From Lysobacter sp. ISL-50 (GTDB lineage Bacteria; Pseudomonadota; Gammaproteobacteria; Xanthomonadales; Xanthomonadaceae), in the NCBI RefSeq assembly GCF_018612875.1, contig NZ_JAGGRI010000018.1, forward strand, positions 62,001 through 126,000: 64,000 nucleotides of DNA, read 5' to 3'. The notes below the pieces were generated by a model. The model had not been told where the DNA came from. It saw nothing but the letters and a program-made list of their open reading frames with translations, and made no database searches. The translations under genes were made by a program, and so were the position numbers. This document shows positions 1 through 64,000 of the stretch, one piece after another (within the stretch, counting starts at the first letter, position 1; each line of letters begins with the position of its first letter).

Positions 1-1
1 C

Positions 2-268
2 CCGGCCAACACCTCGCCGATCTGCGGCAATTCGATCTGCCAGGACCGCCGCTTCCTGCACCGCTGCATGCCGCGGCTGGAGAAATACTTCCATTACCGC
101 AACCTGGACGTCAGCACGCTGAAGGAACTCGCGCGCCGCTGGGCGCCGGACGTGCTGGCCGGGCTCAGCAAGGAAAGCAAGCACACCGCGTTGAGCGATG
201 TGATGGATTCGATTGCCGAGCTCAAGCATTACCGCGCGGCGATGGGGAAGCTGGGCGGGGTGGGGTGA
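2..268 (+). CDS. orn: oligoribonuclease, C-terminal part (5' end outside window)
   Basis: This is the last 88 codons of a DEDDh-family 3'-5' exoribonuclease that degrades 2-5 nt RNA fragments to mononucleotides in the cytoplasm. Visible landmarks are [14 protein letters not shown] near the left edge, then [19 protein letters not shown], then the catalytic C-terminal motif [12 protein letters not shown], which holds the active-site His and the last metal-binding Asp of the family. The reading frame is open to the left edge, so the gene is cut by the window and not broken. It ends in TGA and is convergent with the mscS-type gene. Recognition is firm; only the start is missing. Confidence 0.95.
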
Positions 269-417
269 GCGGATGGGCTTGCGGGCCATGGGCTCGCGCA
301 TCTGCGAAGGCCGGGGCGCAGAGACTTCAAGTCATGTGCCGATCGGTTACGTAAACACCAATAGCGAAAGTCGCTGGATTCGCGCGGCTTTCGTACAAAT
401 CGCCAAGCACTTGCCGC

Positions 418-1371
418 TTAAGCCTTAGGCTTCGCCACCGGCGCCGGCACATCCCCATCGTCCGCCACGGCCTTGGTCAGCAACTCCGCGATCGGTCGCC
501 CATCCGCATCGTGGTGATACACATGCAGATCGCGCTGCGGATACGGGATGTTGAGACCCTTGCCGATCAGCTCGTTGCGGATGCCTTCGACCAGGTCGCT
601 GCGGGTCCGCACCAGATTGGCGGTCTTGACCCAGGCGCGCAGTTCCAGATTCACGCTGCTTTCGGCCAGCGCGGTGACCAGCACCTCCGGCGCCGGATCG
701 GCCAGCACGTTGGCATGCGCCTTGGCCAGAACCAGCAGCGTTTCCTTCGCGGTCTTGAGATCGTCGTCGTAGCCCACGCCGACGGTCAGATCGATCCGGC
801 GCTTGGGATTGGCGGTGAAGTTGATGATGGCCGCGGTGGTGATCAGGCTGTTGGGCAGCACGATCACCCGGTTGTCGATGGTGCGCAGGCGGGTCTGGAA
901 CACCCGGACCTGCTCGACCGTGCCTTCCACGCCCGCGGCCTGCACGGTGTCGCCGGCGCGGAACGGGCGCAGCACGATCAGCATCACGCCCGAGGCGATG
1001 TTGGACAGCGAGTCCTTCAACGCCAGACCGATCGCCAGGCCGGCCGCGCCCAGCACGGCCAGCACCGAGGTCATCGGCACGCCGAGCGCCTGCACGGCCG
1101 CGACCGCCACGATCACCACCATCGCCGCATACGCGATGTTGCGCAGGAAGCCGCGCAAGGTGACTTCCATGTTGGCGCGGGTCATGACCCGCTCCAGCGC
1201 GCGCGACAGCCATTTGGCCAGCCACAGGCCGATCAGCAGGATCGCCAGCGCGCTGAGCAGCTTCAGGCCGGCGGTCTGTCCCCAGACCGTCAGCTTGTCG
1301 ATGTCGAACCCGGCCTCAAGTCCCAGCAGGGACTTGGGCACCACGGCCTGCGCTGCGTCCTGTTTCGCCAT
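418..1371 (-). CDS. MscS-family small-conductance mechanosensitive channel
   Basis: A 317-residue inner-membrane channel that would release solutes on hypo-osmotic shock. Three hydrophobic segments lie at about residues 30-55, 75-98 and 100-135. The last is the Gly/Ala-rich pore helix (SVLAVLGAAGLAIGLALKDS), followed by the beta domain (FRAGDTVQAAGVEGTVEQV) and the MscS alpha/beta C-terminal domain. The length matches the short E. coli MscS type (286 aa) and not the large MscK type. ATG at 1371 lies only 7 bases after the ppsA stop, so it is probably co-transcribed with ppsA. The tail PVAKPKA is lineage-specific. Confidence 0.9.
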   Translation of the reverse strand: MAKQDAAQAVVPKSLLGLEAGFDIDKLTVWGQTAGLKLLSALAILLIGLWLAKWLSRALERVMTRANMEVTLRGFLRNIAYAAMVVIVAVAAVQALGVPMTSVLAVLGAAGLAIGLALKDSLSNIASGVMLIVLRPFRAGDTVQAAGVEGTVEQVRVFQTRLRTIDNRVIVLPNSLITTAAIINFTANPKRRIDLTVGVGYDDDLKTAKETLLVLAKAHANVLADPAPEVLVTALAESSVNLELRAWVKTANLVRTRSDLVEGIRNELIGKGLNIPYPQRDLHVYHHDADGRPIAELLTKAVADDGDVPAPVAKPKA

Positions 1372-1378
1372 GCCGGGT

Positions 1379-3757
1379 TCAGGCCTTGGCCTTCGCCTTG
1401 GCCAAGCGAAGCCAGGTATCGACCACCGTGTCCGGATTCAGCGACACCGACTCGATGCCCTGATCCATCAGCCACTCGGCCAGATCCGGATGATCGCTGG
1501 GCCCCTGGCCGCAGATGCCGACGTACTTGCCCTTGGCACGCGCGGCCGAGATCGCCATCGACAGCAGCTTCTTCACCGCCGGATCGCGTTCGTCGAACAG
1601 CTTGGCGACGATCGCCGAGTCACGGTCCAGACCCAGGGTGAGCTGGGTCAAGTCGTTGGAGCCGATCGAGAAGCCGTCGAAGATTTCCAGGAACTCGTCC
1701 GCCAGCAGCGCGTTCGACGGAACCTCGCACATCATGATGATCTGCAGGCCGTTCTCGCCCTTGCGCAGGCCGTTCTTCTCCAGCACTTCGATCACGCGGC
1801 GGCCTTCGTCCAGCGTGCGCACGAACGGGATCATGATCCAGCAGTTGGTCAGGCCCATTTCCTCGCGCACCTTCAGCACCGCCTGGCATTCCAGGGCGAA
1901 GGCGTCGGAGAACGAGGAATCGACGTAACGGCTGGCGCCGCGGAAGCCGATCATCGGGTTTTCTTCATGCGGCTCGTAGCGCGAGCCGCCGATCAGGTTG
2001 GCGTATTCGTTCGACTTGAAATCCGACAGGCGCACAATCACCGGATGCGGCGCGAACGAGGCGGTGATGGTGGCGATGCCCTCGGCCAGGCGGTCCACGT
2101 AGAACTGCACCGGATCGGCGCCGTAGCCGGCGATCTTCTCGTCGATCTTCTTCTTGGTCGCCGCGTCCTGCGAGGCGTATTCCAGCAGCGCCTTGGGATG
2201 GATGCCGATGTGGCTGGCGATGATCATCTCCAACCGCGCCAGGCCGACGCCGGCGTTGGGCAGCATCGCGAAGTCGAACGCGCGCTCGGGGTTGGCGACG
2301 TTCATCATCACCTTGAGCGGCGCCGGCGGCATCTTGTCCAGATCGGCGACGTGGCGCTCGAAGGGCAGGGCGCCGTCGTAGATGTAGCCGGTGTCGCCTT
2401 CGGCGCAGCTGATGGTGACGACCTGTCCTTCCTTGATCGCATCCAGACCGTTGCCGGTGCCGACGACCGCCGGCACGCCGAGTTCACGCGCGATGATCGC
2501 CGCATGGCAGGTGCGGCCACCGCGGTTGGTGACGATCGCCGCGGCGCGCTTCATCACCGGCTCCCAATCGGGATCGGTCATGTCCGCGACCAACACGTCG
2601 CCGGGTTGCACCCGCGCCATGTCGTCGAGACTGCGCACGACGCGGGCGACGCCGGAGCCGATCTTCTGGCCGATGGCGCGGCCTTCGGCGACTACCGGGC
2701 CGCGCTTTTCGAGCTGGTAGCGCTCGATCTGAGTGGCCTTGCCGCGCGACTTCACCGTTTCCGGGCGCGCCTGGACGATGAACAGCTTGCCGCTGACGCC
2801 GTCCTTCGCCCATTCCACGTCCATCGGACGGCCGTAGTGCTTTTCGATCACCAGGGCCTGCTTGGCAAGCTCATGGACATCGGCATCGTTGATCGAGAAC
2901 TTGGAGCGCAGCTCCGCCGGCGTGTCTTCGGTGCGCACGCGCTCGCCGGCCTTGTCCGAATACACCATGCGCAGCTGCTTGGCGCCGACGCTGCGGCGCA
3001 GGATTGCCGGCTTGCCCTGGGCCAGGGTGGGCTTGTAGACGTAGAACTCGTCCGGGTTGACCGCGCCTTGCACGACCATCTCGCCCAGGCCGTAGCTGGA
3101 GGTGATGAACACCACGTCGCGGAAACCCGATTCGGTGTCCAGGGTGAACAACACGCCGGACGCGCCGACGTCGGAGCGCACCATCAGCTGCACGCCGGCC
3201 GACAGGAACACGTCTTCGTGCTTGAAGCCGTGGTGCACGCGGTAGGCGATGGCGCGATCGTTGTAGAGGCTGGCGAAGACTTCCTTCACCTTGCGCACGA
3301 CATCGTCTTCGCCGGTGACGTTCAGGAAGGTTTCCTGCTGGCCGGCGAAGGACGCGTCGGGCAGGTCTTCGGCGGTGGCCGAGGAGCGCACCGCGACGGC
3401 GACATCGCCGCCGCCGTTCTCGCTGCACAGCTTGCGGTAGGCGGCGCGGATGTCCTGATCCAGGTCCGGCTGCAGCGGGGCTTCGATGACCCAACCACGG
3501 ATCTCGCCGCCGGCCTGGGTCAGCGCCGGAACGTTTTCCACGTCCAGCGTGGCGAGCTTGTCGAAGATGCGCTGATGCAGGTTGTTGTGGGCGATGAAGG
3601 CCTTGAAGGCCTCCGAGGTGGTGGCGTAGCCGCCTGGGACCGACACGCCCAGGTTCGCCAGATTGCCGATCATCTCGCCAAGCGAGGAGTTCTTGCCGCC
3701 TACGCGGGCCAGGTCGTTGAGGCGCAGCGCGTGCAGCCAGAGGATGTTCTCGTTCAA
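1379..3757 (-). CDS. ppsA: phosphoenolpyruvate synthase
   Basis: A 792-residue cytoplasmic enzyme converting pyruvate, ATP and water to PEP, AMP and phosphate, the entry to gluconeogenesis. The order is: N-terminal pyruvate/ATP-binding domain (about 1-340, with [10 protein letters not shown] and [20 protein letters not shown]), central phosphohistidine domain ([20 protein letters not shown], catalytic His418) and PEP-binding TIM barrel ([28 protein letters not shown] near residue 751). Length equals E. coli PpsA. The start is a TTG at 3757: an in-frame stop lies just upstream, GGAG sits about 10 bases before it, and the N-terminus [20 protein letters not shown] fits the family. It is divergent from its regulator ppsR. 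Confidence 0.97.
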
Positions 3758-3892
3758 GACACACTATCTCCGTGGGGGGCGAGGACGCGTCCGGGCGCGG
3801 CCAAGCGGATATGATCGCCCGGGTGTCGGGTGCATACAAGCTTGATCCGGCGAGGTTTTTCGTATTGGTGCAGCTTTCTGACGAGGTTATCG

Positions 3893-4714
3893 ATGGCAGG
3901 GACCAGACCGGTTTTCTACGTTTCCGACGGCACGGGTATCACCGCCGAGACCATCGGTCATAGCCTGCTGACCCAGTTCACCGAGACCCGTTTCGTGACC
4001 GACCGCCTGCCTTTCGTCGACAGCGTCGAGCGCGCGCAGGAGGCCGCGGCCAAGATCCGCGAGGCCGCGGTCGCCCACGGGGTGCGCCCGGTGGTGATCA
4101 ATTCATGCATGGACGGCGACGTCGGCGCGGCCCTGGCCGAGAGCGGGGCGCTGATGCTGGACGTATTCGCGCCGTTCATCGAGCCTTTGGAGCGCGAACT
4201 GCACGAAACCCGCCAGCGCCGGATCGGCCAGGCCCACGGCATCGCCGATTTCGACACGTATCACCGCCGCATCAACGCGATGAACTTCGCCCTGACCCAC
4301 GACGACGGCCAGAGCGTGGACTACAACGAGGCCGACCTGATCCTGGTGGCGGTGTCGCGGGCCGGCAAGACCCCGACCTGCGTGTACCTGGCCCTGCATT
4401 ACGGCGTGCGCGCGGCCAATTACCCGCTGACCGAGGAAGACCTGGAGCACGACCGCCTGCCGCCGCGGCTGCGGCCTTACCGCAGCAAGCTGTTCGGCCT
4501 GACCATCGACCCGGTCCGGCTGCAGCAGATCCGCCAGGAACGCCGGCCGAACTCGCGCTACGCCCAGTTCGACACCTGCAAGCGCGAGGTCGCCGCGGCC
4601 GAGATGATGTTCCGCGCCGAACGCATCCCGACCTTGAGCACCACTCACACCTCGATCGAGGAAATCGCCAGCAAAGTGCTGACGACGCTGGGGATTCATC
4701 GGGAAATGTTCTGA
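3893..4714 (+). CDS. ppsR: PEP synthase regulatory protein (bifunctional kinase/pyrophosphorylase, DUF299)
   Basis: A 273-residue protein that in the known family inactivates PEP synthase by ADP-dependent phosphorylation of a Thr beside its catalytic His, and reactivates it by phosphorolysis. Evidence is the N-terminal [20 protein letters not shown], the P-loop-like [14 protein letters not shown] and the conserved [12 protein letters not shown]. The frame is open upstream to 3830, but the ATG at 3893 gives the conserved N-terminus and follows a GAGG stretch; the 21 extra residues look non-coding. The divergent position to ppsA (135 bp apart) supports the function. Confidence 0.95.
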
Positions 4715-5102
4715 GGCGCGCGCGGGCAGGGCGGTCCGCTGCGGCCGCCGTCGCTTGTCTGCGTCGCCGCGGATGCGCTCGCCGGGCTTGATTTCAGGGT
4801 GTTTTCGGCTGCTCACGCGGCCCGCGGTCGTGAATCACGACGGCCGGGCCGCGCCCGCAAGAACGGCGATGAACCGCGTCGGGCCCGGACGCGCACGCAA
4901 CAACGCCGACCGCGGCGGACAGCGGTCATCGAAGAAGCGTAGTAGGGAAGGCCGATCCGGCGCGTGGAAGGCTGAATGGCGGCTGGCGCCTCAAGCTCGA
5001 AAGCGGCTTCGAAGACCATCGCGAAAGAGCCTATAAATTAAGGGTTTTTCGTCATTCCGTCAATCCTGCCGCGAACGCTCGCACAAGAGTAGGATCGCCT
5101 GC
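4715..5102. other. intergenic region with imperfect hairpin and possible promoter
   Basis: 388 bases without a supported gene. An imperfect GC-rich inverted repeat lies at 4817-4852 (arms around GCGGCCCG...CGGGCCGC, loop AAT). It is not followed by a T-run, so it may be a structured ppsR 3' end. A sigma70-like pair TTCGAA (5008-5013) and TATAAA (5032-5037) with an 18-base gap precedes the DUF1249 gene. Short reading frames here show no recognisable protein. Confidence 0.35.
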
Positions 5103-5663
5103 ATGACTCAATCCGCCTCCCGCTTCGCGCGCATCCCCAAACTCAGCCGCTTCGGCTGGTTGATGGGCCTGTACGCGGAGAATCACGATCGTCTGACCCG
5201 CATGTTCGCGCCGGCCGAACTCGCGCGCGGCACCTATCTGTCCGCTATCGGCGACGGCCTGGATCTGCGCCTGGACGTGATCGAGCAACATCGCTACACC
5301 ACCGAAATGCGCTTGACGTATGCGCTGCTGGACCCGCTGACCGGCGAGCCCGATCCGTCCGCGTATCTGCGCCTGTATCACGACGCGCATCAGGTCGAAG
5401 CCACGCACTGCTACATCGGCCGGCGCTGGCAGGACGTGATCGGCATGTACCCGCCGCCGGCCGAAGTCATCGGCCATCGCATGCGGATGAATACTTTTTT
5501 AGGAAAGTGGCTCGAGTATCTAGCGGAACGTGGTCATTGCATGGCAACATTGCGCCCCGTCGAGCACGACCCGGCGTCACCCGATCCACACGGACCTGGT
5601 TTCGCCGGAACGGCAAAAAAAGTTGGCGATGACCGCTTGACGACATCGCTGAACAGCCGCTAA
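5103..5663 (+). CDS. DUF1249 domain-containing protein (YqiB-like)
   Basis: A 186-residue protein whose first ~140 residues match the DUF1249 family (E. coli YqiB): the GLYAENHDRLTRMF start, then YTTEMRLTYAL and AYLRLYHDAHQVEA. The biochemical function of the family is not known to me; it is cytoplasmic with no signal or membrane segment. The last ~45 residues after WLEYLAERGHC are low-complexity and atypical, reaching almost to the tRNA promoter region. ATG at 5103 is the only credible start. Confidence 0.85.
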   Translation: MTQSASRFARIPKLSRFGWLMGLYAENHDRLTRMFAPAELARGTYLSAIGDGLDLRLDVIEQHRYTTEMRLTYALLDPLTGEPDPSAYLRLYHDAHQVEATHCYIGRRWQDVIGMYPPPAEVIGHRMRMNTFLGKWLEYLAERGHCMATLRPVEHDPASPDPHGPGFAGTAKKVGDDRLTTSLNSR

Positions 5664-5685
5664 GATGTTCGTCTTTCCAGCACGT

Positions 5686-5761
<76 letters not shown>

Positions 5762-5815
5762 CTCTTCGAAATTGAAAGGGTTTTCGACGAGTTAGCTGCA
5801 AGAACAATCAGTTTT

Positions 5816-5891
5816 GTCCCCATCGTCTAGAGGCCTAGGACATTACCCTTTCACGGTAGCGACCGGGGTTCGAATCCCCGTGGGGACGCCA
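5816..5891 (+). tRNA. tRNA-Glu (anticodon TTC)
   Basis: 76 nt with encoded CCA. Acceptor GTCCCCA pairs with TGGGGAC, and the anticodon loop CTTTCAC gives TTC. The T-arm is CCGGGG-TTCGAAT-CCCCG. A strong hairpin follows four bases later. The last gene of the Ala-Glu tRNA pair. Confidence 0.98.
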
Positions 5892-5894
5892 AAA

Positions 5895-5930
5895 AACGCA
5901 GAAGGCCGCCGAAAGGCGGCCTTCTGCGTT
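5895..5930 (+). terminator. strong hairpin terminator after the tRNA pair
   Basis: Perfect 16-bp stem AACGCAGAAGGCCGCC / GGCGGCCTTCTGCGTT closed by a GAAA tetraloop, starting four bases after tRNA-Glu. There is an A-run on the left and only TT on the right, so it may work in both directions. Confidence 0.8.
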
Positions 5931-6183
5931 CCTGTGTCCGCGACATGGTCAACGCAGTGCTGCGTCATGTGTGCGATGCCGAAAGCGCGTCGACAGATAC
6001 TTCGCTATGCGCTGCGTCGTCGGTTGAGTTATTTCTTCGCGATGATGCGCGACGACGATCGATCGCGATCACGAAGCTTCGCGGAACCCGCGAAGCCTTA
6101 AGCACGCAGGCCAAGAACTGTCGATGCAGGCGATGATCGAATCGCGATAACGCATCGCGTCGATCCGCGACGAACCAAACACG

Positions 6184-6213
6184 ACGCGCAACGGCGCAGT
6201 GGCCGTTGCGCGT
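6184..6213 (-). terminator. hairpin terminator downstream of the secreted-protein gene
   Basis: Perfect 12-bp stem ACGCGCAACGGC / GCCGTTGCGCGT with a 6-base loop, 14 bases beyond the stop codon at 6227 on the minus strand. The minus-strand flank reads CGTGTTTGG, a short T tract. A second perfect 9-bp stem lies at 6076-6096. Confidence 0.5.
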
Positions 6214-6226
6214 TCGGGCCGGCGGC

Positions 6227-6991
6227 TCAGTCGGCCGACGGCGGCGTTTCCAGCATACCGTCGGTGACGGACTGGAGGATCTGGTCGGCGCCGCTGGTGA
6301 GCCAGGGCTTGCCCGGGAAGCCGTACAGCGACATGGTGCCGCTGATGGTGCGGGTGTTGCCGCCGGCGCTGGCGAATGCCTTCTGGTAACCGGTGAAGAC
6401 TTCGAGCGCGACCTTGGTCTTGATCGACTTGGGCGCGCCCTTGCTTTCCAGGCGCTGCTGCAGGCCGCCATCGATCGCCGGCACGCGGCATTCGTAGGTC
6501 ACTTCCGCGATTTGCTGGCCCTGGATGTATTCGTTCGGATGGGTCTTGCTCGACAGCGCGCGGCAGTCGGAACCCGAGGCGGCCGCGCTCTGCGCCAGCA
6601 TCGCCGAAACCAGCACCGGCTTGGCTTTTTTCGCGGAGACCTTCGGCATTTCGGCGAGCAGGCCGTCGGCGAACTGGCTGTATTGGGTCTGGAACGACTG
6701 TTGCGACTGCTCCAGGGTGGCGATGTCGAACTGATCCTCGCCGGAGAATTCCGGACGCACGTAGTCGTTGAGGCGCTTGGCCGTGTCGACATCGTTCTTG
6801 AGCATGACCTGGATGTACATGTCGGCGACTTGTTCCGGCTTGAGCCCGGCGCCGGGGATCTTCGCGGCTTTCTTCGCCTTGGCCTTGGCCGATTTGGCGC
6901 TCTTGCCGGCGGGAGCGGCGAGCGACGGCGGCGCGACCGCGCAGATCAACAGTGCGGCCAGGGCGGTGTTCAAGATCCTGTTGGGAGACAT
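6227..6991 (-). CDS. secreted protein of unknown function
   Basis: 254 residues with a clear signal peptide (MSPNRILNTALAALLICAVA, cleavage after SLAA) followed by a Lys/Ala-rich linker (residues 28-46) and a mixed globular domain. Two Cys (DCRALSS, TYECRVP) could form a periplasmic disulfide. I recognise no family. ATG at 6991 has AGGAAGC upstream. The frame also extends to an ATG at 7156 with its own AAAGGA, 34 bases after the STM4011-type gene, which would add 55 Pro/Ala-rich residues before the signal peptide. I prefer 6991 because it places the signal peptide at the N-terminus. It may be the last gene of the STM4015-4011 operon. Confidence 0.7.
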   Translation of the reverse strand: MSPNRILNTALAALLICAVAPPSLAAPAGKSAKSAKAKAKKAAKIPGAGLKPEQVADMYIQVMLKNDVDTAKRLNDYVRPEFSGEDQFDIATLEQSQQSFQTQYSQFADGLLAEMPKVSAKKAKPVLVSAMLAQSAAASGSDCRALSSKTHPNEYIQGQQIAEVTYECRVPAIDGGLQQRLESKGAPKSIKTKVALEVFTGYQKAFASAGGNTRTISGTMSLYGFPGKPWLTSGADQILQSVTDGMLETPPSAD

Positions 6992-7190
6992 CGTGCTTCC
7001 TTTGCGGTGGGGGTTGGAGATGCCGGCGCGCGGCATGGCCCGGGTCGTGGCGAACGGGTCCGGCGCCGGCTCTGCGGCCGGCGATGCCGGGCAAGGGCCA
7101 TGGACAGACGAAGCCCGGGCGGCGTTCGCCGGGCCGGGGAAAAGTGGTTTGAACATACTGCGGTCCTTTGCGGGAAGCGGTGGCGAGCGC

Positions 7191-8090
7191 CTAGGGCGCC
7201 GCCTCGAGCGGCGCGGGGGCCGGGCCCGGCGCAGAGGACAAGACGAACGAGGGCACCCGTTCCAGTACGCCGCCGGCGTAATCGCGTTGAAACGGCAGGT
7301 CCTTGCGGTGGGCGTAGCCGATGTAGCAGTCGCAGCGCGCGTTGGGGCAGGCGCGCTGGCGCAGCCGCGCGGCGAAGCTGCCGTCGTAGAGATTGCCCAG
7401 CGGCTCGGCGACGAAATGGCAGCGGCGCACGTTGCCATCGCCGTCCACCGAGACCACGTTTTCGCCGGTCAGGCACGGCGCGCCAAGGCTGGGCGAGGGC
7501 TCTAGGTTGTAGCGGAAATGCGGGTCGATGGCCTGCAGCCGGGCGATTTGGGCATCGTCGTAGTAACCCGGCGGGCGTTCGTCGTAGGCGTTGAGCCACA
7601 GCGGCGTGGCCGCGGGCAGTTCCTGGCGCAGGGCCTCGATTTCATCCAGGTGTTCGCGCATCGCGACCATGCCGACGCTGTGGCGCACGCCGCGCCGGCT
7701 CAGTTCGCGGCAACGCGCCACGAACGCCGCGCGGCTGACCTGACTGGGGTGATACGTGCACCACAGCGCGAGCTTGTCCAGGTCGGCCTGATCGAGCCAG
7801 CGCATGCCCACGCACAGGTTGGTCTGGATCGCGACCCGGCGCAGCCGCGGCAACTGGCTCAAACGCACCAGCGCGTCGCGATAGTGGCGGCGCACCAGAC
7901 CTTCGCCCCAGGGCGTGAACAGGATCGACAACTGCATCGGCTGCTGTCCGGCCCATTCGACGAAGCGCGACAGATCCTCCGCGTCGCGGCGCAAGGCGGC
8001 GCGGGTGTCGTAGGTCTTCGCGAACGGGCAATAGCCGCAGTCGTAGTTGCAACTGCTCAGGCGGCCGCGATAGAGCAGCGACAGATGCAT
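7191..8090 (-). CDS. STM4011-family radical SAM protein
   Basis: 299 residues. The radical SAM iron-sulfur motif CX3CX2C is at Cys14, Cys18 and Cys21 (SCNYDCGYCPF). The C-terminal third has a second cysteine set (APCLTGEN, RRCHF, then ACPNARCDCYIGY) arranged like a twitch/SPASM auxiliary cluster domain, the type seen in peptide- and protein-modifying enzymes. The substrate is unknown. It starts 17 bases after the STM4012-type stop; ATG at 8090 puts the SAM motif at the expected distance. It ends in a Pro/Ala-rich tail. Family assignment is firm by motif and by neighbours; the reaction is not known. Confidence 0.88.
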   Translation of the reverse strand: MHLSLLYRGRLSSCNYDCGYCPFAKTYDTRAALRRDAEDLSRFVEWAGQQPMQLSILFTPWGEGLVRRHYRDALVRLSQLPRLRRVAIQTNLCVGMRWLDQADLDKLALWCTYHPSQVSRAAFVARCRELSRRGVRHSVGMVAMREHLDEIEALRQELPAATPLWLNAYDERPPGYYDDAQIARLQAIDPHFRYNLEPSPSLGAPCLTGENVVSVDGDGNVRRCHFVAEPLGNLYDGSFAARLRQRACPNARCDCYIGYAHRKDLPFQRDYAGGVLERVPSFVLSSAPGPAPAPLEAAP

Positions 8091-8107
8091 GTCAGCCGCG
8101 AGCACGC

Positions 8108-9490
8108 TCAGCCCAACCTGTAGTCGTGCATGCGCTCGGCGATCTGCGCCGAGGTCAGCCACGGGCCGATGGTGTCGGCGCGGGCGAGGCCGGCCAGGGT
8201 CAGTTCGATCAGGTTCTCGTCGGCCACGGCCAGGCCGAGTTCGAACAATTCGCGCAGTTGCGGCAGATCGTCCAGGCAATCGGCGCCGAAATGGCGGCGA
8301 TAGTCGGCGCGATCCAGGCCCGGGCGGATCAGCAGCGACTGGATCGCGTGCCGGCGGCGGCGATCGTCGGCGCTCAGGCGGATGCCGTAGTCGGCGCTGG
8401 CGAAGGAGGCTTCGTCGCGGGCGAGGTAGTGATCGAGTATCTCCGCGACGCTGCGCCGGGCCACGCCGTATTCGCTGGAGTAGTGCAGGGCCGAAGTGTA
8501 GGAACGCGCGCCGCAGCCGATGCCGACCATGCCGTCGCTCTGGCAGCAGTACACCGGCCCGCTCAGGTCGGGCGCGTGCGGCGCGCGGAACATGCGCATC
8601 GACACTTGGCTGTAACCGGCCGCGAGCAGGCGTTCGCGGCCGGCTTCGTACAGAGCCAGGCGATCGTCCACCGGTTCGGGCTGCAAGGCGAAACCGGCGC
8701 GCGTGCCGTGCTTGGCCTCGATCCGGCCCAGGCCGGTCAACGGGCGCACGTACAAGGGATACAGATAGAGTTCTTCCGGCGCGTGCGCCAGCGCGCTGTC
8801 GATGGACGCGAGGAAACTCTCGCGGGTCTGACCGGCGATGCCATAGATCAGGTCGAGGTTCATGGTGGCGATGCCGGCTTCGCGGATCGCGACGATCGCC
8901 TGTTCGACCACCGCGCGCTGTTGCGGCCGCACCAGCGTGCGCACTTCGGCATCGCTGAAACTCTGGATACCCATGCTGACGCGATCGATGCCGCGCTCGC
9001 GGCACAGGCGCAGTTTTTCGATATCGACGGTTTCCGGCGACACCTCGATGCCGGCGGGCACGGCCTGCAGGTCGATCGCGGCATGGCGCTCGACCAGATC
9101 GAACACGCGCCGCAATTGCCCGGCGTCGAGATAGGTCGGCGTGCCGCCGCCGAGAGCGAAGCGCACGAAGCGATGCTCGCCCAGCGCCGCCGCGGTGGCG
9201 CGCAACTGGCGTTCCATCTGCTGCAGATAGGCCGCGACCTTGGCCGGTTCCGGCCGCGCCAGCGCGAACAGATTGCAAAAGCCGCAGCGGTAGGAACAAA
9301 ACGGGATGTGCAGGTACAGGAACAAGGCGTCGCGGGGTTCGTCCGCCCACAACTGCGCCAGCGACTGCGCCGGCTGCAGCGGCCGGTACGCGGTCTTGTG
9401 CGGATAGGAATACGAGTACGCCTGATACGGCGGCAGGCGCAGCAGATCGGCGAGACGGTGCGGCGCGGCGGGTTGGGCGATGGCGTTCAT
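8108..9490 (-). CDS. STM4012-family radical SAM protein (HemN/HemW-like)
   Basis: 460 residues. The motif HIPFCSYRCGFCNLF carries CX3CX2C at Cys65, Cys69 and Cys72, as in coproporphyrinogen dehydrogenase-like radical SAM enzymes. The barrel continues with RFALGGGTPTYL (SAM-binding GGTP), SPETVDIEKL, RVSMGIQSF and LDLIYGIAGQT, all HemN/HemW landmarks. A HemN-type C-terminal region follows (about 370-460). It is not the housekeeping HemN: it lies in the STM4011-4015 cluster and has an extended N-terminus with YQAYSYSYPHKTAYR. Its ATG (9490) overlaps the upstream stop as ATGA, so translation is coupled. Confidence 0.9.
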   Translation of the reverse strand: MNAIAQPAAPHRLADLLRLPPYQAYSYSYPHKTAYRPLQPAQSLAQLWADEPRDALFLYLHIPFCSYRCGFCNLFALARPEPAKVAAYLQQMERQLRATAAALGEHRFVRFALGGGTPTYLDAGQLRRVFDLVERHAAIDLQAVPAGIEVSPETVDIEKLRLCRERGIDRVSMGIQSFSDAEVRTLVRPQQRAVVEQAIVAIREAGIATMNLDLIYGIAGQTRESFLASIDSALAHAPEELYLYPLYVRPLTGLGRIEAKHGTRAGFALQPEPVDDRLALYEAGRERLLAAGYSQVSMRMFRAPHAPDLSGPVYCCQSDGMVGIGCGARSYTSALHYSSEYGVARRSVAEILDHYLARDEASFASADYGIRLSADDRRRRHAIQSLLIRPGLDRADYRRHFGADCLDDLPQLRELFELGLAVADENLIELTLAGLARADTIGPWLTSAQIAERMHDYRLG

Positions 9491-10317
9491 GGATTGAGCA
9501 GGAAATGCGCGTAGGGCACGGTCATCACCGTGTCGTGGGCGAGGCGGTGGCCGTGATAGCCGTCCTCGCCGTAGGCGGTGCCGTGGTCGGAGCAGACGAT
9601 CGCGAACCCGCCGCCGCGCGCGCGCAAGGCCGCGAACAGCGGCGCCAGCGCGCCATCGACGTAGCGCAGCGCGGCGCAATGGCTGTCGTAGCCGTCGCGT
9701 TCGGCGCCGGGCAGGTAATGGCGATTGGGCTGGTGCAGGGCGGAGACGTTGATGAAGACGAAGCAGCGGCGGTCGCGCAGGTCGTCGCTGCGCAGGCGTT
9801 CGCAGGCGAGTGCGACTTGACGCTGGGTCGAATCGACGGCGGTGACGCCGAAGCCGGGGTTCCAGTGGCTTTCGTCGAACAGGTCTGGAAACTGCGAGCC
9901 CAGCGGATTGCGTTTGTTGAAGAAACCCACGCCGCCGATGCAGATCGTGCGATAGCCGGCATCGCGCAGGCCGGACACGATGTCGGCGCGATCGCGGAAC
10001 ACGCAGGTCCCGGCGGCGGTGGTTTCGCTGCCTTCGAAATCCAGCGCGAACAGGCGCGGATGCGGGCCCGGCCGCGCCGGCGTCGGCAGGAATCCGGCGA
10101 AGAACGCGGCATGCGCGGCATAGGTGAAGCTTCCTGGCGTATGCCGGGGTTCCCAGCCGGCCGGCGGCAGGTGTTGCGCCAGCACCGGCAGTTCGCCGCG
10201 TGCGAAGCAGCTCTGCGCGGCGTCGAAGCGCAGCGTGTCGAGGGTGATCAGCAACAGGTCGCGATGGCCGACGATGGCGCGCATGTCGGGATTGGCGAAA
10301 TGGGCGGGCTCAGACAT
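9487..10317 (-). CDS. STM4013/SEN3800-family hydrolase (alkaline phosphatase/sulfatase fold)
   Basis: 276 residues. The N-terminal strand LLLITLDTLRFDAAQ matches the first metal-binding Asp region of sulfatase/phosphodiesterase-type enzymes, and the C-terminal VCSDHGTAYGEDGYHGHR supplies the second metal site (Asp-His and a later His). There is no signal peptide, so it acts in the cytoplasm, unlike most sulfatases. Substrate unknown. It overlaps the STM4014-type gene by 8 bases and the STM4012-type gene by 4 bases, both signs of translational coupling in one operon. Confidence 0.87.
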   Translation of the reverse strand: MSEPAHFANPDMRAIVGHRDLLLITLDTLRFDAAQSCFARGELPVLAQHLPPAGWEPRHTPGSFTYAAHAAFFAGFLPTPARPGPHPRLFALDFEGSETTAAGTCVFRDRADIVSGLRDAGYRTICIGGVGFFNKRNPLGSQFPDLFDESHWNPGFGVTAVDSTQRQVALACERLRSDDLRDRRCFVFINVSALHQPNRHYLPGAERDGYDSHCAALRYVDGALAPLFAALRARGGGFAIVCSDHGTAYGEDGYHGHRLAHDTVMTVPYAHFLLNP

Positions 10318-11464
10318 GGGCCGCCTCGGCGATGTGGCGGGGTGGATGGGCCGGGTGGGCCGCCGGCATGCGGGCTTGATCTTGGTAGGTGCTCAGTCCC
10401 TGCCATTGCAGGTTCAACAGCAAGTCGCCGAAGGCGTTGGCTTCGAGTATCCAGGCGTGGCCTTCGCGCAGGATCAGGTCGAAGCCGATCATGCGGCTGC
10501 GCGCGAATGCCGCCGCGGCGCGTTCGGTGGCCGCATCCAGCGCGCGCATGGCGTCGGCATCGAGCCAGTCGCTCAGCTCGGCGCGGCGATTGCCCAGATG
10601 CAGATTGGTCAGCGGCGCGCGGCCGATCCGGGCGATGCGATGGCGCGCGCGTCCGTCCAGAGCGATGACGCGGATGTCGTAGTGACCGGCGCCGCCGTCC
10701 GGCGCGCACGGCTTGGCGATCCAGCGTTCGGCATAGGCTTCCTGCGCGGCGACCGCGTCGATCAACTGCGCGATCCGGTGGCCGTCGCGGTAACGTCGCG
10801 GCCGCAGCGAGTTGAATACCCGCACCGCGGCCTCGCCGGACGATCCGGTTTCGACCAGTTCGGCCGAGCCGTACAGCGCTTCGCCGCCTTGGCGATTGCA
10901 GCGATAGGCCAACACTCCGGCGCCGGAGGAGCCATAACGCGCCTTGACGAACACCTGCGCGCAGGCGTGTTCGCGCATGAATTCGCGCAAGTGCGCGTAG
11001 CCGTCGATGCGGCCTAGCAGCGGCGCGGCCGACACGTCGTGCGCGCGCAGGCGCTGCTGGCAGGCCAGCTTGTCGCTCATGGCGGCGATGTCATCGGGCG
11101 GGTTGAGATAATTCGCCTGCGCCGGCAGGGCATCGAGCAGATCGCGGAATCCGGCGAACCAGTAGTGCTGATACGCGAGCTCACCATGTTCCAGCTCGCG
11201 CGGACGCGGTGCGGGTTCGCCGAGCCGGCGCCAGCCGCGCTCGATCAGCGCCGCATGCAGGCGCGGCGCTTCTCCGGGCGATTCGACCTTGACCAATGCA
11301 CGCGGCCGCCGCGCGATCGCCTCAAAAGCGAGGCCGGGATCGTCGAGCAAGGCCTCGTAATGCAGTTCCTCGGCCGCGCCCAGGCCGCGCTCGCGCAGGG
11401 CCTGTTGCAGCCCCCGGAGCCGGCGGCTGCCGCGTGGGCCGATCAGCAGCCAATCGGCGGGCAC
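10310..11464 (-). CDS. STM4014-family protein, ATP-grasp-like
   Basis: 384 residues from a GTG at 11464, 3 bases after the STM4015-type stop. Features resemble an ATP-grasp ligase: an N-terminal domain (WLLIGPRGSRRLRGLQQAL), a lid-start SDKLACQQRLRAHDVSAAP, the phosphate-binding VFVKARYGSSGAGVLAY, YDIRVIALDG, and the metal-binding GFDLILREGHAWILEANAFG, which parallels the D...E-x-N signature of RimK and D-Ala-D-Ala ligase relatives. If active it would join a carboxylate to an amine or thiol using ATP. Motifs are seen; activity is inferred. Confidence 0.83.
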   Translation of the reverse strand: MPADWLLIGPRGSRRLRGLQQALRERGLGAAEELHYEALLDDPGLAFEAIARRPRALVKVESPGEAPRLHAALIERGWRRLGEPAPRPRELEHGELAYQHYWFAGFRDLLDALPAQANYLNPPDDIAAMSDKLACQQRLRAHDVSAAPLLGRIDGYAHLREFMREHACAQVFVKARYGSSGAGVLAYRCNRQGGEALYGSAELVETGSSGEAAVRVFNSLRPRRYRDGHRIAQLIDAVAAQEAYAERWIAKPCAPDGGAGHYDIRVIALDGRARHRIARIGRAPLTNLHLGNRRAELSDWLDADAMRALDAATERAAAAFARSRMIGFDLILREGHAWILEANAFGDLLLNLQWQGLSTYQDQARMPAAHPAHPPRHIAEAAHV

Positions 11465-11467
11465 GGC

Positions 11468-12379
11468 TTACTCGGATACGGCGACGTAACGGTCGCCGTC
11501 GTCCTCGTCTTCATGGTCGTCGAGCACCACCGTGCACGGCAGCGCCTGCAGTTTCTGCTGCCACGGCGGCGAGATGTAGTGATGGCTCAGGTCGATGCGC
11601 TCGATCGTGCCCAGGTGCGGGCTTTCGGCCAGCGCTTGCGCGCCGGTGTCGCCGATCGTGCCAAGCGACAGGTCCAGGGTCTGCAGCGATCCCAGCCACG
11701 GCTGCTGCGCCAGCCACACCGCCAGCTCGTCGCTGATTTCCGAGTCGCGCAGGCCCAGGTAACGCAGCCGCCGCGGGTCGATCTTGGCGAGCAGGTTCTG
11801 ATACGGGCCGATGCCGCCGTCGAAGCCGTAGCCGTCGCTGCCCAGCCACAGTTCCAGGTGATTGAGCGCCGGCAGGGTCGAGGCGGCGATGGCGTCGACG
11901 ATGTTCGAGGGCAGGCCACCGCATTCGATCGCCAGTTCTTCCAGCGCATCGTGCTGGAACGCCTGCAGTTCCAGATTGGTGGAGCCGCGCACGCGCAGCG
12001 ACTGCAGATTCGGGAACGCCGCCAGCAGCGGGTTGTACGAGGTCTGGATGATCCAGGAGATCTCGCAGTCTTCGTAGGTCATGTCGCCGATGAACAGGGC
12101 TTTGAGCGCGGGCAACTGCGCGCGGCGCTCGACCAGGGCATCGAGATAGCCGCCCGGGCCTTCTTCCTGCGCCTCGCTCCACGCGCCGATGATCAGCGCT
12201 TCGAGCCGGGACGGATCGACCTGCGACAGAAAGTTGTCGAGCAGGTCGCGCTGGCTTTCGGCGCTGTCGTAATCCTGGGTCAGGCGATAGACCACGTCGC
12301 CGCCGGCGGGCGTGTCGCCCATGCTGAAGTTGACGACGCGTTTGCCGCGGTAGATCTGCGAGTATTCGCCGATGGTCAC
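11468..12379 (-). CDS. STM4015-family leucine-rich-repeat-like protein
   Basis: 303 residues. The second half has irregular leucine-rich repeats: LPALNHLELWLGSD, RLRYLGLRDSEIS, LQTLDLSLGTIGDTGAQAL, IERIDLSHHYIS. The N-terminus (VTIGEYSQIYRGKRVVNF) and acidic C-terminus (DDHEDEDDGDRY) flank them. There is no signal peptide. It probably binds a partner protein or serves as the substrate-recognition part of the cluster; no catalytic motif is visible. The GTG at 12379 is chosen because AAGGAG lies 6 bases before it; an ATG at 12427 further upstream has no ribosome site. First gene of the five-gene operon. Confidence 0.83.
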   Translation of the reverse strand: MTIGEYSQIYRGKRVVNFSMGDTPAGGDVVYRLTQDYDSAESQRDLLDNFLSQVDPSRLEALIIGAWSEAQEEGPGGYLDALVERRAQLPALKALFIGDMTYEDCEISWIIQTSYNPLLAAFPNLQSLRVRGSTNLELQAFQHDALEELAIECGGLPSNIVDAIAASTLPALNHLELWLGSDGYGFDGGIGPYQNLLAKIDPRRLRYLGLRDSEISDELAVWLAQQPWLGSLQTLDLSLGTIGDTGAQALAESPHLGTIERIDLSHHYISPPWQQKLQALPCTVVLDDHEDEDDGDRYVAVSE

Positions 12380-12435
12380 GTGGGGCTCCTTGCCTGCATC
12401 TGCTGAAGAGAGCGCCAGCATAACCAAGGTCCCGG

Positions 12436-12495
12436 CTTATGTGGGAGGGGCTTATGTGGGAGGGGCTTATGTGGGAGGGGCTTATGTGGGAGGGG
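12436..12495. repeat. tandem repeat, four 15-base units
   Basis: Four identical copies of CTTATGTGGGAGGGG, the outer edge of the REP arm that begins at 12481. The last copy is part of the palindrome, so three extra copies seem to have arisen by duplication of its left end. Confidence 0.9.
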
Positions 12496-12583
12496 CTTCA
12501 GCCCCGATGCTTTTCTCTCAGAGCTATGCAGTTATGCGACTGCTGAGCGAAAAGCATCGGGGCTGAAGCCCCTCCCACATAAG
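12481..12583. repeat. REP-type paired inverted repeat (BIME-like)
   Basis: Perfect 35-base inverted repeat: 12481-12515 and 12549-12583, core TGGGAGGGGCTTCAGCCCCG, separated by 33 bases. The arms also contain a small internal palindrome (GGGGCTTCAGCCCC), the usual structure of REP units. It lies between the operon start at 12379 and the permease stop at 12633. A related element is at 40271-40362. Confidence 0.85.
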
Positions 12584-12620
12584 CCAAGCAACATAAGCCA
12601 AGCAACATAAGCCAAGCAAC
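12579..12620. repeat. tandem repeat, three 14-base units
   Basis: Three copies of ATAAGCCAAGCAAC starting inside the right REP arm, followed by a degenerate fourth (AAAAGCCAGG). It mirrors the tandem growth seen at the left edge of the same element. Confidence 0.85.
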
Positions 12621-12632
12621 AAAAGCCAGGCG

Positions 12633-14030
12633 TCAGACCAGTCCGGTCGCGTAGTACAGGCCGATCACCACGAACACCGCCGCGGTCTTGACCAGGGTAA
12701 TCGCGAACACATCCTTGTAAGCTTGGCGATGGCTTAGACCTGTCACCGCCAGCAGGGTGATCACCGCGCCGTTGTGCGGCAGCGTGTCCATGCCGCCGGA
12801 CGCCATCGCCGCGACGCGGTGCAGCACCTCCATCGGAATCGATGCGGCGTGGGCGTTGGCGATGAAGGTGTCGGCCATCGCCGCCAGGGCGATGCTCATG
12901 CCGCCGGAGGCCGAGCCGGTGATGCCGGCCAGCGCGGTCACGGTGATCGCTTCGTTGACCAGCGGGTTCGGAATCGCCGCCAGCGCATTGGCCACCACCA
13001 AAAATCCCGGCAGCGCCGCGATCACCGCGCCGAAGCCGTATTCGCTGGCGGTGTTCATCGCCGCCAGCAGCGCGCCGCCGATCGCCGCCTTGCTGCCTTC
13101 GGCGAAACTGGCCATCACCGGTTTCCAGGCGAAGACCAGCACCGCGGCGATGCCGATCAGCAGCGCGCCTTCGACCGCCCAGATCGCGGCGATCTTGGAC
13201 ACTTCCTGCACCACCGGCGCGGCATCGCCGATCACCGCCGGATCGAAGCTGTGCTGTTTGCCGTAGGCCTGCGGCAGCCACACGCTGAAAACCTTGTTGG
13301 CGATGCCGACCAGCAGCAGCGGCGTGATCGCCAGCAACGGATGCGCCAGCTGGCCGCCGGCGAACGGCGCCGGTTCGTTGATGAGATTGTCGCCGTAGCC
13401 TTCGCCGGCCTTGAGCGCGGCGCGGCGGCGCCAGTTCAGATAGATCAGGCCGGCGATCAGGATGAACACGCCGCCGAGCGTGCCCAGCACCGGCGCGGCC
13501 CAGGTGTCGGTGCCGAAGAACGCGGTCGGGATGATGTTCTGGATTTGCGGCGTGCCCGGCAGCGCGTCCATGGTGAAGGTGAACGCGCCCAGGGCGATGG
13601 TGCCGGGAACCAGGCGCTTGGGAATATCGCTCTGGCGGAACAGCTCGGCCGCGAACGGATACACCGCGAACACCACCACGAACAGCGACACGCCGCCGTA
13701 GGTCAGCAGCGCGCACACCGCGACGATGGCCAGCATCGCGCGCTCGCGCCCAACCAATCTGATCGTTGCCGCGACAATCGATTTGGAGAACCCGGAGGTT
13801 TCGATCAGTTTCCCGAAGATCGCGCCAAGCAGGAACACCGGGAAGTACAGCTTCAGGAACCCGACCATCTTGTCCATGAACAAGCCGGTGAACATCGGCG
13901 CGACCAGGCTGGGATCGGTCAGCAGCACCGCGCCCAGCGCGGCGATCGGCGCGAACAGAATCACGCTGTGGCCGCGGTAGGCGACATACATCAGAAAGCA
14001 CAACGCGGCCAGCACGATCAAAAACGCCAT
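12633..14030 (-). CDS. GntP-family permease
   Basis: 465 residues and about 12 hydrophobic segments, beginning MAFLIVLAALCFLMYVAYRG. Family landmarks are the central TMDALPGTPQIQNIIP loop and the C-terminal GGMDTLPHNGAVITLL, both typical of the GntP/ion-transporter group that imports gluconate or small hydroxy acids. The TMDALPG/PHNGA form is closer to the 3-hydroxybutyrate and D-serine-type members than to GntT (inference). The nearby 3-hydroxybutyrate oligomer hydrolase at 21396 makes a hydroxy acid substrate attractive but unproven. ATG at 14030 is preferred over 14111, which adds a hydrophilic extension. Confidence 0.85.
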   Translation of the reverse strand: MAFLIVLAALCFLMYVAYRGHSVILFAPIAALGAVLLTDPSLVAPMFTGLFMDKMVGFLKLYFPVFLLGAIFGKLIETSGFSKSIVAATIRLVGRERAMLAIVAVCALLTYGGVSLFVVVFAVYPFAAELFRQSDIPKRLVPGTIALGAFTFTMDALPGTPQIQNIIPTAFFGTDTWAAPVLGTLGGVFILIAGLIYLNWRRRAALKAGEGYGDNLINEPAPFAGGQLAHPLLAITPLLLVGIANKVFSVWLPQAYGKQHSFDPAVIGDAAPVVQEVSKIAAIWAVEGALLIGIAAVLVFAWKPVMASFAEGSKAAIGGALLAAMNTASEYGFGAVIAALPGFLVVANALAAIPNPLVNEAITVTALAGITGSASGGMSIALAAMADTFIANAHAASIPMEVLHRVAAMASGGMDTLPHNGAVITLLAVTGLSHRQAYKDVFAITLVKTAAVFVVIGLYYATGLV

Positions 14031-14445
14031 CGGTTCGATTCCCCAGCGGACAACGCCGGCGGCTTGGCCCGGCTGCGCGCAGTGTCGGCAATGCGCGGGT
14101 GGGCGGGGCATTGTCCGAAGGTACAGCTGCCCGGCGCGGGCCGCGCCTCATAGGCTTTGCGCCATGACGGGGGAGCTCGCCTCCACCGCCGCTGTTCGCA
14201 TGTGCGGCATGGATGCGGCTGGATGCGGCGCTTGTGGCGGCGCGAATCGCGTGGGATGCGGCCGGATCGGGCCGCGTTCGCCGCTTCGCGCTTTAGCCAC
14301 GACGCGCGGCCCGCAGGACGCGGGGCACATGCGGCCGGGGGCACGGATGCAACGACAGCGGCGGTGGTGGCGACGCGACTGCTTGTGCGCCCGTGGCGGA
14401 TTCGCAACCGGCGCGCGCACCAATCGGATTGGGGAGAACACATCA

Positions 14446-16677
14446 GTGAAACTAAGCATCAACCAGCACCTTCGCCGCCAGGGCTTGAGCCTGGCCATCG
14501 CCAGCGCATTGATCGCGCCGGCCGCCTGGGCCCAGGACGCCGCGCCGGTCGGCGAGGCCAAGACCCTCGGCGGGCTTACCGTGACCGCGCGCAAGCGCGA
14601 GGAAACGCTGCAGGAAGTACCGATCTCGATCACCGCCTTCACGCCCGAGGCCTTGGACCGGCTCAATGTCGAGGACCTCAGCGATCTCGACGCGCAGGTG
14701 CCCAACCTGACCATCTACGCCGCGCGCGGCTCCAGCAGCACCATCACCGCTTACATCCGCGGCGTCGGCCAGTCCGATCCGCTGTGGGGCGTGGACCCGG
14801 GCGTGGGCATCTACATGGACGATGTCTACATCGCCCGTCCGCAGGGCGCCTTGCTCGACGTGTTCGACGTGGAGCGCATCGAAGTGCTGCGCGGCCCGCA
14901 GGGCACGCTGTACGGCAAGAACACCATCGGCGGCGCGATCAAGTACGTCTCGCGCGGCTTGCCGACTCACTTCGACGGCTTCGCCTCGGTCACGGTCGGC
15001 AATTACGGCCAGCTCGACGTCAAGGCCGCGGTCGCCGGCCCGATCGGCGGCCCGACCCAGGGCGGCGACGCGACCTTGCGCGGACGCCTGTCGGTGGCCA
15101 GCCTCAACCGCGACGGCTTCGGCAAGAACACGTTCACCGGCCAGGATGTCAGCGACAAGGAAGTGCTGGCCTTGCGCGGCAGCCTGGGCGCCTATGTCAG
15201 CGACGCGCTGGATTTCCAGTTCGCTTTCGACTGGATGGACGACCAGTCCGGCGTGCGCGGCGCGAAGATGCTCGCGGCCAACCGTTTCGCTCCCGGCTTC
15301 CAGCCCCTGAACGACCGCTACGACATCCGCAGCGGCATGCCCAACATCAACGACACCACGATCAAGGGCGCTTCGGCCACGATCAACTGGCGCGCCAACG
15401 AAGACTGGACCTTCAAGTACGTGCTGGCCAAGCGCGAGTCCGACACCGAAACCAACATCGACTTCGACACGCTGCCGAACAAGATCGCCGACGTGAAGGC
15501 GTTCTACAGCGATCAGCAGGTCAGCCACGAATTGCAGGCCAACTACGACAGCGGCGGCCGCGCGCGCGGAGTGATGGGCGTGTACGCCTTCGACGGCGAA
15601 GCCGGCGGGCAGGTGCTCAACAACTTCTTCAACGCCAGCTTCGGCGACACCCAGGGCACGGTCTACACCGATTCGATCGCGTTCTATGGCGACTGGACCT
15701 TCGATCTGACCGACAAGCTCAAGCTCGACGTCGGCGCGCGCTATACCGACGAGGACAAGCGCGCCAAGGTGCTCAACCGCGGCTATCGCGATGCGAACTT
15801 CACCATTCCCAACGGCGTGGTCGCGGCCAACTTCGACCGCCGCATCAACTTCAAGAACACCTCGCCGAAGGTGTCGCTGGATTACCAGGTCACGCCCGAC
15901 ATCCTGCTGTACGGCCTGGCCACGCGCGGCTTCAAGTCCGGCGGCTACAACATCCGCGCCCAGGCCGCGGCGGTGCCGCGCTCGGCCGAGCCGTTCGACG
16001 ACGAGGTCGTGGACAGCTATGAAGTCGGCAGCAAGATGGCGTTCTTCGATCAGCGCATGTTCTTGAACCTGTCGTACTTCCACAACAAGTACGAGGACAT
16101 CCAGCTGTCGGTGTTCACCGCCTACGACAGCAACGGCGACGGCACCAACGATGCGTTCTTCGGCGACTTCACCAACGCCGGTTCCGGCACCGTGCAGGGC
16201 CTGGAAGTCGAGTACCAGTGGCTGCCGAACGAGCATTGGCTGGTGTCCGGCAACCTCGCGTGGCTGGACGCGAAGTACGACGAGTTCATGTATGCCGGCG
16301 TCAATATCGCCAATGAGCAGGAGTTCACCAACGCCCCGGATTTCTCCGGCGCGGTGAACGTGGAGTACCGCACCGATCTGTCCAGCGGCGGCAATCTGTC
16401 GGCACGGGTGGGCTACAGCTACCAGAGCGATGTCGTCGCTACGACCGAGATCGTGCGCACCGGCGCGAAGCCGATCACCCAGGACGGTTACGGCCTGGTC
16501 AACGCCGGCGTGACCTGGAAGAGCGGCGGGCCGTGGACGGTGGCCTTGCAGGGCAGCAATCTGGCCGACAAGGAATATCGCACCACCGGTTACAGCCTCA
16601 ATTCGGCGCTGGGGGTTTACACCGGTTTCTACGGGCCGCCGCGCCAGTACACCTTGTCGGTGAAGTACGACTTCTGA
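14446..16677 (+). CDS. TonB-dependent receptor
   Basis: 743 residues. GTG at 14446 follows GGGGAG and gives a signal peptide (KLSINQHLRRQGLSLAIASA, cleavage near AWAQ). The plug domain (about 45-160) has LGGLTVTARKREETLQEVPI, VDPGVGIYMDDVYIARPQG and VLRGPQGTLYGKNTIGGAIK. The beta barrel follows to a C-terminal YTLSVKYDF with the terminal Phe of outer-membrane proteins. The type is the xanthomonad/sphingomonad 'RKREE' receptor; the ligand cannot be read from sequence. The open frame reaches upstream to 14164, but that part lacks secretion features. A terminator follows at 16716. Confidence 0.92.
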   Translation: MKLSINQHLRRQGLSLAIASALIAPAAWAQDAAPVGEAKTLGGLTVTARKREETLQEVPISITAFTPEALDRLNVEDLSDLDAQVPNLTIYAARGSSSTITAYIRGVGQSDPLWGVDPGVGIYMDDVYIARPQGALLDVFDVERIEVLRGPQGTLYGKNTIGGAIKYVSRGLPTHFDGFASVTVGNYGQLDVKAAVAGPIGGPTQGGDATLRGRLSVASLNRDGFGKNTFTGQDVSDKEVLALRGSLGAYVSDALDFQFAFDWMDDQSGVRGAKMLAANRFAPGFQPLNDRYDIRSGMPNINDTTIKGASATINWRANEDWTFKYVLAKRESDTETNIDFDTLPNKIADVKAFYSDQQVSHELQANYDSGGRARGVMGVYAFDGEAGGQVLNNFFNASFGDTQGTVYTDSIAFYGDWTFDLTDKLKLDVGARYTDEDKRAKVLNRGYRDANFTIPNGVVAANFDRRINFKNTSPKVSLDYQVTPDILLYGLATRGFKSGGYNIRAQAAAVPRSAEPFDDEVVDSYEVGSKMAFFDQRMFLNLSYFHNKYEDIQLSVFTAYDSNGDGTNDAFFGDFTNAGSGTVQGLEVEYQWLPNEHWLVSGNLAWLDAKYDEFMYAGVNIANEQEFTNAPDFSGAVNVEYRTDLSSGGNLSARVGYSYQSDVVATTEIVRTGAKPITQDGYGLVNAGVTWKSGGPWTVALQGSNLADKEYRTTGYSLNSALGVYTGFYGPPRQYTLSVKYDF

Positions 16678-16715
16678 TCGGCTGCGAACGGGTAGCGCGG
16701 CTGGGGGGCCGCGGT

Positions 16716-16748
16716 GAGCCTCCGTCTTTTGGGCGGGGGCTCATTTTT
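16716..16748 (+). terminator. terminator of the TonB-dependent receptor gene
   Basis: GC-rich hairpin GAGCCTCCGTC / GGGCGGGGGCTC with G-T pairs and a TTTT loop, followed by ATTTTTAT, 39 bases after the stop codon. Confidence 0.6.
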
Positions 16749-16755
16749 ATGGGAA

Positions 16756-16930
16756 GGAGCAAAAGCGAATCCCCCTTGGTCCCCCTTTTTCAAAGGGGGA
16801 AACCCGGTAGGTGGGTGATGGGGGGCTGATAGAGCGTTGCGCTGCGTAACAGCCGCCTTCGCTATTGTCGTTGCCATTGCCGTTCCCCCCTTTGAAAAAG
16901 GGGGGCAGGGGGGATTCCGCTTTTTGCTCC
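16756..16930. repeat. paired C-run/G-run palindromic intergenic repeat
   Basis: Left arm begins GGAGCAAAAGCGAATCCCCC and the right arm ends as its near reverse complement (GGGGGATTCCGCTTTTTGCTCC). Inner palindromes CCCCCTTTTTCAAAGGGGG and CCCCCCTTTGAAAAAGGGGGG lie in each. The ~60 bases between are unique. The same family occurs at 24274, 41891 and 44624. Confidence 0.85.
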
Positions 16931-16980
16931 TCCCCCCAATCAGCACGCTATCCTGCGCCGATGCCTCCCAGCCCGTGCCC

Positions 16981-19900
16981 ATGCTGAGCCTCACCACCGT
17001 AGCCCTGGCCAGTCTGGCCTGGCTGGCGTTGATGTTCGGCACCGCCTTGTACGCCGAGCGACGGCCGGGCGTGTTGGCGCGGCACTGGCGGCATATCTAC
17101 GCGCTGTCGCTGGCGGTGCACTGCACTTCGTGGACGTTCTACGGAACCGTCACCCAGGCCGCGCGCTACGGCTGGCCGCTGCCGCCCACCTTTCTCGGCT
17201 CGATCCTGTTCTACGCACTGGCCGTGGTCTTCATGGTCAGGCTGGTCAAGCTGGCGCGCGAAACCAATGCGACTTCGCTCGCGGATCTGATCGCCACGCG
17301 CCTGGGCAAGGACGCATGGCTGGCCGCCACCGTCACCCTGGTCGCCGCGCTCGGCCTGATTCCCTACATCGCCCTGCAACTCAAGGCGGTGGCGATGAGT
17401 TTCGCGATGCTGACCACGCACGCCACCGACGGCGCCGCCTTGCCGGCGTGGCGCGACAGCGCGCTCTACGTCGCCCTGGCGATGGCCTTGTTCGCGATGC
17501 TGTTCGGCACCCGCCGCGCCAGCGCGGCGGAACACAATCGCGGGCTGGTGCTGGCGATGGCGTTCGAGTCGGTGTTCAAGCTCGCCGCGATGCTGGCGCT
17601 GGGCGCGTTCGTCTGGTTCGGCCTGGACGATCTGCCCAAGGTCGCGGTCGCCACGGCCGCCGCGCCGACGCCGCCGGCGGGCGGGTTCGCGCCGCTGGTG
17701 CTGCTGGGCGCGCTGGCGATGTTCATCCTGCCGCACCAGTTCCATGTCGCCGTGGTCGAATGCCGCGACGAGCGCGACGTGCGCACCGCGCGCTGGCAGT
17801 TCCCGCTGTATCTGTTGCTGATCGCCTTGCCGGTGCTGCCGCTGGCCAAGGTCGGCCAGTCCGTGCTCGGCGCGCAGGTGCCGTCGGACCTGTACGTGCT
17901 CGCGCTGCCGTTGGCGCAGGGCCACGAGGCGCTGGCTCTGTTCGCGTTTCTCGGCGGACTCAGCGCCGCCACCGGCATGGTCGTGGTCAGCACGCTGACC
18001 TTGAGCCTGATGATCGGCAACCATTGGTTCGCGCCGAACCTGCTGCGTGGCGCGTGGTCGCGCAATCGCGATCTGCGCGGACGAGTGCTGGCGCTGCGCC
18101 GCGGCGGCATCGTCGCGATCATGCTGCTGGCCTGGGGCTACAGCCGATTGATCGCCGGCAGCGAAGCGCTGGCCGATGTCGGCGCGGTGTCGTTCTCGGC
18201 GCTCGCCACGCTGTCGCCGGCGCTGGCGTTCGCGGTGTGGCGGCCGCAGACGCCGGCGCGCGCGGCGATCGTCGGCATCGCCGCCGGTTTCGCCGCCTGG
18301 GCGTGGGTGTTGTTGCTGCCGCTGTTGTTCGAGGCGCGCGGATTGTCGCCGGAGTGGTTGCGCAGCGGGCCGTTCGGCCTGCAAGCGCTGGCGCCGGAAA
18401 ATCTGTTCGGCCTGACCGGTTGGAGCCGGCTGGGCCGCGCGGTCGGTGCCAGCTTGTTCGTTGGCACGGTGGCGACGGTGCTCGCGGCGATGTGGCGGCG
18501 CGAGTCGCCGCGCAGCGCGCAGCCGGGCCTGGACGCGCAGACGTTGCGCGACGCCGGCTTGCGCTTCCTGCCGCGCGAACGGGTCGCGCAATTGCTCGAC
18601 GGCGTGCCGCTGGGCGCGCCAGTCGAGGCGGCGGTGGAAGCCGGCGTGGAACGCGAATTGGCGGCGGTGCTGGGCTCATCCTCGGCGCGGGTGCTGCTGG
18701 ACGCGGCGCGGCGCGAAGCCGGGCGCGATCTGGATACGGTCGCGGCGATCGTCGGCGAAGCCTCGGCCGATCTGCGCTTCAATCAGCGCGTGCTGGAAGC
18801 GGCGTTGCAGAACATGAGCCAGGGCATCAGCGTGGTCGATGCGAGCCTGCATCTGGTGGCCTGGAACCGGCGCTACGCGGAATTGTTCGGCTATCCGCCG
18901 GAGTTGTTGCAGATCGGCCGGCCGATCGCCGACTTGGCGCGCTGGGCGATGCAGCGCCTGCCGCCGCCCGGCGATCTGGAGCAAGCGCTGGAGCGGCGCC
19001 TGGCCTTCATGCGCGCCGGCACCCCGCACTTGTCCGAGCGTGTGCTGGCCGACGGCAGCATCATCGAAATCCGCGGCAATCCCATGCCCGGCGGCGGTTT
19101 CGTCGCCACCTTCACCGACGTCACCGCGTTCCGTCGCGCCCAGGCCGGGCTGATCCAGGCCAACGAAACCCTGGAACAACGCGTCGCCGAACGCACCATC
19201 GATCTGGAAGTCGCCACGCGCGAAGCCGAGCGCGCCAACGAAGCCAAGAGCCGCTTCCTCGCCGCGGTCGGCCACGATCTGATGCAGCCGCTGCACGCGG
19301 CGCAGTTGTTCACCGATGCGCTGAGCCAGCAACTGGCCGATCCCGCTCAGCGCGCGACCGCCGCGCAGATCGGCGGCGCGCTGGACTCCACCGGCGATCT
19401 GCTGACCGGGCTGCTGGACATGTCGCGCCTGCAGGCCGGCGGCCTGGTGCCGCAGCCGCGCGAGTTTCCGCTGAGCGAAGTGCTCGAACCGCTGGCCGCG
19501 CAGTTCGCCGCGATCGCCGCCGCGCGCGGTCTGCGCCTGAGCTACGTGGCCACGCGCGCCTGGACCCGCAGCGATCCGCAACTGCTGCGGCGGGTGCTGC
19601 AGAACTTCCTCGCCAACGCGGTGCGCTACACCGCGCACGGCCGGGTGCTGCTCGGCGTGCGCCGCCGCGACGGCATGCTGGCGATCGAAGTGCACGACAC
19701 CGGCCCGGGCATCGAAGCGGCGCAGCGCAGCGCGATCTTCGAAGAATTCCGCCGCGGCCCGGACGCGCCGGGGCAGGGCCTGGGCCTGGGGCTGTCGATC
19801 GCCGACCGCATCGCGCAATTGCTGGAAGCGCCGTTGACGCTGCACAGCCGCATCGGCCGCGGCACCGCGTTCGGCGTGCGCTTGCCGATGGCGCATGCGC

Positions 19901-20343
19901 CGCGTTCGCTCGCCTCCGCCTCGGTCGCGGCGCCGCAACGCGGCTTGAGCGGCTTGCGCGTGCTGACCGTGGACAACGATCCGCAGGCGCTGTCGGCGCT
20001 GGGCGAGGTGTTGCGGCGCTGGGGCTGCGAAGTCGAAGCCGTCGCCGACGGCGAGCGCGCGCGCGCGGCGATGCGGACGCGGCCGGCGACCTTGTGGCTG
20101 TTCGACTTCCATCTCGACCGGGACGACACCGGCCTGGCCTTGGCCCGGCGCCTCGGCGACGAGTTCGGCGCGCGGCCGTGCCTGCTGCTCAGCGCCGACA
20201 CCGGCGCGCAGGTCCGCCAGGCCGTGCACGCGGCCGGGCTGTCGCTACTGGCCAAGCCGGTCAAGCCGCTGGCGCTGAAATCGGTGCTGGACCGCTTGCT
20301 GGCGGCGGGCGGCATGGAGCGCGGAAGCGTGACGACGGGATAG
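16981..20343 (+). CDS. hybrid histidine kinase with sodium:solute symporter-like sensor domain
   Basis: 1120 residues. About 13 transmembrane segments (residues 1-500) form an SSF/PutP-like domain (LKAVAMSFAMLTTHATDGAA, LPHQFHVAVVECRDERDV), then a PAS domain (about 600-710, QNMSQGISVVDASLHLVAWN), a coiled coil, HisKA with GHDLMQPLHAAQLF (His765), HATPase (RVLQNFLANAVRYT, GLGLGLSIADRIA) and a receiver domain with phospho-acceptor Asp1042 (LWLFDFHLD). This is the CbrA-like architecture, which couples solute sensing to phosphorelay. Output may go to the convergent response regulator at 20627. The start at 16981 gives the membrane segment at the N-terminus; a GTG at 16975 is also possible. Confidence 0.92.
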   Translation: MLSLTTVALASLAWLALMFGTALYAERRPGVLARHWRHIYALSLAVHCTSWTFYGTVTQAARYGWPLPPTFLGSILFYALAVVFMVRLVKLARETNATSLADLIATRLGKDAWLAATVTLVAALGLIPYIALQLKAVAMSFAMLTTHATDGAALPAWRDSALYVALAMALFAMLFGTRRASAAEHNRGLVLAMAFESVFKLAAMLALGAFVWFGLDDLPKVAVATAAAPTPPAGGFAPLVLLGALAMFILPHQFHVAVVECRDERDVRTARWQFPLYLLLIALPVLPLAKVGQSVLGAQVPSDLYVLALPLAQGHEALALFAFLGGLSAATGMVVVSTLTLSLMIGNHWFAPNLLRGAWSRNRDLRGRVLALRRGGIVAIMLLAWGYSRLIAGSEALADVGAVSFSALATLSPALAFAVWRPQTPARAAIVGIAAGFAAWAWVLLLPLLFEARGLSPEWLRSGPFGLQALAPENLFGLTGWSRLGRAVGASLFVGTVATVLAAMWRRESPRSAQPGLDAQTLRDAGLRFLPRERVAQLLDGVPLGAPVEAAVEAGVERELAAVLGSSSARVLLDAARREAGRDLDTVAAIVGEASADLRFNQRVLEAALQNMSQGISVVDASLHLVAWNRRYAELFGYPPELLQIGRPIADLARWAMQRLPPPGDLEQALERRLAFMRAGTPHLSERVLADGSIIEIRGNPMPGGGFVATFTDVTAFRRAQAGLIQANETLEQRVAERTIDLEVATREAERANEAKSRFLAAVGHDLMQPLHAAQLFTDALSQQLADPAQRATAAQIGGALDSTGDLLTGLLDMSRLQAGGLVPQPREFPLSEVLEPLAAQFAAIAAARGLRLSYVATRAWTRSDPQLLRRVLQNFLANAVRYTAHGRVLLGVRRRDGMLAIEVHDTGPGIEAAQRSAIFEEFRRGPDAPGQGLGLGLSIADRIAQLLEAPLTLHSRIGRGTAFGVRLPMAHAPRSLASASVAAPQRGLSGLRVLTVDNDPQALSALGEVLRRWGCEVEAVADGERARAAMRTRPATLWLFDFHLDRDDTGLALARRLGDEFGARPCLLLSADTGAQVRQAVHAAGLSLLAKPVKPLALKSVLDRLLAAGGMERGSVTTG

Positions 20344-20474
20344 TTGCGTCGAGCGTTTCGGCAGGCGCGCTTCGTGAAGACAAAGTCAAGAAAATTCCGT
20401 GGCGATTTTTTAGCCAAACCTATTGCAATGCTTATGTCATAAAGGATTGCGCGGACTCTTCCCGATCTGTCCGC

Positions 20475-20505
20475 AGGTTTGTCCACAGGCTGTGTGGACA
20501 AACCT
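20475..20505. promoter_or_regulatory. palindrome containing two DnaA-box-like sites
   Basis: Perfect 13-base arms AGGTTTGTCCACA / TGTGGACAAACCT with 5 bases between, in the 283-base gap between the kinase and response-regulator stops. Each arm holds TTGTCCACA, one base from the DnaA box TTATCCACA. There is no T-run after it, so it is a weak terminator candidate. Function not established. Confidence 0.4.
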
Positions 20506-20626
20506 GAGCAGGCGGTTTGATGAAGCAGGTGAACAGAAATGCGCCTGCGGTGAGCGACCGTGAGCGGGCGCGCTTGGCGCAGGCGCCGGTTGTGAATTCC
20601 GGAGTGCGATGTTCAGCCGGATAGGT

Positions 20627-21292
20627 TCAGTCTTCGATCCGGCGCGCCGGGTCCGACAGTTCCAATTCGCGCAACACAACGCCTGCCTGGGTGCGATTGC
20701 GCACGCCGAGACGGTCGAAGATCGCGGACAGATGCGCCTTCACCGTCCGCTCCTGCACGTCCAGGCGGTCGGCGATCTGCTTGTTCAGCAGTCCCTGCGC
20801 GACCAGGCTCAGCACCCGGAACTGCTGCGGCGACAGACTGGCCAGACGCGAAGCCAGATCGGCGTCGCCGCGATCGCTGTGAGTGCGCGCGACCGCCGCG
20901 CGCAACGACGCCGGCAGCCATTGCTCGCAGGCCAGCACCGCGCGGATCGCGTCGCGCAGTTCGTCCAGGCCGGAACTCTTCGGCAGATAACCGGCCGCGC
21001 CGTGATCGAGCGCGCGCCGCACCACGCGCGGATCGTCGTTGGCCGACACCACCGCGACCGCGGTGCCCGGGTACTGGGCGCGGATCGCCGCCAACCCGGC
21101 CAGGCCGTGATTGCCCGGCATGTGCAGATCCAGCAGCACCAGATCGATGCCGGGCTCGGCTTCCAGCGCCGCCAGCGCATCGTCGAGCGTGCCGGCCTCG
21201 CGCACCACGGTGTCGGGCACCGCATCGGCGGCGGCCTGGCGCAGCGCGGCGCGGAACAGCGGATGGTCGTCGGCGATCAGCAGGGTCGGCAT
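20627..21292 (-). CDS. NarL/LuxR-type response regulator
   Basis: 221 residues. Receiver domain (1-120): acidic pocket IADDHP, phospho-acceptor Asp55 in LVLLDLHMPG, Lys in YLPKSS. A LuxR-type helix-turn-helix follows (about 150-205, LSPQQFRVLSLVAQGLLNKQ, then QERTVKAHLSAIFDRLGVRN). It is a DNA-binding transcription factor switched by phosphorylation. It is convergent with the hybrid kinase at 16981, a common pairing in xanthomonads, so that kinase is the likely but unproven partner. ATG at 21292 chosen because the upstream extension to 21343 is not receiver-like. Confidence 0.92.
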   Translation of the reverse strand: MPTLLIADDHPLFRAALRQAAADAVPDTVVREAGTLDDALAALEAEPGIDLVLLDLHMPGNHGLAGLAAIRAQYPGTAVAVVSANDDPRVVRRALDHGAAGYLPKSSGLDELRDAIRAVLACEQWLPASLRAAVARTHSDRGDADLASRLASLSPQQFRVLSLVAQGLLNKQIADRLDVQERTVKAHLSAIFDRLGVRNRTQAGVVLRELELSDPARRIED

Positions 21293-21395
21293 CGGCCGTA
21301 GCCTAGCAGGCCCGTCGCGGCCGCTCCGCGCCAGGGCGGGCAAGGCTGTACGAAAGTACGATGAGGGCGGGGCGGCGACTTGTTAGCCTGCGGGC

Positions 21396-23381
21396 ATGAG
21401 CGCCTATTCCCTACGCACCGCCGCGGTTTGCGCCGCATTCGTCCTGTCGGTCTGCATCGCCTCGCCCGACGCTGCCGCAGCCACCGCGCGCGCCGCCAGG
21501 CCGGCCGGACCGGGCACCGTCAAGGATTCCAAGTCGATGTTCACTCAACCACGCCAGACCGAGCATCGCGGCGAGCACGACGATCTGCTCAGCGCCGGCC
21601 TGGGCCTGGACGGTCTGCGCGCGATGGCGTCGCCGGCGTTCGCTGACGCGGCCCATCCCACCGCCGCCGAACTGCGCCGTCGCGCGCTGTGGGCGAACTG
21701 GCGCGGCATCGCCGACCTCGCTCCCGGCGGCGGTTACGGCGAGCTTTACGGCAGTCTGTCGCCGGTGCCGGGCCGCGAGTTCAGCGCCTTCGCCACCGTG
21801 CCCGGCGCGCGCCAGCCGCATCGCGTGCTGGTGCAGGTGCCCGATGGCTTCGATCTGAAGAAGCGTTGCGTCGTGGTCACCGCCTCATCGGGATCGCGCG
21901 GCATCTACGGCTCGATCGCCGTCGCCGGCGCCTGGGGCCTGCCGAAGGGCTGCGCGGTGGCGTACACCGACAAGGGCGCGGGCACGGATTATTTCGATCT
22001 CGACGCCGGCCGCGGCGTGCGCGCCGACGGCACGCTCGGCGGCGCCGACGACGCGCTCGCGTTCACGCCGAAGGCCGGCCAGCGCGAGGGCGGGGCCGGC
22101 ATCGCCTTCAAGCACGCGCATTCGCAGGACAACCCCGAGGCCGACTGGGGCCGGCACGTGCGTCAGGCCGCGCAGTTCGCGTTGGCGTCGCTGGATCAGG
22201 CGTTCCCGCAGCAGGCGCCGTTCACCGCGGCCAACACCCGCATCATCGCCGTGGGCATTTCCAACGGCGGCGGCGCGGTGCTGCGCGCGGCCGAACTCGG
22301 CGGCGACGGCGCGCTCGCCGACGGCTGGCTCGACGCGGTCGTCGCCGGCGAACCGAACGTCTACGTGCAAGGCGCGCGGCCCTTGTACGACTACACCACG
22401 CAGGCGGCGCTGCTGATGCCGTGCGCGCTGCTGCACCAACCGCTGGCGGCGATGCCGGTGGCGCCGATCACCGGCGACAGCGCGCAGTCGTATTGCGATT
22501 TCGCCGCGTCCGTGGGCTTGCTCGGCGATGAAGCCAGGCAGGCCGACACGCCTGCGCGCGCGCAGGCCGCCTACGAGCGCATGCGCGACAGCGGCTGGAG
22601 CGACGATGCGCTGCGCGCCGGCGCCTTGTCGGTGAATTTCGATCTGTGGCGCGCGGTCGCGGCGACGTATGCCTCGGCCTACGGGCGGTTCGCTCCGGCC
22701 GCGCAGGCGCGCAGCAAGGACCCGGATCAACCCTGGGTACGCTACGCCTACGCCGCGGCCACGCCCGCGAGCAAGGACGCGCCGGCGGCGTCGCGCGCGG
22801 CCAACGACAGCGAGCGCGCGGCGTGGTGGGCCGACGCCAGCGGCATTCCGCCGGGCGCGGGCGTGCAGTTGTTCGGCCCGGCCGCGAGCGATCCGCCGCA
22901 GCGTCTGGCGCCGTTGGCGGGCCTGCGTGAATTGTGGAGCGGGCAGTTGCTGCAGCCGGCGATCGCGCCCGATTCGGCGCAGTCGCTGACGCGCGCGCAC
23001 GAACGCGTGCGCAAGGGCATCGAGGAAACCCGCGCCGGCGCGCCGCGCAAGGGCCTGCCGATCGTGGTGGTGCACGGCCTGGACGACGGCCTGATCCCGC
23101 CCGCGTTCAGCAGCGCGCCGTATGCGGCGATGGCGCGCAAGGCCGGCGCCCGGCTGAGTTACTGGCAAGTGCGCAACGTCCAGCACTTCGATGCCTTCCT
23201 CGGTCTGCCGGCGCTGGGCGCGCGCTATCTGCCGCTGTTGCCGTATGTGTATACGGCGCTGGACCGGGTGGATGCCTATCTGGATCGCGGCGCGCCGCTG
23301 CCGGCCGATGCGGTCATCGAGACCACGCCGCGCGCGCAGGGGCAGGGGTTGAAGGCGGAGAATCTCGCGATTCCGAAGTGA
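21396..23381 (+). CDS. D-(-)-3-hydroxybutyrate oligomer hydrolase
   Basis: 661 residues. Signal peptide at the N-terminus (AAVCAAFVLSVCIASPDAAA), then the whole-length 3HB-oligomer hydrolase fold: CVVVTASSGSRGIYGSI, AYTDKGAGTDYFDLD, and the nucleophile motif GISNGGGA with Ser289. The C-terminal part has GLPIVVVHGLDDGLIPP (acid) and NVQHFDAFL (His). It cleaves oligomers released from polyhydroxybutyrate to monomer, in the periplasm or outside the cell if the signal is used. PHA synthase genes lie 1.3 kb downstream, which fits. ATG at 21396 directly gives the signal peptide. Confidence 0.9.
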   Translation: MSAYSLRTAAVCAAFVLSVCIASPDAAAATARAARPAGPGTVKDSKSMFTQPRQTEHRGEHDDLLSAGLGLDGLRAMASPAFADAAHPTAAELRRRALWANWRGIADLAPGGGYGELYGSLSPVPGREFSAFATVPGARQPHRVLVQVPDGFDLKKRCVVVTASSGSRGIYGSIAVAGAWGLPKGCAVAYTDKGAGTDYFDLDAGRGVRADGTLGGADDALAFTPKAGQREGGAGIAFKHAHSQDNPEADWGRHVRQAAQFALASLDQAFPQQAPFTAANTRIIAVGISNGGGAVLRAAELGGDGALADGWLDAVVAGEPNVYVQGARPLYDYTTQAALLMPCALLHQPLAAMPVAPITGDSAQSYCDFAASVGLLGDEARQADTPARAQAAYERMRDSGWSDDALRAGALSVNFDLWRAVAATYASAYGRFAPAAQARSKDPDQPWVRYAYAAATPASKDAPAASRAANDSERAAWWADASGIPPGAGVQLFGPAASDPPQRLAPLAGLRELWSGQLLQPAIAPDSAQSLTRAHERVRKGIEETRAGAPRKGLPIVVVHGLDDGLIPPAFSSAPYAAMARKAGARLSYWQVRNVQHFDAFLGLPALGARYLPLLPYVYTALDRVDAYLDRGAPLPADAVIETTPRAQGQGLKAENLAIPK

Positions 23382-23647
23382 CGGCGGGCGGTCGGCGACG
23401 TTCGCCGCCGCGCAGGCGCATCGGCCGGGTCGGTTCGGGCCGCAAGCCCCGTCGCCGCGACCTCGCCGCTGGTTTGCGACCGATCCGCGGCCGCCGCGTG
23501 AAGGCCGGTTGCGATTCATTGCATCCCTTTCGCCGCGAGCCCGCGCCGGCTTTGCGACTTTGGCCCCTTGCGGCCCACGCGCCTGCTTTGGCACGCTGAA
23601 CCTCCCCTTGAACGGCCCAAGCGCCGTTCGCCATGGAGCGCCGCCGC

Positions 23648-24262
23648 ATGCCGCGTCATTTTTCGATGCTTCGCGAATTCCATCTCGCGGATTGGTTCAC
23701 CCTCGCCAACGCCTTCTGCGGCACCGGCGCGATCTTCGCCGCGATGCGTTTCCTGCAGGAAGGCGGCGTGCGCGATCTGATGATCGGCATGGCGCTGATC
23801 CCGCTCGCCTTCATCTTCGATGCGCTCGACGGCCGCGTCGCGCGCTGGCGCAAGTCTTCGTCCACGCTGGGGCGCGAACTGGATTCGCTGGCCGACGTGA
23901 TTTCCTTCGGCGTCGCGCCCGCGGCGCTGGCCTACGCCTGCGGTCTGCAGGGCGGTTGGGACTGGGTGGTGCTGAGTTATTTCGTCGGCTGCGGCGTCAG
24001 CCGGCTGGCGCGCTACAACGTCACCGCGGAGGCCTTGTCGGGCGATGAAGGCAAGGTCAAATATTTCGAAGGCACGCCGATTCCGACCAGCCTGGCGCTG
24101 GTGATCGTGCTGGCGATCGCGGCGTGGCAGGGCGCGATCGGCGCCGATCTGTGGTTCGGCGGCGTGCGTATCGGGCCGTGGTTGTTCCATCCGATGGTGC
24201 TGATGTTCGCGTTGTCGGGGTCGTTGATGATCAGCAAGACGTTGCGGATTCCCAAGCCCTGA
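23648..24262 (+). CDS. pssA: CDP-diacylglycerol--serine O-phosphatidyltransferase
   Basis: 204 residues. Makes phosphatidylserine from CDP-diacylglycerol and serine in the inner membrane, the first step to phosphatidylethanolamine. The CDP-alcohol phosphotransferase motif is complete: FDALDGRVARW ... GRELDSLADVISFG (D-G-x2-A-R-x9-G-x3-D-x3-D pattern). About six membrane segments follow, with YFEGTPIPTSLALV typical of PssA. ATG at 23648 is preferred because GGAG lies 9 bases before it; an in-frame ATG at 23633 would add five residues (MERRR). It separates the oligomer hydrolase from phaEC. Confidence 0.93.
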   Translation: MPRHFSMLREFHLADWFTLANAFCGTGAIFAAMRFLQEGGVRDLMIGMALIPLAFIFDALDGRVARWRKSSSTLGRELDSLADVISFGVAPAALAYACGLQGGWDWVVLSYFVGCGVSRLARYNVTAEALSGDEGKVKYFEGTPIPTSLALVIVLAIAAWQGAIGADLWFGGVRIGPWLFHPMVLMFALSGSLMISKTLRIPKP

Positions 24263-24273
24263 TGGGCTGTTTC

Positions 24274-24462
24274 CGCCTTTGAAAAAGGGTGAAGGGCCGC
24301 TGCTTGCGAACCGCAGGTTCGCGCGGCACTGAACGCACGCAGGCTATGCCTGCGGGCCGGAGGGCAGGGGGGATTTGCTTCTGCTCTGAATAAAGCAACA
24401 GCAAAAGCTCAAATCCCCCGCGTCTGCTTCGCAGGCGCCGCCCCCTTTTCTAAAGGGGGCAA
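24274..24462. repeat. paired palindromic intergenic repeat with hairpin insert
   Basis: Same family as at 16756, but the left unit is enlarged: 24281-24375 is base-for-base identical to 44769-44863. The enlarged part has two small hairpins (GCGAACC-GCA-GGTTCGC and CGCAGGC-TAT-GCCTGCG). The right unit has CCCCCGCGTCTGCTTCGCAGGCGCC and then CCCCCTTTTCTAAAGGGGG. It fills much of the 362-base gap before phaE; no gene is seen in that gap. Confidence 0.88.
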
Positions 24463-24624
24463 CGGCAGTGGCGTCGTCAGTGGTTCGTGTCGGCGCTGGC
24501 CGCGCCGCAACCCCTGAATACGCCCACCAACGCACACCCAGGCACCACGCCGATCTCTGCGACGCCGTCACCACCGCCGCGCAACACGCCGTTGCTATGA
24601 TCGGCGCAAACCCTGGAGACGGCG

Positions 24625-25872
24625 ATGGCGAATTTCGGTTTCGGCTCGAACAACCCCGGCGAGTTCGGCGCAGGTTTCAATGCGCAGGATTTCGACCGGC
24701 TCGCGCGACAATACTGGGGCGCATGGGGCGAGATGATGCGCGGCGCCTCGCCGCAGTCCGCGCAAGCTTCGATGCCAGGCTGGAACGAGGCGGTCAACTG
24801 GTGGTCGCAAATGGCCAAGGGCGGCAATCCGCAAGTCGAAGATACCCTGGATCGTTTCAACAGCCAGGCGCGCGGTTGGTTCGGCGAAATCCAGAAGCTC
24901 GCCGCGCAGTTCGCCGGCAGCAATGCCTCGGCCGGCGACATCGCCGGTGCCTGGAAGCAGGCGCTGGGCGGTGGCGGCGCCAATCCGTTCGCGGATATGT
25001 TCGGTTCCATGCGCGGCCCGGGCCAGCAGGATTTCAGCCGCTGGGCCGAGCAGATCGCGCCGTTCCTGGAGCGCGCGCAGCACGAGGGCCAGTCGCTGCT
25101 CGGCCTGCCGGCGTTCGGTTTCGCGCGCGAGCATCAAGAGCGCGTGCAGCAACTGGTCCAGGCCAATGCCGATTACCAGAAACAAAGCCAGGCCTATAAC
25201 GCGCTGATGGCCGAAGCCGGGCAAGAGGCGTTCTCGCGCTTCGAGGACAAACTGGCCGAGCGCAGCGAACCCGGCCGTCAGATCGCCTCCGCGCGCGGCC
25301 TGTTCGATCTGTGGATCGACGCGGCGGAAGAAGCCTACGCCGAGATCGCGCTGTCGCCGCGTTTCCGCGACGCTTACGCCGCGCTGGTGAATTCGCAGAT
25401 GCGTCTGCGCGCCGGCGTGCAGAAAGAGATCGAACAGGCCAGCGGCAGCCTCGGCATTCCGACCCGCACCGAGATCGACTCCGCGCATCGCAAGATCGTC
25501 CAGCTCGAACGCGAGCTGCGCCGTCTGCGCGATGAACTGCACAACGCCAAGCCGGCGCGCGTCGCCGAGCCGCAGGCCAAGGCCGAACCCGCGGCCGCGC
25601 CGCCGGCCAAGGCGGTGGTGAAGAAGGTCGCGACCAAGGCCTCGGCCAAGGCGCGCACCGCCGTGGCCAGCGCGGCGGTGCCGAGCAAGTCGGCCGCGCC
25701 GGCGCGGCTCAAGGCCGTGCCGTCCGCCGCCGCCGCGCCGTCGCCGGCGAAGAAAGCTGCGAAGAAAACCGCGATCGCGCGGCCGCAGCCGCCGTCGAAA
25801 CCGCTCGCCGCGGCGGCGAAGCCGGGCAAGCGCGCCAAGACCGCCAAGCTGACCAAGCGGGGGGCGCGCTGA
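24625..25872 (+). CDS. phaE: class III PHA synthase subunit PhaE
   Basis: 415 residues. PhaE forms the active class III poly(3-hydroxyalkanoate) synthase with PhaC at the granule surface. Evidence: N-terminal NAQDFDRLARQYWGAWGEMM, central ARGLFDLWIDAAEEAYAEIA (the PhaE signature region), FRDAYAALVNSQMRLR, a coiled coil (VQLERELRRLRDELHN, about 285-305) and phaC starting 1 base after its stop. Unusual: the last ~105 residues are Lys/Ala/Pro-rich (KKAAKKTAIARPQ, KRAKTAKLTKRGAR), histone H1-like as in PhaF-type phasins, and beyond the usual PhaE length of ~350. ATG at 24625 follows GGAG. Confidence 0.92.
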   Translation: MANFGFGSNNPGEFGAGFNAQDFDRLARQYWGAWGEMMRGASPQSAQASMPGWNEAVNWWSQMAKGGNPQVEDTLDRFNSQARGWFGEIQKLAAQFAGSNASAGDIAGAWKQALGGGGANPFADMFGSMRGPGQQDFSRWAEQIAPFLERAQHEGQSLLGLPAFGFAREHQERVQQLVQANADYQKQSQAYNALMAEAGQEAFSRFEDKLAERSEPGRQIASARGLFDLWIDAAEEAYAEIALSPRFRDAYAALVNSQMRLRAGVQKEIEQASGSLGIPTRTEIDSAHRKIVQLERELRRLRDELHNAKPARVAEPQAKAEPAAAPPAKAVVKKVATKASAKARTAVASAAVPSKSAAPARLKAVPSAAAAPSPAKKAAKKTAIARPQPPSKPLAAAAKPGKRAKTAKLTKRGAR

Positions 25873-25873
25873 G

Positions 25874-26944
25874 ATGACCGCACCGATCAATTTCAGCGCC
25901 GAATCGCTGGCGCAAGAAGCGGCGGCCGCGCAGCACAAACTGCGCGCCGGCCTGGACACGCTGCGCGAGGTCGGCGACATCGATTACGGCGCGACCGCGC
26001 GCGAAGAAGTCTGGCGCGACGGCAAGGTCGTGCTGTACCGCTTCCGCGGCGACAAGGCTCCGATCGCGAAGGTGCCGCTGCTGATCGCCTACGCGCTGGT
26101 CAACCGCCCGTACATGGTCGATCTGCAGACGGACAAATCCATCGTGCGCGGCCTGCTCGAACGCGGCCAGGACGTGTACATCCTCGACTGGGGTTATCCG
26201 GACCGTTCCGATCGCTATCTGGAACTGGAGGATTACATCCAGCGTTTCCTCGGCGGCGCGGTCGATCATCTGCGCCGCGAATACCGCATGGATTCGGTCA
26301 ACCTGCTGGGCATCTGCCAGGGCGGTGCGTTCTCGCTGTGCTACTCGGCGTTGAATCCGGGCAAGGTGCGCAACCTGATCACCATGGTCACGCCGGTGGA
26401 TTTCCACACCAGCGACAACATGCTGTCGAACTGGACGCGCGGGCTGGACATCGACCAATTCGTGGACACGCTGGGCAACGTTCCGGCCGATGTCATGAAC
26501 TGGTGCTACCTCACGCTCAAGCCGTGGCGCTTGTTCGTGCAGAAGTACGTGGGCCTGATCGACATCCTCGACGACAAGCGCGCGCTGGAAGATTTCCTGC
26601 GCATGGAAAAGTGGATCTTCGATTCGCCCGATCAGGCCGGCGAGGCCTTCCGCCAGTTCATCAAGCAGTTCTACCAGGGCAACGGCTTCGTCAACGGCGG
26701 CATCGATATCGGCGGGCGCGCGGTGGACCTGGGCTACGTGCAGATGCCGGTGTTGAACATCTACGCCGAGCAGGACCATCTGGTGCCGCCGGCGGCGTCG
26801 AAGGCGCTGGCCGATCTGGTCGGCACGCAGGACTACAGCGAACTGTCGTTCAAGGGCGGACACATCGGCATCTACGTTTCCGGCCGCGCCCAGCGCGAAG
26901 TGCCCGGCGCGATTCACGACTGGCTGAGCGAGCGCTCGCGCTGA
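25874..26944 (+). CDS. phaC: class III PHA synthase subunit PhaC
   Basis: 356 residues, the usual class III length. It polymerises 3-hydroxyacyl-CoA. The nucleophile lies in the lipase-like box GICQGG (Cys148), with Asp301 (EQDHLVPP) and His330 (KGGHIGIYVSG). These positions match the class III catalytic triad Cys149/Asp302/His331 to within one residue. Other landmarks are VYILDWGYPDRSDRYLELED and NMLSNWTRGLDIDQF. It starts 1 base after phaE and is surely translated from the same message. A palindromic repeat follows the stop. Confidence 0.96.
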   Translation: MTAPINFSAESLAQEAAAAQHKLRAGLDTLREVGDIDYGATAREEVWRDGKVVLYRFRGDKAPIAKVPLLIAYALVNRPYMVDLQTDKSIVRGLLERGQDVYILDWGYPDRSDRYLELEDYIQRFLGGAVDHLRREYRMDSVNLLGICQGGAFSLCYSALNPGKVRNLITMVTPVDFHTSDNMLSNWTRGLDIDQFVDTLGNVPADVMNWCYLTLKPWRLFVQKYVGLIDILDDKRALEDFLRMEKWIFDSPDQAGEAFRQFIKQFYQGNGFVNGGIDIGGRAVDLGYVQMPVLNIYAEQDHLVPPAASKALADLVGTQDYSELSFKGGHIGIYVSGRAQREVPGAIHDWLSERSR

Positions 26945-26953
26945 GTCGCTTCT

Positions 26954-27090
26954 CCCTTGATCCCTTCTCCCGCAAGCGGCGACCGAAGGGAGTGCAGAGC
27001 TGAGAAGGTGGCCCGAAGGGCCGGATGAGGGCACGCGGCGGCCAGTGCCCTCACCCCAACCCCTCTCCCGCATAGCGGGAGAGGGGCTCA
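26954..27090. repeat. intergenic repeat with perfect hairpin
   Basis: Left part CGCTTCTCCCTTGATCCCTTC, middle AGAAGGTGGCCCGAAGGGCC, right part CCTCACCCCAACCCCTCTCC. It ends in a perfect 12-bp hairpin CCCCTCTCCCGC-ATA-GCGGGAGAGGGG (27060-27086). This sequence style recurs as a dispersed element in many proteobacterial genomes. It could end phaEC transcripts. Confidence 0.65.
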
Positions 27091-27203
27091 AAAGCGCAGT
27101 GGGTCGATAGCTGCCTGCTTCAGTGCAAGCCGCCCGATTAGGTCTCGATCCACCGATCCCGCCCGGGTTAGGCTGGACCCACCTTTGCCACTGGGAGCCC
27201 GGC

Positions 27204-27932
27204 ATGCGCCGCATCCTGACCGCGTTGCTGTTCACCGTATTGACGGCCTGCGCCGTCGCTCCGGGCAAGGATGCCGCCACTACCGCAAGCGCCGCCGTCG
27301 CGGCCGACCCGTCGCCGCCCGGCACCGCGCCGCGCGATTCGCGCGAATGGGAGCCGACGGTGCAGGCCTGGGAAGCGCAGGACGCGCGCGTGCGCCGCAT
27401 GCCCGGCGCGGTGGTCTTCGTCGGCAGTTCCTCGATCCGCCTGTGGGCCACGCTGAGCGAAGACTTCCCCGGCGTGATCACGAGCAACCGCGGCTACGGC
27501 AGCTCGCGCGTCTACGACTCGGTGTATTTCGCCGATCGCATCGTCAATGCCTACCAGCCGCGCGCGGTGGTGTTCTACGCCGGCGACAACGATCTCAACG
27601 AGGGCCGCACGCCGCGCCAGGTGCGCGACGATTTCGTCGCCTTCGTGCGCCGCGTCCAGGCCGGCACGCCGAAGGCGCGGATCGCCTTCGTCTCGATCAA
27701 GCCCAGCCCGTCACGCAGCGCCTTGCTGCCGCAGGTGCGACAGGCCAATTCGCTGATCCACGACTACATCCGCGGCGCCCGCGGCGTGGACTACCTGGAC
27801 GTGTTCACGCCGATGCTCGACCCCGCCGGCGAGCCGCGGCCGGAGCTGTTCGTGGCCGACCGCCTGCATATGAACGCCGAGGGATACGCGATCTGGACGC
27901 GGGTGGTCGGCGCCTGGCTGGACAAGCTCTAA
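27204..27932 (+). CDS. SGNH/GDSL-type hydrolase, predicted lipoprotein
   Basis: 242 residues. The N-terminus MRRILTALLFTVLTACAVAP has a lipobox (LTAC, Cys16), so it is likely anchored in the outer or inner membrane. The SGNH fold is seen in VVFVGSSSIRLW (block I Ser), NRGYGSSRVYDSVYF (block II Gly), YAGDNDLNEG (block III Asn) and DRLHMNAEGYAIW (block V Asp/His). It would hydrolyse an ester, possibly a lipid or acetylated sugar; the substrate is unknown. ATG at 27204 follows GGGAG. The next gene starts 7 bases after its stop. Confidence 0.85.
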   Translation: MRRILTALLFTVLTACAVAPGKDAATTASAAVAADPSPPGTAPRDSREWEPTVQAWEAQDARVRRMPGAVVFVGSSSIRLWATLSEDFPGVITSNRGYGSSRVYDSVYFADRIVNAYQPRAVVFYAGDNDLNEGRTPRQVRDDFVAFVRRVQAGTPKARIAFVSIKPSPSRSALLPQVRQANSLIHDYIRGARGVDYLDVFTPMLDPAGEPRPELFVADRLHMNAEGYAIWTRVVGAWLDKL

Positions 27933-27939
27933 TCGGCGC

Positions 27940-28356
27940 ATGACCGCGATTCGAAACATCCTGCCGCGCCGGCCGATCGCTTCGGCCTGGCTGGCGCTGA
28001 CCCTGCTGGCCGCGGGCGCGGCCCAGGCGGCGCCGTCGGCGGCGGCTGAACGCGAAATCCAGCAGCTGATGCAGGCGCTGGGGCAGTCGGGCTGCCAGTT
28101 CGAGCGCAACGGCAGTTGGTACGGCTCGGCCCAGGCACGGGAACACCTGCAGAAGAAGCTGGCCTACCTGCGCAAGCGCGACTTGGCCGACACCGCCGAG
28201 TTGTTCATCGAGCGCGGCGCCAGCCAGAGCAGCCTCAGCGGCAAGCCCTACCACGTGCGCTGCGGCAAGGGCCCGGCGATGACCGCGGCGTCCTGGCTGC
28301 AGGCCAAACTCGTTCAGTTGCGCGCCGCCGCGCGGGCGACGCCGCCATCACCGTGA
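27940..28356 (+). CDS. DUF5329 family secreted protein
   Basis: 138 residues. Signal peptide (SAWLALTLLAAGAAQA, cleavage before APSAA), then EREIQQLMQALGQSGCQFERNG, YGSAQAREHLQKKLAYLRKR and PYHVRCGKG, the DUF5329 (YfeK-like) pattern. The two Cys (SGCQF, VRCGK) probably form a disulfide. Function unknown; predicted periplasmic. It starts 7 bases after the SGNH hydrolase, probably one operon. Confidence 0.8.
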   Translation: MTAIRNILPRRPIASAWLALTLLAAGAAQAAPSAAAEREIQQLMQALGQSGCQFERNGSWYGSAQAREHLQKKLAYLRKRDLADTAELFIERGASQSSLSGKPYHVRCGKGPAMTAASWLQAKLVQLRAAARATPPSP

Positions 28357-28408
28357 CGCGATAAACTGGCGCCGACCCTCGCCGCCGAGCCGCCCGGAGA
28401 GCGCCACG

Positions 28409-28612
28409 ATGACCAGCGCCACGCGCCCGCTCTGCCGTTCGCGCCATGACCGCATGCTGGCCGGCGTGGCCGGCGGCATCGCCTTGCGCCTGCACTGGAA
28501 TCCAGTGCTGGTGCGCGCGGCCTTCGTGGTGCTGGCCCTGGCGACCTTCGTCCTGCCGGTGGCGCTGGCGTACCTGATCCTGTGGCTGCTGTTGCCGGAA
28601 GAGGGCTGCTGA
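28409..28612 (+). CDS. PspC-domain small membrane protein
   Basis: 67 residues. The PspC domain is recognisable from CRSRHDRMLAGVAGGIALRL followed by one hydrophobic segment (VVLALATFVLPVALAYLILW) and the end LLLPEE. Family members are inner-membrane proteins, some acting in phage-shock envelope stress; short stand-alone ones are uncharacterised. No other psp genes are present here, so no specific role can be given. ATG at 28409 follows CGGAGAG. Confidence 0.82.
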   Translation: MTSATRPLCRSRHDRMLAGVAGGIALRLHWNPVLVRAAFVVLALATFVLPVALAYLILWLLLPEEGC

Positions 28613-28624
28613 CTGAGCGCATGG

Positions 28625-29056
28625 TTGCGAATCGCCGCTGCGATCGTCGGCGCGGTGTGGACCTCGCCGGTCACCGCGCTCGGCCTGCTCGCCGGCTTGC
28701 TGGCGACGCCGTTCGGCGCGCGTCCGCGCTGGCGCGGCGACGACCTCGCCCTGGTGTTCCATCACTGGCCGTGGGGGCCGGGCGGGGCGATGACATTGGG
28801 CAATGTGATCCTGCACACCGGCGACGATCTGGATTCGCCTTGCCGCACCTACGCCCACGACGCCGGCCATCGCGAGGAACCGCCGATCCGCTTGGCCGAT
28901 CACGAACGCGCGCACGTCTATCAGTACATGGTGCTGGGTCTGCTGTTCCTGCCGCTGTATCTGGCTTGCGGCGGCATCAGCGTGCGCAACCGCTTCGAGC
29001 GCGCGGCCGATCGTTATGCGCAGACCGGGCGCGGCTGGTGGCCGTGGGCGAAGTGA
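28625..29056 (+). CDS. membrane protein with HExxH motif, unknown function
   Basis: 143 residues from a TTG at 28625, 12 bases after the PspC-type stop. Two hydrophobic segments (AAAIVGAVWTSPVTALGLLA at the N-terminus, YMVLGLLFLPLYLACG near residue 110) flank a soluble part. DHERAHVYQY contains HExxH (His-Glu-Arg-Ala-His), a zinc-protease-like motif; there is no obvious third ligand beyond RFERAADRYA (a Glu/Asp-containing helix about 28 residues later). I do not recognise the family by name. The start is uncertain: a CTG at 28613 is the only other in-frame candidate upstream. Confidence 0.65.
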   Translation: MRIAAAIVGAVWTSPVTALGLLAGLLATPFGARPRWRGDDLALVFHHWPWGPGGAMTLGNVILHTGDDLDSPCRTYAHDAGHREEPPIRLADHERAHVYQYMVLGLLFLPLYLACGGISVRNRFERAADRYAQTGRGWWPWAK

Positions 29057-29320
29057 TCGCCGGCTGAATCCGCCAACAGGCCGATTCAGCGATTCCGCGT
29101 ACGAATCCGATCACGAAATTTTGATCCTTGCCTAACGCCGGCGGCGCTATCCTGCACGCGTCGGAGAAAAACCAACGGACGCAAGTTCGATGCAATCGCT
29201 CCGACGACGGAAGGCCCGGACACCCGAAGAACATCTTCGAGGCCTGGGCCTTCTTATTTGTGTCCGTGCACCCGGCGACGGCGCATTGGAAGTGAAAACC
29301 CAGCCGAAACTCCTCTCGCC

Positions 29321-30133
29321 TCAACCGCGCCGCAACGGCAACTCCACCGCCGTTTCGCCGCCGGCCACGCCATTGGGGCCATAGCGCCGTTCGACGAAAC
29401 CGATGGAATCCTCGCCGATCAGCACGATGCTGCTGCAGCGCGTGCCGTAGCGTTCGCCGAGCACGAACGGCGGCGACAGCATGCGTTCCAGTTCCAGGCC
29501 GACGCCGGTATCGGGCAGGGCGGTGTCGGGCGCGACGGTGGTGTCGGCCATCGCCGCGAGCAGCATCGCCAGTCCCGCGTCGTTGCTGTTCGGCGGCTGT
29601 TTGTGATCGGCTTGTTGCGAGGCCGGCGATTCCAGCCACGCCGACAGCGCGCGCGTCGCCAGGCCGCTCTTGGGCCAGGGCGCGTCGAAGGCGCCGTTGG
29701 ACATCGCGTGCACGCCCGGTTCGACCGCATGCGCCTGGAAGTAGGGATGGTTGCTGCCGAACATCAATTCGCCGCCGTCCCACAGCAGCAGATTGAAACG
29801 GCCGAACCGCATCGCCTCGGGGCGCAGGCTCTGCAGATATTCCGACGCGGTCATGGCGCCGTGGATGAAGTCGCGCACCAGGGCACCGCGCGAACGTGGC
29901 GCGGCGTCGGGATTGAGTCCGTCGCGCACATTGGTCACCGCGGCCAGACGGCCGCGATCGGAAATCATCAGCCAACTGCCGCCTTGCAGCAGATCGCGGC
30001 CGCCGAAGGCGTGCGCGTCGTCGGGATCGGCCGCGGCCGGCGCGGTGGGGCGCTGATGGGTTTCGTCGCGGTTGGCGATCAGCGCCAGCCGGAAACGCGG
30101 ATGGTGTTGCCAGGCGAGAGCGATCAGACACAT
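29321..30133 (-). CDS. NRDE/TANGO2-family protein
   Basis: 270 residues. It begins MCLIALAWQHHPRFRLALIANRDE; the Cys at position 2 and the NRDE box define the family (Ntn-hydrolase-like, TANGO2 relatives). FGGRDLLQGGSWLMISDRGR and NLLLWDGGELMFGSN follow as expected. Bacterial function is not settled; human TANGO2 is linked to haem or lipid handling. ATG at 30133 is fixed by the required Met-Cys start. It stands alone on the minus strand. Confidence 0.9.
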   Translation of the reverse strand: MCLIALAWQHHPRFRLALIANRDETHQRPTAPAAADPDDAHAFGGRDLLQGGSWLMISDRGRLAAVTNVRDGLNPDAAPRSRGALVRDFIHGAMTASEYLQSLRPEAMRFGRFNLLLWDGGELMFGSNHPYFQAHAVEPGVHAMSNGAFDAPWPKSGLATRALSAWLESPASQQADHKQPPNSNDAGLAMLLAAMADTTVAPDTALPDTGVGLELERMLSPPFVLGERYGTRCSSIVLIGEDSIGFVERRYGPNGVAGGETAVELPLRRG

Positions 30134-30370
30134 GCGGCGATTCTAACCAACCCCGGCGAGGATGACGCGACGGCCGTCGCCGTCCGCAGCGTCCGCGCGA
30201 AGGCGGAAATTGTTCACAAGCCGCGCCGCCGCGCAACCGGCAGGCGGCGCAAATACGCCAGGACCAATGGCAGATGCAGCGTCGCGGCGCTGGCCATAAT
30301 CTGGCCACCGTCTCATCGGATGAGATCGCTCCACTGTCTGCTAGCCGGCGCAGATGGGGAGAGGTAAGCG

Positions 30371-30712
30371 ATGAATCGTGGTGCCAGGATGTTGCTGCAG
30401 CTGTTCGCGCCGGCGTTGGTCGTGGCCGCGGGCGGCATGGCGGCCGGTGCGTTATTGCTGCACAGCGGCGTCGCATCCGCCGATTTGGCGTCGGCGACGG
30501 ACGAATACGCGCGGATCGCGCGATGGCTGCAATTCGGCAGCGCCGGTGCCGGCGTAATGATGACGATGTACTCGTTGTGGCGTTTATGGCGATGGGAACG
30601 CGGCATGGAGCCGCAATGTCCCTGCGGCGGCCTGTTGTCGCGACCCGTCAGCGGTCGCGGCGGTCGCGCTCGCCGCTGCCTGGGCTGCAGGCGACCTCAC
30701 CCGGAGAACTGA
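30371..30712 (+). CDS. small membrane protein with C-terminal cysteine cluster, unknown function
   Basis: 113 residues. Two hydrophobic segments (LLQLFAPALVVAAGGMAAGA, and one around residues 55-70) are followed by a basic tail holding four Cys as CPCGG...CLGC, which could bind zinc. I recognise no family. ATG at 30371 follows GAGAGG at good spacing. The gene stands between two minus-strand genes. Real coding is likely but not proven. Confidence 0.55.
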   Translation: MNRGARMLLQLFAPALVVAAGGMAAGALLLHSGVASADLASATDEYARIARWLQFGSAGAGVMMTMYSLWRLWRWERGMEPQCPCGGLLSRPVSGRGGRARRCLGCRRPHPEN

Positions 30713-30714
30713 TC

Positions 30715-30888
30715 ATGCTCGCAACCGCCGCCGCCATCCGCTGCATCGTCGCCACATGGCCGGCCGTGACGCGTGGCGCTCCGTCGGAGCGCGCATGGCG
30801 GGACGAGGCGGGCGAGGGCGATGAGAAGACGGGCCATGCGGCGCCGGCCGCTTATCCCGATGGCGAAGATGGGGAAGAGTCGCACTGA
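30715..30888 (+). CDS. possible small protein, unknown
   Basis: 57 codons from ATG at 30715, with GGAG 8 bases upstream, starting 2 bases after the preceding stop. The product is hydrophobic at first and then acidic (DEAGEGDEK, PDGEDGEESH). No homology is recognised; coupling and the ribosome site are the only support. Confidence 0.25.
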   Translation: MLATAAAIRCIVATWPAVTRGAPSERAWRDEAGEGDEKTGHAAPAAYPDGEDGEESH

Positions 30889-30940
30889 GCTGTCGTGTAT
30901 GCGGCCGAATAACCTCACACGACACGTATCCAGCCCGAAA

Positions 30941-30973
30941 ACGAAAAAGCCCGTTTCCACATGGGCTTTTCGT
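30941..30973. terminator. bidirectional hairpin terminator
   Basis: ACGAAAAAGCCC / GGGCTTTTCGT (one A bulge) with a 10-base loop. A-run and T-run flank the stem, so it can serve both the plus-strand genes ending at 30888 and the minus-strand gene ending at 31054. Confidence 0.6.
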
Positions 30974-31053
30974 CTCCACACGCGCAAGACCGCGATGTGT
31001 TGCGGAAGGGGCCACTGCCGGCCACGCGCCGCCCACGGTGTAGGTTTGAACAC

Positions 31054-31662
31054 CTATTTGGCCGCCGCCCTGAACCTTGCCAGCTCCGCCTCCAGTTCGG
31101 CGATACGCGTGTCTTTATCCTGCAACGCCGCCAGCACGTCCTCGGCTTCGAAGCGTGGCGGGATGTGCTGGGGGCAATTGGCATCCCAGGCTTTGACGGT
31201 GAACCGTAGCACCTGTTCGGGACGCGCCTGGTAGCCCGGCGGCATCAGTTGCGCCAGCAAATCAGCGGTGGTTGCGACCATGTGCGCCTCGCCCCATATC
31301 TTTACCCGCTTGCGTTGGCGGTAGTCGATCAGGAACAGATGCGCTTTCGGGTTTTCTTGCAGGTTCCCGGTACTGATGAATTGCCGGTTGCCGGAAAAAT
31401 CGACGAAGGCCAGCGTGTGCTCGTCGAGCACGCGCAGGAAGCCGGGCGGCCCGCCCCGGTGCTGGATATAGGGCTGACCGTCGCGGTTGACCGTAGCCAG
31501 GAAAACGCTGCGTTGTGCCTCGACGAAGGCCTTCAGCTCCGCGGTGATGGCCGTTTGCCACGAGCCGGCCTGTTCCATGTGGCCATAGGCGCGGCGCGAT
31601 CCTTTGCGTGCCTGGATGGCTTTCACCGTCGCAGTAAAGGCGATATCGCTGGCGTAATGCAT
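31054..31662 (-). CDS. pyridoxamine 5'-phosphate oxidase-like flavin protein
   Basis: 202 residues. The PNPOx-like split barrel is seen in FLATVNRDGQPYIQHRGGPPG, LAFVDFSGNRQFISTGNLQE, HLFLIDYRQRKRVKIWG. The N-terminal MHYASDIAFTATVKAIQARKGSR is typical of the stand-alone, probably FMN-binding, subgroup found beside stress or oxidation genes; it is not PdxH. A C-terminal coiled coil (LQDKDTRIAELEAELARF) is present. It is the last gene of a minus-strand set with a broken DUF1348 gene and an AhpD-like gene, under the divergent LysR gene at 32609 (inferred). Confidence 0.87.
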   Translation of the reverse strand: MHYASDIAFTATVKAIQARKGSRRAYGHMEQAGSWQTAITAELKAFVEAQRSVFLATVNRDGQPYIQHRGGPPGFLRVLDEHTLAFVDFSGNRQFISTGNLQENPKAHLFLIDYRQRKRVKIWGEAHMVATTADLLAQLMPPGYQARPEQVLRFTVKAWDANCPQHIPPRFEAEDVLAALQDKDTRIAELEAELARFRAAAK

Positions 31663-31766
31663 GGCTATGGCCTCACAGCCCGAGTGTGCTCAGGGACGGA
31701 TGTTCGTCAGGGCGGCGGCCTTGCGGCCAGTGGAAGCGTCGCTCGTCCTCGCCGATCGCGAGATCG

Positions 31767-31870
31767 TCAGCGCAACGCGCGCAGGATCGCGCGAGTTCCA
31801 GGCGTGTTCGGCGGCGGACTTTCTGCGTCGCGGATTCGAGCGTGAACGCAGGCAGCGGTGGGCGGCTCAT
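31767..31870 (-). pseudogene. DUF1348 (NTF2-like) gene remnant, frameshifted and truncated
   Basis: ATG at 31870 with GGGAGA upstream gives [19 protein letters not shown], the N-terminus of DUF1348 proteins. After that the homologous text continues one frame away as [15 protein letters not shown], and then all resemblance stops. A normal member is about 150 residues. So one indel plus loss of roughly three quarters of the gene left a remnant between the AhpD-like and PNPOx-like genes. The shifted frame would run to a stop at 31673 and give a meaningless 66-residue product. Confidence 0.72.
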
Positions 31871-31938
31871 GATCGTTATCGTCTCCCTGCAGGGCGATGC
31901 ACCGACGGCGCGACAGGCGCCGTCGGTGTGGTTGAGGC

Positions 31939-32490
31939 TCACGCCGCCTGGCGTGCGCCGATCACCGGAAAATCGATTTCGGTTTGCGCGACTTCATTGA
32001 TGTAGTTGGTCCAGGTGTTCAGCGCGACATGCTGGACGATCTCGACGACCTGCGCATCGCTGTAGCCGGCGGCCTTGACCGCGGCCACATCCTCGCCGCT
32101 GACGTGACCGCGCCGTTTGGCAACCCGGGCGGCGAAGCGCACGGCCGCGTCGGCGAACGGATCGTTGGACGCGCCGTTGCGGTTGGCGGTCATCTCGGCG
32201 TCGTCGAGCTTGGCCACGTGCTTGCCGAGGTAGGTGTGCGCCGACAGGCAATAGCTGCAGCCGTTGATTTCGGCGACGACCAGGGCGATACGCTCGCCGG
32301 TGGCGGCGGGCAGCGTGCCCTTGGCCAGAGCGGAGTTCATGCCGAGATAGCCTTCGAGCGCGGCCGGGCTGTTGGATACCAGGCGGAACAGGTTCGGCAC
32401 CGAGCCGAGCTGTTGCTTCACCGCCTGCAGCAAAGGTTGGGCGGCGGCAGGGGCGGACTCGATCGTGGCGGGGGTCGGAAGACGGGACAT
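31939..32490 (-). CDS. carboxymuconolactone decarboxylase/AhpD-like protein
   Basis: 183 residues. The AhpD-like redox core [20 protein letters not shown] carries CxxC with the following His; the N-terminal region has [18 protein letters not shown], typical of peroxidase-related CMD-family members. It probably reduces peroxides or a partner through the Cys pair; no aromatic pathway genes are next to it. ATG at 32490 follows AGGAGA. It is divergent from the LysR gene (118 bp between starts), which likely controls it. Confidence 0.88.
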
Positions 32491-32608
32491 CGCAATTCTC
32501 CTGGGGTTTGTCCGGGCCGGTTCAGGCCGGTGGAGAAAGCCTAGATACTTCCGATTGACGCAACTAGACGATAAATTCGAGAAATATCCTTCTGGAATCT
32601 GGAAGAAA

Positions 32609-33523
32609 ATGGATCGCATCGAAGCGATGATGGTGTTCCGGGCGGTAGTCGACACCGGCAGCCTCTCGGCGGCGAGCCGGCAACTGCACATGCCGCTGGC
32701 CACCGTGAGCCGGAAGCTGTCCGACCTCGAGGCGCACCTGAAGGCGCGATTGCTGCAGCGCTCGACGCGCAAGCTCGTGCTCACCGATGCCGGCGCGGCT
32801 TACCTCGTCGCGTGCCGGCGCATCCTTGACGATGTCGAGGAAGCCGAGCGCAGCGCCGCCGGCGAATTCAGCGCACCCAAGGGCGATCTGGTGATCACCG
32901 CACCGATCGCATTCGGCCGATTGCACGTCGTGCCGATCGCCGCCGAGTTCCTCAAGGCCTATCCGGAGGTGGACGTGCGGCTGGTGCTGGGCGACCGCAT
33001 GTTCAATCTTCTGGACGAACATGTAGATCTCGCGATCCGCATCGGCGAACTGCCCGACAGCACGCTGGTGGCCTCGCGCGTGGGCGCGACCCGCCACGTG
33101 GTGAGCGGCAGCCCGGCTTATCTGGACCAGCGTGGTCGCCCGCGGCAACTGACCGACTTGTCCGGCCACGATCTCATCACTTTCGACCATCTGACGGGGC
33201 CGGGGGCGTGGAAATTCCGCGTGGGGTCGTCCGAAGCCTCGGTCCCCGTGCGTGCGCGTCTGACCGTCAATACCGCCGACGCGGCGATCGCGGCGGCCAT
33301 CGCCGGCGCCGGCCTGACGCGGACCCTGTGCTATCAGCTCGGCGAGCACGTGCGATGCAAAACGCTGGAGCTCGTCCTCCCGGAGTTCGAGCCGGCGCCT
33401 TGGCCGATCAGTCTTGTATACGCGCGGCAAGGCCGGTTGCCGCTGAAGGTGCGCGCATTCCTGGACTTCGTGACGCCGCGCTTGCGGGCGCGGCTGGCGG
33501 ACACACCCCCGGGGGAAAAATAA
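32609..33523 (+). CDS. LysR-family transcriptional regulator
   Basis: 304 residues. Winged helix at 1-60 (MDRIEAMMVFRAVVDTGSLS, ATVSRKLSDLEAHLKARLLQ, STRKLVLTDAG), then the periplasmic-binding-like effector domain (GDLVITAPIAFGRLHVVPI, DLAIRIGELPDSTLVASRVG). This is the CrgA/DsdC-like subgroup with 'LxARLLQRSTRKL'. ATG at 32609 follows GGAAGA. Divergent from the AhpD-like gene, the usual layout for a LysR regulator and its target. Confidence 0.93.
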   Translation: MDRIEAMMVFRAVVDTGSLSAASRQLHMPLATVSRKLSDLEAHLKARLLQRSTRKLVLTDAGAAYLVACRRILDDVEEAERSAAGEFSAPKGDLVITAPIAFGRLHVVPIAAEFLKAYPEVDVRLVLGDRMFNLLDEHVDLAIRIGELPDSTLVASRVGATRHVVSGSPAYLDQRGRPRQLTDLSGHDLITFDHLTGPGAWKFRVGSSEASVPVRARLTVNTADAAIAAAIAGAGLTRTLCYQLGEHVRCKTLELVLPEFEPAPWPISLVYARQGRLPLKVRAFLDFVTPRLRARLADTPPGEK

Positions 33524-33814
33524 GGTGATTGCGCGGCGTCACGGAGCTCCCGGCATGGGTCCGGTCCGGAGCATCCCAATACGGCTGCCGTCATGCCGAG
33601 CCTATGGCGGCCACCGGCAATTCGCCCGTATCTTTGTTGAGGATTTCCGCTGCCCTCGACGGGCCGTTATGCCCGAACAGTTTCCACTTTGGGTCGAAAG
33701 CGCGGACATTAACGCCGGTTTGTCGTCCTGCCCGTTATCGGTCAACTCCCGCTTTCCGAATCGCGCTGCGCGATAGTGTCGGCATAACCCACTGCTGCCC
33801 GCGACGCCGTGCCT

Positions 33815-34654
33815 TCACTGGAATGCCAGCGTAAGGACGCGCAAGGCATCGCGCGTTCGCCGGTCGCTGAGGTTGCTGTAGAGCATCACGTCCTGCGAGC
33901 GAATCGGCGGCAGCGACAGGAGTGCGCTGACGTCTACCGCGCCCGGCGGCGCCGCGCGCCGCGCCAGCACCGCCACCGCGAGGCCGGCGACCGCGGCGGC
34001 GCCCAGGATCGCGGCGCCCTTGCCGAGGAAGACTTCGCGCCATTGAATGCCGGCCCGGTCGAGCGCGCGCACCGCTTCGACGCGGATGCGGCACGACTCG
34101 CCTTGCGTCGCCAGCGGCAACGGCTGGCCGGCGCGCGGCTGCCAGCCGGCCGCGGCGAACCATGAAAAGGTTTCCGCGAACACGGCCTTGCCGCGTTTGC
34201 CGCGATCCTCGGGGCGCAGCACCAGCACGGCGTCGAGCTCCCCCCGTTCCTGGCTTTGCAAGAGTTCGTTGGTGCTGGCGATGCGCATCTCGACCAGCAG
34301 GTTCGGATCGTGGTCCCGCATCCGCCGCAACAGAAACGGCAGTTCGCTGCCGACCAGCAACTGGTTGATGCCGATCGCCAACCGGCGCTGTTCGGTCTCG
34401 AAGGCTGCGGCCGCGCGGTCGTGGGACGACACCAGTTCGCGCGCCACGCCGAGAAAGGCCAATCCCTCGGCCGACAGGCGAACATGCCGCGGCGTGCGTT
34501 CCAGCAGGCGGCGGCCGAGTTGTTCTTCCAGGCGCCGCAGCTTGATGCTGATCGCGGACTGGGTGGTGCCCAGCACGTCGGCGGCGCGGGTGAAGCTGCG
34601 CAAGTCGGCGGCCAGCAGGAACGCCCTGACCGCATCCACGTCCATGGCTTTCAT
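33815..34654 (-). CDS. LysR-family transcriptional regulator
   Basis: 279 residues. Helix-turn-helix at 8-60: VRAFLLAADLRSFTRAADVL, TQSAISIKLRRLEEQLGRRL, TPRHVRLSAEG. The effector domain (RLAIGINQLLVGSELPFLLR, WFAAAGWQPRAG) is shorter than usual at its C-terminus. ATG at 34654 (MKAMDVDAV) is favoured; ATG at 34645 is equally possible. It is divergent from the lipocalin-like gene at 34765 (110 bp), which with the following isomerase gene is the probable target. Confidence 0.9.
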   Translation of the reverse strand: MKAMDVDAVRAFLLAADLRSFTRAADVLGTTQSAISIKLRRLEEQLGRRLLERTPRHVRLSAEGLAFLGVARELVSSHDRAAAAFETEQRRLAIGINQLLVGSELPFLLRRMRDHDPNLLVEMRIASTNELLQSQERGELDAVLVLRPEDRGKRGKAVFAETFSWFAAAGWQPRAGQPLPLATQGESCRIRVEAVRALDRAGIQWREVFLGKGAAILGAAAVAGLAVAVLARRAAPPGAVDVSALLSLPPIRSQDVMLYSNLSDRRTRDALRVLTLAFQ

Positions 34655-34764
34655 CTGGATAGATTCGATTTTTAAATGCCAGATATCTTTGTAGATGCAT
34701 TTTTCATATCTATCAAGCGGCTTAGGATGGACCGGTCGATCCCAACTCATAAGGACTCACCGCG

Positions 34765-35259
34765 ATGAAACTATTGAGCGGCGTACTCGTCGCAACGCTG
34801 GCGGGGCAGGCCGCGCCCGACGCGCAAATGCCGACACACGCGTTTCCACTGCAAGGCACCTGGAGCCTGGTCGCCGCGGATAAGGTGCTGCCGGACGGGC
34901 AGACGACGCGGGATTACGGCGAGAACCCGAAGGGCAGGCTCGTCGTCGACGAGAAGGGGCGGTATTCGCTGCAGATCTTCAAGTCCGAACGCCCGCGGTT
35001 CGCCAGCGACAACAAGGCCGACGGCAGCGCGGACGAATTCAAGTTGGCGGTCATGGGCAGCAGTACCCACTACGGCACGGTGACGATCGACCAAGGGGCA
35101 GGGGTGTTGGCGTTCTCGATCGAAGGCTCGTCGTTTCCCAACTGGGAGGGCACGACCCAGAAGCGTCGGTACAAGTTCGACGGCGCGCAACTGCGTTATG
35201 AGGTGCCGCCGCGGGCGGACGGGAGCATCCCGGTTTCGGTGTGGCGCAGGCTCGATTGA
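34765..35259 (+). CDS. lipocalin-like domain protein
   Basis: 164 residues. After a short hydrophobic N-terminus (MKLLSGVLVATLAGQAAPDA), the sequence LQGTWSLVAADKVLPDGQTT, GRLVVDEKGRYSLQIF, YGTVTIDQGAGVLAFSIEGS and PVSVWRRL shows the lipocalin-like fold (Lipocalin_5 type). Such proteins bind small hydrophobic molecules or act as accessory cyclases; the ligand is unknown. It may be exported, though the signal peptide is weak. It lies 64 bases before the isomerase gene in the same direction. Confidence 0.8.
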   Translation: MKLLSGVLVATLAGQAAPDAQMPTHAFPLQGTWSLVAADKVLPDGQTTRDYGENPKGRLVVDEKGRYSLQIFKSERPRFASDNKADGSADEFKLAVMGSSTHYGTVTIDQGAGVLAFSIEGSSFPNWEGTTQKRRYKFDGAQLRYEVPPRADGSIPVSVWRRLD

Positions 35260-35323
35260 ACCGCTGCTCGCTGCGTCCGCAGGCGCTCGCGTCCTGCATC
35301 CACCTTCAACCGATGGAGCCGTC

Positions 35324-35668
35324 ATGCCGCACTTCGTAGTCGATTGTTCTCAGGGATTACTGCAGATTCACGACGAGGAATCGATCATCGCCCGGCTGCA
35401 TCGGGTGGTGAATTCAACCGGGCTGTTCGAAGAATCGGACATCAAGATCCGTGTACACCCGTTCCGCACTTATGCCGTCGGCGGCGGGCGGGAAGATTTC
35501 ATCCACACCTTCTGTTGGATCATGCAGGGGCGCAGTGTCGAGCAACGCGCTGCCTTGTCGAAGGCCATCGTCGGCGAACTGGCCGAGATGTTTCCGCAGC
35601 TTCCGCGCATCGCGGCGAACATCGACGAGTTCGAGCGGGCGACTTATTTCAATCGAACCATGCTGTGA
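35324..35668 (+). CDS. 5-carboxymethyl-2-hydroxymuconate isomerase-family protein
   Basis: 114 residues. It starts MPHFVVDCSQ with the Pro that becomes the catalytic base of the tautomerase superfamily after Met removal. HTFCWIMQGRSVEQRAALSK and FPQLPRIAANIDEFERATYF match the HpaF/CHMI family, trimeric enzymes of homoprotocatechuate breakdown. No other hpa genes are present, so the in vivo substrate may differ. ATG at 35324 follows GGAG. Confidence 0.85.
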   Translation: MPHFVVDCSQGLLQIHDEESIIARLHRVVNSTGLFEESDIKIRVHPFRTYAVGGGREDFIHTFCWIMQGRSVEQRAALSKAIVGELAEMFPQLPRIAANIDEFERATYFNRTML

Positions 35669-35853
35669 CTCCCGGGCCGGTTTCCGCCGCGGTCGGCCTG
35701 TCGATCGGCATCGATTGACGGATAGTCCGCAGTCGGCGGGGAAGGCGCTTGCGGGTGAGCGAGGTCCGCGCGGGCAGGCGAGCGCGAAGGGGGCCGCCGT
35801 CGCGGAGCCTCCGGCGGGCATCAAGACCTGCGCGCAGCCCCGAGAACGAGCAC

Positions 35854-35885
35854 AAAAAAGCCCGCGATCGCTCGCGGGCTTTTTT
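35854..35885 (-). terminator. terminator next to tRNA-Leu
   Basis: AAAAAAGCCCGCGA / TCGCGGGCTTTTTT with loop TCGC. It stands 4 bases beyond the 3' end of the minus-strand tRNA-Leu, and symmetric A/T runs allow action in both directions. Confidence 0.85.
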
Positions 35886-35888
35886 TCT

Positions 35889-35975
35889 TGGTGCCGGAGG
35901 TGGGACTCGAACCCACACGCTTTTAAGGGCGGCGGATTTTGAGTCCGCTGCGTCTACCGATTCCGCCACTCCGGC
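35889..35975 (-). tRNA. tRNA-Leu (anticodon CAA)
   Basis: 87 nt with encoded CCA. Acceptor GCCGGAG pairs with CTCCGGC. The anticodon stem GCGGA/TCCGC encloses CTCAAAA, so the anticodon is CAA. The long variable arm (GCCCTTAAAAGCGT) and T-loop GGTTCGAGTCCC are typical of class II leucine tRNAs. Confidence 0.97.
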
Positions 35976-36397
35976 AGCGGGCAGGCAGTATACCCAGCTC
36001 GGGGCCGCGAGTCTGCCCCTTTTCGCTGTCGCGATCTGTCCGCAGCACGATCGGCCGGACTTCCCGCCAGGCCGCCCCGTCCGCGGCGCGGGACGCCACT
36101 TCCCGGTTGGCCTGGAGTCCTCGACGCACCGCGCACAGGGCGCGACGACGCCCTTGCCGACTCGCCGCGAGATGCCCGCCGGGCGGCGCTTTGCGCGAAC
36201 GCCCGCGGCGGCGGCGCGCGCCTTTGTGACGCGATCGCGCCTGCGCCTGTGATCCAGGCAAGCGCGCCGATCCGATCGACGCGGTTATCTATGAGCGCCC
36301 GTCGAACGGTTCATCAGGAAGGACTTCGCGACGGGTCGCGATCGCGTCCGTGCGCGCCCGCGGGTTTTCTCATCGCATCCAATCCAGGAGGTTTTGT
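35976..36397. other. intergenic region upstream of the protease gene
   Basis: 422 bases with no supported gene. The left part must hold the promoter of the minus-strand tRNA-Leu, and the right part that of the protease gene. I see no convincing -35/-10 pair or repeat. AGGAGGTTTTGT directly before 36398 is the ribosome site of the protease. Confidence 0.5.
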
Positions 36398-37591
36398 ATG
36401 CAATCCACCGGTTTTTCCCCGCGCCGCTGCGGCGCTCACGTTTTCGCGCTGTCCCTGCTGTGCATGGCCGCCTTCGATGCGGCCGCGGCAACGGACCTGC
36501 AAGTCAGTCCTGCGCTTCATCAGGCCGCGCAGCACGATCTGGGCCTGTCGCCGGCGCGGGTCGATCAACTGCTGCAGGTGCAGCGCGACGCACCCGCGCA
36601 AGAGGCGCTGGCGCGGCGCCGTCTGGGCGCCTATTTCGGCGGCGCCTGGGGCGAGCGCGCAAGCGACGGCAGCTATCGGTTCGTCGTCGGATCTTCGGAC
36701 CCGCGCGGCCCGCTCAAGCTCGAAGGCGTGCAGTTGCGCCAGGTCCGCTACAGCCTGAGCGAGCTGGAAGCGGCGAAGGCGCGTCTGGATCGCAGCGTGC
36801 GCATGCGCGTGTCCGGCATCAGCCGGCCGATCGACGGCGTGCACTCGTGGTACGTCGATCCAGCCAGCAATTCGGTGCGGGTCAGCGTCGCGCCCGATGC
36901 CATGGAGCGGGCCATCGACCTGGCCGCGGTCAGCGGCGCCGACAGCGGTCTGCTGCGCTTCCAACAAACGCCGGGCGTGCCGCAGCCGACTTCGTCGGTC
37001 TACGCCGGCCGTGCTTACGAGAAGAACGGCGCGCTTTCGTGTTCGGTCGGATTCGCGGTCAGGCAAGGCGCGACCAAGGGCTTCGTCACCGCCGGCCACT
37101 GCGGGACGGCGGGCGAGACGATCGGCCTCGACGGCGCGCCGGCCGGTTACTTCGCCGCGTCGGAATTCCCCGGGACCGATCGGGCCTGGGTCGCCTTGAA
37201 CGCCAATCACGAGCTGTTTCCGCTGATCACCAATTACGCCGGCGGCTTTTTCTCCGTGCGCGGCAGCGTCGAGGCGGGTTATTCCGCGGTGGTGTGCCGT
37301 TCGGGTTGGAAGACCGGCTACCAGTGCGGCTTCATCACCGGGCAGAACGTCACCGTCAACAGCACCCGCGGCGTCGTGTTCGGCCTGACTCAAACCAATG
37401 CCTGCGCCGGTTTCGGCGATTCCGGCGGCGGCTGGATCGATGTCTATGAGCAGGCGCAAGGCGTGCTGTCGCTCGCCAGTATCGCGGCGGGCGCGCAAAA
37501 CAACTGCGGCACGGGGATCTTCCAGGTGAGCTGGTTCCAGCCGGTGAACCCGATCCTGCAGCAGTACGGATTGACCCTGGTTACGCCCTGA
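36398..37591 (+). CDS. alpha-lytic-protease-type secreted serine protease precursor (S1E)
   Basis: 397 residues, the same length as the Lysobacter alpha-lytic protease precursor. Signal peptide about 1-31, then a ~165-residue pro-region (LHQAAQHDLGLSPARVDQLL; RVSVAPDAMERAIDL) that acts as folding catalyst in this family, then a mature enzyme from about residue 199. Triad: His234 (TAGHCG), Asp261 (TDRAW), Ser342 (GDSGGG). Six Cys at 215, 235, 300, 310, 336 and 370 match the three disulfides of the family. ATG at 36398 follows AGGAGG. The mature part differs substantially from the classical enzyme, so it is a relative and not the same protein. Confidence 0.95.
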   Translation: MQSTGFSPRRCGAHVFALSLLCMAAFDAAAATDLQVSPALHQAAQHDLGLSPARVDQLLQVQRDAPAQEALARRRLGAYFGGAWGERASDGSYRFVVGSSDPRGPLKLEGVQLRQVRYSLSELEAAKARLDRSVRMRVSGISRPIDGVHSWYVDPASNSVRVSVAPDAMERAIDLAAVSGADSGLLRFQQTPGVPQPTSSVYAGRAYEKNGALSCSVGFAVRQGATKGFVTAGHCGTAGETIGLDGAPAGYFAASEFPGTDRAWVALNANHELFPLITNYAGGFFSVRGSVEAGYSAVVCRSGWKTGYQCGFITGQNVTVNSTRGVVFGLTQTNACAGFGDSGGGWIDVYEQAQGVLSLASIAAGAQNNCGTGIFQVSWFQPVNPILQQYGLTLVTP

Positions 37592-37652
37592 GTCCTGGCT
37601 CAGGCCGCGGCGCAGCCCGATCGGGGCGGCGTCGCGGATCGCGGCGGTACGC

Positions 37653-38105
37653 TCAGAAGCCGCCGAAGCGGGCCATCGCCGCGGCGCAGACCAGGATCAC
37701 CGCGACCAGGATCAGCTCGAAGCGGATCAGCAGGCGCAGGGTGCCGACTTCGCTCGCGGCCGGCAGGAAGTTCGGATCGGCCTTGAGCGCCTTGCGCCAG
37801 CGCAGGAAGCGCACGGTCGGCAGGATCGACAGCAGCGCGATCAGGATGAAGGCGCCGAGCTTGGCGTGGAACCACGGGTTGTGTTCGTAGAAGTCGAGGC
37901 CTTTCACGCCGAACTTCAGCCGCGACAGGCCGACCACCAGCAGCAGCACCGCGCTGGCGCCGTAGCCGGAGTCGAGCCCGGCCAGGCGGCGCAACACCGC
38001 CGCGTCGATGGGGCCGCGCAGCAGCACCGATTCGGCCATCAGCATCGCGATCAGGGCGAACACCAGCAGGTGGTGGGCGGAGGCGAGCAACAGATCGGTC
38101 AGCAT
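37653..38105 (-). CDS. DUF2214 family membrane protein
   Basis: 150 residues and four hydrophobic segments (LLLASAHHLLVFALIAMLMA; ASAVLLLVVGLSRL; AKLGAFILIALLSILPTVRF; FELILVAVILVCAAAMARFG). AHHL near the N-terminus, HNPWFHAKLGAF and LRWRKALKADP are the DUF2214 landmarks. The function is unknown; conserved His residues suggest haem or metal binding as in other four-helix membrane proteins, which is inference. ATG at 38105. Confidence 0.83.
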   Translation of the reverse strand: MLTDLLLASAHHLLVFALIAMLMAESVLLRGPIDAAVLRRLAGLDSGYGASAVLLLVVGLSRLKFGVKGLDFYEHNPWFHAKLGAFILIALLSILPTVRFLRWRKALKADPNFLPAASEVGTLRLLIRFELILVAVILVCAAAMARFGGF

Positions 38106-38335
38106 CGGCGGAACTCCGGGCGGCGGCTGGGAGGGGACTGCGAGTGCGACGGTGGGGATCGGCAGGCGGGGCGCAGGTGCGGGAGCGCAACGCGTCCGTG
38201 GCTGGCGTTTGCGGCCCGTCGCTGATGAAGGGCTCGGGCCGAGTATCCGGCCCGCGGCCGGATTTGCGTACTGACCGATGTCAGCGCGCGGCGCTGAATC
38301 TTCGGCGATTGGCCTGGACCTGGGCCGGGCGCGGC

Positions 38336-38932
38336 TCAGGCGGCCTCGTCGGTTTCCAGCGCCTTGTCCACGCGGCGGAACCACTCGCCGTCGTTAGGCA
38401 CGAACATCGAGCAGCACTCCATCGGCGCCTTGTAGATGTGCAGCGACACCGCCACCGAGTCTTCGCTGGCGTTGCGGATGGTGTGGTACTCGTGCGGCGG
38501 AATCAGGCTGCCGGCGCTGCCGGGGCCGGCATGCATGCCGCCGGCGGCGCGGAAGCGGAAGTTCTCGCCGTTGCGTTCCAGCAGCTCGAACTGGGTGATT
38601 TCCAGCTCGCCGTCCCACACGCCTTCCACGCACCACAGGCCGCTGTGATCGTGCATCGGCGTGCCCTGGCCCGGGCCCCAGGTCATCGCGACCACGCTAT
38701 AGCCCAGTTCCGGGCTGCGGTAGAGCTCGCGGCGCGCGTAGTGGTCCTGGATCGGGTCGAACACGCAGTCGGGCAGGTTGACGTCGCGGTCGCGGATCAT
38801 CTTGCACAGGGTGTTGCGCAAGGCCGCGGTGACGGCGTGCTCGTCGCCGGCGGCGACGGCGTCGTCGATCGCGGCGACCAGCTTGTCGTGGCCGGGGAAG
38901 TCGAAGTCGGGCAGGGTGTCGGTGGCGTTCAT
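38336..38932 (-). CDS. cysteine dioxygenase-type cupin
   Basis: 198 residues. It would oxidise cysteine (or a thiol such as 3-mercaptopropionate) to the sulfinate with iron and oxygen. Cupin motif 1 is GTPMHDHSGLWCVEGVWDGE with the His-x-His ligand pair, and motif 2 is PPHEYHTIRNASED with the third His. Its ATG overlaps the metX stop (ATGA at 38932-38929), so the two are translated together, linking methionine synthesis to cysteine removal. Confidence 0.88.
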   Translation of the reverse strand: MNATDTLPDFDFPGHDKLVAAIDDAVAAGDEHAVTAALRNTLCKMIRDRDVNLPDCVFDPIQDHYARRELYRSPELGYSVVAMTWGPGQGTPMHDHSGLWCVEGVWDGELEITQFELLERNGENFRFRAAGGMHAGPGSAGSLIPPHEYHTIRNASEDSVAVSLHIYKAPMECCSMFVPNDGEWFRRVDKALETDEAA

Positions 38933-40089
38933 GCCACAGATTCTACGCCCGTCCGCAGCTCGGCGAGAAATCCCGCCACCGCCGGGCCGAAACGGCCGAT
39001 ATCGACCAGGAACGCGTCGTGGCCCTGCGGCGACTCCAGCGGCAGGAAGCGCGAATCGGCGCCGCCGGCGCGCAGGCCGTCGGCGATTTCCTGCTGTTGC
39101 TGCAACGGGAACAGGATGTCGGTGTGCACGCCGATCGCCAGCGCCTTCTCGACCCGGATCGAGGCCAGGCCGCGATGCACCTGTTCATCATTGTCGAGCC
39201 CATCGCCGCCGCCGCAGTAATCGCCGATGTCGAACCAGTCCATCGAGCGGCTCAGGTACAGGTAGCAATTGGGATCGAAGCGGCGCACGAAGCGGCGGGC
39301 GTGGCCTTCCAGGTAGCTTTCGACCTCGAATTCCAGGCCGAAGGGTTCCTCGTCGGCGCGATCGGAATCCAGGCGCACGCGGCCGAAGCGGCCGTCCCAC
39401 TCCAGCGCCGAGCGATAGGTGATCACGCCGAGCTTGCGCGCCATGCGCATGCCCGATTCGGGGTAATGGGCGTCGTCGTACTCGCCCTGGTTCCACTGCG
39501 GGTCCAGGCGGATCGCTTCGCGCTGCAGCGAGCGGATCGCGATCGAGAACGGCAGCGCGCGCGCCGCGCCGGAGATGTTGATGTGGTTGCGCGCCAGGCC
39601 CGGGTGACGCGCCAGCAGCGCCAGCGCGGTCATGCCGCCCATCGAGTTGCCGATCACGCAGGCCAGCCGCTCGATGCCGAGCGCGCGCACCACGTGCGCG
39701 GCCGCGTCGGCGCCGTCTTCGACCGACAGCTCGGGGAAACTCAGCCGATAGAGCTCGCCGCTGGCGGTGTCGATCGAGGCCGGGCCGGTCGAGCCTTTGC
39801 AACTGCCGAGCGAGTTCACGCAGATCACGAACCATTGCTCGCTGTCGATCGGCTTGCCCGGGCCGAGCATGGCTTCCCACCAGCCGGGCTCGGGATTGCC
39901 CGCGTTGGCCGCGGCGTGCGCGTCGGGCGACAGGCCGGTGACGATCAGGATGGCGTTGTCGCGCCGCGGGTTGAGCTGGCCCCAGGTTTCATAGGCCACG
40001 CGCGCGCCGGTGAGGGCGCCGCCGCGCTTCATCGGGAACGGCGAGGGCAGGTCGATGTGGCGGGTGCCGGGCGGGATGAATTCGGTCAT
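38929..40089 (-). CDS. metX: homoserine O-acyltransferase (MetX family)
   Basis: 386 residues, alpha/beta hydrolase fold. It acylates homoserine in the first committed step of methionine synthesis. Landmarks: ARVAYETWGQLNPRRDNAIL, NSLGSCKGSTGPAS, nucleophile box VIGNSMGGMTAL, then SDILFP-like HTDILFPLQQQQ (Asp) and PQGHDAFLVD (His). Xanthomonad MetX enzymes of this type are known to use succinyl-CoA and not acetyl-CoA, so 'homoserine O-succinyltransferase' is the better guess. ATG at 40089; the frame upstream to 40383 runs through the REP element and is not coding. Confidence 0.93.
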   Translation of the reverse strand: MTEFIPPGTRHIDLPSPFPMKRGGALTGARVAYETWGQLNPRRDNAILIVTGLSPDAHAAANAGNPEPGWWEAMLGPGKPIDSEQWFVICVNSLGSCKGSTGPASIDTASGELYRLSFPELSVEDGADAAAHVVRALGIERLACVIGNSMGGMTALALLARHPGLARNHINISGAARALPFSIAIRSLQREAIRLDPQWNQGEYDDAHYPESGMRMARKLGVITYRSALEWDGRFGRVRLDSDRADEEPFGLEFEVESYLEGHARRFVRRFDPNCYLYLSRSMDWFDIGDYCGGGDGLDNDEQVHRGLASIRVEKALAIGVHTDILFPLQQQQEIADGLRAGGADSRFLPLESPQGHDAFLVDIGRFGPAVAGFLAELRTGVESVA

Positions 40090-40270
40090 GCCTTGCTCGT
40101 GTGGCCGGCGGAGCCGGTGTCCTTCATTGGGTGGAAGCGGCGCCGCGATGAGCGGTGCGATAGTCGCGTTGCAGCCTAAACCATCGTCGCTGTTCGCGGT
40201 CGGGATCGGAATGGCAATTGCGTTATCGGCACATGTCGGGGGTGTGGGGTTTGTCGGTGTGCAGAGGAAA

Positions 40271-40362
40271 GCGTCGGGCCTGAAGGGCCCTCCCACAAAA
40301 GACGTCGCAAAATTCTGCGTCGCCTCGATGACTTTTGTGGGAGGGCCCTTCAGGCCCGACGC
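40271..40362. repeat. REP-type paired inverted repeat (BIME-like)
   Basis: Perfect 31-base arms 40271-40301 and 40332-40362, core TGGGAGGGCCCTTCAGGCCCG, spacer 30 bases. It is the GGGCCC-type relative of the GGGG-type element at 12481. It lies in the 297-base gap between metX and ccmI, where no gene is seen. Confidence 0.87.
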
Positions 40363-40386
40363 TCTTGTCCCAGTTCGCGGCAAACC

Positions 40387-41424
40387 CTACTCGACCACGC
40401 GATCGATAACGACGACGACCTGATCCTTGCCATCGGTACGCACGCTGACCGGTTGCGAAGCCAGATCGCCGGGCTGCGGAATCGCATTGCCCGAAGCCGA
40501 CACGCGCGCGAGCACCTGCACCTGTTCGAGCTGCGACAGCTTCATCGTCGGCATCGGGCTGTCGCCGTCGTCGAGGACGACTTCCAGCGGGAATTCAGCC
40601 GCCGCATGCTTCTCGACCGCGACCGGCATCGGCGGGCCGGCGACCTGGCGCGCGATCACGAACACGCTCGCGTTCGCCGGCAGCTTGGCCTTCATCGCCG
40701 CCGACAGATCGACCTTGATCCTGAGCCCGCCGGCGACGGTGGCCGAGGCGAGCGGCGCCGGCGGCGGCAGCGGTTCCAGGCCGGCTTCCTGGCGCGCGCC
40801 GTTGATCTGTTCGAGCAGGCTGTGGGCGGTGCCGGCATCGACCACGCTCAGCAGCGGCTCCCAGGTCTGCGCCGCTTCGGCCGGTTGTTCGGACTGACGC
40901 TGAGCGATGCCGAGGAACCAGCGCGCGCGCTGATGCATGGGTTGTTTTTCGATCGCGTGCTTGAGCATGGCGACCGCGTCGGCGTCGAAGCGGCGGTCGC
41001 GGGTGGCCAGCGCGCGCGCTTCGGCGGCTTCGGCCAGCAGGTCGGGATTGTCCGGCGCGAGCTTGACCGCGCGCGCGTAGGCGTCGCGCGCTTTCGCGCT
41101 CAGGCCTTCGGCGGTGTAGGCGCTGGCGAGCAGGCGCCAGCCTTCGATCTGATTCGGATCGCGTTCGAGTTCGGCTTCCAGTTGGCTTACCGCCTCGGCC
41201 AGCGTCTTGGGTTCGCGTTGTTGTTGCGGGTTGAACGCGTTCGGCGTGCCGACCAGCAGGTACAAGGCGACCGTGGCCGCGGCGAGGGCGAAGCCCAATC
41301 CGCCGCCCAGCAGCGGACGCGCCTGCCACAGCGGACGCAGCGCGTAGCCCAGGGCGAATACCACCAGCGCCGCGCCGGACGCCACGAACACGGCCATCGG
41401 GGCCGAACCCATCGTCACCGCCAT
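40387..41424 (-). CDS. ccmI: cytochrome c biogenesis protein CcmI-type (TPR)
   Basis: 345 residues. It escorts apocytochrome c to the haem-ligation complex. Two N-terminal membrane segments (about 5-55; the CcmI feature is a cytoplasmic loop between them, here short), then TPR repeats (LAEAVSQLEAELERDPNQIE, GLSAKARDAYARAVKLAPDN, DADAVAMLKHAIEKQPMHQR) and a C-terminal beta domain (GGLRIKVDLSAAMKAKLP, VFVIARQVAGPPMPVAVEK). ATG at 41424 overlaps the ccmH stop as TGATG. Last gene of the ccm operon. Confidence 0.9.
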   Translation of the reverse strand: MAVTMGSAPMAVFVASGAALVVFALGYALRPLWQARPLLGGGLGFALAAATVALYLLVGTPNAFNPQQQREPKTLAEAVSQLEAELERDPNQIEGWRLLASAYTAEGLSAKARDAYARAVKLAPDNPDLLAEAAEARALATRDRRFDADAVAMLKHAIEKQPMHQRARWFLGIAQRQSEQPAEAAQTWEPLLSVVDAGTAHSLLEQINGARQEAGLEPLPPPAPLASATVAGGLRIKVDLSAAMKAKLPANASVFVIARQVAGPPMPVAVEKHAAAEFPLEVVLDDGDSPMPTMKLSQLEQVQVLARVSASGNAIPQPGDLASQPVSVRTDGKDQVVVVIDRVVE

Positions 41425-42023
41425 CACCACTCTTGTTCCTCGTCGTTGCGCGCGGAGCCGTCGTGCGCGTCGGCGCCGCGCGCGCGGATCACCCGCGCGA
41501 CCACGAAGCCGCCGGCCAACAGCACCAGCGCCGGGCCGAACCATAGCAGCCAGGTCTTGGATTCGACCTGCGGCCGGTACAGCACGAACTCGCCGTAGCG
41601 CGCGACCAGGAAGTCCCTGATCTCGCCGTCGCTCTTGCCCTGGCGCATCAGCACCAGCACTTCGCGGCGCAGATCGTGGGCGATCTGGGCGTTGGAATCG
41701 GCCAGCGACTGGTTCTGGCACATCACGCAGCGCAGCTCGGCGACCAGAGCGTGGAAGCGGCGTTCTTCGGCGTTGTCGTTGAAGCTCAGCGGCGCGGGGT
41801 CGCTGGCGGGTTGGGCGATCGCTGGCGCGGTCAGGGTGAGCGCCAAGGTCAGGATCAGGGCGGCGGTGGACAGGAGCGTGCGGGGAAGGGCAAATCCCCC
41901 CCGCCCCCCCTTTTTCAAAGGGGGGAGGGCTTCGGCTGGAGGCGATATGGTCGGAAAGCCCGTGCTGTTCCCCCCTTTGAAAAAGGGGGGCAGGGGGGAT
42001 TCGCTTTTGACCGCGCCCCTCAT
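41424..42023 (-). CDS. ccmH: cytochrome c biogenesis protein CcmH, with repeat-derived N-terminal extension
   Basis: 199 residues. The CcmH domain has LRCVMCQNQSLADSNAQIAH with the thiol pair CVMC that reduces apocytochrome c, then RREVLVLMRQGKSDGEIRDF, VARYGEFVLYRP and a C-terminal membrane segment. The normal signal peptide (LLSTAALILTLALTLTAPAI) is preceded by about 45 residues (ESPLPPFFKGG ... LPPLKKGGRGG) encoded by the palindromic intergenic repeat at 41891-42008. The ATG at 42023 overlaps the ccmG stop as ATGA, the native coupled start, and there is no other ATG or GTG before the signal peptide. So the repeat inserted in frame. Confidence 0.9.
   Translation of the reverse strand: MRGAVKSESPLPPFFKGGNSTGFPTISPPAEALPPLKKGGRGGFALPRTLLSTAALILTLALTLTAPAIAQPASDPAPLSFNDNAEERRFHALVAELRCVMCQNQSLADSNAQIAHDLRREVLVLMRQGKSDGEIRDFLVARYGEFVLYRPQVESKTWLLWFGPALVLLAGGFVVARVIRARGADAHDGSARNDEEQEW
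41891..42008. repeat. paired palindromic repeat inserted inside ccmH
   Basis: Inverted units CAAATCCCCCCCCGCCCC... with CCCCCTTTTTCAAAGGGGGG on the left, and CCCCCCTTTGAAAAAGGGGG followed by CAGGGGGGATTCG on the right, about 40 unique bases between. Same family as 16756, 24274 and 44624, but here within an open reading frame. Confidence 0.88.
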
Positions 42024-42586
42024 CGACCCTTCTCGATCTTGTCCAACACCGGCAGCAATTCCTCGGCGATGACCTTATCCGTCAACGGCCCGACGAACTT
42101 CCATCGCACGATGCCCTGCCCATCGACCAGGAAGGTCTCCGGCGCGCCATAGATGCCCCAGTCGATCGCCGCCTTGCCTTCGTAGTCGGCGACCACGACG
42201 AAGTACGGATTGCCGAACTCTTCCAGCCAGCGCATCGCGTCGGCGTGTTCGTCCTTCCAGTTGAAGCCGATCACGCGCAGGCGCTTGGTCTCGGCGAAAC
42301 GGGTCAGCACCGGGTGTTCGTCGCGGCAGGCCGGGCACCAACTGCCCCAGACGTTGAGCAGATACGGCGCGCCGCGCAGTTCATCGGTCGACAGCAGACG
42401 GCCGGCTTCGTGCAGCACCGGCAGCGAAAACTGCGGCGCGGGCTTGCCGATCAGCGGCGAGGGCAGTTTTTCGCGATCGGGGTTGCGCGCGAGCCACAAA
42501 CCGTTGGCGAGCAGGATGGCGAGCAGGACGAAGGCTGCCAGCGGAAACCAGCGGCCCTTGTCGCTTTTCGCAGTCGGGGTGTTCAT
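42020..42586 (-). CDS. ccmG: thiol:disulfide interchange protein CcmG/DsbE
   Basis: 188 residues. A membrane-anchored periplasmic thioredoxin that reduces the haem-binding Cys pair of apocytochrome c. N-terminal anchor FPLAAFVLLAILLANGLWLA, then GKPAPQFSLPVL, the active site VWGSWCPACRDEHP (CPAC), and the acidic-loop region YGAPETFLVDGQGIVRWKFV with the family's cis-Pro after GA. ATG at 42586 overlaps the ccmF stop by 4 bases, and its stop overlaps ccmH by 4 bases. Confidence 0.95.
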   Translation of the reverse strand: MNTPTAKSDKGRWFPLAAFVLLAILLANGLWLARNPDREKLPSPLIGKPAPQFSLPVLHEAGRLLSTDELRGAPYLLNVWGSWCPACRDEHPVLTRFAETKRLRVIGFNWKDEHADAMRWLEEFGNPYFVVVADYEGKAAIDWGIYGAPETFLVDGQGIVRWKFVGPLTDKVIAEELLPVLDKIEKGR

Positions 42587-44601
42587 GCGTGTTGCTCTCC
42601 AGCGATGTTGCGCGCCGCGCTTGCGTGGTTCGGCGTCTCCAGCATGTCGGGATGCGACAAGGGCTCGCGCTCATCCACGCGCGCATCGGCCTTGACCCGG
42701 AAACGCCGGTCGGCCGCGGCGACGAAACCGCCGAGCATCATCAGCAGCGCGCCCAGCCAGATCCAGCGCACGAACGGCTTGACGTGCACGCGCACCGCCC
42801 AGGCGCCGTTGCCCAGCGGTTCGCCGAGGGCGACGTAGAGATCGCGGGTGATGCCGCGCGCGATGGCGGCTTCGGTCAGCACCTGGCCGCCGCTGGCGTA
42901 GGCGCGTTTTTCCGGATGCAGCACGGTCAGCTTTTCATCGCCGTCGAACACGGTGACGGTGCCGTAATCGGCCTCATAGTTCGGGCCGACGCTGTGCTTG
43001 ACGTTGTCGAATCGGAACGAATACCGCCCCAGGTCCAGGCTCTTGCCCGGCGCCAGCGCGACTTCGCGCTGCACGCTCAGGCCTTCGACCAGCAAGGCGC
43101 CGATCAGGAACACCGCGACGCCCAGATGGGCGAGGGTCATGCCGAGCATCTCGGCGGTGAAGGCCGTGCCGTTGCCGCGAACGCGCGTCCACACGAAGCG
43201 CGCGGTGCCGGCCGCGACCCACACCGCGCCGCCGACGCCGGCGGCGACTTTCCACGGCCCTTGCGGCGCGAGGAAATACGCGGCGATGGCGGCGCCGAGC
43301 GCGAGCCCGGCCCACGGCACCAGCATCGCCAACGGCCGCGACACTTGCTCGCGCTGCCAGCGGAACAGCGGCCCGAACGGCAGCAGCAGCACCAGCGGCG
43401 TCATCAGCAACACGAACATCAGCGCGAAGTAGGGCGGGCCGACCGAAATCTTGCCCAGTTCCAGCGCATCGGCCAGCAGCGGGTACAGCGTGCCGAGCAA
43501 CACCATCGCGCAGGCGGTGGTCAGCAGCAGGTTGTTGGCCAGCAGCAGGGTTTCGCGCGAAGCCAGTTCGAACGGCTTGCCGGCGGCATCCTCGCCCGAC
43601 GGCGCGCGCAGCGCGTACAGCAGCAGCGAGCCGCCGATGACGATGCCGAGGAAGATCAACACGAACAGGCCGCGGGTCGGATCGGCGGCGAAGGCGTGCA
43701 CGCTGGTCAACACGCCGGAGCGGACCAGGAAGGTGCCCAGCAGCGACAGCGAGAACGCGGCGATCGCCAGCAGCAAGGTCCAGCCGCGGAAGCTGCCGCG
43801 CTTTTCCGTGACCGCCTGCGAATGCAGCAGCGCCGCGCCGGCCAGCCACGGCATGAAGCTGGCGTTTTCGACCGGGTCCCAGAACCACCAGCCGCCCCAG
43901 CCCAGTTCGTAATACGCCCACCACGAACCCAGGGCGATGCCGAGGGTCAAGAACGCCCAGGCGACATTGGTCCACGGCCGGGTCCAGCGCAGCCAGCGCG
44001 CATCGACCTTGCCGTCGAGCAGCGCGGCGATGGCGAACGCGAACGGCACGCTGAAACCGACGTAGCCGGTGTAGAGCATCGGCGGATGGATGATCAGGCC
44101 CGGGTCTTGCAGCAGCGGATTGAGATCGCGGCCTTGCGCGACCGCCGGCAACAACCGCGCGAACGGATTGCTGGTGAAGATCAGGAAGGCGAGGAAGCCG
44201 ACGCTGATCACGCCCATCACCGCGAGCACGCGCGCGATCACCCGCGACGGCAGCGCCTTGGAGAACTTGGCCACCGCGCCGGTCCACAGCGCCAGCACCA
44301 GCGCCCACATCAGCAGCGAGCCTTCGTGCGCGCCCCACACGGCCGAATAGCGATAGGCCATCGGCAGCAGCGTGTTGCTGTTTTCGGCGACGTAGCGCAG
44401 CGAGAAATCCTGTGCGACGAAGGCCTGGGTGAGGATCACGAAGGCGAAGCCGACCAGCAGCAACTGCGAATACGCCGCCGGCCGCGCGATCGCCATCCAC
44501 GATTCGATGCCGCGATGGGCGCCGAGCATCGGCAGCGTGGCCTGCACGATCGAGATCAGCAGGGCGAGGATGAGGGCGATCTGGCCGAGTTCAGGCAGCA
44601 T
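42583..44601 (-). CDS. ccmF: cytochrome c haem lyase subunit CcmF
   Basis: 672 residues, about 15 membrane segments, the family's normal size. It attaches haem to apocytochrome c on the periplasmic side. The tryptophan-rich haem-handling motif is seen as GWGGWWFWDPVENASFMPW, with conserved His in the loops (WGAHEGSLLMWAL; IIHPPMLYTGYVG). The C-terminal domain carries the CcmF-specific loop (DYGTVTVFDGDEKLTVLHPE). The ATG at 44601 lies 289 bases from the end of ccmE; that gap is filled by a repeat, which may weaken co-transcription. Confidence 0.96.
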   Translation of the reverse strand: MLPELGQIALILALLISIVQATLPMLGAHRGIESWMAIARPAAYSQLLLVGFAFVILTQAFVAQDFSLRYVAENSNTLLPMAYRYSAVWGAHEGSLLMWALVLALWTGAVAKFSKALPSRVIARVLAVMGVISVGFLAFLIFTSNPFARLLPAVAQGRDLNPLLQDPGLIIHPPMLYTGYVGFSVPFAFAIAALLDGKVDARWLRWTRPWTNVAWAFLTLGIALGSWWAYYELGWGGWWFWDPVENASFMPWLAGAALLHSQAVTEKRGSFRGWTLLLAIAAFSLSLLGTFLVRSGVLTSVHAFAADPTRGLFVLIFLGIVIGGSLLLYALRAPSGEDAAGKPFELASRETLLLANNLLLTTACAMVLLGTLYPLLADALELGKISVGPPYFALMFVLLMTPLVLLLPFGPLFRWQREQVSRPLAMLVPWAGLALGAAIAAYFLAPQGPWKVAAGVGGAVWVAAGTARFVWTRVRGNGTAFTAEMLGMTLAHLGVAVFLIGALLVEGLSVQREVALAPGKSLDLGRYSFRFDNVKHSVGPNYEADYGTVTVFDGDEKLTVLHPEKRAYASGGQVLTEAAIARGITRDLYVALGEPLGNGAWAVRVHVKPFVRWIWLGALLMMLGGFVAAADRRFRVKADARVDEREPLSHPDMLETPNHASAARNIAGEQHA

Positions 44602-44623
44602 GTCGGGTCGCCTTGTCGCGGGT

Positions 44624-44875
44624 GGAGCGAAGAGCGAATCCCCCTCGGTCCCCCTTTTGCAAAGGGGGAAGACAAGCGGGCTTTGCCGAAGAATTCAGAG
44701 CACGGCTACTACTGCGAGTTCCGGACTTGAGCGCGCCACCCTCACCACCTCGTGCTGTTCCCCCCTTCGAAAAAGGGTGAAGGGCCGCTGCTTGCGAACC
44801 GCAGGTTCGCGCGGCACTGAACGCACGCAGGCTATGCCTGCGGGCCGGAGGGCAGGGGGGATTCGCTCTTGCTCC
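44624..44875. repeat. paired palindromic repeat between ccmE and ccmF, with 95-base module
   Basis: Left unit 44624-44670 (GCGAATCCCCCTCGGTCCCCC, inner CCCCCTTTTGCAAAGGGGG); right unit 44757-44875, whose 44769-44863 is identical to 24281-24375. About 85 unique bases lie between. It occupies nearly the whole ccmE-ccmF gap. Confidence 0.88.
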
Positions 44876-44889
44876 AAGACGCACAGAAA

Positions 44890-45357
44890 TCAACGCCCAG
44901 CCTCCGCGCCGGCAGGCGCGGCGACATCGTGCTTCTTATGCGCCTGCCCCATCTTGTCCGCGACTTCCTTCGGCATATAGGTCTCGTCGTGCTTGGCGAG
45001 GATTTCCTCCGCGACGAACGTACCGCCCTGCATGCGCCCGGTGGCGACCACCGCCTGCTTCTCGCGGAACAGGTCCGGCAGGATGCCGGTGTACTTCACC
45101 GGCAGTTCGGCGTCGCCGTCGGTGACGCGGAAGCTGGCGTCCATCGAACCGGGCGCGCGCTGGAACGATCCGGCCGCGACCATGCCGCCGAGACGGAAGC
45201 GCGCGCGTTCGCCGGCTTCGCCGCGCAGGATCTCGGCCGGCGTGTATAGGTAAGCGACATTGCGCTGCAAGGCGGTGGCGACCAGCGCGGTCGCGATACC
45301 GGCGGCGGCGACCAGGCCGATCACCCAGAGCAGACGGCGGCGGCGGGTTGGATTCAT
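44890..45357 (-). CDS. ccmE: haem chaperone CcmE
   Basis: 155 residues. It carries haem covalently in the periplasm from CcmC to CcmF. One N-terminal membrane anchor ([20 protein letters not shown]), OB-fold core ([40 protein letters not shown]) and the haem-binding motif AKHDETYMP with His123 and Tyr127. ATG at 45357 overlaps the ccmD stop by 4 bases. Confidence 0.96.
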
Positions 45358-45521
45358 CGGTTCAGATCATCACGGTTGGGGCTGCGCGCCGCGCCGCGGG
45401 CCGCGCGCTGGCGCGCATTGCGCAACTCGCGGCGGATCTGCAGCCGGCTGGCGAGGAAATCCCAGCCCAGCACGATGGCGAAGACCGCGTAGGCGGCAAT
45501 GACGTAGTTCCGGTATTCCAT
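45354..45521 (-). CDS. ccmD: haem exporter protein CcmD
   Basis: 55 residues. A small one-span membrane protein ([20 protein letters not shown]) with a basic C-terminal tail ([16 protein letters not shown]) that holds CcmC, CcmE and the ABC part together. Sequence conservation is low in this family; the position between ccmC and ccmE, size and topology decide the call. ATG at 45521 overlaps the ccmC stop (TGATG). Confidence 0.92.
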
Positions 45522-46297
45522 CACCGCGCGTCCTGCGTGCTGGATCGGGTCTGGGCGACGCCGGCGAGTTCGGCCACCCAGGCCTTGCCCTGTTCGCGGC
45601 GCAGGTTGTCGGCGCGCGCGCGGGTCAGCAGTGCGCCGATAAACCACAGTTTGGTGCCGACGATCATCCAGATCAGCGGCGCCAACATGCTCGGGTCCAT
45701 CGTCGATTTGCCGAACAGGCTGATGGTCTGGCCCTGGTGCAGCGAGTTCCACCACACCACCGAATAACGGATCACCGGCAACAGGGCGACGCCGACGATG
45801 GCCAGCAGTCCGGCCGCGCGCGCCGCGGCGCGACGGTCGTCGATGGCCTGATACAGGCCGATCACGCCCAGGTACAGGAACAGCAGGATCAGCTCGGTGG
45901 TCAGGCGCGGGTCCCAGTCCCACCACGTGCCCCACATCGGCTTGCCCCAGATCGAACCGGTGGCGAGGGTGATCAGGGTGAAGCCGGCGCCGATCGGCGC
46001 GCAGGCCATGGCCAGGATCTCGCACAGCTTGATCCGCCAGATCAGCGCGATCGCGGCGTAGACCGCCATCAGCCCGAACACCGCCATGCTCATCCAGGCG
46101 CTGGGCACATGGATGTAGAGGATGCGGAAGCTGTCTTTTTGCTGGTAATCGGCCGGCACCTGGAACAGGGCGCCGTACAGGCCCCAGGCCATGACCAGCA
46201 GGCCCAGCGCGTAACCCCACACCGCCCAACGCGCGGCGAAGCGGTCGAAGTAAGGCGGCGAGCCGAGTTTGTGGAACCAGCGGACGAGTGGATTCAT
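45521..46297 (-). CDS. ccmC: haem transporter/handling protein CcmC
   Basis: 258 residues and six membrane segments. It delivers haem to CcmE. The WWD signature is WGTWWDWDPRLTTELILLFL, with the axial-ligand His regions RILYIHVPSAWMSM and WWNSLHQGQTISLF. N-terminal MNPLVRWFHKLGSPPYFDR is typical. ATG at 46297, 123 bases after the ccmB stop. Confidence 0.96.
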   Translation of the reverse strand: MNPLVRWFHKLGSPPYFDRFAARWAVWGYALGLLVMAWGLYGALFQVPADYQQKDSFRILYIHVPSAWMSMAVFGLMAVYAAIALIWRIKLCEILAMACAPIGAGFTLITLATGSIWGKPMWGTWWDWDPRLTTELILLFLYLGVIGLYQAIDDRRAAARAAGLLAIVGVALLPVIRYSVVWWNSLHQGQTISLFGKSTMDPSMLAPLIWMIVGTKLWFIGALLTRARADNLRREQGKAWVAELAGVAQTRSSTQDAR

Positions 46298-46420
46298 TCA
46301 GTGGTTCGTTCGAAGGTGTTCGGCATCTGGGTCGCTGGGCGGCCTGGACGGGTTGGAGCGCGCCAGCCGGGCTGCCGCGCGGGTTCGATCGCATTGAGTT
46401 CCGACTATGCAAGCGCGCCG

Positions 46421-47145
46421 TCAGTTCAGCGCGATGCGAATCGCCGCCGCCGCCGCCAGCGGAGCCAGCAGCAGCGCCACCACCAGACCGGCGGCCAGCA
46501 ACAACAGGGCGCCGACCGGGTCCAGTCCCTGGGCCGAGCGGGCCACGCTGCCTGCACCGAACACCAGCACTGGAACGTACAACGGAAGCGCCAACAAGGC
46601 GACCAGGATACCAGAGCGCCGCATCCCGACCGTCAGCGCCGCGACCACCGCGCCGAGCAGGCTCAGCAGCGGCGTGCCCAACGCCAGTGAGGCCAGCAGC
46701 ACCGGCAGTTGCTCGTGCGGCAGGTACAGCAGTTCGCCCAGGAACGGCGTCGCGACCAGCAGCGGCAGCGCGGTGGTGGCCCAGTGCATGAAGGTGCGCA
46801 CCGCGACCAGCCAGCCCAGCGGCACCGGCGCCAGCATCCATTGCTCCAGCGAGCCGTCCTCGGCATCGCCGCGGAACAAGGTGTCCAGCGACAACAGCCC
46901 GGCCAGCAGCGAGGCCAGCCACAGCACCCCGGCCGCGACCCGGGACAAGGCCTGTTTCTCGCCGCCCAGGGCCAGCGCGAACAGCACCACCATCAGCAGC
47001 GCAAACAATGCCGGCTGCAGGGCGTCGCCGCGGCGGCGCCAGAGCAGGCGCAGGTCGCGCGCGAGCAGGGCGCGCGCCGAGCCGATCAGGCCGGGCATGG
47101 CCGCGCCGTCGCTGGGCGTCTGCGCGAACGACTTGGTCTGCGTGT

Positions 47146-47149
<4 letters not shown>
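46421..47149 (-). CDS. ccmB: haem exporter protein CcmB
   Basis: 242 residues and six membrane segments: the permease partner of CcmA. Landmarks are [40 protein letters not shown] and [23 protein letters not shown] at 47149 overlaps the ccmA stop as ATGA. The open frame further upstream belongs to the antisense or shifted reading of ccmA. Confidence 0.95.
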
Positions 47150-47790
<641 letters not shown>

Positions 47791-47948
47791 CAGTCAGGGA
47801 CGTAAGGCCGACGGGGCCGCGGGACCGGCATTTTATGCGAGTCGCCGGGCCCATAACCGTGGCGGCGCGTCGCGGCGGGGCGGCGAGGGCCGATCGGGGC
47901 GGTCGCCGGGCGGGCGACACATATATATGCAGGGGCCGCGGCGGCCGC

Positions 47949-48422
47949 TTAGTCCTCGACCCAATCGGTATGTTCGGCCGGCTCGGCGTCGCGCGGTCGC
48001 GCGATCAGCATCCGCAGCCGCACCGGCTCGCCGCGTCGCCAGACCAGCACGCCGGCCTGGCCGAAGTCGCGGGCCAGGGTGTTGGCGAGGGCATCGTCGA
48101 GATCGGCCAGCAGCCAGCCCGGTTCGCGCCATTGGCCGGCCTGGTCCTGGGCCCAGGCGGCGTGACGCTGCACGCCGGCGGCCTCCAGGCGCGCGACCAG
48201 GCGTTCATCGGCGGCCTGGTTGGCGCTGTCCGAATGCGGCTGCGAGGCCGGGTTCCAGGCGCTCACGAACACATAGCGCGCGGCCGGCCAATACGCTTCG
48301 AGATCCCGCGCCGGACGGCCGACCCGCAGCGGCAGCGCGTCGCCGTCCAGGGCCACCGCGTATTCCGCCACGGCGTAGGCGAGCGCGAGTTCGGCGGCAT
48401 CGACGACCTGTAATTGGCGCAT
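47949..48422 (-). CDS. DUF3293 family protein
   Basis: 157 residues with no signal or membrane segment. It resembles DUF3293: YVFVSAWNPASQPHSDSANQ, then GWLLADLDDALANTLARDFG and the basic ending VRLRMLIARPR. Function unknown. ATG at 48422, divergent from the aminotransferase (211 bases between), which is only weak evidence for any link. Confidence 0.8.
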   Translation of the reverse strand: MRQLQVVDAAELALAYAVAEYAVALDGDALPLRVGRPARDLEAYWPAARYVFVSAWNPASQPHSDSANQAADERLVARLEAAGVQRHAAWAQDQAGQWREPGWLLADLDDALANTLARDFGQAGVLVWRRGEPVRLRMLIARPRDAEPAEHTDWVED

Positions 48423-48525
48423 GTCGGCAGTCTCCCGGGACGATTACGGCAGTGCAAACGGCGCCGACGAACGGGCGCCGTGCCGACGCTGGACCCTTGG
48501 TGACGGGTCTGTCCACCGTGGCGGC

Positions 48526-48541
48526 GACATATGGATATGTC
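48526..48541. promoter_or_regulatory. perfect 16-base palindrome upstream of the aminotransferase gene
   Basis: GACATAT-GG-ATATGTC, 92 bases before the ATG at 48634 and in the divergent gap to DUF3293. AT-rich in a GC-rich neighbourhood, so an operator is possible; no regulator is identified. Confidence 0.25.
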
Positions 48542-48633
48542 CGGGCGTCATCGCCGCCGCCGCTGCCGGTCTGACGAACCGCAACCCACATTCCGTACAC
48601 TCGGCCTCCTCGCAGGCCTCCCGTTTCCAGCTC

Positions 48634-49782
48634 ATGACGCTAGCCACCAAGCTGCCGAAAGTCGGCACTACCATTTTCACCGTGATGTCGCAGCTCGCAC
48701 TCGAGCACCAAGCCGTGAACCTCGGCCAGGGCTTCCCGGATTTCGATGTCCCCGAGCGCCTGATCGAAGCGCTCAACCGCGCCATGCGCGAGGGCAAGAA
48801 TCAGTACGCGCCGATGACCGGCATTCCGGCCTTGCGCCAGGCCATCGCGGCGAAGACCGAAGCCTGCTACGGCTACCGTCCCGACGCCGACAGCGACATC
48901 ACCGTCGTGTCTGGCGCCAGTGAAGCGATATTTGACGCGATTCATGCGGTCGTGCGTCCGGGCGAAGAAGTGATCGTGCTCGATCCTTGTTACGACAGCT
49001 ACGAGCCGGCGATCGATCTGGCCGGCGGCGTCGCGGTGCACGTGCCGCTGGACCCGCACACCTTCGCCGTGGATTGGGATCGAGTGCGCGCGGCGGTGAC
49101 GCCCAAGACCCGCATGCTGATGATCAATTCGCCGCACAACCCGTCCGGCGCCATGTTCGACGCCGACGACATCGCCCGGCTCGGCGAATTGTTGAACGAC
49201 ACCGGCATCTGGCTGTTGTCCGACGAGGTCTACGAGCACATCGTCTTCGACGGCCGCCGCCACGAGTCGGTGCTGCGCTATCCGCAGCTGCGCGAACGCG
49301 CCTTCGTGGTGTCCAGCTTCGGCAAGACCTACCACTGCACGGGCTGGAAAATCGGGTACTGCATCGCACCGGCCGCTTTGTCCGCCGAACTGCGTAAAGT
49401 CCATCAGTACAATAGTTTCTGCAGCTTCGCGCCGGCACAGTGGGCGTTCGCGGAGATGATCGAAGCCGAGCCCGGGCACTATCTGGAGCTCGGCGCGTTC
49501 TATCAGGACAAGCGCGATAGTTTCCGCGAGCAACTATTGACCACCCGGCTCAAGCCGTTGCCGGTGCCGGGCGGGTACTTTCAGTTGGTGGACTACTCCG
49601 AAATCAGCGATCTGGCGGATGCCGAGTTCTGCCGCTGGCTGACCGTGGAGAAGGGCGTGGCGGCGATCCCGCTGTCGCCGTTCTACGAGTCGCCGCCGCA
49701 CGGGCAACGATTGGCACGGCTGTGCTTCGCCAAGAATCGGGCCACATTGGATGCCGCTATCAAGAGGTTGGTCGCACTTTAA
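48634..49782 (+). CDS. methionine aminotransferase-type PLP enzyme (YbdL-like)
   Basis: 382 residues, class I/II aminotransferase. Start MTLATKLPKVGTTIFTVMSQ, then NLGQGFPDFDVPERLI, SGASEAIFDAIHAVVRPGEE, NSPHNPSG, DEVYEHIVFDG and the PLP lysine in SSFGKTYHCTGWKIGY. YbdL/KAT-like enzymes act on methionine and aromatic amino acids. ATG at 48634 gives the family N-terminus; the open frame upstream to 48421 is non-coding. It is the last gene before the T4SS locus. Confidence 0.92.
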   Translation: MTLATKLPKVGTTIFTVMSQLALEHQAVNLGQGFPDFDVPERLIEALNRAMREGKNQYAPMTGIPALRQAIAAKTEACYGYRPDADSDITVVSGASEAIFDAIHAVVRPGEEVIVLDPCYDSYEPAIDLAGGVAVHVPLDPHTFAVDWDRVRAAVTPKTRMLMINSPHNPSGAMFDADDIARLGELLNDTGIWLLSDEVYEHIVFDGRRHESVLRYPQLRERAFVVSSFGKTYHCTGWKIGYCIAPAALSAELRKVHQYNSFCSFAPAQWAFAEMIEAEPGHYLELGAFYQDKRDSFREQLLTTRLKPLPVPGGYFQLVDYSEISDLADAEFCRWLTVEKGVAAIPLSPFYESPPHGQRLARLCFAKNRATLDAAIKRLVAL

Positions 49783-50154
49783 TTGCATTCTTGCGATGGA
49801 TATCTCATACGCTCTTGTCGTAAGCTTCAGGTTCGGTCTACTCTTTGGGTACGAGTGTCGCTAACACTCGGAAAGAGTCAGTCGTCAGTAGGGGGGGTTC
49901 ATGGACAGAACGATCATCGTGAACCGTGCGTCCGGCACGGTCATGCAGTCGCCGCCTGATGCAGCGCGGGCAGACGCTATGCGCCCGCATGCAAGAAGCG
50001 TGTCCTTTGTCTCAGTTTGGTCGGCCTTAGTCTGGCCGCCTCAATTCCGATAACACCGCAAACACGGTGCCATGCGCTTGCGGCCGAACAGGCCGGCGTC
50101 AGGGCACCGTCCGGACGACTGCGCGCACAAGATCAACCTATGGCAGGGGAAAGC
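49783..50154. other. intergenic region upstream of the T4SS operon
   Basis: 372 bases that should carry the operon promoter. AT-rich stretches at 49785-49830 are the likeliest promoter site, without a clear consensus. A 50-codon frame from ATG at 49901 (TAA at 50051) follows AGGGGGG but its product looks like nothing known. In the frame of virB7 the sequence before 50155 is open and reads signal-peptide-like (KKRVLCLSLVGLSLAASIP) but has no ATG or GTG start. Confidence 0.45.
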
Positions 50155-50637
50155 GTGAGAAATTCAATTGCAATCAGCCCGCGTCTGTGGACCGCGATTC
50201 TGCTGGCGGTCGCGCTGACGGGCTGCGCCACTCGCCCGGCGCCCGATTTCGGCGGCCGTTGGAAACCGGTGAATCGTTACGCCGAGATGCCCGACGAAAT
50301 TCCGCTGCACAAGTCGTACGTGTTCTATCCGTCGCCGATGGACGGCACGTTGAAGAACATGCTGACGCGCTGGGCGAAGGATTCGAACCTGAAGCTGGAC
50401 TACCAGCATTACTCGGATTTCACCCTGCATCAGGGCGTGGCCCAGATCAACACCACCAGCCTGCCGGACGCGGTCGCGCAGTTGAACACCGCGTACGCCG
50501 GCCATGGTGTGGTGATCGCCCGCGAAGGCGACCAGATCGTGGTGCGTTCGGCGGTGTCCGCGCCGGCCGCTGCGTCCGCGTCCTCCGGCGGCCCCGACGC
50601 CTCCTCGCACGCCACCGTCGCGGCGCCTACGCCCTGA
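50155..50637 (+). CDS. virB7: T4SS lipoprotein VirB7 (X-T4SS type, with N0-like domain)
   Basis: 160 residues from GTG at 50155 (AGGGGA just upstream). Signal peptide with lipobox LTGC (Cys24) anchors it in the outer membrane. Unlike the tiny Agrobacterium VirB7, it has a C-terminal globular domain (DGTLKNMLTRWAKDSNLKLD, INTTSLPDAVAQLNTAYAGH) of the N0/STN type known from Xanthomonas VirB7, forming the outer ring of the core complex with VirB9 and VirB10. An ATG at 50140 would add 5 residues. First gene of the operon. Confidence 0.88.
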   Translation: MRNSIAISPRLWTAILLAVALTGCATRPAPDFGGRWKPVNRYAEMPDEIPLHKSYVFYPSPMDGTLKNMLTRWAKDSNLKLDYQHYSDFTLHQGVAQINTTSLPDAVAQLNTAYAGHGVVIAREGDQIVVRSAVSAPAAASASSGGPDASSHATVAAPTP

Positions 50638-50732
50638 CCGGCCGTCGTCGCACTCAGGCGAAGACATCGCACCGATCGGATCCGGATCCGATCGGTGCGC
50701 AGCGAATTTCCATCGATATGGATGCAGCATAG

Positions 50733-51773
50733 ATGTTCGGAAAAAAGAACGTAACTCCGCAGGTGGAAAACGCCATCGCCAAGGCGGCCAACTTCGAGGT
50801 CACCGTTGCCGATCTGGCCCGGCGCAGCGAGAAGCGCGCATGGATCGTCGCGTTTACGTCCATCGTGATGGCGCTGATCCTCGCAGGCGGCTATTTCTAC
50901 TTCCTGCCCTTGAAGGAAAAAGTCCCGTATCTGGTCATGGCGGACGCCTACACCGGCACGGTCACGGTCGCGCGGCTGCGCGACGACTTCAGCAAGAACA
51001 GCATCACCTCCAGCGAGGCGATCAACAAGAGCAACATCTCTCACTTCGTGATGGCGCGCGAATCCTACGATTACTCGCAGATCGGCGACCGCGACTGGGC
51101 GACGGTGTTCGCGATGGGTTCGCCCTACGTGACCAAGTCCTACGAGAACGTATACCTGGGCTCGAACCCGCAGAACCCGATCACCTTGTTCGGCAAGAGC
51201 AAGACGATCCGCGTGCGCATCCTCAGCATCCAGCTGCATGCCGCCGCCGGCGACAGCGCGGTCAAGACCGCTTCGGTCCGCTTCCAGCGCAGCTTGTTCA
51301 ACAAGGAAAGCGGCACCCAGCTTCCGATCGACAGCAAGATCGCGGCGATCGAATACACCTACAAGTCCAACCTGAAGATGGACGAGACCAATCGCGTCCT
51401 CAATCCGTTGGGCTTCCAGGTCACCAGCTACCGCGTGGACAACGATTACGCGCCGTCGCCGCCGGCCGCCCCGGAATTCCCGGTCGGCTCGCCGCCCGCC
51501 GCGGGCGGCGTCCCGGCTGCGGCCGCGCCGGCGATCGATCCGGCCACCGGCCAGCCCATCCCTGGCGCGGCGCCGGCTCCGGCCGCGTATCCGCCCGGCA
51601 CCGTCCCACCCCAACAGCCCGGTGTCGCGCCGCAACCAGGCGTTGCGCCGCAGCCAGGTGTCGCGCCGCAACCCGGCGTGGCGCCGGCCCCGAATCCCGC
51701 CAGTCCGGCCGGCGCGCCGACGGCACCTGCACCCGCACCGACCGGTACTGCGAATGGAGTCAGCACCCGATGA
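50733..51773 (+). CDS. virB8: T4SS inner-membrane protein VirB8 with Pro-rich repeat tail
   Basis: 346 residues. Cytoplasmic N-terminus, one membrane span (about 38-60, IVMALILAGGYFYFLPL), then the periplasmic NTF2-like VirB8 domain (YLVMADAYTGTVTVARLRDD, FVMARESYDYSQIGDRDWAT, KTASVRFQRSLFN) to about residue 240. The last ~100 residues are Pro/Ala-rich and include four tandem QPGVAP units. The tail is longer than in standard VirB8 (~230 aa). Its stop overlaps virB9 as ATGA. Confidence 0.93.
   Translation: MFGKKNVTPQVENAIAKAANFEVTVADLARRSEKRAWIVAFTSIVMALILAGGYFYFLPLKEKVPYLVMADAYTGTVTVARLRDDFSKNSITSSEAINKSNISHFVMARESYDYSQIGDRDWATVFAMGSPYVTKSYENVYLGSNPQNPITLFGKSKTIRVRILSIQLHAAAGDSAVKTASVRFQRSLFNKESGTQLPIDSKIAAIEYTYKSNLKMDETNRVLNPLGFQVTSYRVDNDYAPSPPAAPEFPVGSPPAAGGVPAAAAPAIDPATGQPIPGAAPAPAAYPPGTVPPQQPGVAPQPGVAPQPGVAPQPGVAPAPNPASPAGAPTAPAPAPTGTANGVSTR
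51615..51686 (+). repeat. coding tandem repeat in virB8 (four 18-base units)
   Basis: Four in-frame copies encoding QPGVAP with synonymous differences between units (CCCGGT, CCAGGC, CCAGGT, CCCGGC), so the protein repeat is kept while the DNA diverges. Confidence 0.9.
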
Positions 51774-52543
51774 ACTGCTTGCGTAAACACAGTCTGATCG
51801 CCCTGTTTTTGTTGGCGCTCTCCGGTCTGGCCCTGCCTGCCTCAGCGCAGGTGGTGCAGGAATACGAGTACGAATCCAACCGCATCTACCAAGTGCGCAC
51901 CGGCCTGGGCATCACCACCCAGATCGAACTGAGTCCGAGCGAGAATATCCTCGACTACAGCACCGGTTTCAGCAGCGGCTGGGATCTGAGCCGTCGCGAC
52001 AACATCTTCTACTTGAAGCCGAAGAACGTTGACGTCGACACCAACATGATGATCCGGACGACGACCCACTCGTACATCCTGGAACTGAAGGTGGTGGCGA
52101 CCGACTGGCGCGTGCTCGAGCAGGCCAAGCAGGCCGGCGTGCAGTACAAGATCAAGTTCGTGTACCCCAACGGCACCGAGTTCTCCGCGGCCAAGGAGGC
52201 CAGCGAAGAAGACCAGCCGATGACGGAGTTGAACACGCGGCTCGACAAGAACCGCCTGTACAACTTCGAGTACCAATACTCCAGCCGCAAGAAGCAATCC
52301 TGGCTGGTGCCCAGCAACGTGTACGACGACGGCCAGTTCACCTACATCAAGATCAGCGGGCTCAAGAACCTGCCGACCGGCAACTTCCCGGCGGTGTTCG
52401 GACGCGAGCGCGAAAGCGGTGAAGACTTCGTCGTCAACACCACGGTCGAGGGCAACACCATCGTGGTTCACGGCACGTACCCCTACTTGATCATCCGTCA
52501 CGGCAACAACGTCGTCGGTCTGCGCAGGAAGAAGCAGAAATGA
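51770..52543 (+). CDS. virB9: T4SS outer-core protein VirB9
   Basis: 257 residues. Signal peptide (LIALFLLALSGLALPASAQ), N-terminal domain (RIYQVRTGLGITTQIELSPS, IFYLKPKNVDVDTNMMIRTT) and C-terminal domain (PSNVYDDGQFTYIKISGLKN, IVVHGTYPYLIIRHGNNVVG) that binds VirB7 and VirB10 in the outer membrane ring. ATG overlaps the virB8 stop and its own stop overlaps virB10. Confidence 0.95.
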   Translation: MNCLRKHSLIALFLLALSGLALPASAQVVQEYEYESNRIYQVRTGLGITTQIELSPSENILDYSTGFSSGWDLSRRDNIFYLKPKNVDVDTNMMIRTTTHSYILELKVVATDWRVLEQAKQAGVQYKIKFVYPNGTEFSAAKEASEEDQPMTELNTRLDKNRLYNFEYQYSSRKKQSWLVPSNVYDDGQFTYIKISGLKNLPTGNFPAVFGRERESGEDFVVNTTVEGNTIVVHGTYPYLIIRHGNNVVGLRRKKQK

Positions 52544-53778
52544 GCCAGAACATGCCTCCCAATCAGCCGGGTCAGCCCGAAGGAAACAACGGCACTCCGC
52601 AGGAAGGCGGCAGCTACGGCTACGCCGGCGCCAATCCTTACTACGGTCAGCAGGGCGGCGGGGCCGCCGCGCCGGACCTGGACGCCAACGCGCCCATGCT
52701 CAAGAGCAGCGATGTGCAGCGGTTGAACCGCAAGGCGCTGCTGTTCCTCGGCGCCATCGTGCTGCTGTTGCTGGCGGCCGCGTTCTTCCTGCTCAAGAGC
52801 GCTACTTCTGGTGACGACGAGCCGAAGAAAGTCGACGAGGAAGTCGTGACCGTGCCGGACGCACCGGTGGGCGCGCAGTCCACGGCGCTGCCGCCGTTGC
52901 CGCCGCCGACCGTGGCGGCCGAACCGATCGGCATGGTTCCGCCGCTGCCGCCGGAACAGCCGGAGTCGCAGGGCAACGTCGCCGAAGCCGAACCGCGTGA
53001 TCGCGGTCCGAGCCTGCTCGAACGCCGCATGGCGGGCGAGGTGGGTTCCTCCGGTGGTGGCCAGGGTGGCGAAAATTCGGCGATGACGCCCAGCCAGCAG
53101 TATCTGGCGATGGTTGCGGCGCAGAACGGGCAGGGCGGTCAGGCGGCACAGCCGGAGAAGCCGGAAGTCGCATCGGCGCAGCCGCTGTACAACCCCGACA
53201 CGCTTTTGCTGCGCGGCACGTACATCCGCTGCATCATGGAAACCCGCATCATCACCGACATCCCGGGCTTCTCGTCGTGCGTGGTGACCGAGCCGGTGTA
53301 TTCCGTCAACGGCCGTCGCCTGCTGCTGCCGAAGGGCTCGAAGGTATCCGGTCGTTACCAGGGCAACGCCGGCGACCTCAAGCGCGTGGCCGTGCTATGG
53401 GATCGCATCACCACCCCGACCGGCCTGGACGTGAACATGGCCAGCCCGGGCATCGACGGCCTTGGCGGCGCGGGCATCCCGGGCCAGTACGACGCGCATT
53501 GGGGCAGCCGCATCGCCTCGGCGCTGCTGATCAGCCTGATCAGCGACGCATTCAAGTACGCGGCGGCGGAAAACGGTCCGGAAAGCACCACCGTGACCCA
53601 GGGCGGCACCGTGATCACCCAACCGTATGAGAGCAACACGGCGCGGGCGATGGAACGTCTGGCCAACCAGGCGCTGGACAAGAGCGTCAACCGTCCCGCG
53701 ACCGTCACCATTAACCAGGGTTCGGTGGTGAATATCTACGTCGCCAAGGACGTGGACTTCTCCTCGGTACTGCGCTGA
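52540..53778 (+). CDS. virB10: T4SS core protein VirB10
   Basis: 412 residues. A Gly/Pro-rich cytoplasmic N-terminus, one membrane span (about 66-86, LLFLGAIVLLLLAAAFFLL), a Pro-rich linker (ALPPLPPPTV, MVPPLPPEQPE) and the TrbI/VirB10 beta barrel (LLLRGTYIRCIMETRIITDI, GRRLLLPKGSKVSGRYQGN, SRIASALLISLISDAF). It spans from inner to outer membrane. ATGA overlap with virB9; virB11 starts 1 base after its stop. Confidence 0.96.
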   Translation: MSQNMPPNQPGQPEGNNGTPQEGGSYGYAGANPYYGQQGGGAAAPDLDANAPMLKSSDVQRLNRKALLFLGAIVLLLLAAAFFLLKSATSGDDEPKKVDEEVVTVPDAPVGAQSTALPPLPPPTVAAEPIGMVPPLPPEQPESQGNVAEAEPRDRGPSLLERRMAGEVGSSGGGQGGENSAMTPSQQYLAMVAAQNGQGGQAAQPEKPEVASAQPLYNPDTLLLRGTYIRCIMETRIITDIPGFSSCVVTEPVYSVNGRRLLLPKGSKVSGRYQGNAGDLKRVAVLWDRITTPTGLDVNMASPGIDGLGGAGIPGQYDAHWGSRIASALLISLISDAFKYAAAENGPESTTVTQGGTVITQPYESNTARAMERLANQALDKSVNRPATVTINQGSVVNIYVAKDVDFSSVLR

Positions 53779-53779
53779 G

Positions 53780-54820
53780 ATGGATTCGGATAATTCACCG
53801 ATCGCACAGGTTTCCAACGACTTCCTGGAGTATCAGTACCAGGTGCTCGGCATCCTGGAGTACATGAGTTCTCCGGATGTCACGGAAATCTGCATCAACC
53901 GGCCGGGCGAGCTGTACCTGGAAACCCGCGCCGGTTGGGAGCGTCTGGAAGTGCCGAGCCTGACCTACGATCGGGCCCGGCAGTTCTGCACCGCGGTGGT
54001 CAACGAGAGCAACACCGGGCAGCGCATCACCGATGCCGACCCGGTGGTCTCTCTGACCTTCCCGACCGGCCAGCGCGCCCAGTTCGTGATCCCGCCGGCC
54101 TGCGACTCGGGCAAGGTCTCGATCACCATCCGTCTGCCGTCCAAGCACAGCAAGACCTTGCAGCAGTACCAGGAAGACGGCTTCTTCGAGCAGATCCTGG
54201 AGACCACCGCATCGGTCAGCGAGCACGACCGCGAGCTGCTGGAGATCCGCGCTCAGCGCAACTACGCCGAATTCTTCAAGAAAGCGGTGCAGTACAAGAA
54301 GAACATCGTCGTCGCCGGCGCCACCGGCAGCGGCAAGACCACCTTCATGAAATCGCTAGTTGGTCACATTCCTGACTACGAGCGGCTGGTCACGATCGAA
54401 GACGCGCGCGAGCTGTTCATCACGCAGCCGAATGTCGTGCACTTGCTCTACTCGAAAGGTGGACAAAGCACGAGCAACGTCACGGCCAAGAGTTGTATGG
54501 AAGCGTGCCTGCGCATGAAGCCGGACCGGATCATCCTGGCCGAGTTGCGCGGCGACGAGTCCTTCTACTTCATCCGAAACTGCGCGTCCGGTCATCCAGG
54601 TTCCATCACCAGCTGCCACGCTGGCAGCACGACGCAGACTTGGGACCAGTTGTCGCTGATGGTGAAGGCCTCGGCCGAGGGGTCCGGCCTGGAGTTCGCG
54701 GTGATCAAGCGTTTGTTGCAGCTGACGATCGATATCGTCGTGCACATCAAGGCCCATGCGGGACAGCGCTATATCACCGGCATCGACTTCAGTCCGGAGC
54801 GCCAACTGGCGGCGAATTGA
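53780..54820 (+). CDS. virB11: T4SS ATPase VirB11
   Basis: 346 residues, hexameric traffic ATPase on the inner face of the membrane. Walker A GATGSGKTTFMK (Lys186), Asp box TIEDARELFI, Walker B-like RIILAELRGDE, His box GSITSCHAGS. N-terminal domain with ITEICINRPGE-type sequence (DVTEICINRPGELYLETRAG). All catalytic motifs intact. A 142-base gap follows before virB1. Confidence 0.96.
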   Translation: MDSDNSPIAQVSNDFLEYQYQVLGILEYMSSPDVTEICINRPGELYLETRAGWERLEVPSLTYDRARQFCTAVVNESNTGQRITDADPVVSLTFPTGQRAQFVIPPACDSGKVSITIRLPSKHSKTLQQYQEDGFFEQILETTASVSEHDRELLEIRAQRNYAEFFKKAVQYKKNIVVAGATGSGKTTFMKSLVGHIPDYERLVTIEDARELFITQPNVVHLLYSKGGQSTSNVTAKSCMEACLRMKPDRIILAELRGDESFYFIRNCASGHPGSITSCHAGSTTQTWDQLSLMVKASAEGSGLEFAVIKRLLQLTIDIVVHIKAHAGQRYITGIDFSPERQLAAN

Positions 54821-54962
54821 CGACAGCCGGGCAGGGGTTTCGTTGACAAAGCTGGCTGCCGCGTGAATGATTACGTCGGCGACTTGGGTTCGCAGCCCCG
54901 CCGGTATCCGTTTAATAGTGAAAGGAATTGTTGCCAGGATTGGCGCAGGGGGGGACTAGGGA

Positions 54963-55805
54963 ATGTTGCCCGGTATAGAACTGACAAATTGCACGGGCTT
55001 GGCGGTTCCGCACGAAGTGATGCATCACGTCGTGCGCGTGGAGTCGTCCTTCAATCCCTATGCCATAGGCGTGGTGGGCGGCCGTCTGGTGCGCCAGCCC
55101 AAGACCCTGCCCGAAGCCGTCGCCACCGTGCGCATGCTCGAACGCCGCGGCTACAACTTTTCCCTCGGCGTCGCCCAGGTCAATCGTTACAACCTCGGCA
55201 AGTACGGCCTGGACTCCTACGAGAAGGCGTTCGAGGTCTGCCCCAATCTGCAGGCCGGCTCGCGCATCCTGGCTGAGTGCTATCAGCGTTCGCAGGATTG
55301 GGGTAAATCCTTCAGCTGTTACTACTCCGGCAATTTCGTCACCGGCTTCCGCCACGGTTACGTGCAGAAGATCTACGCCTCGATGCGCGACAACCAGGCC
55401 CTCGGGGCCGGTGTCGAAGCCATCGCGGTGATCGGCGATCCCAAGCAGCCTTCCAGCGGCATGAAGGCGGCGGCGATGGCGCCGGTCTCGGCCGCGATCT
55501 ATGCGCCGGCCCGTCGCAGCGGTTCGTCGCGCATGGACGCCCTGATCGCCTCGCGCGTGCGTGAGCCGGACACCGCCGCGACCCAGGCCGCCGCTTCGGC
55601 GCTGGTGGCCGCGTCCGCCCAGCCTTCCAACCTTGCCGCGGCGATGCCGATGGCGGCCCCGCCGGCGCCGATCGCGCCCGTGGCCGCCGCCGTGCCTCAA
55701 CCGCAGCAACCGGTCACCGTCTCGCTGGCAAGGCCGGGCGTAACCAGCAACGCGCCGGCGCAAAAGCCGCCTTCGCAAGGCGGCGACCAGGCCTTCGTCT
55801 TTTGA
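54963..55805 (+). CDS. virB1: T4SS lytic transglycosylase VirB1
   Basis: 280 residues. The N-terminal ~150 form the SLT domain: catalytic Glu27 in VVRVESSFNPYAIGVVGG, then NFSLGVAQVNRYNL and FSCYYSGNFVTGF. It opens peptidoglycan for channel assembly. The rest is Ala/Pro-rich and disordered. No signal peptide is visible at the N-terminus (MLPGIELTNCTGLAVPHEVM), so export may depend on the secretion complex or another route. ATG at 54963 follows a G-rich stretch. Confidence 0.9.
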   Translation: MLPGIELTNCTGLAVPHEVMHHVVRVESSFNPYAIGVVGGRLVRQPKTLPEAVATVRMLERRGYNFSLGVAQVNRYNLGKYGLDSYEKAFEVCPNLQAGSRILAECYQRSQDWGKSFSCYYSGNFVTGFRHGYVQKIYASMRDNQALGAGVEAIAVIGDPKQPSSGMKAAAMAPVSAAIYAPARRSGSSRMDALIASRVREPDTAATQAAASALVAASAQPSNLAAAMPMAAPPAPIAPVAAAVPQPQQPVTVSLARPGVTSNAPAQKPPSQGGDQAFVF

Positions 55806-55932
55806 TCCGCTTCCGGTTGAATCCATTTCCAGCATTTGAATCCGCATCGATCCGAACCCGTTTCGCCTCCACCGACCGCATCACCCACGTACCTAGCTCG
55901 ACTACGCCCACAACGAACAGAAGGGATATCTC

Positions 55933-56301
55933 ATGAACTCCAACATTTATTTCAAGAACTTCCTGTCGGCCTTCGCCATGGCCACCGCTTTCGTCGTCCT
56001 GCTGATGCTGCCGGAAGTCGGCTTCGCTCAGACCGACGCCAAGAGCCGTGTCAGCAACTTCTTCACCAATCTGAATTCGCTGCTGAACATCGCCTCGATC
56101 GCCGTCGTCACCATCGCGGTGATCTTCGCCGGCTACAAGATCGCGTTCGCGCACAGCAAGATCTCCGACGTCGCCCCGGTTCTGATCGGCGGCTTCCTGA
56201 TCGGCGCTTCGGCCCAGCTGGCCAAGATGGTCATTCCGGACGATTCCAAGCTGAATGAAGGCGGCACCGCCATCATGATGATCCTGCAGAACTATGCATA
56301 A
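55933..56301 (+). CDS. virB2: T4SS pilin VirB2
   Basis: 122 residues. Long signal peptide (FLSAFAMATAFVVLLMLPEV, cleavage after GFAQ), then two hydrophobic helices (LLNIASIAVVTIAVIFAGYK; VLIGGFLIGASAQLAKMV) of the mature pilin. AQTDAKSRVSNFFTNLNS marks the mature N-terminus. ATG at 55933; it overlaps virB3 by 8 bases. Confidence 0.93.
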   Translation: MNSNIYFKNFLSAFAMATAFVVLLMLPEVGFAQTDAKSRVSNFFTNLNSLLNIASIAVVTIAVIFAGYKIAFAHSKISDVAPVLIGGFLIGASAQLAKMVIPDDSKLNEGGTAIMMILQNYA

Positions 56302-56602
56302 AAACGTGCTCTTCCGGGGTTGTACGCGCCCGCCCATGTTCCTGGGCGTGCCGTACGTCCCGTTCGTGTTCGGAGCGGGCAGCTGCCTGCTGATCACGTT
56401 CTACGCAAATATGTATTTCATAGTTTTGCTGCCCGTCGTGATCTTCATCATGCGTCAGATGGCGCGTCGCGACGAAATGATCTTCCGCCTGCTCGGCTTG
56501 CGTCTGCAGTTCCGTTTCAGAATGCGGAACCTGCAGCAGCATCAGGGCATGTGGGTGTTCACGCCTAACTACTATCGCAATCCGGGCGACAAGAAAAGCT
56601 GA
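56294..56602 (+). CDS. virB3: T4SS inner-membrane protein VirB3
   Basis: 102 residues: VLFRGCTRPPMFLGVPYVPF is the VirB3/TrbD start, followed by two hydrophobic segments and the cytoplasmic MRQMARRDEMIFRLLGLRLQ. It works with VirB4 in pilus assembly. The start codon lies within virB2. Confidence 0.92.
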   Translation: MHKNVLFRGCTRPPMFLGVPYVPFVFGAGSCLLITFYANMYFIVLLPVVIFIMRQMARRDEMIFRLLGLRLQFRFRMRNLQQHQGMWVFTPNYYRNPGDKKS

Positions 56603-56731
56603 TGATGACCGTAGCCGCCATGCGTTCGCGCATGGTGGCTGCGGCCGACTCAGGGCCGTGCATTAGCAGGCCCCGTCATCGGCAGCGACACCCGATTCGT
56701 TTCCCACCTCAACGGATACGCCAGCCTCTTC

Positions 56732-59188
56732 ATGTTCACACCCGATACCCCCATCAGCGAATTCATCCCGCTGTCCACGCATGTGGCGCCCACCGTGCTC
56801 AAGACCACCGGTGGCGATTTCCTGATGGTGTGGCGTCTGGGCGGTCTGCCGTTCGTCGGCCGTGAAGAGTGGGAACTCGAACACCGCCACAACACCTTCA
56901 ACCGGTTGCTGCAGACCCTGCGCGCGCCGGATTTCACCAACGTGGCGTTCTGGGTGCACGACCTGCGCCGTCGCCGCCGCATCAAGACCGAAACCAAGTT
57001 CGATCAGCTCTTCAACCAGGACTTGTCCGACGGTTACTTCGCCTCGTTGTCGGCGCAGAAGCTGATGCAGAACGAGCTGTACCTGACGATGATTTTCCGC
57101 CCGATCGTCGGCAGCAAGCGTTTCGTCGAGAAGTCCACCAGCACGCAAAGGCTGCAGGACGAGCAGGACGAGGCAATCAACAAGATCCAGGAACTCGCCG
57201 GCAACGTCGAGGCGGTGATCAAGGACTATGCGCCGGTCCGCCTGAGCATGTACGAAGCCAAGAACGGCATCGTCTTCTCCGAGGCCCTGGAGTTCTTCGG
57301 CTATCTGCTCAACCGCCTGGACGAGCCGGTGCCGGTGCTCAACGCGCCGGTCTACAACTACCTGCCGGTCAGCCGCCTGACCTTCTCGGCCAAGAGCGGC
57401 GACTTCGTCGTGACCACGCCGACCGGCGCCAATCATTTCGGCGCCATCCTCAATATCAAGGAGTTTGCCGAGGGCACCTATCCCGGCATCCTCAACGGTT
57501 TGAAGTATCTCGATTTCGAGTACGTCATTACCCATTCCTTTAGCCCCATGGGCCGTCAGGACGCGCTCAAGGCGCTCGACCGCACCAAGGGCATGATGGT
57601 GTCCTCCGGCGACAAGGCGGTCAGCCAGATCGTCGAGCTCGACTACGCGATGGATCAGCTCGCCTCGGGCAACTTCGTGCTCGGCGAGTACCACTTCACC
57701 TTCGCCGTCTACGCCGAAAGCCAGGAGAAGCTCTCCGCGCAGATCGCGGCCGCGCGCGCCGAACTGTCCAACGCCGGCTTCGTCTCGGCCAAGGAAGACC
57801 TCGCGGTCACCGCGTCCTTCTATTCGCAGTTCCCGGGCAACTGGAAGTACCGCACCCGCCTGGCCAACGTCAGCTCGCTGAACTTCCTCGGCCTGTCGCC
57901 GCTGCATAACTTCGCCACCGGCAAGCAGCACAACAATCCCTGGGGCGACAGCGTCACCACGCTGCAGACCACTAACGGCCAGCCGTACTACTTCAACTTC
58001 CACGCCACTCATCCGGCCGAGAATTCGCTCGGTGAGAAAGCCATCGCCAACACCATGGTGATCGGCAAGTCCGGTACCGGTAAGACCGCGCTGATCAACT
58101 TCCTGCTCAGCCAGGTGCAGAAGCTCAAGCCGACGCCGACCATCTTCTTCTTCGACAAAGACCGTGGCGCCGAGATATTCGTGCGCGCCTGCGGCGGCAA
58201 CTATCTCGCCCTCGACAACGGCCAGCCGACCGGCTTCAACCCGTTCCAGTGCGAGAACACAGAGGAAAACGTCCAGTTCCTCTCGGACCTGATCAAGGTG
58301 CTGGCCGCCAAGGGCCAGTATTCGGCGCGCGAGGACGAAGACATCCACCGCGCGGTCGAGAACATCCTCGACACGCCGGTGCACCTGCGCAGCATGACCA
58401 ACCTGCAGAAGAGCCTGCCCAACATGGGCGACGACGGCCTCTATGCGCGCCTGCGCAAGTGGACCGCGGGCAATTCGCTGGGCTGGGTGTTCGACAACCC
58501 GGTGGACACGATCAACCTGGAAAAGGCGAACATCATCGGGTTCGACTACACCGAGGTGCTCGACAACGCCGAAGTCCGCGTCCCGGTCATCAACTATTTG
58601 CTGCACCGTCTGGAGCAATTGATCGACGGCCGCCCGCTAATCTACGTCATGGACGAGTTCTGGAAGATCCTCGACGGCGGCGGCGCCCTCAAGGATTTCG
58701 CCAAGAACAAGCAGAAGACCATCCGTAAGCAGAACGGCCTGGGCATTTTCGCCACGCAGAGCCCGGAAGATGCGCTGGCCAGCGACATCTCCGCTTCGCT
58801 GATCGAACAGACCGCGACGCTGATCCTGTTGCCGAACCCGAACGCAAGCCGCGACGACTACATCGAGGGCCTCAAGCTCACCGATGCCGAGTTCGAAGTG
58901 GTGCGCAGCCTGGACGAGCGTTCGCGCTGCTTCCTGGTCAAGCAAGGCCATGCGGCGACGGTGTGCCAGCTCAACCTGCGCGGCATGGACGACGCCCTGG
59001 CGGTGATCTCGGCTTCGACGGACAACATCGAAATCATGCATTCCGTTCTGGAAAAGGCCGCCGCCAAGGCAGGCGTCACCCAGGACAACCTGACCCCCGA
59101 GCAGTGGCTGGCCGATTTCTACGCCAATCGCAAGGGCTCGGGCAAGGGCAAGGCGGTCTCCGCGGACGCACGGACGGAGCGAGCCTGA
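56732..59188 (+). CDS. virB4: T4SS ATPase VirB4
   Basis: 818 residues, the usual VirB4 size. N-terminal domain to about 400 (PTVLKTTGGDFLMVWRLGGL), then the RecA-like core: Walker A VIGKSGTGKTALINFLLSQ (Lys451), FFFDKDRGAEIFVRACGG, Walker B LIYVMDEFWKIL, and GIFATQSPEDALASD. It powers pilus biogenesis and substrate transfer. ATG at 56732 is the first possible start; 129 bases separate it from virB3 and hold nothing recognisable. Confidence 0.95.
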   Translation: MFTPDTPISEFIPLSTHVAPTVLKTTGGDFLMVWRLGGLPFVGREEWELEHRHNTFNRLLQTLRAPDFTNVAFWVHDLRRRRRIKTETKFDQLFNQDLSDGYFASLSAQKLMQNELYLTMIFRPIVGSKRFVEKSTSTQRLQDEQDEAINKIQELAGNVEAVIKDYAPVRLSMYEAKNGIVFSEALEFFGYLLNRLDEPVPVLNAPVYNYLPVSRLTFSAKSGDFVVTTPTGANHFGAILNIKEFAEGTYPGILNGLKYLDFEYVITHSFSPMGRQDALKALDRTKGMMVSSGDKAVSQIVELDYAMDQLASGNFVLGEYHFTFAVYAESQEKLSAQIAAARAELSNAGFVSAKEDLAVTASFYSQFPGNWKYRTRLANVSSLNFLGLSPLHNFATGKQHNNPWGDSVTTLQTTNGQPYYFNFHATHPAENSLGEKAIANTMVIGKSGTGKTALINFLLSQVQKLKPTPTIFFFDKDRGAEIFVRACGGNYLALDNGQPTGFNPFQCENTEENVQFLSDLIKVLAAKGQYSAREDEDIHRAVENILDTPVHLRSMTNLQKSLPNMGDDGLYARLRKWTAGNSLGWVFDNPVDTINLEKANIIGFDYTEVLDNAEVRVPVINYLLHRLEQLIDGRPLIYVMDEFWKILDGGGALKDFAKNKQKTIRKQNGLGIFATQSPEDALASDISASLIEQTATLILLPNPNASRDDYIEGLKLTDAEFEVVRSLDERSRCFLVKQGHAATVCQLNLRGMDDALAVISASTDNIEIMHSVLEKAAAKAGVTQDNLTPEQWLADFYANRKGSGKGKAVSADARTERA

Positions 59189-59298
59189 CCCTGGATGGGA
59201 CAGGGGTCCGTTCTAAAGAGATAGCAAGGCACTGACGGTATCGCTGTAAACCGTTCCAGGTTGGGATGCCGGGGCGGCCACTCAAGGAGAGTCGAACG

Positions 59299-60105
59299 AT
59301 GCACTTCAAATCATCCGCCTGGCCCTTGCTCTGTTCGCTGCTGCTCGGCGTTTGCGCGCTGTTGGCGCCGCGCCCGGCGGCGGCGCAATGCATGTACGAC
59401 TTCACGTACACGCAGACGTTCTACGGCGCCTGCATGACCCAGATCACCCAGGGTCTGAATAATATCGAATGGGTCACCGACACGATGACCCAGATCCAGA
59501 AGTACACCTCGTGGCAGGACCAGCTGAAGAAGCAGAACGAGCGCTTCGAGCAGTTGCGTTCGGGCGCTTCGCAGATCACCGAACTGGCCGGCAATCGGGA
59601 CAAGATCGATGGCCTCAAGGAACGCGGTGAGGAAGACGGCGTCGCGGACGTGTGCGGAAAGAACAAGGGCAGGAGCTACGTCGCCGATGAGCAGTACCTG
59701 CTTTGCCAGGCCCGGCAGCGATTGGTGAACAAGCGCTTCAACGTGCTGGTGAAGATGTTCAAGGATGCGGAGACCCGCGACAAGAAGATCCAGGACATCC
59801 GCTCAAACCGCAGCGGCATCAGCGGCGCCAAGGACAGCGGCCGGCTGATCGGCAACACCAACGCCAATATGCAAATGCGCGCGTCGACCAAGAACGACTC
59901 GCAGAATTACATAATGACGATGGAACTCTATACATCGATGATCGCCGCGCTTGACGAGGAGATCGCGAGGAGCGCGGAGAAGGCGCTGACGGGCAAGGGC
60001 GCCGACAAGAAAGGGCCGTTCAATTTGCCGCCTATCGTGGGCTCGGTAGCGCAGGGGCTGACTCTGAAAGTCGCCTTGGCCGCCGCCAGATCCCGAGACC
60101 TCTGA
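59299..60105 (+). CDS. virB5: T4SS VirB5-like minor pilin, copy 1
   Basis: 268 residues. Signal peptide (WPLLCSLLLGVCALLAPRPA, cleavage before QCMYD), then QITQGLNNIEWVTDTMTQIQ, a helical middle and the conserved end FNLPPIVGSVAQGLTLKVAL ... ARSRDL. VirB5 sits at the pilus tip. The next gene is clearly a paralogue. ATG at 59299 follows AAGGAGA; the upstream frame to 59266 is ignored. Four Cys in the first ~150 residues of the mature protein suggest disulfides. Confidence 0.85.
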   Translation: MHFKSSAWPLLCSLLLGVCALLAPRPAAAQCMYDFTYTQTFYGACMTQITQGLNNIEWVTDTMTQIQKYTSWQDQLKKQNERFEQLRSGASQITELAGNRDKIDGLKERGEEDGVADVCGKNKGRSYVADEQYLLCQARQRLVNKRFNVLVKMFKDAETRDKKIQDIRSNRSGISGAKDSGRLIGNTNANMQMRASTKNDSQNYIMTMELYTSMIAALDEEIARSAEKALTGKGADKKGPFNLPPIVGSVAQGLTLKVALAAARSRDL

Positions 60106-60154
60106 ACGCCGGGCGATACCGGATTACCGTCTTTCATATTCAAGGATTCCGATC

Positions 60155-60928
60155 ATGAAGCACACTTCCTCTCAGTCCCTCCACTCTCTGGCGTTGAGCC
60201 TGGCCGTGGCCGCATCGTTCGGCCTGATCGCGTTGACGCCGATGCCGGCGCATGCGATCTGGGCCTCCGAAATCACCCAGGGCATGAACAATGCCGAGCT
60301 GGTGGCTTCGACGAAGAAGCTCAAGGATCAGTACGACAGCCTCATGGATCAGCTCAACACGCTGCAGAAGCAGTACGACCAGCTGAATCCGGGCAACTTC
60401 AATCTCGGTGCGATCACCGGCTTCCGCGACAACAACGCCGAATTCAAGGAGCGTGCGCTCAATTACGGCGAGGAAGTCTGCGATAACGCCCGCAACGATG
60501 CGGCGACGCAGCAGAAGCAGATCTGCACCAAAGCCGTGGAAATTCGCAACCGGCGCTTCAATGCGATGGTCAAGATGCTCAAGGACGTGAAAACGCGCGA
60601 CGGCGAAATCAAGAAGCTGTTGGACAAGCGCAAGACCTTGACCGCGGCGAAGGATAAAGGCCAGCTGGACGCGAACACCAACGACATCGCTCGTCTGCAG
60701 GCGCAGATGGAAAACGATATCCAGAACGGCAAGTACACCTTGGACACCTATACGGTGATCCTGACCACCTTGAACGAAGACATGGCCGCGACTGCCAAGC
60801 AAGTCCTGACCGGCAAGGGTGGCGCCAAGAAGGATTCGCCGTTCAGTCTGCCGCCGATCGTGGGTACGGCCTTGCAGGGTCTTGCGCTGAAGGCCGCGCT
60901 AGCCGGCGCGCGTACTCGAGATCTTTGA
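60155..60928 (+). CDS. virB5: T4SS VirB5-like minor pilin, copy 2
   Basis: 257 residues. Signal peptide (LHSLALSLAVAASFGLIALT, cleavage after AHA), then SEITQGMNNAELVASTKKLK, coiled-coil (LMDQLNTLQKQYDQL) and the same ending as copy 1: SLPPIVGTALQGLALKAALA ... ARTRDL. The middle region (LCQARQRLVNKRFNVLVKMF in copy 1, QICTKAVEIRNRRFNAMVKM here) is also parallel. ATG at 60155 follows AAGGA. Confidence 0.85.
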   Translation: MKHTSSQSLHSLALSLAVAASFGLIALTPMPAHAIWASEITQGMNNAELVASTKKLKDQYDSLMDQLNTLQKQYDQLNPGNFNLGAITGFRDNNAEFKERALNYGEEVCDNARNDAATQQKQICTKAVEIRNRRFNAMVKMLKDVKTRDGEIKKLLDKRKTLTAAKDKGQLDANTNDIARLQAQMENDIQNGKYTLDTYTVILTTLNEDMAATAKQVLTGKGGAKKDSPFSLPPIVGTALQGLALKAALAGARTRDL

Positions 60929-61016
60929 TTCCGACTGCCCGCGCCCCAGGCGCGGCGGCAGCTAATGCATAACACCAGGCGAACCTATGGGTTCGCCGAT
61001 GGAGACGGAAAGACGT

Positions 61017-62138
61017 ATGGACATCCACATCGTATCGCTGGGAGCCAGTTCGTTGTCGGGCTGGATGGATTTACACGTGAGCGGTCTGTTGAACTGGCTC
61101 GACCTGCACGTGGCCGGCGGTCTGCAGAACATGCAGTTCTTCACCCTGATCAAAGAACATCTGGACAAGATGATCATGAAGTTTCAGGGGAATCTGCTTA
61201 AGCGCGTAGGTCAGTTGATCGGCGCGATCGCGGCGACGGTGGTGACGTTGTGGATCATCGTGCAAGGCTTTCGCATCGTCACCGGCCAGTCGCGCGAGCC
61301 GATGATGAACCTGGTCGTGAACTCGTTGAAGTCGGTGCTGATTGTGGGCATCGCGTTGTCGGCGGCCATGACCGCGGACAAGTCCTATGAAAAGCTGACC
61401 GATGGTTTGTCTCACGTGATCCGGGAGACGGTGACCGGGCGCGATGACGATGGCCCGTACGCGGACATGGACGAAGTGCTCGGAATCATGCAGGCCGGCT
61501 TGCAGTTGGTCGGTTCGGTCGACGACGGCCAGGACCCGGAGGCGCAGGCGAGCAAAGACAAAGCAATGAACATGCTGGGCGTGGGGCTCGGCGGTCCAGT
61601 CATCATGGCGATGATCGCGATGATGTTGAACAAGATCGCTATGGCTCTGTTCATAGGAACAGGTCCATTCTTCATCCTGTGCCTGATGTTCGATCAAACC
61701 AAAGCCTTGTTCCAGAAATGGCTGTTCTATGGTTTGGCGACCATGATGTCGATGGCGGTCTTGATCGTGATGACAACGATTTCGATTGACCTGGTCATAG
61801 CGGTGGGTGGAGCGTTCTGGGCGGCTGACCTGCTTGGTCTGGGTAGCAGCAAAGAAAGCCTGATGAGTTTGGCGCTGCAGCAGGGTGGTTTGGGTACGAT
61901 TTTGTCCGCCTTGATTCTGACAGCCCCACCGATGGCGGGTGCGTTCTTCAATGGTGTGGTGGGTCAGCTGGGTGGCAGCAACTTCTTCCAAGGTAGTGAA
62001 TTCAAGCCTAGTAACCAGCAGCAGTCGAGCGCACCGATCCAGCAGGGCCAGCCGGGTTGGGTGCCGCAGATGCAGACGCCTCCCTCCAATAACACTTATC
62101 AGCGGCAGGATGTTGGAAGGGATAGGCCAACAAGATAG
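61017..62138 (+). CDS. virB6: T4SS inner-membrane protein VirB6
   Basis: 373 residues from ATG at 61017 (MDIHIVSLG, GGAAAGACGT before it); in-frame ATGs at 60987 and 60999 are possible. Five or six membrane segments: LIGAIAATVVTLWIIVQGFR, SLKSVLIVGIALSAAM, GLGGPVIMAMIAMMLNKIAM, ATMMSMAVLIVMTTISIDLV, ILSALILTAPPMAGAFFNGV. FIGTGPFFILCLMFDQTKAL is the VirB6 signature. It forms the inner-membrane channel base. The Gln/Pro-rich tail (about 330-373) is hydrophilic. Confidence 0.92.
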   Translation: MDIHIVSLGASSLSGWMDLHVSGLLNWLDLHVAGGLQNMQFFTLIKEHLDKMIMKFQGNLLKRVGQLIGAIAATVVTLWIIVQGFRIVTGQSREPMMNLVVNSLKSVLIVGIALSAAMTADKSYEKLTDGLSHVIRETVTGRDDDGPYADMDEVLGIMQAGLQLVGSVDDGQDPEAQASKDKAMNMLGVGLGGPVIMAMIAMMLNKIAMALFIGTGPFFILCLMFDQTKALFQKWLFYGLATMMSMAVLIVMTTISIDLVIAVGGAFWAADLLGLGSSKESLMSLALQQGGLGTILSALILTAPPMAGAFFNGVVGQLGGSNFFQGSEFKPSNQQQSSAPIQQGQPGWVPQMQTPPSNNTYQRQDVGRDRPTR

Positions 62139-62159
62139 ATTCCTGAGTAGGAGCGCTTT

Positions 62160-62687
62160 ATGAGCACGAAGAGTAACTGGTTGTTTGTTTGCGCCCTCTT
62201 ACTCAATTCCGGGGCGGCTCTTGCTGAGCAAGGCTGCCCGGACGGATTTATTCCTAATCCAGCACCGACAGGCACTCCTGGACAGAATCAATGTATCCAG
62301 GGGCAGATGCCGAGTTATGGGCCGGTCGAGTCGCAGCAGCCGACGGGGCCCCGTTGGGCGAAGCGTTGGGGAGCTTTCACGTCAGACTCCGTAACCAGTA
62401 AGGTTGGTGTTTCCAGCGGTGCTGCGAGCAAGCGGACAGCCGAAAAAGAGGCTGTTCAAGACTGCAAGCGCCGTGGAGGCTCTAAATGCGAGGTCATCCT
62501 GGCTTTCAACAACCAGTGTGGCGCAATTGCCTGGGGTGAAAGGCCTGGCGCTAAGGGTGTTCTTAGCGCAGTCAGTGCGGCATCTGATGATCAAGCGAAG
62601 GCTGGTGCGCTTAAAGAATGCAGCCTGAAGTCAAACGAATGTGAAATATTTCTCTCCGAATGCAGTCAGGCGGAGCTTGTGCAATGA
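62160..62687 (+). CDS. DUF4189 secreted protein, copy 1
   Basis: 175 residues. Signal peptide (NWLFVCALLLNSGAALA, cleavage before EQGCP), a conserved N-terminal motif EQGCPDGFIPNPAPTGTPGQ, then the DUF4189 core (WGAFTSDSVTSKVGVSSGAA, DCKRRGGSKCEVILAFNNQC, AIAWGERPGAKGVLSAVSAA) ending CEIFLSECSQAELVQ. Many Cys imply periplasmic or outside location. ATG at 62160 follows AGGAG, 21 bases after virB6, so it belongs to the T4SS operon. No C-terminal XVIP-type domain of Xanthomonas T4SS effectors is seen, so it is more likely an accessory or protective protein (inference). Confidence 0.85.
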   Translation: MSTKSNWLFVCALLLNSGAALAEQGCPDGFIPNPAPTGTPGQNQCIQGQMPSYGPVESQQPTGPRWAKRWGAFTSDSVTSKVGVSSGAASKRTAEKEAVQDCKRRGGSKCEVILAFNNQCGAIAWGERPGAKGVLSAVSAASDDQAKAGALKECSLKSNECEIFLSECSQAELVQ

Positions 62688-63009
62688 CGCGAGATCGTTC
62701 GCTTTGGTTGGGGGTGTCTCGTTAAGTATTGTGCTGGATGAAAATGAATCGGCGCCTTTATTAGGGCGCCGTTTTCATTTAAGGGGTTCAGGCTTGCAGT
62801 GCGCAGCCATTATCTATGGAGGCGATGCAGAGATTGTGCGGTCGGCTGCCACGAGTACTGCTACGGATTAAGTCTCCGATGCCGTTTACATGCGATGTGC
62901 TTAGTGTGCACTTCGATTCCACATCGGTGGAGCAATGAAAAGGCGCATCAAGGGAGATGTTGCTTCGGTTACAATCCCCGCAAATCTAAGGCCAACGGAG
63001 TCGAATGAC
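62688..63009. other. intergenic region with terminator, lower GC
   Basis: 322 bases without a supported gene. It holds the terminator at 62741-62780 and about 230 bases more, with AT-rich patches before the second DUF4189 gene. Small frames here lack ribosome sites. Confidence 0.5.
62741..62780 (+). terminator. rho-independent terminator ending the T4SS operon
   Basis: GGCGCC (62751-62756) pairs with GGCGCC (62765-62770), extended by AAATGAA / TTCATTT outside and followed by GTTTTCATTT. It stands 54 bases after copy 1 of the DUF4189 genes, so the next copies need their own promoter. Confidence 0.75.
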
Positions 63010-63567
63010 ATGAATGTCGAAAAATCCTCGACCGTCCTTGCCATGATCGTGCTGCTCGCGATCTCCTCCATCTACTCTTCGGTCGTCCAGGCAGAGCAGG
63101 GCTGTCCCGATGGATTTGTTCCCAATGCTGTGCCGACCGGTATCCCTGGACAAAACCAATGCATTCCAGGTCCTCCGCAGGGGGATGGCAGCGGAAGCGG
63201 ATATTCGTCAATGGCGAGCCATCACGACGGACATGGGGCATTTGCCTTCGATTCGGCGGCGATGGCGGTAGGCGCCAGCGATATTAAGACGGCTTTCGCG
63301 CGTTCGTGGCAGGCCAAATGGTCCGCGCTTAGAAGCTGCAAGAAAAATGGCGGAAGCGATTGTAAGATCATCGCGACATTCGAAAACGAATGCGCGGCGG
63401 CAGTTCTGGGAGCAGCCGATAGCAGCAATGCTAAGGCCACCGTTTATGTCGGCAAGGGTCCGAGCATCGACGCCGCGCAGTACGACGCGGAGCAGCGTTG
63501 TAAGGCTACCGGTTCGCCCGTATGCAAGGTCGCATATTCGGATTGCGCGATGCCTTGGCAAGATTAG
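63010..63567 (+). CDS. DUF4189 secreted protein, copy 2
   Basis: 185 residues. Signal peptide (STVLAMIVLLAISSIYSSVV, cleavage after VQA), the same motif EQGCPDGFVPNAVPTGIPGQ as copy 1, then the DUF4189 core (HGAFAFDSAAMAVGASDIKT, SCKKNGGSDCKIIATFENEC, AAVLGAADSSNAKATVYVGK), ending CKVAYSDCAMPWQD. ATG at 63010 with GGAG 9 bases upstream. It comes after a terminator, so it is probably a separate transcript. Role with the T4SS is inferred only from position and similarity to copy 1. Confidence 0.83.
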   Translation: MNVEKSSTVLAMIVLLAISSIYSSVVQAEQGCPDGFVPNAVPTGIPGQNQCIPGPPQGDGSGSGYSSMASHHDGHGAFAFDSAAMAVGASDIKTAFARSWQAKWSALRSCKKNGGSDCKIIATFENECAAAVLGAADSSNAKATVYVGKGPSIDAAQYDAEQRCKATGSPVCKVAYSDCAMPWQD

Positions 63568-63642
63568 GCCGGCAACAGCGATCGCTTGCGAGAGGTGAGT
63601 TGCCTTGCAGGCGGGGACGTCAGGTTCGGTGGAGGCTTTGCT

Positions 63643-63852
63643 GTGAAAACGGTTGGATGGCTTTTGCTGGGCTTGGCTTGCATCGCCTCGATTCGCGCTC
63701 ACGCTGAGCAGGACTGTTCGGATGGCTTCTATCCTGGAGGTACTCAGCCAGGAGGACAAACCTGTGTGCCGATTCCTGGCTACGGGACTTCTGGCGGCAG
63801 AGAATGCGAGGTGTTTTTCTCTGACTGCAGCTACGCGCAGCGCGTGCGTTAG
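63643..63852 (+). CDS. DUF4189-related mini protein, copy 3 with core deleted
   Basis: 69 residues from GTG at 63643 with GGAGG 7 bases upstream. Signal peptide (VGWLLLGLACIASIRAHA), then EQDCSDGFYPGGTQPGGQTC like the N-terminal motif of copies 1 and 2, and directly after it CEVFFSDCSYAQRVR, which equals the C-terminal end of copy 1 (CEIFLSECSQAELVQ). The whole DUF4189 core of ~100 residues is absent. The frame stays open, so it is either a functional small Cys-rich protein or a decayed paralogue. Four of five remaining Cys match paralogue positions. Confidence 0.65.
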   Translation: MKTVGWLLLGLACIASIRAHAEQDCSDGFYPGGTQPGGQTCVPIPGYGTSGGRECEVFFSDCSYAQRVR

Positions 63853-64000
63853 TTGATTATTGACGGGGCGCCGGCGAAGACGCAGGCACGCTGGATCGGC
63901 GAAAGCACGTTCCAATCGTCAAGATTGCATATCGGTCGTGGAAGTCCCCGCGATGACCCTGCCGGCAACCGCGATCCGCATCTCAGCTGAGTGCATCACG

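Follow-up and report, generated by a model that had tools for sequence, protein, structure and literature searches.

What does an operon make that joins two radical SAM enzymes, an ATP-grasp enzyme and a hydrolase to an LRR protein, and on what do its enzymes act? Such a set lies in the stretch of DNA analysed here, 64,000 nucleotides of the Lysobacter sp. ISL-50 genome (the window). A reading of the sequence alone had described it as one uncharacterised modification pathway with no obvious short precursor. Our analysis points to the C-terminal end of the operon's own LRR protein, STM4015, as the probable target; an undescribed pathway would then have in STM4015 the precursor or carrier that had seemed to be missing.

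Five genes in one system

On the minus strand of the window lie five intact genes: STM4015 (12379-11468, GTG start, 303 aa), STM4014 (11464-10310, GTG start, 384 aa), STM4013 (10317-9487, 276 aa), STM4012 (9490-8108, 460 aa) and STM4011 (8090-7191, 299 aa). Successive genes are joined by a 3-base gap, an 8-base overlap, an ATGA overlap and a 17-base gap, and re-reading the coordinates reproduced the spacings given by the sequence-only reading. Its gene identities were likewise confirmed, as all five proteins passed the curated NCBIfam cut-offs of the STM4011-STM4015 families: NF038076 for STM4015 (319.9 bits versus a cut-off of 275), NF038074 for STM4014 (313.1 versus 175), NF038075 for STM4013 (384.8 versus 250), NF006067 for STM4012 (578.1 versus 380) and NF038073 for STM4011 (378.4 versus 200). 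The set occurs once in the Lysobacter sp. ISL-50 genome.

We compared the best 80 of at least 526 relatives from a pattern scan, each found with STM4011, a sample skewed to Gammaproteobacteria, Betaproteobacteria and Actinomycetes. All five genes were present in the same order on one strand at 74 of these loci. At five of the six exceptions (L040, L051, L064, L073 and L107) the DNA extended only 0.9-2.1 kb upstream of STM4011, while the sixth (L072) lacked STM4014 at the locus and had it on another contig instead. In a set of 246 actinobacterial genomes, STM4015 was found in 31, and the identical 31 carry STM4011. Each of them had one match to STM4011, and 17 had 2-5 matches to STM4015. In an Embleya locus (L031), STM4014 and STM4013 lie within one stop-free frame. 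The five genes are one system, and their association exceeds chance.

The sequence-only reading had named two findings that would speak against a single uncharacterised pathway, rare co-occurrence of the genes and a characterised enzyme of a known pathway among them. STM4015 and STM4011 share the same genomes, and a search of CC-licensed PMC text found no described function for any of the five families, so the interpretation stands. The five-gene set is scattered over many bacteria, and records from Salmonella, Streptomyces, Deinococcus, Paenibacillus and Methylobacterium list the families under placeholder names. The idea that E. coli also carries the Salmonella operon was dropped, since no match was found in an E. 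coli collection at megablast sensitivity.

Enzymes and flanking genes

STM4014 appears from its sequence to be a LysX/RimK-like ATP-grasp ligase. Its profile, searched against the PDB, was nearest to ligases acting on C-terminal Glu, LysX (1uc8/1uc9; best match 1uc8, 'lysine biosynthesis enzyme', 2.3e-05) and RimK (5zct, 6.7e-05), although these matches are weak and partial, and against the RimK-family model it scored 16.9 bits with a cut-off of 143.4. In the AF2 model (mean pLDDT 93.0), the first Foldseek match was the D-cycloserine synthetase DcsG (6jil), a small-molecule ligase that forms an amide from free small molecules. LysX, ArgX-LysW and LysX/ArgX with LysW-gamma-AAA took ranks 2-5, D-Ala-D-Ala ligase rank 6, PsnB ranks 8-12 and RimK-RpsF rank 22, all with TM-scores of about 0.4-0.54 only. 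Alignments of 65 and 58 of the 66 dereplicated sequences were made, and in the latter K132, K174, D263, R265, R279, N287, D329, E341 and N343 were invariant, with catalytic roles that we presume from the motifs.

Both radical SAM enzymes have invariant cysteine motifs. In STM4012, CX3CX2C spans residues 65-72, and C65, C69 and C72 are invariant in an alignment of 43 sequences (51 dereplicated). Its profile matched HemN (1olt, 1e-56) more closely than the methylase NocN (9p2u, 3.5e-36), consistent with a HemN-like or class-C-methylase-like radical SAM enzyme. In STM4011 (30 of 37 sequences aligned), C14, C18 and C21 are invariant, as are C206, C224, C248, C253 and C255, and these five further cysteines likely hold an auxiliary Fe-S cluster. 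The Pfam scan gave no match to SPASM, and profile positions 192-277 matched the C-terminal part of the peptide maturase SkfB (6efn, 2e-05).

STM4013 resembles the phosphodiesterase-like hydrolases of the alkaline-phosphatase superfamily. It passed the Pfam Sulfatase cut-off narrowly (26.4 bits, cut-off 25) and remained below that of Phosphodiest, and the best PDB profile match was a nucleotide pyrophosphatase/phosphodiesterase (2gsn, 1.2e-06), followed by sulfatases. Invariant residues in 36 of 39 sequences aligned were D27, T65, H69, D244, H245, H257 and H261, among which Thr65 is the likely nucleophile. STM4013.S is listed among the sigma54 binding sites tabulated in PMC3844500.

We clustered the flanking ORFs of 30 representative loci after masking the five core families, DUF6745 and its partner. 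The top cluster, an MFS transporter, was present at 5 of the 30 loci and the next at 4; the idea of a short precursor encoded close to the operon was therefore dropped, and for the same reason no release peptidase or protease is conserved in these flanks. The sequence-only reading was thus correct about short ORFs, but it missed the near-invariant C-terminal Glu tail of STM4015 and the substrate-like features of that protein.

Its suggestion of looking for a sixth gene led to DUF6745 and a protein of about 100 aa, both at 36 of the 80 loci (best 80 of at least 526 relatives), but the pair is absent from Lysobacter sp. ISL-50, in whose genome DUF6745 was not found. DUF6745 exceeded its Pfam cut-off in 23 of the 246 actinobacterial genomes; six more had weaker best matches (34-107 bits), five of them in genomes without the operon. 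Model searches with DUF6745 and its partner yielded little: they gave the DUF6745 Pfam model and matches to LRR-effector and DUF7092 models that were below cut-off, and a profile search for the partner gave no PDB match. DUF6745 is LRR-like in some lineages, and the small partner has a conserved His. The last residue of DUF6745 is Thr in 39 of 42 sequences and that of the partner is Asp in 40 of 41, so terminal-residue conservation can have other causes than a reaction at that residue. Known anti-phage defence was dropped because PADLOC models, run on eight proteins, gave a single partial match, of STM4012 to PDC-M51A (34.6 bits).

The terminal glutamate of STM4015

In the window, STM4015 ends in RYVAVSE (11471..11491, minus strand; stop codon 11468-11470), with Glu303 as the last residue. 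This Glu is near invariant, ending 165 of 167 distinct family sequences of 150 bits or more, a limit of our own choice. The two others are broken ends, one near a contig end (L156) and one a fragment with a premature stop (L184). Among 25 weaker matches, three end in Glu and all are family pieces, namely short or cut copies (L167, L130) and a remnant (L118), while the other 22 have ten different terminal residues. One of these 22 (L171), ending in Ser, is probably a decayed copy. All 105 dereplicated sequences end in Glu. An alignment of 91 of them, from which 11 sequences from plasmid loci and L063:5074, L096:5756 and L099:5907 were left out, has 6 invariant columns, and the terminal Glu is among these.

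The typical tail is RYVAVxE. In 154 distinct sequences, counted without ORFs that lack a start codon before the match (L026 among them), position -6 holds Tyr or Phe in 151 and position -3 holds Val in 138, with a small residue at -2. Within the last 12 positions the terminal Glu alone is near invariant and no Cys, Lys or Thr is conserved. The C-terminal part beginning at H267 is acid-rich and varies in length between 35 and 54 residues.

The conservation is not a product of overlap with STM4014, since 46 of 154 distinct sequences overlap it, 51 are separated from it by a gap and in 57 no STM4014 was called as the neighbour, and since the Glu codon and stop have six different spellings. The Glu is also kept in copies with no other operon gene within the fetched stretch (11-12 kb for L141-L145, 3.5 kb for L146), and in a short ORF with a 24-bit match to the STM4015 C-terminus that adjoins a displaced STM4014 (that of G354).

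The AF2 model of STM4015 (mean pLDDT 96.6) was most similar in Foldseek to 2ra8, an uncharacterised homologue from Bacteroides fragilis (TM 0.81), followed by general LRR proteins. Mean pLDDT was 96 for residues 291-300 and 89 for 301-303; the tail is thus predicted to be ordered and could be docked or have a structural role. Of the 362 residues in the 2ra8 chain, 351 are in the structure library, so a large part of the tail could be visible. No paper naming 2ra8 was found in CC-licensed PMC text. A study of positive selection lists STM4015 in one of its tables (PMC2784778).

A possible carrier and its known counterparts

We give an even chance to a carrier-tethered modification pathway with the terminal Glu of STM4015 as the reaction site. 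STM4015 would fold into an LRR scaffold, and the reaction would take place at its last seven residues, which end in the Glu. STM4014 would activate a carboxylate of the Glu and join an amine to it, supplied by an amino acid or by a small molecule that carries an amine; STM4012 and STM4011 would then modify either the loaded group or the tail by radical chemistry, and STM4013 would remove or transfer a phosphate-type ester. The product might be released or kept on STM4015. This carrier reading is suggested by the near invariance of the Glu, which overlap with STM4014 does not explain and which contrasts with the variable length of the acid-rich stretch before it, by its retention in lone copies, by the multiplication of STM4015 beside a single STM4011, by the LysX, RimK and ArgX matches of STM4014 and by the shared frame of STM4014 and STM4013 in Embleya. 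PMC9303977 describes carriers that end in Glu and are loaded at the gamma-carboxylate of this residue. Against it stand the predicted order of the tail, the size and LRR fold of STM4015, unlike LysW, the weak profile matches of STM4014 and its top fold match to DcsG at low TM-scores, the lack of a conserved release peptidase in the flanks and the likewise conserved ends of DUF6745 and its partner.

A RiPP-like route, in which the radical SAM enzymes and STM4014 cross-link, methylate or cyclise tail residues (the aromatic residue at -6, the frequent Val at -3 and the end Glu) to give a permanent protein-bound group or a peptide cleaved later, seems rather unlikely. The preferences at -6 and -3, the similarity of STM4011 to part of SkfB and the presence of the graspetide ligase PsnB among the fold matches of STM4014 would fit, but only the Glu is near invariant, conserved Cys, Lys and Thr are lacking in the tail and no protease is conserved in the flanks. 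We consider it unlikely, too, that the tail serves for docking or as a structural motif, with the Glu in a pocket of STM4015 or a partner, STM4015 serving as scaffold or regulator while STM4014 amidates free small molecules like DcsG. The ordered tail, the DcsG match and the perhaps largely visible tail of 2ra8 agree with this, whereas the profile ranking of STM4014 favours LysX and RimK, the linker between body and tail is variable and STM4015 is multiplied relative to STM4011. A tetrapyrrole pathway with STM4012 as coproporphyrinogen oxidase or heme chaperone is highly improbable and was set aside, because despite matches to the HemN and HemW models and to 1olt the protein stays below both cut-offs (HemN 145.9 bits versus 324.95, HemW 146.5 versus 205.4; 578.1 for its own family) and heme synthesis has no evident role for the genes beside it.

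Returning to the carrier reading, we only tentatively extend it to a new class of carrier-bound biosynthesis or protein modification, with the balance somewhat against the extension: an ATP-grasp enzyme would load the C-terminal Glu of an LRR-protein scaffold, two radical SAM enzymes would build an undescribed group, several paralogues would share one enzyme set, and DUF6745 and the small conserved-His protein would join where present. If so, LRR proteins would join the few known ribosomal carriers, and the two radical SAM enzymes would gain a definite substrate context. Naming the last residue of STM4015 as the likely reaction site makes the operon directly testable by protein mass.

Among known systems, RimK adds to a protein C-terminus, that of ribosomal protein S6 (RpsF), and is related to STM4014 by sequence profile and fold, but STM4014 is far below the RimK-family cut-off and has LRR and radical SAM partners. 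The solved STM4015 homologue 2ra8 (Q64V53_BACFR, labelled 'uncharacterized') likewise ends natively in Glu (YPMITE, then 8 added residues) but has an N-terminal extension. Graspetides share the ATP-grasp fold (PsnB) and would share a ribosomal substrate, whereas beyond the small residue at -2 the last 12 positions of STM4015 have no conserved Thr/Ser/Lys acceptor. Pearlins (3-thiaglutamate, 3-thiahomoleucine) are assembled at the C-terminal end of a ribosomal carrier and tailored by radical SAM enzymes, according to PMC9303977, much as proposed for STM4015; the PEARL-type ligase (LanB-like peptide aminoacyl-tRNA ligase) is absent from the five proteins, no further gene is widely conserved at the 30 loci, and an ATP-grasp enzyme stands in its place. 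The pathways of amino-group carrier proteins (LysW with LysX/ArgX; Vzb22), as described in PMC9303977, have a carrier that ends in Glu, as STM4015 does, and beside it an ATP-grasp enzyme, to which the LysX/RimK-like STM4014 may correspond, with further modifying enzymes. In the operon, the proposed carrier is a 303 aa LRR protein and lacks the small LysW-type fold, the modifiers are radical SAM enzymes and a phosphodiesterase-like hydrolase, and no peptidase is conserved in the flanks of the 30 loci.

Operon structure and distribution

The sequence-only reading had placed five genes on one strand at 7191-12379, separated by an 8-base overlap, an ATGA overlap and gaps of 3 and 17 bases. These positions and spacings were confirmed, on the minus strand, and each gene (STM4015, LRR protein; STM4014, ATP-grasp; STM4013, hydrolase; STM4012 and STM4011, radical SAM enzymes) scored above its NCBIfam cut-off. 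The operon occurs once in the source genome (a 5.9 Mb assembly in 72 contigs), and Lysobacter supplies the nearest named STM4011 relatives among the matches listed (86 and 85% identity). Using STM4011, we fetched 80 loci (the best 80 of 526 relatives) with flanks of up to 10 kb; in 74 of these, a single strand carries all five genes, ordered 4015-4014-4013-4012-4011. In five of the six exceptions, the DNA upstream of STM4011 extends for only 0.9-2.1 kb; in the remaining one, from Thermocatellispora (L072), STM4014 is missing from the locus and lies on another contig. Immediately before this displaced STM4014 lies a 116 aa ORF whose sequence terminates in RPFVVVGE and matches the C-terminus of STM4015 at 24 bits.

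Among 246 genomes from the class of an actinomycete, STM4015 and STM4011 exceeded their cut-offs in the identical 31 genomes (Fisher p 4.5e-40, uncorrected for kinship). The distribution is patchy: STM4015 was present in 17 of 60 genomes (the source genome and its relatives), exceeded the cut-off in 3 of 199 genomes from the phylum of a Gemmataceae locus, and matched 14 records in a plasmid collection, while a phylum-wide sample gave matches in 2 of 299 genomes, over the cut-off only in the source genome. One probably decayed copy (L171, genome G653) consists of STM4014 and STM4011 fragments and a broken STM4015 end. On a Bacteroides finegoldii plasmid (L030, 6758-10775), STM4013 and STM4012 are reduced to remnants and STM4011 has a C-terminal extension, which we take from its motif to be HAD-like; the gene directly after STM4011 in Salmonella (L027) is annotated as HAD-IIB.

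Upstream of the operon in the window, the stretch at 12434-12631 looks like a REP-type extragenic element: it contains direct repeats of 15 bases, an inverted repeat of 43 bases (98% complementary) and further repeats of 14 bases. Within the window, its 30-base core has two copies, one in each arm of the inverted repeat. Type IV secretion genes (CagX, TrbI, type II/IV secretion ATPase, CagE/TrbE/VirB and TrbL) span 50840-62138, across which G+C falls, and are followed by two DUF4189 proteins (62160-63567).

The C-terminus of STM4015

STM4015 in the window ends in the heptapeptide RYVAVSE. A terminal Glu was found in 126 of 127 ORFs in a first set, the exception being a 26-bit LRR match outside the family, in 153 of 154 distinct sequences in an enlarged set (exception L156, near a contig end), and in 165 of 167 distinct sequences of at least 150 bits from all loci, the exceptions being L156 again and the fragment L184, which has a premature stop. 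The 25 weaker matches comprised 3 ending in Glu, all family pieces, and 22 with ten other terminal residues. Among the 154 sequences, position -6 was Tyr or Phe in 151, position -3 was Val in 138 and position -2 was mostly Ser, Gly, Ala or Thr. Among 91 aligned sequences, six columns were invariant, namely the terminal Glu and five positions within the LRR body; the stretch after H267 was acid-rich and ranged from 35 to 54 residues. The Glu was kept whether STM4015 overlapped STM4014 (46), was separated from it by a gap (51) or had no STM4014 called next to it (57), and also at L141-L146, where STM4015 is the only operon gene in the fetched stretch. A Calothrix plasmid likewise encodes STM4015 with a Glu-ended tail (L029, 2014-3288); STM4014 is absent from this plasmid, and L029 contains none of the other operon genes.

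At a threshold of at least 100 bits, 57 of the 80 loci had one STM4015, 16 had two, one had three and one had five; the 5 loci with none were all at contig ends. In whole genomes, 17 of the 31 operon genomes gave 2-5 STM4015 matches and every one gave a single STM4011 match. These numbers are consistent with a substrate whose copies share a single set of enzymes, although multiple copies can also arise for receptors and scaffolds. A solved family member from Bacteroides fragilis (2ra8) is labelled uncharacterised, and we found no paper under either name of this protein in CC-licensed PMC text.

Enzymes and accessory genes

The best PDB profile matches of STM4014, partial and weak, were LysX (1uc8/1uc9) and RimK. 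Its AF2 model (mean pLDDT 93.0) matched DcsG first, followed by LysX, ArgX-LysW and LysX/ArgX with LysW, then by D-Ala-D-Ala ligase at rank 6, PsnB, and RimK-RpsF at rank 22; TM-scores were about 0.4-0.54. At an Embleya locus (L031), a single stop-free frame spans STM4014 and STM4013, a candidate fusion. STM4013 is nearest to nucleotide pyrophosphatase/phosphodiesterases and sulfatases, and its invariant Thr65, with no sulfatase Cys motif in its place, suggests action on phosphate-type esters. STM4012 is HemN-like, with NocN next, and STM4011 contains CX3CX2C plus five more invariant Cys and a C-terminal part similar to SkfB.

A DUF6745 protein and a protein of ~100 aa occurred jointly in 36 of the 80 loci. 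This pair is conserved near the operon, for example at L024, L025, L028, L055 and L115. The smaller partner has conserved His and Glu (three sequences), with TGHxH and HEEH-like motifs, and no PDB match; the C-terminal residue of DUF6745 is conserved, being Thr in 39 of 42. DUF6745 exceeded 300 bits in 17 of the 246 genomes, all within the 31 operon genomes and always on the same contig as, and <2 kb from, an STM4015 or STM4011 match. In six further genomes, of which one has the operon, weaker DUF6745 matches passed the Pfam cut-off; the family in its broad sense thus extends beyond this system. The source genome had no DUF6745 match. The parts are evidently separable: in genome G054, STM4015 stands with DUF6745 and the small protein in a 14 kb stretch that lacks STM4014-4011, and STM4011, STM4012 and STM4013 sit on a different contig.

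Proposed mechanism and known systems

Operon linkage, conservation and enzyme relationships were shown computationally. The simplest reading, in which we infer every chemical step, is that STM4014 would activate the terminal Glu (Glu303) of STM4015 and load an amine onto it, after which STM4012, STM4011 and STM4013 would process the load. Amino-group carriers are loaded in this manner, as described in PMC9303977. The three weightiest points against this reading are these: the tail is predicted to be ordered, the top fold match of STM4014, DcsG, is a small-molecule ligase, and no release enzyme was conserved in the operon flanks of 30 representative loci.

The STM4011-STM4015 families are already catalogued, as hypothetical, and we found no function for them in CC-licensed PMC text; new here are the carrier or precursor reading of STM4015 and the accessory genes. 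We do not place the operon in the LysW, pearlin or graspetide families, a defining feature of each having been looked for and found missing. On the proposed reading it would be a form of carrier-tethered modification, a known kind of system.
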